34,061 nt of DNA from Synergistaceae bacterium (GCA_029267465.1 JAJUIT010000005.1:1-34061), one strand, 5' to 3'. Positions 1-34,061 are shown, numbered from the stretch's first letter. Program-made: numbers and translations. The notes: generated from the letters alone by a model not told the origin.

Positions 1-1
1 G

Positions 2-775
2 GACGCGCGGGTGAAGCTGGAGGGTGAGGTGTACGAGTGGAAGGGGGGGAAGACGTACGAGCACGTGCACCTGGAAGAGATCCCGCCGCTGGGCTGGTTC
101 GAGGTGTACGCGAACGCGGACTCCCTGCCGTACCTGGAGAGGTACGGGATCCCGGAGGCGAGGACGATCTACCGGGGGACGATCCGGTACGTGGGATGGT
201 GCGAGACGATCGTTGCGATGAACGCGCTGCACCTGGTGGACGAGGAGGAGCAGGACTTCCGGGGGATGACGGTGCGGGGGTTCATGGCGAGGCAGGCGGG
301 GGAGTCGGATCCCTCGAAGGCGGAAGAGGCGGTGTGCCGGAAGCTGGGGATCGGTCGGCACTCGGCGGTGTACGAGCGGTTCGAGTGGCTGGGGCTGTTC
401 GAGGACCGTCCGCTGCCGTTCGAGAAGGGGTCGGCGCGGGACGTGATCTCGCTGTTGTTCGGGGAGAAGCTGGTCTACACGGAGAAGGAGCGGGACCTTG
501 TGATCCTGAAGGACGAGGTGGTGGCGCACTACCCGGGCATCGGCCGGAGGGTACGGCACACGTCCACGCTGATCGACTACGGCATCCCGGGAGGGGACAC
601 CTCCATCGCCCGGACCACGGGGCTGCCCCCGGCCATCGCGGCGCGGTTCATCCTGGAGGGGAAGATCAAAACCGCGGGGGTCATCACCCCGGTGCTCCCT
701 GAAATCGTTGATCCGGTCCTGGAAGGGCTGCAGAACGAAGGGATCGTCCTGGAGGAAAAAGAAGCGGAGATCTGA
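2..775 (+). CDS. Saccharopine dehydrogenase-like protein, C-terminal part (5' end outside window)
   Basis: Frame is open to the left edge (..DARVKLEGEVYEW..). Residues GWFEVYANADSLPYLERYGIPEARTIYRGTIRY closely match the complete paralog at 2975-4315 (GWFEVYANADSTPYIQQYGMPEVNDVFRGTLRF). Confidence 0.8.
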   Translation, partial: DARVKLEGEVYEWKGGKTYEHVHLEEIPPLGWFEVYANADSLPYLERYGIPEARTIYRGTIRYVGWCETIVAMNALHLVDEEEQDFRGMTVRGFMARQAGESDPSKAEEAVCRKLGIGRHSAVYERFEWLGLFEDRPLPFEKGSARDVISLLFGEKLVYTEKERDLVILKDEVVAHYPGIGRRVRHTSTLIDYGIPGGDTSIARTTGLPPAIAARFILEGKIKTAGVITPVLPEIVDPVLEGLQNEGIVLEEKEAEI

Positions 776-800
776 CGTTTCCCAGGCCGTGAAGGATGCG

Positions 801-837
801 AACGGCGAGGGCCCCGTCCGGGGTCCTCGCCGTTTTT
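801..837 (+). terminator. Rho-independent terminator between convergent genes
   Basis: AACGGCGAGGGCCCC-GTCC-GGGGTCCTCGCCGTT stem (one G:T pair) followed by a T run. Confidence 0.85.
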
Positions 838-855
838 GTTCGTTTCCTTGGTTTT

Positions 856-2004
856 CTAGTTTTTCGGGGTGACCTTCGTGTAGAGGATTTCTTTGCCGTT
901 CTCGATCTTCAGGATCGCCCCCGGCTTGTTGAGGGGGTCGTGGGTCTTCGGGTCCATGTTCAGGGTGAAGTCCAGGAGCTTCAGGCCCTTGGTCTTCTCC
1001 AGGGCCGCGGCGATGGCTGGGCCTTCGGCCTTGCCCGCCCGCTTGATGGCATCGAAGATGGCATACATGGCGTCATAGCCCAGCGTGATGCTGACGATTT
1101 CAACCGGAGGTTTCCCGAAGCGTTTCGTGTACTTCTCGATCAGGGGCTTCAGGATGGGGTCGTCGAAGGCGATATGGGTGACCCAGTACGTGCCTTCCAT
1201 CGCTTTCCCGGCGATCTCGTACATGGCGGGGCTGTATCCGTCGCCGCCGATGAAGACGGGCTTCCATCCCATTTCTTCGCACTGCTTGATGATGAGGGCC
1301 ATTTCCTTGTAGAGACCCGGGAGCACGACGGCTTTCGCGCCGGTAGCCTTCGCCTGGGTGATCTGGGCCCGGAAGTCGACGTCGCCCTCGCGGTATCCGT
1401 AAAGCCCGGCGACTTTCCCGCCCGCCTTGGTGTAGGTGGCGACGAAGAACTGCTTCATGCCTTCCGCGTAATCGCTGCCTACGTCATGGAAAATGACCGC
1501 TTCCTTGATCTTCAGGTTGTTGGCCAGGAATTCTGCCATGATCTTGCCCTGGTAGGGGTCGGTGAAGCAGATCCGGAAAGAGTAGGGATACGCGGTTCCC
1601 TTTTCGGGATCCACCGTCACCGCAGGGTTCGTGGCGGAGGTGGCCATGATGGGCACCTTGTACTGCTCGCTGATCGGGCGAATGGCGATCTGCAGACCGC
1701 TGTAGTTCGTCCCGGCGATCGCGACGACCTTGTCCTGCAGGATCATCCGGCGTGCCGCGTTGACCGTGTCTTCGGCGCGTCCCTTGGTGTCGTAGACGAT
1801 CAGCTCGACCGGGCGGCCGAGGAGCCCGCCCTTGGCATTGATCTCTTCCACGGCCAGGATGGAGACGTTCTGATAGTGCTCGCCCCAGGTTGCCCCTGGG
1901 CCGGTTAAAGCCGCCAGCTTGCCGATCTTGATGGGTTCGGCAGCCCATGCCGCGGATGCGGCCAGCAGGACCAACAGGCAGATCAGGTAAAGCGATTTCT
2001 TCAT
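856..2004 (-). CDS. ABC transporter substrate-binding protein, branched-chain amino acid (LivJ/LivK) type
   Basis: Signal peptide MKKSLYLICLLVLLAASAAWAAEPIKIG, then LAALTGPGATWGEHYQNVSILAVEEINAKGGLLGRPVELIVYDTKG, typical of the periplasmic binding protein family. Confidence 0.9.
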   Translation of the reverse strand: MKKSLYLICLLVLLAASAAWAAEPIKIGKLAALTGPGATWGEHYQNVSILAVEEINAKGGLLGRPVELIVYDTKGRAEDTVNAARRMILQDKVVAIAGTNYSGLQIAIRPISEQYKVPIMATSATNPAVTVDPEKGTAYPYSFRICFTDPYQGKIMAEFLANNLKIKEAVIFHDVGSDYAEGMKQFFVATYTKAGGKVAGLYGYREGDVDFRAQITQAKATGAKAVVLPGLYKEMALIIKQCEEMGWKPVFIGGDGYSPAMYEIAGKAMEGTYWVTHIAFDDPILKPLIEKYTKRFGKPPVEIVSITLGYDAMYAIFDAIKRAGKAEGPAIAAALEKTKGLKLLDFTLNMDPKTHDPLNKPGAILKIENGKEILYTKVTPKN

Positions 2005-2145
2005 GACTCTCCCCTCCTCTTGAATTTTCGTTTCCTGGAATTTCCCGGCACGGTTCGAAAACCGATTGTTTTCCAGCCTGCGCCGGGGATCTTGGCGGGA
2101 TGTCCCCCGCTCTTCGATCCGCCTTTTCCTCTCCGGGGACTTCGC

Positions 2146-2829
2146 TCAGCCCCTCCGGACCAGGGCTTCGCAGGAGGAACGGATGTGCCGTTCCATGGTT
2201 TCTCTGGCGGCGGCAGCGTCACCCGAGAGGATTGCCTCAGTGATCGCCCTGTGCTCGTAGTAGGTGGGGCCGTAGAGGCCCTTGGAAAACGTGTCCCTGG
2301 ATTTTCCGGGGCTCAGAAAATAGCTGTCGTAGGCATAGATATAGAGCTGGGTTCGCCAGAAACACTGCTTCAGGAAACGCTCGACGTAGGCATTCCCGCT
2401 TGCCCTGGCCACGGTGTTGTGAAAGCGCTCGTTGTAATCGGTGAAGCGGTCCCTGTCCCAATTGCGGTAGATTTCCTCGATTTCCTCCTGCAAGTCGGAC
2501 AAGGCCTTGCGGTCGGAAGGATTCGCCCCGGAGGCTGCAATCTCAGCGGCCAGTCCCTCCAGTTTTTGGCGCGTCAGGAAGACCTGCTGCATGTCTTCGC
2601 CCGAGAGCTTGGGAACGATGTAGCCTTTTGGCTCCAACCGCTCGAGAAGCCCTTCCGCGATGAGTTCCCTTATGGCGGTCCGGATCGGAGTACGGCTCAT
2701 GGCAAGGGTTTCAGCGAGCTGGTTCTCGCTCACCGATTCTCCCGGTGAAAAGACGTGGTTGAGGATCCGGCTTGCGATTTCCGCTTTCGCTTTGCTTTCT
2801 GCCCGTTGGTTGTCCTGTAATTCGACCAT
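2146..2829 (-). CDS. GntR family transcriptional regulator, FCD/FadR subfamily
   Basis: N-terminal winged HTH (SENQLAETLAMSRTPIRTAIRELIAEGLLERLEPKGYIV) and a helical FCD-like C-terminal domain (YNERFHNTVARASGN...EHRAITEAILSGDAAAARETMERHI). Confidence 0.9.
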   Translation of the reverse strand: MVELQDNQRAESKAKAEIASRILNHVFSPGESVSENQLAETLAMSRTPIRTAIRELIAEGLLERLEPKGYIVPKLSGEDMQQVFLTRQKLEGLAAEIAASGANPSDRKALSDLQEEIEEIYRNWDRDRFTDYNERFHNTVARASGNAYVERFLKQCFWRTQLYIYAYDSYFLSPGKSRDTFSKGLYGPTYYEHRAITEAILSGDAAAARETMERHIRSSCEALVRRG

Positions 2830-2880
2830 ATTCGGTGTAATCCTCCGGGAACCCGCTCAAATTTTAAGTCATTGGGGTCC

Positions 2881-2909
2881 TTGTTGGGATCCCAAAAATC
2901 GCTTATGCT
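2881..2909 (+). promoter_or_regulatory. Candidate promoter overlapping a 12-bp palindrome (possible GntR operator)
   Basis: TTGTTG (2881-2886), 17 nt, TATGCT (2904-2909). Perfect palindrome TTGGGATCCCAA at 2884-2895 with a related half-site TTGGGGTCC at 2872-2880, in the divergent intergenic region. Confidence 0.4.
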
Positions 2910-2974
2910 ATTTTCCTACGAGGGGAAGTCCCCTGTCAATAACAATTCAGGGCTTTCAACTGGGGGGTGAAAGA

Positions 2975-4315
2975 TTGAAAAAGGTTCTGGTCTTCGGTGC
3001 AGGGCGCGTAGCTGGGCCCGCTATCCGCACCCTTCTCGAAAAGGGCCACCAGGTTACGGTCATCGATCCGGTCGTGGAAAACGCGAGGCGGCACGTGGAA
3101 GGCCATCCGTTGGGAAAAGCCGTGCAGGGGGACGCTCTCAAGGATGGCCCCGCCCTGATCGAATCGGATCCCCCGGACATCATCGTCAGCCTTCTGCCAG
3201 TCGCCCTGGCAGTTCCCGCGATCGAGATGTCCATCCGGTACCGGATCAGCCAGGTTTGTCCCATCTACCTCAACACGGCCAGGCACCTTGAGGATGCAAT
3301 CCGCCGTTCCGGCATCACCGTTTTGGGGGAGGTCGGCCTTGACCCCGGCATCGACCATATTTCCGCAGCCAGGGCGATCCGGAAGTTCCATGCCTCCGGC
3401 GGAAAAATCGAGTCCTTTTGGTCGGTTTGCGGTTCTCTGCCGGACCATACGGCCAAAACCAATCCGCTGGGGTACAAGCTGACCTGGGCTCCGGAATCTC
3501 TCGTCGCAGCAAGTGTACGGGACGCCACGATCGTGAAAGGCGGGAAGCCCATTTCCTATCCGCGAGGGGAAACCTTTCGCCACTATACCCTTGAGGAGAT
3601 CGAAGGCCTGGGTTGGTTCGAGGTTTACGCCAACGCGGATTCCACGCCTTACATCCAGCAGTACGGCATGCCGGAGGTGAACGACGTCTTCCGGGGAACG
3701 CTCCGTTTCCCGGGCTGGTGCGACTTCATCGCTGCAACCGTTTCGCTGGGACTTTACGGACAGCAAAAGAACCCCCTGGAAGGGCTGACGTTCGCCGGGT
3801 TCATGCGGCAGCTTTCCGGGGCTCCGGCCTATGCCCCGGTTCTCGAGGCGGTGGCCTCCTTCCTTGGAATCCCGGCACACGGGCTGGTCCTGAAACAGAT
3901 GCAATGGCTCGGGCTTTTCGACGAGCGGCCGATCCCCCTGCCTGAAGGAAGTCCTCGAGATGTCCTGACTCACCTTTTCTACCATAAGCTCCTCCTGCTT
4001 CCGGAAGAAAGGGACCTGGTCGTCATGCAGCACCGCTACCGGGTGTTCTTCCCCGATACCGGGCGAAGGGTCCTCAGGATTTCAACGCTCGTGAACCGGG
4101 GCGGCGCTGGAGAGGAAACATCGATCGCGCGCACGACCGGGATTCCATTCGGGATCGGGGCCGACCTGATCCTGCAGGGCCGCGTTCGGGAGAAAGGGCT
4201 TATCGGGCCGACCGTATCGTCCATCAATGACCCGATGCTGGAGGAACTCGAATCCAGGGGCATCCGCTTCACCGAGACAGAAAGAGAACTGGATGGAAAG
4301 GGGACAGAGGGATGA
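2975..4315 (+). CDS. Saccharopine dehydrogenase-like oxidoreductase
   Basis: TTG start after a G-rich SD; MKKVLVFGAGRVAGPAIRTLLEKGHQVTVIDP Rossmann motif; GEVGLDPGIDHISAARAI typical of saccharopine dehydrogenase. The longer ORF call from 2660 runs into the regulator gene and is probably not real upstream of 2975. Confidence 0.85.
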   Translation: MKKVLVFGAGRVAGPAIRTLLEKGHQVTVIDPVVENARRHVEGHPLGKAVQGDALKDGPALIESDPPDIIVSLLPVALAVPAIEMSIRYRISQVCPIYLNTARHLEDAIRRSGITVLGEVGLDPGIDHISAARAIRKFHASGGKIESFWSVCGSLPDHTAKTNPLGYKLTWAPESLVAASVRDATIVKGGKPISYPRGETFRHYTLEEIEGLGWFEVYANADSTPYIQQYGMPEVNDVFRGTLRFPGWCDFIAATVSLGLYGQQKNPLEGLTFAGFMRQLSGAPAYAPVLEAVASFLGIPAHGLVLKQMQWLGLFDERPIPLPEGSPRDVLTHLFYHKLLLLPEERDLVVMQHRYRVFFPDTGRRVLRISTLVNRGGAGEETSIARTTGIPFGIGADLILQGRVREKGLIGPTVSSINDPMLEELESRGIRFTETERELDGKGTEG

Positions 4316-5220
4316 AGGAGAAGACCGAGAACGAGCTAATCCGGCCTGCGAACTGGTGGGACGCGCTGCCAAGGGAGGGGTACCGGAACCTGGAAAGGCT
4401 GGATACGGGGCAAGAATGGTACTCGGTGTACCGGCTGGATGCCAGGACCCGCATCATTTACGAAGACGGACAATTCGACGAGAACGTCAGTTACCTGGTC
4501 GAAGGGGATCGCCAGGCTGTCCTGATCGACACCGGCGACAACCTTGCAGACATCCGGGAACTCGTCCGGGGCATGACGAGCCTGCCCGTCGCCGTCCTGA
4601 ACACCCATCGGCACCTGGATCACATCGGGGGGAATTACCTGTTCGACGAGGTCTGGGCCTACGATCACCGGGTTACCCGGGAAGCCGCCGCCCTTGGAGT
4701 GAATCACGAAGCGGCATTGGAGATTATCCAGCCCGGCAGCCTGCGGAAACCGGTGCCCCAGCCATTTTACGAAAATACCTACTGCATCCCCCCCTACCGG
4801 GTCACCCGCTGGATCGCCGACGGCGAGAAGATCGACCTCGGCGGGAGGGTTCTCGAGGCCATTCACACGCCGGGACACGCTCCGGACCACTTGATGTTCA
4901 TGGAGAAGGAAACCGGCTATTTCTGGACCGGCGATAACTTTTACACCGGGTGTGTCTACACCCACCTTCCCTGGGGGAACCTCGACGTGTTCATCGACAC
5001 GTACGAAAAGAAAATCCTGCCCCGCCTGGCGGAAGCTCGGCTGCTTTTGCCGAGCCATAACGACCCGTGCTCCAGGGTGGACGTCCTGGAGGAGATCGCC
5101 GCTTTGGCCCGCCTTGCCAGGAAGGGCGGAGGGGAATACGAGGCTGGGGAAAAGGGCATGCGCAAGTACAGGGGATCCTGCTTTTCCCTGGTGATCGGGG
5201 CCGACCAGGCGGAAAAATGA
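4312..5220 (+). CDS. MBL-fold metallo-hydrolase
   Basis: NTHRHLDHIGGNYLF (HxHxDH-type motif), HTPGHAPDHLMF, TGDNFYTG. ATGA overlap with the upstream stop. Confidence 0.9.
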   Translation: MKEKTENELIRPANWWDALPREGYRNLERLDTGQEWYSVYRLDARTRIIYEDGQFDENVSYLVEGDRQAVLIDTGDNLADIRELVRGMTSLPVAVLNTHRHLDHIGGNYLFDEVWAYDHRVTREAAALGVNHEAALEIIQPGSLRKPVPQPFYENTYCIPPYRVTRWIADGEKIDLGGRVLEAIHTPGHAPDHLMFMEKETGYFWTGDNFYTGCVYTHLPWGNLDVFIDTYEKKILPRLAEARLLLPSHNDPCSRVDVLEEIAALARLARKGGGEYEAGEKGMRKYRGSCFSLVIGADQAEK

Positions 5221-5241
5221 ATCGGGAGGAGGAGAACGGCA

Positions 5242-6210
5242 ATGACCGAAGCGAACAAGTCCGCGGCCGAGATTTACGACGACGATTACGGCGAGAAATG
5301 GTTCAGCGATGAAGCGTCCTTCGAGGAGGACCTGCCTTTTGTCTGGGGCCGAAAGTGGAGCGTGTCTTCCGAGGTCGGAAGGCTGAAGGCCTGTCTGGTA
5401 AGGCGTCCAGGCAAGGAGATCGAGGCCGTGAAGAACCCTGCCGACTGGCGCTGGGGGGACGTGATGGACCCCCAGAAGGCCCGCGACCAGCACGACGCCT
5501 TTACCCAAATCTACCGGGACCACGGCGTGGAGGTCTTTTACGTGGAAGAACAGAGGGAAGACCGTCCCAACGCGATCTTCATGCGGGACAACGTGCTGGG
5601 GACCCCGGAGGGGGCGATCCTGTGCCGCCAGGCCACTCCCTTTCGCCGCGGGGAAGAGGCGGCCGTTGCGAAGGCCCTGGCGAAAATCGGGTGTCCCATT
5701 GTCCGGACCATCTCGGGGAAAGGCTACTTCGAGGGAGCCTGTGCCATGTGGATCGACCGGCAGACGGTGATCCTGGGCAGCGGGGTGCGATCCAACGCCG
5801 AGGGGATCCGCCAGGTGGAGGAAGTCCTCCGTCCCATGGGGGTTGACACCATTTTCCATTACCAGATCCCCTGGGGCCACGCGCACCTGGATGGGTTGCT
5901 GAACCCGGTTGACCGGAAGAAGATCCTGATCTTCCCCTGGCAGACCCCTTACGACGTGATCGAGCCGCTGCGAAGGAGGGGCTTCGAACTGATCGAGGCC
6001 CCGTCCATCGAGGAGGTCAAGCACGGCATGGCGGTGAACCTGGTGGCCCTTGCTCCCGGGCTGGTTGTCATGCCCGCGGGGAATCCGCAGACCCAGAAGG
6101 CGCTCGAGAAGGCCGGCGTCGAGGTCATCCCGGTGGACGTGTCGGAGCTGATGAAGGGATACGGCTCGCTTCACTGCATGACCGCCTTCCTCGAGCGGGA
6201 AGAGATCTAG
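5242..6210 (+). CDS. Amidinotransferase / DDAH / arginine-deiminase superfamily protein
   Basis: N-terminal VSSEVGRLKACLVRRPGKEIE, FMRDNVLG, GHAHLDG and C-terminal GSLHCMTAFLER with the catalytic-type Cys. Confidence 0.85.
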   Translation: MTEANKSAAEIYDDDYGEKWFSDEASFEEDLPFVWGRKWSVSSEVGRLKACLVRRPGKEIEAVKNPADWRWGDVMDPQKARDQHDAFTQIYRDHGVEVFYVEEQREDRPNAIFMRDNVLGTPEGAILCRQATPFRRGEEAAVAKALAKIGCPIVRTISGKGYFEGACAMWIDRQTVILGSGVRSNAEGIRQVEEVLRPMGVDTIFHYQIPWGHAHLDGLLNPVDRKKILIFPWQTPYDVIEPLRRRGFELIEAPSIEEVKHGMAVNLVALAPGLVVMPAGNPQTQKALEKAGVEVIPVDVSELMKGYGSLHCMTAFLEREEI

Positions 6211-6222
6211 GAGGGATCTGCC

Positions 6223-7242
6223 ATGGCATCGCTGAAGGACAGCCCGCAGTATTACCACCGCGTGCTGCAGCGAATCCCGCCCCGCCCGACGCCTGCCTTT
6301 TCCGACGAGGAAATGCAGAAAAGAGTTTGGGGCCGCCGCTGGGGCGTGAAGAACGACGTCGGCACCCTGAAGATGGTCCTGCTGCACCGCCCGGGGGACG
6401 AGATCCGCCTGATGACGGCCGACAAGTATGATCCGTCCATCGAGGCCCTGATCGACGACGAAGAGCAGTGGTACTTCCGGTCGGACCGGGAGCCCGACCT
6501 GGCGAAGATGCAGGCGGAGCATGACGCGTTCGCGAAACTGCTCGTGGAAAACGGGGTGGAGGTCGTGTACATGGACGGCGGGCCCCGGAACCCCAACGCG
6601 ATGTTCACCCGGGATACCGGGATGGTCGTTGACGGGGGGCTCATCGTTTCCCGCATGGGGCCGGTGGGAAAACCCTACGGAACGGGTAGGCGAGGGGAGG
6701 AGCTTTACCTGACTCGCAAGGCCGCAGAACTAGGGATACCCATCTTAAGGACCATCGCAGGGGAAGGCCTCATGGAGGGAGGCAGCTTCTGCCTTCTCGA
6801 TGAACGCCACGCCGCCATCGGCATGAGCTTTCGCGGCAATGCCTCCGGGGCCGACCAGGTGGAAGACGTCCTGAAAATCCTGGGCATCGAGCTGATCCGT
6901 GTTCCGCTACCCGGCTTTGCCATGCACCTGGACGGCGGCATCGTCATGGTGGACCATGACAAGGCCGTAGTGAACGTCGAGCGGCTTCCTTACTGGTTCA
7001 TCGACCGCCTGCGCGAACTCGGAATCGAGCTGATCTATGCCGATTACCGGGATGTCGCCTACTCTGTGAACGTCCTCACCATCCGCCCCGGCATCGTGAT
7101 CATGGACGAGCGGGGAATCTGGACCCGGGAAACCCTGGAGAAGCGCGGCGTGACGGTCATTCCGACGTGCTGGGAGGAGTGCACGAAACACGGCGGCGGG
7201 GTCCACTGTTCCTCTCTCCCGCTGATCAGGGAGCTGGACTAG
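6223..7242 (+). CDS. Amidinotransferase / DDAH / arginine-deiminase superfamily protein (paralog)
   Basis: WGVKNDVGTLKMVLLHRPGDEIR, NPNAMFTRDTGMVV, AMHLDGGIVMVD, GGGVHCSSLPLIREL. Confidence 0.85.
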   Translation: MASLKDSPQYYHRVLQRIPPRPTPAFSDEEMQKRVWGRRWGVKNDVGTLKMVLLHRPGDEIRLMTADKYDPSIEALIDDEEQWYFRSDREPDLAKMQAEHDAFAKLLVENGVEVVYMDGGPRNPNAMFTRDTGMVVDGGLIVSRMGPVGKPYGTGRRGEELYLTRKAAELGIPILRTIAGEGLMEGGSFCLLDERHAAIGMSFRGNASGADQVEDVLKILGIELIRVPLPGFAMHLDGGIVMVDHDKAVVNVERLPYWFIDRLRELGIELIYADYRDVAYSVNVLTIRPGIVIMDERGIWTRETLEKRGVTVIPTCWEECTKHGGGVHCSSLPLIRELD

Positions 7243-7398
7243 GGATCCAGGGGGACGCACAGGTGCGGATCTGAAGCCCCATGGCAGATGAGGTCTCAAC
7301 GGAGGTCGATTCCGGCCGTGAGTTACGACAAGGCAAAAGCCGTGAAAGAGATCGGGCTGGAGGGAAAAGAAAAACAAATTCACTGAAAGAACCGAAAA

Positions 7399-7440
7399 GG
7401 AGGGATTCCGTAAAAGCGGGAACCCTCCCTTTTTTTTTTT
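7399..7440 (+). terminator. Rho-independent terminator
   Basis: GGAGGGATTCCG..CGGGAACCCTCC imperfect hairpin directly followed by about 11 T. Confidence 0.85.
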
Positions 7441-7494
7441 CTTTAGGGGCGGCTTTCCTGTAGTAAGATCGTAAAGTAGAGGGAGGGGTGCCGC

Positions 7495-7914
7495 ATGAAA
7501 AGGAAAATCCTCGTTCTCGCGCTTTTCACCGTGCTGGCCTGCACGGGAGGTGCGGCCTTGGCCTCCGGCTCGAAGGCGTTCACCCCGCCCGTGGGAAGCG
7601 CGCTTAGGCAGGCGATCCTGGCCCCCCTGAGGGCCTACCTCAGAGAGAACCTGCAGGTGGAGGCGGTTTTCATTGTCCGCTGGCTCAAGGTGAAAGATGG
7701 CTGGGCCTGGATCGAAACCCAGCCCCGGTCGAAAGACGGGAAAAACGCCTACGAGCCCTTGTTTGCCCTCCTGGAGAAAAAGGAAGCGTGCTGGAGGATC
7801 GTAGATCTTCCGCCGATGGAGGGAGATTCCCCTCCCATCGACGGGGCCTATTTCAGGAAGCTGATGGAAGCCCACCCGGGGCTTCCGCCGGAGATCTTTC
7901 CCTGGGAGAAATGA
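7495..7914 (+). CDS. Small exported hypothetical protein
   Basis: N-terminal signal sequence MKRKILVLALFTVLACTGGAALASG; SD-like gggaggggtg upstream; downstream of a terminator. Confidence 0.65.
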   Translation: MKRKILVLALFTVLACTGGAALASGSKAFTPPVGSALRQAILAPLRAYLRENLQVEAVFIVRWLKVKDGWAWIETQPRSKDGKNAYEPLFALLEKKEACWRIVDLPPMEGDSPPIDGAYFRKLMEAHPGLPPEIFPWEK

Positions 7915-7940
7915 GACCGAAAGAGGAGGCGACATCGAGG

Positions 7941-8720
7941 ATGATCAACACGCTGAAAAGGAAGCTGGAATGCGGGCAGGCGGTGGTCGGCCCGTTTCTC
8001 ACGCTCAATTGCCCGGACCTGGTGGAGCTGATGGGCCTGACGGGGTTTGACTTCCTCATCATCGACACCGAGCACGGGCCCATGGAGGCCGAGTCGATCC
8101 AGAACCTGATCCGCGCCGCGGAACTGAGGGGGATCACGCCCATCGTCCGGGTTTCCGACACCCGGGACGTGACGATCCTGAAAACGCTGGACGTCGGGGC
8201 CCACGGTATCCAGGTCCCCCAGGTCAACTCGCGGGAAGCCGCCGAATCCGTCGTTCGCTCGGCGAAATACTTCCCCGCCGGGACCCGCGGAGCCGCCATG
8301 CCCCGCGCGTCCCATTACGGGCTCTTGCCCTTGGACGACTACCTGGCCTCGGCCAACCGGGAGACGATGGTGATCGTGCACTGTGAAAACAGGGCGGGCC
8401 TTTCCTGCATTGAGGAGATCGCCTCGACGCCGGGGGTGGACGTGGTCTTCGTCGGCCCTTACGACCTGTCCCAGTCGCTCGGTTTCCCCGGCAAGCTCGA
8501 CACCCCTCAGGTCGCAAGCGCCGTGGACCGGGCCCTCAAGGCGGCCCAGGGTGCGGGAAAGCCCGCGGGGATCTTCGTGACGAGCACGGACGAGGCCCGC
8601 ATGAGGCTGGACCAGGGGTTCCGGTACATCGCCTACAGCATGGATTCCCTGCTGTTCGCGGGAGCCTGTCGCCAGGCGGTAAACGCCCTGAAAGCGCATC
8701 TGGGCTGCAAGGTTGAGTAA
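7941..8720 (+). CDS. HpcH/HpaI-type aldolase/citrate lyase family protein
   Basis: GFDFLIIDTEHGPMEAESIQNLIRAAELRGITPIVRVSD, LDVGAHGIQVPQVNSREAAESVVRSAKYFPAGTRG, VFVGPYDLSQSLGFPG. Start ATG 7941 preferred over the ORF call 7788, which overlaps the upstream gene. Confidence 0.9.
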   Translation: MINTLKRKLECGQAVVGPFLTLNCPDLVELMGLTGFDFLIIDTEHGPMEAESIQNLIRAAELRGITPIVRVSDTRDVTILKTLDVGAHGIQVPQVNSREAAESVVRSAKYFPAGTRGAAMPRASHYGLLPLDDYLASANRETMVIVHCENRAGLSCIEEIASTPGVDVVFVGPYDLSQSLGFPGKLDTPQVASAVDRALKAAQGAGKPAGIFVTSTDEARMRLDQGFRYIAYSMDSLLFAGACRQAVNALKAHLGCKVE

Positions 8721-8732
8721 GGAGAAGGTCCC

Positions 8733-9503
8733 ATGGGAAGAAAAACTGCGGCCGCAGCGCTTTTGCTGTTGTTTTTCGGCTTTTCCCTCCCCGCGACAGG
8801 GCAGGAAGTCCGTTCCTACAGCGGGCACTTCACCCCTGCCTCCCGTGGAGAGGAACTGCTGAAAGCCCTGGTGGACTATACCGATCCTGATGCGGTCGAG
8901 ATGGTCCTGGACGGGGAGCCCGATGAAAACTGGAACGTCAGGGACCTCTTCTTTCACGTCAGGGGAGGGCGCTTTGCCGGGAAGATCCGGGTGGAGGACA
9001 TCGCCCTTTCGGCCTCCTTCGTCAGCTTCGACCCGCCGTCCGAGGGGCGGCCGCTTTCGGTGAAGAAGGCCCTGCGCAGCAACCTGAGGGTGAGCCTGCT
9101 CGAATCCGACGTGAACGCCGCTATCCGGATGTTCACCTCGGAAAGGGACGGCGACTGGAACGACGTGTCCGTCCGGTTCCTTCCGCCGCGGAACGTGGAG
9201 GCCCGGGGGCGGTACCACCTGAAGAACCCCGGGCTCGTCATCCTGGCGGAGGTGTCCACGGGGCTGGCGATCCGGGACGGCGTCGAAATCTGGCTGGAGG
9301 ACCCCCAGTTGAAAATCAACCGGGGGGAACAGACCGATACGGTAAGGGAGGCCATCCGGAAACTGCAGCCCGTGGTGGACATCCGCAAGTTCCCGTTTCC
9401 GGTCACCCTTTCGGTGCTGCAGGCAGGCCAGGGACGCCTCGAGATCGCCTCGCGGACGCCGCCCTGCCCCTTCGAGGGGATCGTTTACCGCTATTGCCGC
9501 TAG
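8733..9503 (+). CDS. Exported protein, possibly DUF2993/LmeA-like
   Basis: Signal sequence MGRKTAAAALLLLFFGFSLPATGQ; SD aaggagaagg; repeated beta-strand pattern resembling DUF2993 proteins. Confidence 0.6.
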   Translation: MGRKTAAAALLLLFFGFSLPATGQEVRSYSGHFTPASRGEELLKALVDYTDPDAVEMVLDGEPDENWNVRDLFFHVRGGRFAGKIRVEDIALSASFVSFDPPSEGRPLSVKKALRSNLRVSLLESDVNAAIRMFTSERDGDWNDVSVRFLPPRNVEARGRYHLKNPGLVILAEVSTGLAIRDGVEIWLEDPQLKINRGEQTDTVREAIRKLQPVVDIRKFPFPVTLSVLQAGQGRLEIASRTPPCPFEGIVYRYCR

Positions 9504-9520
9504 TCCTGGGGGGGATGGAC

Positions 9521-9880
9521 ATGTCGACGGAGGTCAAACCCGTTGTTTCCAAGGAAGAAACGTTCGACCGTCTGGAGATCCGCCTGGGCCGCGTGCTTTC
9601 CGCCGAGATCGAGCCCTCTTCTCCGAAGAAGGCCTACCGGATGGAGATCGATTTCGGCAAGTTTGGCAGGAAGACCAGCGTCGGGCGCTTCACGCAGCAT
9701 TCCCCGGAAGATCTGGTGGGCCGCCTCGTGATCGGGGTCCTGAACTTCGAACCCCGCAAGGTCGGGGAGGTCCTCTCCGAGGTGTTGGTCCTGGGGGTCC
9801 AGTTCCCGAAGGCCGACAGCGGTGAAGCGACCTTTCTGACTCCGGCCGCGGAGGCGAAGATCGGGGGAAAAGTTTTCTGA
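9521..9880 (+). CDS. tRNA-binding-domain protein, CsaA-like
   Basis: FDRLEIRLGRVLSAEIEPSSPKKAYRMEIDFGKFGRKTSVGRFTQH..LVGRLVIGVLNFEPRKVGEVLSEVLVLG resembles EMAP/Arc1p-type OB-fold tRNA-binding domains. Confidence 0.8.
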   Translation: MSTEVKPVVSKEETFDRLEIRLGRVLSAEIEPSSPKKAYRMEIDFGKFGRKTSVGRFTQHSPEDLVGRLVIGVLNFEPRKVGEVLSEVLVLGVQFPKADSGEATFLTPAAEAKIGGKVF

Positions 9881-9900
9881 CCCGGGGTTTTGAAAAAAAG

Positions 9901-9950
9901 CAGGAAGAAGAAGCCCGGGGGGCTACCGCCCCCCGGGCTTCTTCTTCCTG
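9901..9950. terminator. Bidirectional terminator hairpin between convergent genes
   Basis: Perfect 23-bp inverted repeat CAGGAAGAAGAAGCCCGGGGGGC / GCCCCCCGGGCTTCTTCTTCCTG with a 4-nt loop. Confidence 0.75.
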
Positions 9951-9979
9951 AGACATGCAGGAGATACCGTGTTGATTCG

Positions 9980-10840
9980 CTAACTCCCGTGCTTTGCGTT
10001 CCAGATTCTCGAATTGGGGAAGAAAAGGGGTTCTCCGTATTTCTTCACGCCGAAGTTCTTGATGATCAACTGGGCTTCTTCGCTTTCGAGCCAGTCCGCG
10101 AAGGCCAGGGCCTCATCGGCGTTCAGGCCCTGGAATTTGGAGGGATTGACCCGGATAACGGCGATAAGGTTGAGGAGGATCGGGTCCTTTTCCACCAGCG
10201 GAACAAGCCTGATTTCTTTTTTCATGGTCAGGTAGGTGGCCCGGTCCATCAGGATGTACGCCCCGCGCCTGTTTGCGAAGGCTGTTGCAGCGGCGTTGCC
10301 GAGCTTGCCCAGGGAATAAGTGATGTACCAGTCTCCCTCCGGCTTGATATGGGCGGCTTGCCAGACTTCCATCTCCTTCACGTGGGTGCCCGAGTTGTCT
10401 CCCCGGGTGACGAACGGAGCTCCCATGATGGCGATTCGGGTCAGGGCAGCCGAGGCGCTCTTCATGCCCTTGATGCCGGCCGGGTCGGAAGCGGGGCCGA
10501 GAATGACGAAGTCGTTGTACATGATGTCCCGGCGATCCACACCGTAACCGGCTGCGATGAATTGATCCTCCAGGGAGCGGGCGTGGACCATGACGATGTC
10601 GAACTTCCCGGACTTTGCCTTTTCAAGTGTAGCCCCGGTGCCAGCTCCCTCGAAGGTGACCAGGGTTCCCGTCTTGCTCTTGTAGGCTTCAGCAAGGACG
10701 GGAACGATTCCTGCGTCGATGGGGCCGATCGTGCTCGACATCCGGACCGTTCCCGCGCCCATTGCAGGCAGGGCAGCCAGGACAGCCAGAGAAAAGACCA
10801 GGAGTGCCAGCGTGATCCGTTTCAGTGCCGTGCGTTTCAT
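9980..10840 (-). CDS. ABC transporter substrate-binding protein, TupA/PstS-like
   Basis: Signal peptide; VRMSSTIGPIDAGIVPVLAEAYKSKTGTLVTFEGAGTGATLEKAKSGKFDIVMVHARSLEDQF; FVTRGDNSGTHVKEMEVW. Confidence 0.8.
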   Translation of the reverse strand: MKRTALKRITLALLVFSLAVLAALPAMGAGTVRMSSTIGPIDAGIVPVLAEAYKSKTGTLVTFEGAGTGATLEKAKSGKFDIVMVHARSLEDQFIAAGYGVDRRDIMYNDFVILGPASDPAGIKGMKSASAALTRIAIMGAPFVTRGDNSGTHVKEMEVWQAAHIKPEGDWYITYSLGKLGNAAATAFANRRGAYILMDRATYLTMKKEIRLVPLVEKDPILLNLIAVIRVNPSKFQGLNADEALAFADWLESEEAQLIIKNFGVKKYGEPLFFPNSRIWNAKHGS

Positions 10841-10871
10841 CGGTGGTTTCCTCCTCGCTCGGGATGCCGGG

Positions 10872-11711
10872 CTATTGGGCCTTTGCGTTCGGGAAGAAGA
10901 GCGGCTTGCCCATCATCTTGAAGTCGGCGATGACCTTCTGCCCGCGCGGGGAAGCCATCCAGGCGGAAAAGCGTTCGGCCAGGTCTACCCGCAATCCTTG
11001 GGCTCGGCTGGGGTCTACCACAATGACGCTGTACTGGTTGAAGAGCTTTTTATCTCCCTCAACGAGGATAACGAGCGGCGGATTTCCCTTGAAGTTGGAC
11101 TCGTACTTGATGAAAGTCCCGCGGTCGGTTAGGGTGTAGCCGTTTAGTTCGCCGGCCACGCCAAGCGTCTCGATCATGCCCTGCCCCACGGAAAGGTACC
11201 AGCTTTCCCTGTCGGGGGTCGCCACGCCGGCCTCCTTCCAGAGGCGGAGTTCCGCCATGTGGGTCCCGGACCTGTCTCCGCGGCTGGCAAAGGGTGCCTT
11301 TTTCGCGGCGATGGCCTTCAGGGCTTCCGCCGCCGTTTTCCCTTTCACCTTCGCGGGATCGCCGGCGGGCCCCACGAGAACGAAATCGTTGAACATGACC
11401 TCGCGGCGGCTCTTGCCGTATTCTTCCTTCATGAAAGCGGCCTCTGCCTCGGGGTCGTGCACAAGCAGCACGTCGACATCGCCGTTCTTGCCGTACTGCA
11501 GCGCTTTGCCGGTGCCGACGGCGACCCACTGAAGCTCGATTCCCGTGTCCTTCTGGAAGAAGGGGGCCAGGTAGTCCAAAAGGCCGGTGTTGTCCGTGCT
11601 GGTTGTCGTGGCCATCCTCAGGACCGGGGCCTTGGCCATCGCCATGGCGCCCAGTGCCAGGACAAGCACCAGGGCCAATGTTGTTGCGATTTTCCATCCG
11701 CGCTGCACCAA
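10872..11711 (-). CDS. tupA: Tungstate ABC transporter substrate-binding protein, TupA-like
   Basis: LRMATTTSTDNTGLLDYLAPFFQKDTGIELQWVAVGTGKALQYGKNGDVDVLLVHDPEAEAAFMKEEYG..SRREVMFNDFVLVGP; FASRGDRSGTHMAELRLW. Start TTG 11711 (or GTG 11708) after GGAGG; the ORF call from 11843 extends into the leader. Confidence 0.8.
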   Translation of the reverse strand: MVQRGWKIATTLALVLVLALGAMAMAKAPVLRMATTTSTDNTGLLDYLAPFFQKDTGIELQWVAVGTGKALQYGKNGDVDVLLVHDPEAEAAFMKEEYGKSRREVMFNDFVLVGPAGDPAKVKGKTAAEALKAIAAKKAPFASRGDRSGTHMAELRLWKEAGVATPDRESWYLSVGQGMIETLGVAGELNGYTLTDRGTFIKYESNFKGNPPLVILVEGDKKLFNQYSVIVVDPSRAQGLRVDLAERFSAWMASPRGQKVIADFKMMGKPLFFPNAKAQ

Positions 11712-11736
11712 CTTAATCGCCTCCTGAAGCAAGATT

Positions 11737-11779
11737 CCCCCCGTAACTGGGGGGGAGGGGCCCCTAAAAGGGGCCCCTC
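11737..11779 (-). promoter_or_regulatory. Two adjacent GC-rich hairpins in the tupA-like 5' leader
   Basis: CCCCCC-GTAACT-GGGGGG (11737-11754) and GAGGGGCCCCT-AAA-AGGGGCCCCTC (11755-11779), immediately upstream of the GGAGG SD and start. Confidence 0.5.
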
Positions 11780-11801
11780 GGGGCTCGAGAAAGCGGGGAA
11801 C

Positions 11802-11840
11802 AAAAACAGGCCGCCCCCGTTGGCGGAAGGCGGCCTGTTT
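11802..11840 (-). terminator. Rho-independent terminator (minus strand), within the tupA-like leader
   Basis: AAACAGGCCGCC (11804-11815) / GGCGGCCTGTTT (11829-11840), 12-bp perfect stem, followed on the minus strand by a T run (GTTTTTG). Confidence 0.75.
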
Positions 11841-11970
11841 CAAAGCCCGCGAATCTCCTTTCCAAACGGGAGGCTCCCCCGTTTCCAGGGAAACCCATCG
11901 GCCAGCCGCCGTGGGGATATCCCTTTAGGATCGGCAGGCTCGGAGAGAATATTTAATTTGTCCGGTCACC

Positions 11971-11999
11971 TTTATACCAAAAAAAACTTTCCCTTGCAA
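11971..11999 (-). promoter_or_regulatory. Candidate sigma70-type promoter for the tupA-like leader
   Basis: Minus strand TTGCAA (11994-11999), 17-nt spacer, TATAAA (11971-11976). Confidence 0.55.
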
Positions 12000-12079
12000 G
12001 GGGGCATTGCCTCGTTTCGGCGGCAAAGGCGGCCCGCTTCCCGAAGTTCGAAAACACCGAAAGGCTGCGGGAAGGAGTT

Positions 12080-13231
12080 CTAGCCCAGGACCTTCGCCAG
12101 GAGGGTCGTAAAGACCACCATGCAGACGATGGCCATGGGGTAGGTGGCTCCATAGCCGGCGCTGCACTCCTCCCCGCCGGTCGCCTCGATGGCCGCTCCA
12201 AGACCCGGGGTGCTGGTCATGGCCCCGCAGATCGCTCCGGCCAGCAGGATCCAGTTCAGCTTCCAGACCGTTCTGCCCAGGAGGTATCCCGCCAGCTCCG
12301 CCGCCAGGGCGGAAACCGCACCGATGCCGACGAGCAGGAAGCCGTGCTCCATCAGGGCGTCGGTCATCTGGGGCCCGGCCATCAGTCCCACGACCGCCAG
12401 GAAATAGGCTAGCGAAAGTTCGCGGATCGCCGTCAGGGTCTTTTTTTCCATCCGCATGGGCAAGGGGCCGAGACGGCCGAAAGCCCCCAGGGCCAGGGCG
12501 GCGATGAGCCCGCCCCCGGTGCTGCCGAGGGAGACGGGGCTTCCCAGCACCGGGACGGTGACGCTGCCGAGCAGGATGCCCAAAACGATGCAGACGACGA
12601 AGGACAGCACGGAAAAGGGAATCGATTCCTGGACGGATCGGTCTTTTTCTCCCGAGCGGTAAAAATCCCTGTAGATCGATGCCAGCTCCTCGCGCTCCTT
12701 TTTCACGTCGATCCGGAAAATCGCCGGTGCAAGCTGGACGAACAGGACCACCGCCAGCACCCCGAAGGGATAGGCGAGCGTATAGCCCACCGTCACCAGG
12801 GGATTGCCCCCCGTGGTTTCCAGCGCCGCCCCCAGTCCCGGCGAACTGGTCAGGGCCCCCGTGTAGGTTCCGGCCACCAGCAGGGGTTCAACGCCGGACG
12901 CCAGGTGTGCCATCGCGTAGGTGCAGAGGGCACCGACCCCTGTGACGATCACCCCCAGGACGACGAACTTCATCCCGTACTTTTTCACCACCAGGACGAT
13001 GTCCTCCGCCGAGAGCAACCCCACCGCCACGACGAAGAGCATGAGGTTCCAGTTGAACAGCTCGTAGGAAATTTTCACTTTCAGCAGCCCCAGAACCAGG
13101 CCGGTGAAAAGGGCCCCGGAAGTTCCCAGGCTGAGGTTCCTGAACCGGACCCTCCCGAGCAGAAGGCCCGAGGCGACCGCGAAGCTCAGGACAAGAAGCT
13201 GGTTGTTGAGAAGCTTGACCAGGAAATCCAC
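12080..13231 (-). CDS. Membrane transporter, AspT/YidE/YbjL antiporter family
   Basis: Multiple hydrophobic helices and an internal duplication: GTYTGALTSSPGLGAALETTGGNPLVTVGYTLAYPFG and AGAICGAMTSTPGLGAAIEATGGEECSAGYGATYPMA. Confidence 0.85.
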   Translation of the reverse strand: MDFLVKLLNNQLLVLSFAVASGLLLGRVRFRNLSLGTSGALFTGLVLGLLKVKISYELFNWNLMLFVVAVGLLSAEDIVLVVKKYGMKFVVLGVIVTGVGALCTYAMAHLASGVEPLLVAGTYTGALTSSPGLGAALETTGGNPLVTVGYTLAYPFGVLAVVLFVQLAPAIFRIDVKKEREELASIYRDFYRSGEKDRSVQESIPFSVLSFVVCIVLGILLGSVTVPVLGSPVSLGSTGGGLIAALALGAFGRLGPLPMRMEKKTLTAIRELSLAYFLAVVGLMAGPQMTDALMEHGFLLVGIGAVSALAAELAGYLLGRTVWKLNWILLAGAICGAMTSTPGLGAAIEATGGEECSAGYGATYPMAIVCMVVFTTLLAKVLG

Positions 13232-13374
13232 GATGAACGTCCCTCCCGACCTTCCGCGCGAGCGGTGCGATCCGACGTGCCTATTCTACCGGATTCCTCC
13301 CGCCCTTGAATTCATTTCTCCCTTTCCCTAACATGGAAAGGCCCCGATCGGGTTTGCGAAGGAGGCCTGCCGAA

Positions 13375-14778
13375 ATGGAATACCGAATCGAGAAAGACTC
13401 CTTGGGAGAAGTGAAGGTTCCCGCGGACAAGCTCTACGGCGCCCAGTCCCAGAGAAGCATCGACAACTTTCGGATCGGCTGGGAAAAGATGCCGGACGAG
13501 ATCATCCGCGCGTTTGCGGTCCTGAAGAAAGCCTCTGCCCTGGCCAACCGGAAGCTCGGCGTCCTTGACGAGGCGAGAGCCTCGGCCATCGCGAAGGCGG
13601 CCGACGAGATCCTGGAAGGAAAGCTGGCGGGCAACTTCGGGCTTTCCGTCTGGCAGACGGGAAGCGGGACCCAGTCGAACATGAACGTGAACGAGGTCCT
13701 GGCCAACCGGGCGAACCAGATCCTGAACGACCCCGAAAGGGCCGTTCACCCGAACAACCACGTGAACAAGTCCCAGAGCTCCAACGACACCTTCCCGGCC
13801 GCCATGCATATCGCGGCCGTGACCGAGCTGGAAGACCGCCTTCTCCCCTCCCTGGAGAAGCTGAGAGGAACCCTCGCCGAAAAGTCCGACCGGTACATGG
13901 ACCTGGTGAAGACGGGGCGGACCCATCTTCAGGACGCCACGCCCCTCACCCTCGGCCAGGAGATCAGCGGCTGGGTGAGGATGCTGGAGCGCAACGGGCA
14001 GATGATCCGTTCGAGCCTGGAGTACCTGCGGGACCTGGCCCTGGGGGGTACCGCCGTCGGAACGGGGCTGAACGCCCCCGAGGGCTTCGACGTGGAGGTG
14101 GCGGCCCAGATCTCGCTTTTGACCGGAAAAAGCTTCCGGACGGCCCCGAACAAGTTTCATTCCCTGACCAGCAAGGACGAGCTGGTGTTCGCCCACGGCG
14201 CTCTGAAGGCCCTGGCGGCCGACCTCCTGAAGATCGTCAACGACGTGCGCTGGCTGGCTTCGGGGCCCCGCTGCGGGATCGGCGAGATCCGGATCCCGGA
14301 GAACGAACCGGGCAGCTCCATCATGCCGGGGAAGGTCAACCCGACCCAGTGCGAGGCGGTTTCCATGGTCGTGGCGCAGGTCATGGGCAACGACGTGACG
14401 GTCGCCTTTGCAGCCAGCCAGGGGAATTTCGAGCTCAACGTCTACATGCCCGTTTTGATCTACAATTTCCTGCAGTCGGTCCGGCTCTTGTCCGACGCCA
14501 TGGTCTCCTTCAACGACCATTGCGCCGTCGGGATCGAGGCGGACGAGAAGCGCATCGCTTCGTTCGTGACGAACTCCCTGATGAACGTGACGGCCCTGAA
14601 CCCGATCATCGGCTACGACAAGGCGGCGGAGATCGCGAAGAAGGCGCACAGGGAGGGAACCAACCTGAAAGCGGCCGCCATGGCGCTGGGATACCTCACG
14701 GAAGACGAGTTCGACAGGGCGATGGACCTGAAGGCCATGTGCCGTCCACGGAAAGCCGAAGGAGGAAAAGAGCGATGA
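13375..14778 (+). CDS. fumC: Class II fumarate hydratase
   Basis: [77 protein letters not shown]. Start ATG 13375 after AAGGAGG. Confidence 0.95.
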
Positions 14779-16103
14779 TGTCAAAGGACGAACGGATCGA
14801 AAAGGCGGCCAGGCCTGCCCAGGACGCCATGGAGCTGCACCCCTTCTACCGGGGGAAAATGCAGACGGCCCCGAAATGCTGCGTGCGGGACCTAGGCGAT
14901 TTCGCCATCTGGTACACCCCGGGGGTCGCCGCCCCCTGCAAGGCCATCAGCGAGGACGTTTCCCTCTCGTACGAGTACACCAACCGGGCAAACCTCGTGG
15001 CGGTGGTGAGCGACGGGACGAGGGTCCTGGGGCTGGGGGACATCGGACCGGAAGCGGGCATGCCCGTCATGGAGGGAAAGGCGCTGCTGTTCAAGTACCT
15101 GGGCGGGGTCGACGCGGTCGCGATCTGCCTGGACACGAAGGACCCCGACAAGATCGTCGAAACCGTTCGGATCCTGGCGCCCAGTTTCGGAGGGATCAAC
15201 CTCGAGGACATCGAGCAGCCCAAGTGCTTCTACATCCTCGACGAGCTGCGAAAGGACTGCAAGATTCCCGTCTGGCACGACGACCAGCAGGGGACCGCGG
15301 CCGTGAACCTGGCCGGGCTGTACAGCGGTCTGAAGATCGTCGGCAAGAAGATCGACGAGGTGAAGGTGCGCTTCTTCGGCGCCGGCGCGGCCAGCGTCGC
15401 CACGGCGAGGATCCTGATCAAGGCCGGGGTGAAGCCCGGGAACATCATCATGGCCGACAGCCGGGGAACGCTCCACAAGGGACGGACGGACCTGGAGGGA
15501 GATTACGGCGTCAAGCGCCACTTCGCCCAGACCACCAACCCGGAGGGGGTCACGGGAGGGCCGGAGGTGCTCTTCAGGGACGCGGACGTGGTCTACTGCT
15601 ACACCAAGCCGGGGCCCGACGTGGTGAAGCCCGAGTGGGTCAAAAGCATGGCCCGCGACGCGATCCTCTTCGCCTGCGCCAACCCGGTCCCCGAGATCTG
15701 GCCCTGGGAGGCGAAGGAAGCCGGGGCCCGCATCGTGGCCACGGGCCGCTCCGACTTCCCGAACCAGGTCAACAATTCCCTGGGATTCCCCGGGATCTTC
15801 CGCGGGACGCTCGACGTTCAGGCCTCGACGATCACGGACGAGATGTGCATCGAGGCGGCCCGGACCCTTTCCGCCTGCGCGGAAAAGATCGGCCTCTCCG
15901 AAGACTACCTGATCCCGACCATGGACCAGGCCTGGGTTTACCCGGAAGTGGCGGCGGCGGTAGGCATGAAGGCCATCGAGCAGGGGATCGCCCGGAAGAC
16001 CTACACCCGGGAAGAACTGCTGAAGATCGCCACCGAGAAGATCCAGTACGCCCAGCGGATGACGGGCTGCCTCACCGAGAACGGGTTCATCAAGCTCCCG
16101 TAG
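14775..16103 (+). CDS. Malic enzyme (malate dehydrogenase, decarboxylating)
   Basis: [82 protein letters not shown] overlap with fumC. Confidence 0.95.
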
Positions 16104-16108
16104 GAGCC

Positions 16109-17587
16109 CTAGAGCGGCCTTGTTCCTGCTTCGAAGCGGATTTCCCGCGTTTGGGGAACAAGGCCGCTCTCTTTCCGCAGGAACCGCTGTTCCCACAGGG
16201 AAAGGAAAAGACAGGTCAGCGTGACGGTGCTTGAATCCCGGTCCGGCTGTTCCAGTCGGCTTCTTTCTCCTTCTGGAATGAAACCCGGGACGGGGTTTTT
16301 CCTGAAGAAGCCCGCGAAGGGTCCGCTCGTGCAGAGCCTCGTCCGGGGCCAGCCGGTTCCGCCCTTTTTCTCCATGGCCGGGCAGCCTGGCAGGTTTTCC
16401 TGGAGGATGCCCTTGAGAAGGTGCTTCAAGTGTCCATTCCGGGTGTACCGAAACGGCATGGGGATCTTCAGGGATTCCTCGACGGCCGTTCTCTGGGAGA
16501 AGGGGGCATGGAGGCTTTTGCCGAGGGAAAAGGCCTGCTGCCGGTAGCGGTTGAACCAGTGGCCCGAGAAGAAGACCATGAACGCGCACAGTTCAGCCTG
16601 CCGGTTAAGGATCTCCCTTTCCGGGGAACGGAAGCAAAAGCGCGCCAGGACATATTCGAGGCGTCTTTCGAAAGCCCTCTCGACCGCCCTTGAGCCCAGG
16701 ATCCTCTCGACCAGCCGGATGTCGGAGGTGCTGTAGCTTTTCGCGGCAAACCCTTCCGGGTCCTCCGCAGGCCGGCACGCCCTTCCTTTCTGCTCTTCCG
16801 TTTCCGGTGCGTAAACCTGCTTGACGGCGGAAAAGCCGAAAAGCGTGTCGGCGTAGTCGCCGCTGAAGAAAAGCCGGGAAGATCTCCGGAAGGCTCTCGA
16901 GTTGAAAACGGGCTGGAAAACAGTCACCGGAAAGATTTGGCCGGTCTCTTCCAGCGCATCAAGGCTCAAGGAGGGCAGGTCGCTTTCCTGGATCTCGATC
17001 CTTTGGGGACGGATTCCCAGCTCCCGGGCAGATTGTTCGGCGTACTCCCTTTCGAACCGGAACTCCGGGCTGTCGCACCCCACGAAAACCGCTTCAGAGG
17101 AATCGCCAAGCCGCCATTTCAGGAGGGTCGAGTCCACTCCGCCCGAAAAGAGAACCGCCTTCTCCCTCCGATCTGAAAACAGCTCCAGGGCTTGATCCAG
17201 GGAGCCGAGGACGCGTTTTGCGGCAATCGAAGGATCGGTTTCTCCCCGCGGCTCAAGCCGTTCCTGGAAGACGGGACGGAATCTCCCGGAATCCAGGTCG
17301 ATTTCGAGGGTCTGGCCATGGGCGACCCTGCGGATGGGTCCGAACTCGGTGCGGTGTCCCGGCATGTCCGGGAAGAGCAGCAGGTCCGCCAGCCAATCGT
17401 CTGTCAGTGGGAAGTTTCGGCCGGGCAGAGATTCGAGGGCGTTGCGGAAATGATCGGTTACGATAAGGCTCCCGTTGGCTCCCGCCAGGAAAAACAGGTC
17501 AGCGGTGGAGTTGATCGATCGGTACAGGAAAAGGCGCCGGAGTGTCCCCCCCTGGTCCTGCAGGCAAACCAGGGTGCCTTCTTCCAC
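16109..17587 (-). CDS. Asparagine-synthase-like protein, paralog 1 (N-terminus probably extends to about 17739 through a frameshift)
   Basis: VLFSGGVDSTLLKWRLG, VGCDSPEFRFEREYAEQSAREL, FFSGDYADTLFGF, KKGGTGWPRTRLCTSGPFAGFF. The annotated start is a GTG (17585-17587); homologous sequence continues upstream without an ATG/GTG/TTG in frame. Confidence 0.8.
   Translation of the reverse strand: MEEGTLVCLQDQGGTLRRLFLYRSINSTADLFFLAGANGSLIVTDHFRNALESLPGRNFPLTDDWLADLLLFPDMPGHRTEFGPIRRVAHGQTLEIDLDSGRFRPVFQERLEPRGETDPSIAAKRVLGSLDQALELFSDRREKAVLFSGGVDSTLLKWRLGDSSEAVFVGCDSPEFRFEREYAEQSARELGIRPQRIEIQESDLPSLSLDALEETGQIFPVTVFQPVFNSRAFRRSSRLFFSGDYADTLFGFSAVKQVYAPETEEQKGRACRPAEDPEGFAAKSYSTSDIRLVERILGSRAVERAFERRLEYVLARFCFRSPEREILNRQAELCAFMVFFSGHWFNRYRQQAFSLGKSLHAPFSQRTAVEESLKIPMPFRYTRNGHLKHLLKGILQENLPGCPAMEKKGGTGWPRTRLCTSGPFAGFFRKNPVPGFIPEGERSRLEQPDRDSSTVTLTCLFLSLWEQRFLRKESGLVPQTREIRFEAGTRPL
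16111..16170. terminator. Long-stem hairpin between convergent genes
   Basis: AGAGCGGCCTTGTTCC (16111-16126) / GGAACAAGGCCGCTCT (16155-16170), perfect 16-bp arms, 28-nt loop; lies over the 3' end of the minus-strand gene. Confidence 0.55.
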
Positions 17588-17782
17588 GCAGCGGGCAATG
17601 CGGCTCCATTGGGGATCAGGGCACGCCAGGTCGACGCGCTTTGTTGCGGCTTTCCGGAGAAAATCTCCGAGGAGAAGAGAGGGCTCCCCACCAGGCCGGG
17701 CTTCCCTCCCGCAGGGGGGCTGCCTCGGGGTTGGTCCACAAAAAGCGGAGGTGCCGGAAGGGAGGTGTTCCCCCTAAGCGGT

Positions 17783-18499
17783 TCACGTTCCGGTCCCTCT
17801 CCGGGCCAGGAAAAACTCCGCCAGGGCCAGGTCATCCGGGCTGTCGACGTTGACGGAAACATCGGGTTCCATCAGGTAGGGGACACAGCCGGGGCCGTAA
17901 GCGATCTTCCCCGACCGCCAGGTTTCCGTCCAGGCGGCATAGATGGCCCCGTTCCGGGTGTAGGTTTTCGTAAGTTCCTGCCGCCTTGGGGGAACGGGCT
18001 GTTCCAGGAAGGGTCGAAGCGCCCCGTCGTTGATGGAAAATTGCCAGGCGGGGTGATAATGCCCCGGGACTTCCGCCACGCTGACGACCGAGCGGGCCCC
18101 GGAGTCGAGAAGAAGCTCGAGGGCCTCGTCGACGTGGCGGCCCGTCCGGAGCGGGGCCGTCGGCTGCAGAAGAACGAGGATGTCGGGCAGATGGCCTTCG
18201 TTTTCCCAGAGCCAGTCAAGGGCGTGGATCACCACGGCGGAAGACGGCGTGTCGTCCTGAGCCAGTTCCGCAGGCCGGAGGAACGGCACTTCCGCTCCGG
18301 CCCGCCTTCCTTCCGCGGCGATTTCTTGCGAATCCGTGGAGAGGATCACCCGCCCCACCAGGCGGCTCTCGAGACCGCTTTCGATGGCCCTGGCGACGAG
18401 GCTCTTTCCGGCTAGCAGGCGGAGATTTTTGCCGGGAATGCCCTTGGATCCCGACCGTGCAGGGATGAGGCCGAGGATTCGGAGATCTTCAGAATTCAT
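17783..18499 (-). CDS. neuA: Acylneuraminate cytidylyltransferase (CMP-nonulosonate synthetase)
   Basis: ILGLIPARSGSKGIPGKNLRLLAGKSLVARAIES, VILSTDSQEIAAEGRRAGAEVPFLRPAELAQDDTPS, LLQPTAPLRTGRHVDEAL. Start ATG 18499, overlapping the upstream stop. Confidence 0.88.
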   Translation of the reverse strand: MNSEDLRILGLIPARSGSKGIPGKNLRLLAGKSLVARAIESGLESRLVGRVILSTDSQEIAAEGRRAGAEVPFLRPAELAQDDTPSSAVVIHALDWLWENEGHLPDILVLLQPTAPLRTGRHVDEALELLLDSGARSVVSVAEVPGHYHPAWQFSINDGALRPFLEQPVPPRRQELTKTYTRNGAIYAAWTETWRSGKIAYGPGCVPYLMEPDVSVNVDSPDDLALAEFFLARRGTGT

Positions 18500-19755
18500 G
18501 GTGTCGCTTCCCCCGCCTTTCGTGTCCCTGCCCGGATGATTCCGTTGGGATCGACGAAAAGCGTTTCGGCCGAGATCCGCCTTTCGATCCCCTCGAATTC
18601 CCGGTGGCGCGTGAGAAGGGCCACCACGTTCGCTTCTTTCAGGGCCTCCTCGAGGGAGACCAGCCGACAGTTTGGAAGGGCGGAAAGAGGAGGGCAGAGC
18701 CGGTCGATGTTCGGTTCCACGATCCGGACCTCGCCGTTCTTCATGGAGCACAGCTTTCCGGCGATCTTGACGGCGGGGCTTTCCCGCAGGTCGTTCACGT
18801 TCGGCTTATAAGCCAGCCCCAGGCAGGCGAAGACGGGGTTCTCGAACCGGCAGGCCGCTTTCTTAATCCGCTCCAGGACCCATTCCGTCTTGCGTTCGTT
18901 GGTCTTCCGCGCGGCCTGGATCAGCGCCGTGTCCTCCGGGGCGGACGCAACCAAGAACCACGGGTCCACGGGGATGCAATGGCCCCCGACTCCAGGCCCC
19001 GGCTCCATGATCCGGACCCGGGGATGCCGGTTTGCCAGGCCGATGAGAGCCTCCGGGTCGATGCCCCACTTCACGCAAAGCATGGAGATTTCGTTGGCGA
19101 AAGCGATGGAAGCGTCCCGGGAGGCGTTTTCCACCAGCTTGCACATCTCGGCCGTCCTGGCGTCCGTCGTGTGAACCGCCCCGCGGACGAAGCCCCTGTA
19201 GAAGGAGGCCGCCTTTTCGGTCGATTCCGGGTCGATCCCTCCCACGACCCGGTCCACTTCGACTAGCTCTTCCAGGATCTTTCCCGGGAGGACCCTTTCG
19301 GGGCAGTGGGCGGCGAAAAAGAGAGGCCGGCCTTCGGGGGAGGCAAGGTCCGGCCGTTTTTCGAGGAGCCTGGAGGCCATTTTCTCCGTGGTTCCCACGG
19401 GAACCGTGGATTCGATGACCAGGAGGTTTCCCGCTTCAAGAAACGGGGAGATCGAATCCACGGCCTGTTCCACGAAGGAAAGGTCTGCCTTGCGGACCTC
19501 TCGCACCGGCGTGGGGACGGCGACGATGAAAACATCGGCCCGTGAAACGGAACCCGATGGAACGAGCCTCCCTGAAGAAACACACTCCCGGGCCAGGGCG
19601 CCAAGGGATGGTTCCAGGCCGGGAAGATTGCCCAAGCGAAGCGCGCGAAGGACGCTCTCGCTCGTGTCAACTCCCCGGACCGAGTGCCCGTGTCGGGCCA
19701 GCAGCGCGGCAAACGGAAGACCGATGTAGCCAAGGCCAAGAACGCAAACGTTCAA
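18496..19755 (-). CDS. Nucleotide sugar dehydrogenase, UDP-ManNAc dehydrogenase (WecC) type
   Basis: VCVLGLGYIGLPFAALLARHGHSVRGVD, VPTPV, ESTVPVGTTEKM, PERVLPGK, VGGIDPEST, GPGVGGHCIPVDPWFL, LGLAYKPNVNDLRESPA. TTG start with GGAGAGG upstream. Confidence 0.9.
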   Translation of the reverse strand: MNVCVLGLGYIGLPFAALLARHGHSVRGVDTSESVLRALRLGNLPGLEPSLGALARECVSSGRLVPSGSVSRADVFIVAVPTPVREVRKADLSFVEQAVDSISPFLEAGNLLVIESTVPVGTTEKMASRLLEKRPDLASPEGRPLFFAAHCPERVLPGKILEELVEVDRVVGGIDPESTEKAASFYRGFVRGAVHTTDARTAEMCKLVENASRDASIAFANEISMLCVKWGIDPEALIGLANRHPRVRIMEPGPGVGGHCIPVDPWFLVASAPEDTALIQAARKTNERKTEWVLERIKKAACRFENPVFACLGLAYKPNVNDLRESPAVKIAGKLCSMKNGEVRIVEPNIDRLCPPLSALPNCRLVSLEEALKEANVVALLTRHREFEGIERRISAETLFVDPNGIIRAGTRKAGEATP

Positions 19756-19837
19756 GAAGGCCCTCTCCTTTCAATCCAATCCAATTGCTTTTCTCAATTT
19801 TGCCCCGAATCCTCCATGCCCGCAACGGGAAGGGATC

Positions 19838-19873
19838 TTGCGGGGCAGGATGTTTCCGGCTAGATTCATACAA
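19838..19873 (+). promoter_or_regulatory. Candidate promoter giving a leaderless transcript
   Basis: TTGCGG (19838-19843), 17 nt, TAGATT (19861-19866); the start ATG at 19873 lies where +1 is expected; no SD upstream. Confidence 0.45.
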
Positions 19874-21033
19874 TGGAAAAAGAAAGAATTCACCGAAAAG
19901 CTTTTCTGCGCCCCTACACGGATTCCGACTGGGACCCGGTGCACGGCTTCATCGCCTCCCAATGGGGGCTCGACCACCCCATGACGGAACGGCGGCTCTT
20001 CGACTGGCAGTTTTCGGGGTTCGGTCCCTCGAAAAACCAGGCTCGCCCGATCCTGCTTTTCATGGAAGAGGAGCTGGCCGGTTTTCGGGGAATCATCCCC
20101 GGGCTGTACCAAGTCCCGTCCGGAAAGGGGATGCGGATCCTTCCCGGCGGGAGCCTTGCCATGTGGATGGTCCGGAAGGAATTCCGGGGCCTGGGACTGG
20201 GCCGGCTGATGCATGCCGAAGCGGAACGGCTGTGTCCCGTCCTTTCCGGGGCCGGGTCGAACCCGGAAACATCGGTTCCGATCTACCTGGAAAACGGATT
20301 CCGGTTCCTGGAGGCCATGAACCGTTACCTGGCGGTCCTGGATCCCCAAGCCTGCATGGACCGCTTCGGACGGCAGGCCGCCGCGATTCCTCCCGTTCCT
20401 GCAGGTACCGGCGCTTCGCTTGCCCCTTCAAAACCGGATGCCGCTTGGCTTGCCGAAACCTGGAAGGGGTCCGCCTTCGCTGCCGGGTTCTTTTCCCTTT
20501 ACCGGAACGCGGAATTCTGGAAATGGAGAATCCTGGAAAGCCCCGGGTTTCGTTACGAAACCTTCGTGGATCCGGACGGCGCCGGATTCGCAGTTGGCCG
20601 GATCGAGCCGCTTTTTTCGGGCGAGGGAAGCCCTTCCCCGGTGTCTTGCGTCCTGAGGATCATCGACCTGGTCCCTTCCAGCGTTTCCGCGTGGAACGGG
20701 TCCGAGGACGAGGCGTTCGCCAGTTTCCTCGGGCGCTGTTTAAAATGGGCCCGCTCCGCCGCCGGCTGCATAGCGGCGGATTTCCACTGCGCCAGCGGCG
20801 TCTTCTGGCCCATGCTGAACAGGGCCGGTTTTGCCAGGGAACGGGATTTCACGCTGGGGGACGTTCCTCCCCTGCCCCGTCTTTTCAACGGCTCACCGGG
20901 TTCAGGCCGGCCCATCAACGCCCTGTTCAAGGCTCCCGGGCATTTTTCCTTCGAGCGGGTTTACATGGTGAAATCCGACAACGATATGGATCGCCCAAGG
21001 AGGCTGGATTCAAATGGGCAAGTCCTTTACTGA
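19873..21033 (+). CDS. GNAT-family N-acetyltransferase
   Basis: LAGFRGIIPGLYQVPSGKGMRILPGGSLAMWMVRKEFRGLGLGRLMHAEAERLCPVLSGAGSNPETSVPIYLENGFRFLEAMNRYL shows the acetyl-CoA-binding motif A (RGLGLGRLM) and a Y-x-x-N-G-F motif. Confidence 0.75.
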   Translation: MEKERIHRKAFLRPYTDSDWDPVHGFIASQWGLDHPMTERRLFDWQFSGFGPSKNQARPILLFMEEELAGFRGIIPGLYQVPSGKGMRILPGGSLAMWMVRKEFRGLGLGRLMHAEAERLCPVLSGAGSNPETSVPIYLENGFRFLEAMNRYLAVLDPQACMDRFGRQAAAIPPVPAGTGASLAPSKPDAAWLAETWKGSAFAAGFFSLYRNAEFWKWRILESPGFRYETFVDPDGAGFAVGRIEPLFSGEGSPSPVSCVLRIIDLVPSSVSAWNGSEDEAFASFLGRCLKWARSAAGCIAADFHCASGVFWPMLNRAGFARERDFTLGDVPPLPRLFNGSPGSGRPINALFKAPGHFSFERVYMVKSDNDMDRPRRLDSNGQVLY

Positions 21034-22048
21034 AGCGTTGAACGAGGGGAAGTGCCTGGTGATCGGAGAGGTCGCCATGGCCCACGACGGCAGCCTCGGC
21101 CTCGCCCACGCTTTCATCGACGCGGTGGCACGAACCGGAGCGGATGCCGTGAAGTTCCAGACCCACCTGGCCGAGGCGGAGGGAACGGCGGCCGAACCGT
21201 TCCGGACGCCGTTCAGCCCGCAGGATTCCACCCGGAGGGAGTACTGGAACCGGACTGCCTTCACGGAAGACCAGTGGGCGGGCCTGGCGCGGCACGCCGA
21301 GGAGAAGGGGCTCTTTTTCCTGAGCTCGCCGTTTTCCCTGGAAGCCGCGGCCCTGCTCCGGCGGGTCGGGGTCTCGGCCTGGAAAGTCCCCTCCGGCGAA
21401 ACCGGGAACGCTCCCTTACTGGAGGACCTGCTGACGGATCGGCTGCCGATCCTTCTTTCGACGGGGATGAGTCCCATGGCCGAAATCGACGCCGCCGTCC
21501 GGAAGGTAAAGGAAGCGGGGGTTTTGCTCGCGGTCCTGCAGTGCACCAGCGCTTACCCGTGCCCTCCCGAGAAGGTGGGATTGAACCTGGTTCCGCTTTT
21601 CAGGGAACGCTATGGCTGCGCGGTGGGACTCTCGGACCACTCCGGAACGATTTTCCCGGGGCTGGCCGCCGCGGTTCTGGGGATCCAGGTCCTGGAGGTT
21701 CACGTCACCCTCTCCCGGGAAATGTTCGGCCCGGATGTCCCGGCCTCCGTGACGACCGGGGAGCTTGCGACCCTCGTGGAAGGAATCCGCTGGATCGAGC
21801 GCATGAGGGCGTCCCCGGTGGACAAGGACCTCGCGGCGGAAAGCATGGCTCCCCTGAGGCGGATCTTCACCAAGAGCCTGGTTGCCGCCAAGCCCCTGCC
21901 GGCGGGAACGATCCTGAGCCGTTCCCTGGTTGCCCTGAAAAAACCCGGTACGGGCCTGCCGGCCTCGAAACTCGAAAGCGTGATCGGCCGCCGGCTGAAA
22001 ACACCCCTGGAGAGGGACGCGCAAATCCTGGAGGAGAACCTCGAATGA
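21014..22048 (+). CDS. neuB: N-acetylneuraminate synthase family protein (NeuB/LegI/SpsE type)
   Basis: ADAVKFQTHLAEAE, VSAWKVPSGETGNAPLLEDL, LSTGMSPMAEID, LQCTSAYPCPPEKVGLN, VGLSDHSGTIFPGLAA, LEVHVTLSREMFGPDVPAS, C-terminal SAF-like domain. Confidence 0.92.
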   Translation: MGKSFTEALNEGKCLVIGEVAMAHDGSLGLAHAFIDAVARTGADAVKFQTHLAEAEGTAAEPFRTPFSPQDSTRREYWNRTAFTEDQWAGLARHAEEKGLFFLSSPFSLEAAALLRRVGVSAWKVPSGETGNAPLLEDLLTDRLPILLSTGMSPMAEIDAAVRKVKEAGVLLAVLQCTSAYPCPPEKVGLNLVPLFRERYGCAVGLSDHSGTIFPGLAAAVLGIQVLEVHVTLSREMFGPDVPASVTTGELATLVEGIRWIERMRASPVDKDLAAESMAPLRRIFTKSLVAAKPLPAGTILSRSLVALKKPGTGLPASKLESVIGRRLKTPLERDAQILEENLE

Positions 22049-23193
22049 AACGCAAAGTCGCCGTCGTCGTGACCGCCCGTCCCAGCTACGCGCGGATCAA
22101 GACCGCGCTGAAAGCCATGGAAGCCCACCCGGGAATCGACCTCCAGCTGGTCGTCGCGGCTTCGGCCCTCCTGGACCGTTACGGCAGCGCCTCCACGGTG
22201 ATCGAGAAGGACGGGTTCCGCATCGCTTCCCGGGTCTTCATGCTCCTGGAAGGGGAGAATCCCCAGACTTCCGCCATCACGACGGGCCTGGGGCTCGTGG
22301 AAATGGCAACCGTCTTTGAAAACCTCAAGCCGGACGCCGTCGTGACCATCGCGGACCGGTTCGAAACCCTGGCCACGGCTTCGGCCGCGGCCCTCATGAA
22401 TCTCCCCCTGGTGCACGTCCAGGGGGGCGAAGTCACCGGTTCGGTGGACGAGAAAGTCCGCCACGCGGTCACCAAGATGGCCGACCTCCACTTCGTCGCG
22501 ACGGCCAAGGCCCGGGAGCGGGTCATCCGCATGGGGGAAGACCCTGGAAGGGTGTTCGTCACCGGCTGCCCTTCCATCGACCTGGCCGCGGAGGTTTCCC
22601 GGCTGCCCGGAAACGGCTTCGACCCGTTCGCTTTCGGGGTCGGCCCAACGCTGGACCTGTCGGGTCCCTGCCTGGTCGTCATGCAGCACCCTGTCACCAC
22701 CGAGTACGCCGAGGCCCGCCGCCAGGCCATGGAAACCCTTTACGCCGTCAGGGACCTCGGAATTCCCGCCCTGTGGTTCTGGCCCAACCCGGACGCCGGG
22801 TCGGACGGGACCTCGAAAGCCATCCGCTGGTTCCGGGAGCACGAATCGCCGCAGAACATCCATTTTTTCCGCAATTTCCCCCCGGAAACCTTCCTGCGCC
22901 TTCTGGCCCGCTGCAGCTGCATCATCGGGAACTCCAGCGCGGCGATCCGGGAATGCGCCTTCCTGGGAGTCCCAGCGGTCAATGTCGGGACGCGCCAGGA
23001 GGGAAGGGAAAGGGGGCGCAACGTGGTGGACGTTCCGCACGATCGGCGCAAGATCGAGGAAGCCGTGCGATTTCAGCTGGGCCACGGTCCCTACCCGCAG
23101 GATCCCGTCTATGGCGACGGGCAGGCCGGCCCCCGGATCGCGGACCTGCTGGCCACCCTGCCCCTGTCGATCGAAAAGAGGCTGACCTATTGA
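22045..23193 (+). CDS. neuC: UDP-N-acetylglucosamine 2-epimerase, hydrolysing (NeuC/LegG type)
   Basis: VAVVVTARPSYARIKTALKAMEAHPGIDLQLVVAASALLDRYG, DRFETLATASAAALMNLPLVHVQGGEVTGSVDEKVRHAVTKMADLHFVAT, GNSSAAIRECAFLGVPAVNVGTRQEGRERGRNV. The ORF call from 21052 is spurious upstream of 22045. Confidence 0.92.
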   Translation: MKRKVAVVVTARPSYARIKTALKAMEAHPGIDLQLVVAASALLDRYGSASTVIEKDGFRIASRVFMLLEGENPQTSAITTGLGLVEMATVFENLKPDAVVTIADRFETLATASAAALMNLPLVHVQGGEVTGSVDEKVRHAVTKMADLHFVATAKARERVIRMGEDPGRVFVTGCPSIDLAAEVSRLPGNGFDPFAFGVGPTLDLSGPCLVVMQHPVTTEYAEARRQAMETLYAVRDLGIPALWFWPNPDAGSDGTSKAIRWFREHESPQNIHFFRNFPPETFLRLLARCSCIIGNSSAAIRECAFLGVPAVNVGTRQEGRERGRNVVDVPHDRRKIEEAVRFQLGHGPYPQDPVYGDGQAGPRIADLLATLPLSIEKRLTY

Positions 23194-24146
23194 ACGCAAA
23201 CGGCGCGGAAACCGTCATCGTGACTTACCACTACCTGACCGGTGAGGTCTTCCCGGGGAGGGGAGTCCACCCCTTCGGCCTGGAACGGTTCCGGGCGCAG
23301 CTTGAGAGGCTCGCCCGAACCTCGCGGTTTCTGAGCCTGGAGGACCTCCTCGAAGAAAGGCGGCCTCCCCTGCGGGGCGCTCGCCGGTACGTCCTTCTGA
23401 CCTTCGATGACGGCCTGGCGGAGCAGTTCGAAGCGGGGCTTCCTTTGCTCGAATCCATGGGGATCCCGGCGGTCTTTTTCCCGTGCACCGGCCCGATGGA
23501 AAACGGGGCCCTTCTCCACGTCCACCGGCTGCATGCCCTTCGGAGCGCCCTGTCGGACCGGGATCTTTTGGCCCTTTTCCTGCGGATTGCAGAATCCCGG
23601 GGGTTCGAGGAAAGCGCCCGGGACATCACCCTGGGCCCGGCGGAAACGGCTTCCTATCCCTATGACGAACCCGAAGGCCGGCGCCTGAAGTCTCTGTTCA
23701 ATTACACGCTGCCGGTCAAGGAAAGGGAAACGATCACGGCCCTCGCGTTCGAGGAGGTCTTCGGGCACTCCAGGCCCTGGGCCGAACGTCTTTACATGAG
23801 TCCCGCAATGATCCGGGAACTGGGCCGCAAGGGGCTCCTGGGGACCCATACGCACTCCCACAGGCCCCTCTCCAGCCTGGGGCGGGAAGGGGCGAGGAAG
23901 GAAATCGAGGTGAGCCTCGATCTCCTCGAAAAAACGGCTGGTTTTCGGCCCCGTGCGGTGAGCTATCCTTATGGCGGAAGGCTCGCCGTTTCCCCTGAAA
24001 CCTTCGAGGCGGCCTCGGACTGCGGAATGGCGTGCGGTTTCACCACGGAAAGGAGAGCAAACCCCGTTGGAACGCACCGTCTGCGGCTGGGCCGGTTCGA
24101 TGCGGAGGACCTTTACCCCGGAAAGAGGCCGCTTTTCGATCTGTAA
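23190..24146 (+). CDS. Polysaccharide deacetylase (NodB-like)
   Basis: VTYHYL, LLTFDDGLAEQFEAGLPLLESMGIPAVFFPCTG, LLGTHTHSHRPLSSLGREGARKEIEVSLDLLEKTAGFRPRAVSYPYGG. TTG start overlapping the upstream stop. Confidence 0.88.
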   Translation: MNANGAETVIVTYHYLTGEVFPGRGVHPFGLERFRAQLERLARTSRFLSLEDLLEERRPPLRGARRYVLLTFDDGLAEQFEAGLPLLESMGIPAVFFPCTGPMENGALLHVHRLHALRSALSDRDLLALFLRIAESRGFEESARDITLGPAETASYPYDEPEGRRLKSLFNYTLPVKERETITALAFEEVFGHSRPWAERLYMSPAMIRELGRKGLLGTHTHSHRPLSSLGREGARKEIEVSLDLLEKTAGFRPRAVSYPYGGRLAVSPETFEAASDCGMACGFTTERRANPVGTHRLRLGRFDAEDLYPGKRPLFDL

Positions 24147-24177
24147 CCGCTTCATCGAAGAGAAGGGAGTGCGCTGA

Positions 24178-25854
24178 ATGGTCGAATTCGTGCTTGCGGA
24201 TCCCCACGCGAGTGTTTTCGAGGCGGGGAAAACGGTCTGGATGGTATCCGGTTCCGATCCTGCCCTTTTCCGGGAGCTTGTCGAGAGGGAAACGGCAAAG
24301 GGGCGGGAGGCGAAAGAGATCCTTCCCGCACTTGCCCGGGAAGCGGAGGAAGGAACTTTTGCGGCCGTCGAATGCCTGGGGCAAGCGGGAGAAAGGGTCT
24401 CCCTCTTCCGGACCCTGCCCTCCACGTTTGAACTCTATTTCTGCGAAGAAGAGGGAACGATCCGGGTGTTCGACCATTTCCGGAACGCGATTGCCTCCCT
24501 CCCGGAAGCCGAACGAGTCCCGGACGAAAGAGCCTACGCTGACCACCTCCTTTTTGCCTACGAGTACATTCCCGGAACCTACACGCTCGTCCGGGGGATC
24601 CACAAGCTGATCCCGGGGGGGATGGCGGAAATCATCCAGGGTGAGCCGCCCGTTTTCCGGCAGGCCGAAACGATTTTCCTCCCCTTGGAAGAAGGGGGTC
24701 CCAGTCCAACCGAGTCCGTTCAAAAACTGGAAGAGATCTTGGAAGAACGAGTGTCCGCCTACGCGGCTTCTTATGGCAAGCCCGCGGTGCTGCTTTCGGG
24801 GGGGGTCGACTCGACGCTGGTCCTTTCGTGCCTTGGAAAAGGGACATCCGCCCTGACGGTGGGACTCGACAGCCCGGAATACGCCTTCGAGATGGAGTAC
24901 GCCAGGATGGCGGGAAGACTTCTCCAAGCCGACCACACGCTGGAGATCCTGGAAGAAGCGAGCTTTCGCCAATCGATCAGGGAGGTGGTCGAAGATCTCG
25001 GGCAGCCGACAGGAACGGTTTTCCTCCAGCCGATGGCGTTCCACCGGGCCTTTCGGAAGCCTCCTTCTTTTTTTCTCTATGGCGAGGCCGTAGATGCCCT
25101 TTTTGGTTTTAACAAGCTCGCGAGGATCTTCGACGATGATGCCCTTTCACCCTCTGAAAAGGAAGCCCTTGGCCGGCAGCCCGCGGACCTGGCCGGTTTC
25201 GGAGCCCGGTGCGGACTCAGCCCGGATTTTGAGACGGCCCGCCGGATTGTCGGGGAAGCCGAAACGGAACGCCGGCTCGAGAACCGCCTGGAATTCGCCC
25301 TGACGATCTGCCCCGGGCTGCGGTGGGTCGAAGCCGGCCGCCTCAGGGCGGCTCACGCGGAAACGATGGCCCTTTTCACGGGCTTCGGCCACATCCGGGA
25401 GTACATTGGCCGGACGCGGCAGCAGGCCCTCTGCGCGGGGAAGACCGTGATGTCCCCGTTTGCCTGCAGGAGTGCCATGGAACTTGCCCTGTCGATGCCG
25501 ATGCCCCGAAGGATCCTCAAGGGCGGCGTGGTCAAGCACGTGGCGAAATCGCTTCTAGAGAAACGCCTGCCAGGCTACCCCGTCCACACCCGCAAGGGGG
25601 GCAGCGACGTCCCCCGGACCCGGTTCCTCCAGGAAGGCCCCCTCAGGGACATCTTCCTCGAAGAAAAGCCCCCGCGACCCTGGCCGGAAGAATATTCTGA
25701 GATTCTTCTCCATCCCCGAAGGGAATCCAGTTTCCTGGCCCTCAGCGCCCTGGGGTACGCCCTGTGGCAGAGCCATGTCCTGGAAAACCCGGACCTTAAA
25801 CCGATCCCGGGGACTCGAACGCTCCGGGCACAATTCGCGGGGGAGCGGTCATGA
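24178..25854 (+). CDS. Asparagine-synthase-like protein, paralog 2
   Basis: VLLSGGVDSTLVLSCLG, VGLDSPEYAFEMEYARMAGRLL, YGEAVDALFGF, KGGSDVPRTRFLQEGPLRDIF. Confidence 0.85.
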   Translation: MVEFVLADPHASVFEAGKTVWMVSGSDPALFRELVERETAKGREAKEILPALAREAEEGTFAAVECLGQAGERVSLFRTLPSTFELYFCEEEGTIRVFDHFRNAIASLPEAERVPDERAYADHLLFAYEYIPGTYTLVRGIHKLIPGGMAEIIQGEPPVFRQAETIFLPLEEGGPSPTESVQKLEEILEERVSAYAASYGKPAVLLSGGVDSTLVLSCLGKGTSALTVGLDSPEYAFEMEYARMAGRLLQADHTLEILEEASFRQSIREVVEDLGQPTGTVFLQPMAFHRAFRKPPSFFLYGEAVDALFGFNKLARIFDDDALSPSEKEALGRQPADLAGFGARCGLSPDFETARRIVGEAETERRLENRLEFALTICPGLRWVEAGRLRAAHAETMALFTGFGHIREYIGRTRQQALCAGKTVMSPFACRSAMELALSMPMPRRILKGGVVKHVAKSLLEKRLPGYPVHTRKGGSDVPRTRFLQEGPLRDIFLEEKPPRPWPEEYSEILLHPRRESSFLALSALGYALWQSHVLENPDLKPIPGTRTLRAQFAGERS

Positions 25855-27506
25855 TCACGGTGACCCTGGCGGATCCCGGGGCGTTTCAGGCTCGAACGCC
25901 CCGGGGGGACTGGTTTGTCTCGGCGGAAAACCGCGGGCGCCTGAGGGAGGAACTGGAAAAACCGGCCTTCCTCGCCCTGTCCGCAAGGGAGCAGGTCGAG
26001 CGCCTCGGGGCCCTGGCCGACGACGGAACCCTGCTCTACGTCCCCGGCGACGCTTCACCCCTCTGGCTTTACAGGACGATCAACGCCTCGAGGGATCTTT
26101 ATTTCACCCGTGACGGCAGGGGAAACTGGCTGTTCGCGGACCACTTCCGGAACCTGATGGCCCTGGTTCCGCCCAGCCGGCGCCGGCTGGGCCGAAATGC
26201 CCTCCTGGATTTCCTGCTGTTTTTCTTCCCGGCGGGGAACTCCACCCTCCTGGAAGGCGTTTTGCGCCTTGTCCCGGGAGAGTGCCGCACCATCGATGCG
26301 GGCGGCACTGGAGAAGAACGGTCCCGGCAGGCGGAAATCTTTCCCTGCGGTTCCGCCGAGCTGACCCTCGGCGAAGCCGCTGATGCCCTCGAGGATGCCC
26401 TGGCGTCCGCCCTTGGCGAGCCGGTTTCGAACGACTGCGTCCTCTTCTCGGGGGGAGCGGATTCGACTCTTGTCCTTTTGTTTCGGCCGGCCGGTTCCGT
26501 TGCCCTCACGGTCGGCATCGACACGCCGGAGTTCGCCTTTGAACTGGAATATGCCCGGGAGACAGCCCGGATGCTGGATTCGGACTGGAAGCTTGTTCTC
26601 CTGGAAGAGCAGGACTACAGAAAACAGTTCGAGGATGCCGTCTTTTTTCTGGGGCAGCCGTTCCACCCGAACTTTCAGCCGGTTTTGTTGAACCGGGCCT
26701 TCCAAGAACCCTTCGATGTCTTCTGGGGGGCAAACGCTTCGGACACCCTTTTCGGGCACCCCCAGACGAGAAAGCTCCTGTCGCCGGATAGACGGAAAGA
26801 AAACGAGTCCCTTTTGGCGGAACCCTTCCATTCCCCCAAGGGGTACGGAGCCCTCTCCAACACCGGACCGGATGTTCGAATCGTCCGGGACCTTTTCGGG
26901 GACGAAGCCGTGTCCAGCCGCATCGAAGCGCGCCTTTCCCAGGTCCTGAAAAGCGCAAGGGTGCATTCCGGCAATCCCGTCGAGGAACATGTCCAGGTCG
27001 ACTCCCTGATGGAATTCCTGACGAGCACGAGCTCGATCGCGAGCCGGAAGCGCCAGGCGGCCGCCTCGTTCGGCAGCCAGGCAAGGGAACCTTTCTTCGC
27101 CAGAAGCGTCCTGGGCATTGCCGCGTCGATCCCCCCAGGGATGAGGTTTTTTCACGAAGGAGAGTCGAAGCCGGTGCCGAAGGCGCTGCTCAGGAAAAGG
27201 CTCCCGGAATATTCCTTCTACGCCCGAAAGGGAGGCAGCGACATCCCCCGCACCCGTTTCTGCCAGTCGGGACCGTTCCGCGACTTTTTCAAAGAATGGC
27301 CCCTTCCGGACCTTTTCCCTCGGAAGGGTCAGAAACTCCTTCTCGATCCCCAGTGGGACTGGAGCTTTCTGACGCTCTCCGCCGCCGCTTTTTCAGTCTG
27401 GCAGGAAAAAGTCCTGAAGTCCGAAAACCTTTGCCTGGTCCCTGGGACAAGGGTGTTTCGGCTGGATCCAGCTCATCAAAAGGAAGGCCGCGAGGAATGG
27501 GAATGA
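25851..27506 (+). CDS. Asparagine-synthase-like protein, paralog 3
   Basis: VLFSGGADSTLVLLF, VGIDTPEFAFELEYARETARML, WGANASDTLFGH, KGGSDIPRTRFCQSGPFRDFF. ATGA overlap with paralog 2. Confidence 0.85.
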   Translation: MITVTLADPGAFQARTPRGDWFVSAENRGRLREELEKPAFLALSAREQVERLGALADDGTLLYVPGDASPLWLYRTINASRDLYFTRDGRGNWLFADHFRNLMALVPPSRRRLGRNALLDFLLFFFPAGNSTLLEGVLRLVPGECRTIDAGGTGEERSRQAEIFPCGSAELTLGEAADALEDALASALGEPVSNDCVLFSGGADSTLVLLFRPAGSVALTVGIDTPEFAFELEYARETARMLDSDWKLVLLEEQDYRKQFEDAVFFLGQPFHPNFQPVLLNRAFQEPFDVFWGANASDTLFGHPQTRKLLSPDRRKENESLLAEPFHSPKGYGALSNTGPDVRIVRDLFGDEAVSSRIEARLSQVLKSARVHSGNPVEEHVQVDSLMEFLTSTSSIASRKRQAAASFGSQAREPFFARSVLGIAASIPPGMRFFHEGESKPVPKALLRKRLPEYSFYARKGGSDIPRTRFCQSGPFRDFFKEWPLPDLFPRKGQKLLLDPQWDWSFLTLSAAAFSVWQEKVLKSENLCLVPGTRVFRLDPAHQKEGREEWE

Positions 27507-29055
27507 GGGCAAAGTTGAAAGCAGAGATCACGGACCCGCTGAAAAGGGTTTTTCAAACCCCGAGGCGGACGATCATCCTCTGCGGGAGCTGGGAAAACGA
27601 GCTTCCCGACATGCCGTTCCTCCAGGGCCTTCCGCCCGAAGATGCCCTTCTGAGGCTGTCGCGCCGCGAACGAAACGGTTTTTCCGTCCTTCTGGAGAAG
27701 GACGAGGAAGGCTGCGTGCGGGAACTTTACGCGTACAGGGGGCTGACCACCGGATTCGAACTGTTTTTCGCCCCGGTCCCGGGTCGCGGCTGGATCCTGT
27801 CGGACTCGTTCCGTCAGGTTCTCCAGGGCTTGCCCCCGTCCTCCAGGATCCCCTCAGGGACGGGATTCGTCGATTTCCTCCTTTTCCAGCATAGCCCCCT
27901 CCCTGAGACCCCCATCGAGGGCATCCGACGAATCGGTCACGGGAACCTTTTTTTTAGGCGACAGCGGGCGGAACCGTTTCTGAGAGACAGGTCCGGCGCC
28001 TGGGGTTCCCGGAAAAATCCCTTTCGTTCCAGGAAGGTGCGGAGCAGATCGAAGAGATCCTGGGAAAAATCCTGGGGTCTGTGCCCGGAGACTGCGTCAA
28101 CCTCCTGTCCGGAGGAGTCGATTCGACCCTCGTGCAAGTGCTCCTTGGGCCTGGACACCGGGCTGCCGCGGCAACGATCGATTCCCCGGAATTCGCTTTT
28201 GAAACCGAAAACGCGAGGCGTTCGGCCGAACTCTGCGGGGTTTTCCTGGAGCAGAAAGCCGTCTTGGAAAGCTCCCTCCCCGAGTTGCTGGAAAGACAGA
28301 GTGCCTTGGCGGCCCTGCCCCTTCCGCTGGCACAGGTCTCCCTGATCGCCTCGGTCTTTGAACTGGACGGCCGGTTCTTCTCTTCGGGATTTGACTCGGA
28401 TTCGCTTTTTTCCCTGCCGCGTTCCAAGCGGAAACGGCTCCTGGAGGGGGTCCCGCCTCATTCGCTCGAAGCGGAAAGTTTCTCGGTTTCCCCGGAAACG
28501 GAACTGCTGAAAACCCTTTTTGGAGAGAAACGGATCGAAGAACGGCTGGAAGCGCGAAAAACATATGTACGGAACCGGCTTTCGGAACCGGACCGAGTGT
28601 CCCGCCTGGAGCTGGGCTGCCTGACCAGCCTGTACTGCAGCTCCTTTGCGGTGTACCGTCACCTGGCCTCGGAAAGAGGGAAGACGCTTTTCACGCCCTT
28701 CATGGACTGCCGGCTGGTTGAATCCGCCCTTACGATACCCCTCCCAGAGCGTGTTTATCGACAGGGAATCTTCAAGCCCGTTTTGAAGCACGTCCTTGCC
28801 AGGCACCTTCCTGCTTACCCGAAAAACCTGGAAAAGGGCGGGTCCGGCCTGCCCCGCACCCGCCTTTGCGCGGAAGGGCCCTTCAAGGGGTACTTCCTGG
28901 AAAATTCTCCGCCGGCCTTCCTCGATCCGGGAAAGGCGGCTTTTCTGCTGAATCCTTCCTGGGATTCGAGCATGACCGCATACCGGTGCATCGCCTGGTC
29001 GGCCTGGGAGAAAACCCTCTCGTTCATCCCCGAGGAGGAACGCCCATGGGAATAA
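27503..29055 (+). pseudogene. Asparagine-synthase-like protein, paralog 4, apparent frameshift near 27958
   Basis: N-terminal half in the frame of ORF 27296..28345 (..IEGIRRIGHGNLFF), C-terminal half in the frame of ORF 28081..29055 (LLSGGVDSTLVQVLLG .. KGGSGLPRTRLCAEGPFKGYF). Upstream of 28081 that frame reads ATAGGTVSERQVRRLGFPEKSLSFQEGAEQIEEILGKILG, matching DAGGTGEERSRQAEIFP in paralog 3. Confidence 0.65.
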
Positions 29056-30548
29056 ACGTTTTCTTCACCGGCCCGGAAAGACAGGTTTTGGAAACTTTCG
29101 CGGGAACCTGGCATCTCCTGGCGGATCGGAAGGTCCTACCGGAAGAACTTCCCGACCCGAGAGAGGCGAAGCTTGACTGGAGCGCCTTCGGGGACCGCTT
29201 CGAAGAACTGACGGCTGTTTTCCTGCCTTTCCCGGAGGCCTCGAATCTTCCCTGCCAGGCCTTCAGGAGCCTTCTTTCCGGGTACGAGCTTTTCCGAGTC
29301 GAGACGCCGGAAGGAGACGTCGTCCTCACGGACGATTTCAAGTTCGCCGCCAAGGCGGCCGGCAAGCGGAAAACGTCTGAGACCTCGCTTCTGGACTACC
29401 TTCTTTTCCAGTACCCGGCCGGAAACGATACCTTCCTTCCCGGAGTTTCACGCCTGGGGGCCGGGGAGGCGCTGCTGGAAGAATCCAGGGAAACCTCCGG
29501 GCCGGTTTTTTGGCAGGCCGAGCGGTTCCGCCTGCCTTGTGAGGCTTCCTTCCAGGAGGCCCTGGAAACACTCCACAGGGTCCTTCCAGACGCCGTAAAC
29601 AACGCGCTGCAGGGGGCTGCCGACACCGCGGTTCTTTTTTCGGGCGGGATCGATTCGACCCTGATCGCGCATTTTGCCCGCGGCCGGTCCGTCGCCCTGC
29701 ATGCCGCGATCGACTCTGCTGAACTAGACTACGAGGAGGACTACGCGCGGTCCGCCTGCAGGGAACTGGAAATGCCGCTGGTACGGGTGCTCTTTTCGGA
29801 ATCCGGGTTCCTTTCCGAGCTGGAGGACACGGTGGAGAAAATGGGCCGCCCCTTTCCCGTGACCAACTTCCAGGCGATTTTTCACAACCGGCTCTTCCGG
29901 CTTCCGTACAGTCTCTACCTGAGCGGGGACATCGCAGACAGGCTATTCGGGAAGGGAAACGAGGCGGCCCCTTCGGGCATCGAAAGCCCGGCTTCGGGGC
30001 TGGTCCGGTATTGCCCGGTCGGACTGCTCAAGGAGATCTTCGGTCCGGACCTCGTGGAAAGCCGCCTCCGGCTTTTTGACGAAACCCTGGAAAGAGTGGC
30101 GGGCCCGGAAGGCGAACGATACCCCGCGGCTCTGAAAACGGACCTTTTGATCGTTTTCGGACTCAATTACTGGGTGCACTTCTTCCGGCCCCTGGCTGCG
30201 GTCTACGGAAAGAAGTTTGTCGCTCCCTACCAGGGGAAGAAGGTGTTCGAGGCCGCCTTTTCCTGTCGCTATCGGAACCGGCTTCCCGGCACGCACTCGA
30301 AGCCGCTCCTTTGGGCAATGCTCCGGGATCTCCTGCCGGGATACCCGGCTTCTGGAAAGAAGGGGGGAAGCGGAGTGCCCCGCACGCGCTTCTGCCAAAC
30401 GGGCCCGATGAAGGATTTTTTCCTGGATCACGACCTCCCGTCGGGCATTCCCCGGCGGTTTGAGAGGATTTTCCGGGAACCCCGGTGGGAAACCAGCGCT
30501 CTCGTCCTGCAGGCAGCCGTTTACCGGATCTGGGAGGAAAGGTTATGA
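29046..30548 (+). CDS. Asparagine-synthase-like protein, paralog 5
   Basis: VLFSGGIDSTLIAHFARG, AAIDSAELDYEEDYARSACREL, SGDIADRLFGK, KGGSGVPRTRFCQTGPMKDFF. Start ATG 29046 overlaps the upstream stop. Confidence 0.85.
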   Translation: MGINVFFTGPERQVLETFAGTWHLLADRKVLPEELPDPREAKLDWSAFGDRFEELTAVFLPFPEASNLPCQAFRSLLSGYELFRVETPEGDVVLTDDFKFAAKAAGKRKTSETSLLDYLLFQYPAGNDTFLPGVSRLGAGEALLEESRETSGPVFWQAERFRLPCEASFQEALETLHRVLPDAVNNALQGAADTAVLFSGGIDSTLIAHFARGRSVALHAAIDSAELDYEEDYARSACRELEMPLVRVLFSESGFLSELEDTVEKMGRPFPVTNFQAIFHNRLFRLPYSLYLSGDIADRLFGKGNEAAPSGIESPASGLVRYCPVGLLKEIFGPDLVESRLRLFDETLERVAGPEGERYPAALKTDLLIVFGLNYWVHFFRPLAAVYGKKFVAPYQGKKVFEAAFSCRYRNRLPGTHSKPLLWAMLRDLLPGYPASGKKGGSGVPRTRFCQTGPMKDFFLDHDLPSGIPRRFERIFREPRWETSALVLQAAVYRIWEERL

Positions 30549-31876
30549 AACAGGATGTCGATATCCTCATTTTTCTTGAACACCTGAATCGCGAGCTCGA
30601 TACCGCTTTGCTGCTGAAGATCCTGCTCTCGCATCGCGGGTATTCCGTGAGGCTGGCCTCGGTTTTCTACGACCTCTGGGAATCGGTTGCCACCCTGCGT
30701 CCGAGATTGCTGATCGTCCCCTGGGCTTACTCGGAGGTCAGGAAATACTGCCGCTTTGAACCTCAACCGGGCGAAGGGCTAAGAATTCTCAACCTACATC
30801 ACGAGCAGATCGGCTTGGAAGGAGACAGGGCCAATCGCATGGTTCCCCTGGGAGATGCAGAAAAAGTCTTTCATCTGGCCTGGGGTGAAAGGTTTGAGCA
30901 GGTGCTTCGTTCGAGAGGCATACCGGAAGCGCTGATCTTCAGGACCGGAAGTCCCCGGCTCGACTTTCTGAGAAAAGAAATGAAGAATTTCAACCCGACC
31001 AGAAACGACCTCGCCGAATGGTACAGCCTTGACCCTGGGAAGCGCTGGTTGATAATCGCCGGGAACTTTTCCATTGTTTCTGCAAGCGAACGGACGATTC
31101 GGGATAAAGTAAAGAAAGGTTTTAAGGACTATCCCGAATTTGTCGAAAAAGCACGCCGGCTCTACGAGAAAGTGATTCATTGGATGGTGCGCCTGGCCTC
31201 AGAGAACAAAGACATAGAGGTGATCTATCGTCCACATCCTGCGGAAAGACTGACCCGGAGTCTTTGCGAGCGCGTAAAGAATACCCCCGGGTTCAGTCTG
31301 ATCTGGGAAAGACCGGTCGGAGACTGGATCGTGAACGCAGACTCCGTTTTTGTCTGGAGCAGCACAAGCGCGGTGGACGCCTTGGCTTGCGATAAACCTG
31401 TTTTTTCCCTGCGCCTCGACAAGGAAGCAAAAACGGCGCTTCCCGGCGGGTACCTGCCGATCATCGACGACCTCCCGATCGTGGCAAGCTACGAAGAATT
31501 TGTCCATGCCGCGTACAGCAATGAAAAGCCTTCTCTGCACCGAGCTTGGGAGAAGGCGCTCTCCCGCTACCGGGAATTTTACGATACGCCGGATGAACCT
31601 GCGTTTCAGAAACTGGAACGGAAAATCGCCGAGATCATGGATAGCGGAATCGGGAACCGATTCGATAGAATGCCGGTCCCCGCAGCTCTGGAGATTTTTT
31701 ACCGCCTCCAGCAGGCAGGAAAGAGAAAGCTTCATGATACCGGCCTAATCAGGCATTTCCGCCGGTATGAAAAGGAGGCCGGGGAACGGCTTTTGCCGAA
31801 CCTGATCGCGGTTCGGGAGGGTTTTCTTAGGGAGAAGCTGTCCGAAAAGCCCTGGTCGACTGGAAAAGGGGAATGA
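30545..31876 (+). CDS. Surface carbohydrate biosynthesis protein, GT-B/CDP-glycerol glycerophosphotransferase-like
   Basis: VIYRPHPAERLTRSLCERVKNTPGFSLIWERPVGDWIVNADSVFVWSSTSAVDALACDKPVFSLRL resembles the C-terminal half of surface-polysaccharide GT-B-fold proteins. Confidence 0.65.
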   Translation: MKQDVDILIFLEHLNRELDTALLLKILLSHRGYSVRLASVFYDLWESVATLRPRLLIVPWAYSEVRKYCRFEPQPGEGLRILNLHHEQIGLEGDRANRMVPLGDAEKVFHLAWGERFEQVLRSRGIPEALIFRTGSPRLDFLRKEMKNFNPTRNDLAEWYSLDPGKRWLIIAGNFSIVSASERTIRDKVKKGFKDYPEFVEKARRLYEKVIHWMVRLASENKDIEVIYRPHPAERLTRSLCERVKNTPGFSLIWERPVGDWIVNADSVFVWSSTSAVDALACDKPVFSLRLDKEAKTALPGGYLPIIDDLPIVASYEEFVHAAYSNEKPSLHRAWEKALSRYREFYDTPDEPAFQKLERKIAEIMDSGIGNRFDRMPVPAALEIFYRLQQAGKRKLHDTGLIRHFRRYEKEAGERLLPNLIAVREGFLREKLSEKPWSTGKGE

Positions 31877-31880
31877 AGTT

Positions 31881-33575
31881 ATGGATGATTTCTGCCGATT
31901 GATCCTGAAAAACCCGGAAGTCTGCACAATACGGAGCATGACTGGAACCTGGCTCGTCTCCGCGCTGGGGGTTACGGCGATAGAAGGCCGGCTGAGGCAG
32001 GAAGAGGGGAAAGGGGCTTCTCCCACAGAGATCATCGAGGCCCTTGCTCCTCAGATGGAGGAAGGGACGGTCGTTTTCCTTCCCTCGCCGGAATTCCCCG
32101 ATCCGAGAGTCCTGGCCTTCAAGTCGGTGATTTGCTCAAGGGAGCTTTTCTGGGCGACGGCGCAGGACGGTGCCTTCGTTCTGTCTGACCGCCTGGCGGA
32201 CCTCCTTCCCGAGCTGCCGCTTTCGGCCAGGAAGTTATCGGATCGCAGGGCGGTTCACTTCCTGATGGGCTGCAATCTCCGGGGGGACTACACGCTGATC
32301 GAAGCCGTCCGGCGGGTCGGGCACGGGGAACTGGTCCTCTTCGCGCCGGGGGGAGGAAAAGAACCGGAGAGAAGAAGGGTCCAGCGCTTTTCGTGGGATT
32401 CCTCGGTCGAGGACGAAGGGGAAAGCCTCGATCTCCTGGAACGGTCGCTCGAAAAGGTTTCCCGGCTCGTCGCCCGCCAACGGGACAGTGCCCTGATGTT
32501 CTCCGGCGGGGTCGATTCCACCCTTCTTTGGACCTTCCTCGGGATTCCCGCTTTGACTGGATTTGTCGACACGGATCCCTCCGAGCGGGAAAACGCCAGG
32601 GCCGAGGCCGAGCGACACGGCATCGAACTTCAATTTATGCCCCTGAAGGAGAGCGATTTCCTGGAAGAGTTCGCTGGAGCGATCCGGGACGCCGGGCAGC
32701 CCTTCATCAGCTCGAATTACCAGATGCTGTACTACAGGCTGGCCTTTCGGCAGGGGGTCGCGCATCTCGTTTCCGGAGAACTCGCCGACTCCCTCTGGGG
32801 GATTTCTCACACGGCCAGGCTTTTCCAGGAAGAACAGGCAAAGGGATACGAAAAAGCCATGGCTTCTTCTCCCCTTTCACCCGAAGGCTATGGAATCCGG
32901 ATCCACCTCCTGCTTCCCGACGACCTCCCCCTGCTGGAGCGGGTCTACGGGGAACAGGCCATCCTGGACCTGCTGGGGCAAAACCTTTCCTACGCGCTGG
33001 ATTGTCTGGATCCCGCCGTTCCCTTGGACCGCGATTTTCGGAAGGGTCACGCGGACCTGGGCAGCCTCGCGTTCATCCTGAACGGTTCCTGGAGAAGCAA
33101 CTACCGGCAGGCCGGCTACATTCACGGTGTCGGCATTTCCCTGCCTTTTGAAACCTTGTCCATGGTCCGCGCGGCGCTTTCCATCGAACTGCCCGGGAGG
33201 ATCCTTTCGAAAGAAGGGCAGGTCAAGCCCCTGATCCGCAGGTTGCTCCACCGGCGGCTTCCGGGAAGCCTTCTGGCTCCCAAATCCGGATCCGGCCTGC
33301 CTCGAACCCGGTACTGCCAGGAAGGGCCCCTGAAAGATTTCTTCCGGACGAACCCGATCCCTGCCTTCTGGCCCCAGGAGCAAGCCGACCTGCTCGTTAA
33401 CCCGGCCTGGGAATCCAGTTCCCTGGTGTTGAAATGCATCTCGCTCAGCCTATGGGAAAAAGAGGTCCTGGGGAAAGCCGGAATCCGGATCGGCAAGGCT
33501 TCAGAGAATGCTCACTCCCACATCGTCCTCATCCGGAACAGCTCCGCGCCGTCGGACGGGCGGAAGACTCCGTGA
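31881..33575 (+). CDS. Asparagine-synthase-like protein, paralog 6
   Basis: LMFSGGVDSTLLWTFLG, GFVDTDPSERENARAEAERHG, SGELADSLWG, KSGSGLPRTRYCQEGPLKDFF. Confidence 0.85.
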   Translation: MDDFCRLILKNPEVCTIRSMTGTWLVSALGVTAIEGRLRQEEGKGASPTEIIEALAPQMEEGTVVFLPSPEFPDPRVLAFKSVICSRELFWATAQDGAFVLSDRLADLLPELPLSARKLSDRRAVHFLMGCNLRGDYTLIEAVRRVGHGELVLFAPGGGKEPERRRVQRFSWDSSVEDEGESLDLLERSLEKVSRLVARQRDSALMFSGGVDSTLLWTFLGIPALTGFVDTDPSERENARAEAERHGIELQFMPLKESDFLEEFAGAIRDAGQPFISSNYQMLYYRLAFRQGVAHLVSGELADSLWGISHTARLFQEEQAKGYEKAMASSPLSPEGYGIRIHLLLPDDLPLLERVYGEQAILDLLGQNLSYALDCLDPAVPLDRDFRKGHADLGSLAFILNGSWRSNYRQAGYIHGVGISLPFETLSMVRAALSIELPGRILSKEGQVKPLIRRLLHRRLPGSLLAPKSGSGLPRTRYCQEGPLKDFFRTNPIPAFWPQEQADLLVNPAWESSSLVLKCISLSLWEKEVLGKAGIRIGKASENAHSHIVLIRNSSAPSDGRKTP

Positions 33576-34061
33576 AGACAGGTTTGCCCGCCGGCCCCTG
33601 TAGGTTCAGGCTTGGCGAAGATCTCTAGCCTTTCGCCCGACCTTCCCTCGCCGTGAAACTCCGCGTCGAATCCCCGAAAGGCCTTGCCCTGCCGCCACCC
33701 GGCAGGCATCGCTCCCGTTGCCCACTCCACGTAACGGATGTGGTTCACGTGGCCGTTTTCGTCGATGTCCGGGGTTTCCACCCGCAGGCGGGCAGACCAG
33801 GGGCCGTTGCCGCAGGGTTCCACCTTCTCGAACTCGAACGGAATGGGAGGATTCTCCGCCTGGAAGAGAGAGGGAAGCACGCGTCCGATATGGACGGGCT
33901 TGCGGCGCCCAAGATCCACCAGCACCCAGCAGCTGTCGGCCCGGACCAGTCGTGTTTCGCCCGAGGTGAGTTCGAAGGCCCGAAGGGAATACAGCCGCCC
34001 GTGGGGGAAATGCCAGGTGGCCAGCCGGAGGTCCTCGCCGCAGCGCGGCAACCGGCAGGCC
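33512..34061 (-). CDS. Acyl-ACP thioesterase-like hotdog protein (5' end outside window)
   Basis: PRCGEDLRLATWHFPHGRLYSLRAFELTSGETRLVRADSCWVLVDLGRRKPVHI and VETPDIDENGHVNHIRYVEWATGAMP, typical of FatA-type thioesterases. Frame runs to the window edge. Confidence 0.75.
   Translation of the reverse strand, partial: ACRLPRCGEDLRLATWHFPHGRLYSLRAFELTSGETRLVRADSCWVLVDLGRRKPVHIGRVLPSLFQAENPPIPFEFEKVEPCGNGPWSARLRVETPDIDENGHVNHIRYVEWATGAMPAGWRQGKAFRGFDAEFHGEGRSGERLEIFAKPEPTGAGGQTCLHGVFRPSDGAELFRMRTMWE

Follow-up and report, generated by a model that had tools for sequence, protein, structure and literature searches.

Five AsnB-like proteins without the glutaminase cysteine as candidate amide ligases of a surface-glycan gene cluster in Synergistaceae

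Loss of the glutaminase in relatives of the asparagine synthetase AsnB is best known from the biosynthesis of antibiotics and RiPPs. For instance, β-lactam synthetase (1JGT) and carbapenam synthetase (1Q15) are glutaminase-dead AsnB relatives that carry out intramolecular lactam chemistry, and the Tyr found in them at the position of AsnB E348 is part of a Tyr-Glu dyad. The products described for AsnB relatives comprise amides, lactams and, recently, nitriles (PMC6097109; PMC13060819), and further members may accordingly form a wider range of products. A link to surface glycans is provided by Tannerella forsythia, whose glycan cluster contains asnB, wecC, wecB and CMP-Pse genes and whose glycan carries both ManNAcA and ManNAc-uronamide; action of the asnB product on the acetamidino group of Pse was put forward by the authors as a suggestion only (PMC6120980). 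Like the genes described here, the AsnB gene of this O-glycan cluster (Tanf_01265) adjoins genes for UDP-ManNAc dehydrogenase and nonulosonate synthesis (PMC6120980), but it is a single 605-aa copy instead of five and its length suggests a full glutaminase domain. The T. forsythia cluster is a partial precedent.

The stretch of DNA analysed here (the window, 34,061 nucleotides) is one contig of the 2.06-Mb draft genome of a Synergistaceae bacterium, and its relatives among named genome collections are Synergistaceae or Synergistales MAGs. A Pfam scan placed PF00733 (Asn_synthase) above the cut-off at six places in the window (A1-A6), while just three further matches, all weak (25.5 bits or less), were found elsewhere in the genome. 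On the plus strand lie A1 (24178..25854, 558 aa, 54 bits), A2 (25851..27506, 551 aa, 68 bits), whose start overlaps the stop of A1 (ATGA), A3 (27503..29055), which starts with MRAKLKAE and whose frame is broken in this assembly close to a T8 run (27948-27955), the genus-specific A4 (29046..30548, 500 aa, 60 bits) and A5 (31881..33575, 564 aa, 48.5 bits). The five N-termini quoted in the preliminary description are all real in the sequence. The sixth copy, A6 (16109..17587, 36 bits), was pieced together from reading frames on the minus strand, and as its first ~50 residues are encoded in another frame, it is either broken or mis-assembled. Lying between A4 and A5, within the stretch 24178-33575 to which the preliminary description had assigned the paralogs, the gene at 30545..31876 (plus strand) encodes a surface carbohydrate biosynthesis protein of the BFO_1060-type, glycosyltransferase-like family (TIGR04396, 135.6 bits against a cut-off of 125); it is a glycan-biosynthesis gene and no relative of AsnB.

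The other neighbours are sugar genes for the most part. The minus strand carries a CMP-nonulosonate cytidylyltransferase-like gene of the PseF/NeuA family (17783..18751; PF02348, 66 bits; TIGR03584, 155.8 bits, below cut-off), the true start of which is probably near 18490 because the domain begins near residue 91 of the ORF, and a UDP-N-acetylmannosamine dehydrogenase gene of the WecC type (18496..19755; NF008286, 461 bits against a cut-off of 459). Upstream of A1 on the plus strand are a GNAT-like acyltransferase gene (19873..21033), recognized by the motif RGLGLG only and without a match in the Pfam and NCBIfam scans, a NeuB-type nonulosonic acid synthase gene (21014..22048; TIGR03569, 287 bits), neuC, encoding a UDP-GlcNAc 2-epimerase of the hydrolysing type (22045..23193; TIGR03568, 362 bits against a cut-off of 236), and a polysaccharide (N-)deacetylase family gene (23190..24146; PF01522, 62 bits; a weak match to the PgaB model TIGR03938). 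The nonulosonate assignments are those of family models, with the NeuB-type and PseF-like proteins below the equivalog cut-offs. Along much of the row the start codon of one gene overlaps the stop codon of the gene before it by a few bases, which is the pattern of a coupled operon. An ORF on the minus strand at 14892-16589 was considered as a cluster gene and rejected, being the antisense shadow of a malic enzyme gene.

The claim that these paralogs lack the class II glutaminase Cys was examined by a start scan, in which each frame was searched, beginning at the in-frame stop upstream and ending at codon 120, for ATG, GTG, TTG or CTG followed by a Cys codon. Such a pair was found neither in A1-A5 nor in 18 frames of orthologs taken from four other genomes, so the alternative start exposing an N-terminal Cys, which the preliminary description had itself raised against its claim, was not found and the Cys is indeed missing. 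A1 leaves no room for it, with a stop codon immediately before its ATG and zero open codons upstream, and the first 180 residues of the A1 proteins of genomes G006 and G007 are free of Cys. The Cys5 of A5 (MDDFC) is not conserved. The canonical AsnB-type proteins L017, L018 and L020, from the same phylum and the same search, begin with M/V-C-G, which shows that a true Cys1 does not escape the scan.

The loss exceeds Cys1. In an alignment of 30 proteins, comprising 25 Cys-less rows (two haloarchaeal ones included) and, among the references, E. coli AsnB (1CT9) and Streptomyces clavuligerus Bls1, which is so called from its neighbours, a thiamine-pyrophosphate enzyme gene and an agmatinase-like gene, the AsnB stretch N74-G75-E76 corresponds to a gap and AsnB D98 is unmatched in all 25 Cys-less rows, and AsnB R49 is matched by one R in one row, within a weakly aligned gap-rich region. 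Identity in the Ntn region is ~15%, at which single positions are uncertain and the missing block is certain. The PP-loop starts at residue 199-208 in the Cys-less rows, compared with 235 in E. coli AsnB and 264-281 in canonical members of the phylum, indicating that the N-terminal domain has been shortened; Bls1, by contrast, keeps a full-length one. Pfam reported no GATase (glutaminase) domain in A1-A6. The glutamine pocket is thus gone together with the nucleophile, and from sequence and models alike it is well supported that A1-A5 have lost their own class II glutaminase and would not hydrolyse glutamine themselves. The earlier proposal that glutamine is not used holds for this half, with Cys1, N74-G75-E76 and D98 absent, the orthologs alike and PF00733 unaccompanied by GATase; it does not extend to glutamine as an indirect source of nitrogen, which is weighed below.

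The ATP half, on the other hand, shares with E. coli AsnB the SGGxDS PP-loop, D351, K429 and K449, none of which varies among the 30 aligned proteins. The position of E348 varies by lineage: E in A1 and A5 only, D in A4, A6 and A7, N in the A2 of the window and D in its orthologs, and F in the intact A3 orthologs. Tyr is found there in Bls1 only. As the three canonical members of the phylum vary at this position too (D, Q and D), the residue is not taken as proof of different chemistry.

Structure models agree with this assignment. The AlphaFold models of A1 (pLDDT 90.3, pTM 0.90) and of an A3 ortholog (pLDDT 91.0, pTM 0.92) are confident throughout, and Foldseek matched both over their full length to TsnB9 (7YLZ), carbapenam synthetase, β-lactam synthetase and asparagine synthetases in the PDB, with E-values of about 1e-15 to 4e-10 and TM-scores of 0.49-0.65. 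The top fold match of both models was the hydroxyamidotransferase TsnB9 (TM 0.57-0.65), whose active-site GE..D motif is also found in A1 and A5, although it shares only ~16% identity and belongs to a natural-product context. The rmsd values are high (6-10 Å), which suggests that the domain orientations of the models differ from those of the solved structures. Searched by sequence profile against the PDB, β-lactam and carbapenam synthetase rank first, while single-sequence phmmer gave no match. Profile and models together confirm A1-A5 as two-domain AsnB-like enzymes by prediction, and the C-terminal part of the Ntn-like domain can still be seen, in line with the earlier remark that this region remains recognisable. 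The precedents then named were apt, since carbapenam and β-lactam synthetase belong, with TsnB9, to the closest relatives of solved structure. Bls1 differs from the paralogs in its full-size Ntn domain, in the Tyr at the E348 position and in its place on the other side of the tree.

A profile search of the family across 188 Synergistota genomes gave strong full-length matches in five, namely G000, G006, G007 and G009 of the same genus and G185 of the same order but another family; eight further genomes gave weak or partial matches only (E 1e-11 to 1e-15). G008, of the same genus, had no match in this search and lacks the whole ligase set. The five clusters share one gene order: the UDP-ManNAc dehydrogenase and cytidylyltransferase genes on one strand and, on the opposite strand, the GNAT-like gene, which is conserved in all five, then neuB, neuC, the deacetylase gene, A1, A2, A3, A4 (absent from G185) and A5. 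WecC-type, NeuB, NeuC and PseF-like genes are thus present throughout. The glycan-biosynthesis gene that precedes A5 has homologs in G009 and G185; in G006 and G007 no homolog was detected, and the spacing between A4 and A5 there is still about 1 kb.

Orthologs are 50-75% identical (57-70% for A2), compared with ~30% between copies within one genome. A1, A2, A3 and A5 each formed a single group with their G185 counterpart in 100% of the bootstrap trees, which indicates that the copies diverged before these genomes did, and the four are old and separately conserved lineages. A branch with 100/100 support parts the 25 Cys-less rows, haloarchaeal ones included, from canonical AsnB and Bls1. As the tree was rooted at its midpoint, a single loss of the glutaminase is the simplest reading and no proof.

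Outside Synergistota, where the spread was followed in plasmid records only, two plasmid-borne haloarchaeal proteins annotated as "asparagine synthase-related", from Halorientalis (WP_077208133) and Halorussus (WP_158059678), are 25-31% identical almost from end to end (26-27% at 97% coverage in the search that brought them up). They have the same short Cys-less N-terminal domain (DP..V.DT..G.W..SG) and fall on the same side of the tree, but they differ in being plasmid-borne, in belonging to another domain of life and in having neighbours that are only partly glycan-related; the Halorientalis gene lies ~9 kb from a nucleotide sugar dehydrogenase gene. A search of viral contigs yielded no relative, and no described Cys-less AsnB-like glycan family was found in the open-access literature.

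From the two-domain architecture, the lost glutaminase site, the kept ATP site, the synteny and the orthology we infer that A1-A5 are probably glutamine-independent, ATP-dependent carboxylate-amine ligases that decorate a surface glycan. In this branch of the AsnB superfamily, to which A6 belongs as well, the Ntn glutaminase would have decayed to a short structural domain without nucleophile or glutamine pocket, and the C-terminal ATP-pyrophosphatase domain is predicted to stay active. Each of the ligases would use ATP to adenylate a carboxylate, which an amine would then attack. Free ammonia or a bound amine as the nucleophile, as proposed in the preliminary description, would follow from established enzymology; ammonia would give a carboxamide, such as ManNAc-uronamide or a nonulosonamide, and the amino group of another molecule or sugar a substituted amide. 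The cluster would supply two carboxylate-bearing sugars, ManNAcA, by way of the WecC-type dehydrogenase, and a nonulosonic acid; the deacetylase, for its part, could set free an amine. Because five divergent copies share an overlapping operon with genes for UDP-ManNAc dehydrogenase, NeuB/NeuC, the PseF-like protein, the deacetylase and glycan biosynthesis, they would most likely act on different positions, carboxylate or amine, of a single surface glycan of ManNAcA and nonulosonic acid. The known glycan-associated amidotransferase models TIGR03108 (XrtA/PEP-CTERM; 47 of 817 bits at best) and TIGR03104 (NAGGN; 42 of 570 bits at best) scored below their cut-offs.

The nitrogen itself could come from ammonia, from an amine or from a glutaminase acting in trans. 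In the last case, an unlikely one in our judgement, ammonia would be delivered by a separate protein, as for WbpG with HisH/HisF or for MurT-GatD, and glutamine would remain the indirect nitrogen source; an intact ATP half that has lost its own glutaminase is just what a two-protein system would look like. The decayed domain has been retained here with conserved motifs instead of being deleted, whereas WbpG-type proteins are not known to retain such a domain, the NCBIfam scan gave no match to the WbpG-type family, and no stand-alone glutaminase is present among the cluster genes examined. It is less probable still that the paralogs are intramolecular amide (lactam) synthetases or macrolactam cyclases, similar to β-lactam synthetase or lasso cyclase, that make a small molecule or a peptide. 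β-Lactam and carbapenam synthetase are the closest solved relatives by profile, the position of the Bls1 Tyr is likewise aromatic (Phe) in the A3 orthologs, and macrolactam-cyclase models were matched weakly, yet the scores were far under the cut-offs (26 of 525 bits for the lasso model, 41 of 300 for the macrolactam model), and the β-lactam synthetase family model did not reach its cut-off either. The branch that sets the paralogs apart from Bls1, the sugar genes next to them in all five clusters, unlike the neighbours of the lactam synthetases, and the lack of a lasso B protein, a precursor or ceaS/pah-type genes among the cluster genes examined all speak against this reading.

Two further readings concern whether the copies have a specialised role at all. 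The genomes are without canonical AsnB and AsnA (their PF13537 matches are 458-473 and 616-657 aa long, lengths which we take to be those of PurF and GlmS), which would suit one or more copies being ammonia-dependent asparagine synthetases of general metabolism. However, five of six genomes, the window genome included, encode GatB of the tRNA-dependent Asn/Gln route, the exception being the 56%-complete G007, so asparagine supply is an unlikely role; as five divergent copies in a glycan operon would be superfluous for it and G008 manages without the ligase set, we give it very little weight. Scarcely any weight is left for the copies being decaying, non-functional relics, to which the broken frames of A3 and A6 in this assembly and a frame break near a G8 run in the glycan-biosynthesis gene of G009 might point. 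The ATP-site residues are invariant, and the conservation of the orthologs, whose frames are open over the full length in four other genomes (intact A3 in L009, L010, L011 and L042), argues against decay in spite of the broken A3 and A6. Slippage by one T more or fewer in the T8 run is unsupported as the simple cause of the A3 break, since the downstream frames meet a stop either way; the breaks of A3 and A6 could come either from mutation or from assembly error. In G006 and G009 the frame of A4 is interrupted by runs of N, that is, assembly gaps, and phase variation was rejected as the cause.

With glycan-decorating ligases as the preferred reading, a bolder version may be offered as a tentative possibility: a cross-domain, so far unnamed AsnB branch of Synergistota and haloarchaea would have given up glutamine permanently, and five specialised copies would act one after another on a single nonulosonate/ManNAcA glycan, where they would form several different amide links and perhaps with them a side chain of aminoacyl or short peptide-like type. 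The novelty lies in a glutaminase-dead AsnB branch that has expanded into specialised copies within a glycan cluster. In these lineages, whose genomes lack canonical AsnB, "asparagine synthase" annotations are probably misleading. If the proposed role is true, the conserved five-enzyme tandem would extend glutaminase-dead AsnB chemistry to glycan decoration and would supply natural amide ligases of differing specificity that are ready for use.

A sixth copy of the Cys-less AsnB-like ligases, A6, is encoded on the minus strand (window 16109-17800), with the first ~50 N-terminal residues read in another frame. The congeneric genome G009 contains an extra copy distinct from A6, A7 (L044:5216-6913), on a separate contig, adjoined by glycosyltransferase genes. 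The reading frame of the plus-strand ligase A3, intact in four orthologs, breaks near a run of eight T (window 27948-27955); as adding or removing one T does not obviously regain the frame, its loss reflects either an assembly error or a real mutation, which are indistinguishable on this basis. The surface carbohydrate biosynthesis gene of G009 is broken near a run of eight G (L010:16696-16703), possibly owing to phase variation or sequencing error.

A second AsnB-like protein encoded on a Halorientalis plasmid, Hor1 (L050:7690-9378), is a glutaminase-dead relative of a different kind: its N-terminal domain is long but lacks Cys1, and its PP-loop has degenerated to SAGYDS. The glmS gene adjoins Hor1.

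Elsewhere in the window, two arginine-deiminase/DDAH family genes lie side by side (5242-7242), adjoining a metallo-beta-lactamase-fold gene (4312-5220), and two mutually related reading frames (11-775 and 2660-4315) look by eye like saccharopine-dehydrogenase-type enzymes.

Neither AsnA nor a glutaminase-bearing AsnB was found in the window's genome (G000), its congeners G006, G008, G009 and the incomplete G007, or G185 from another family of the order. Since GatB, which belongs to the tRNA-dependent route, was found in all of these except G007, asparagine is probably supplied by that route.
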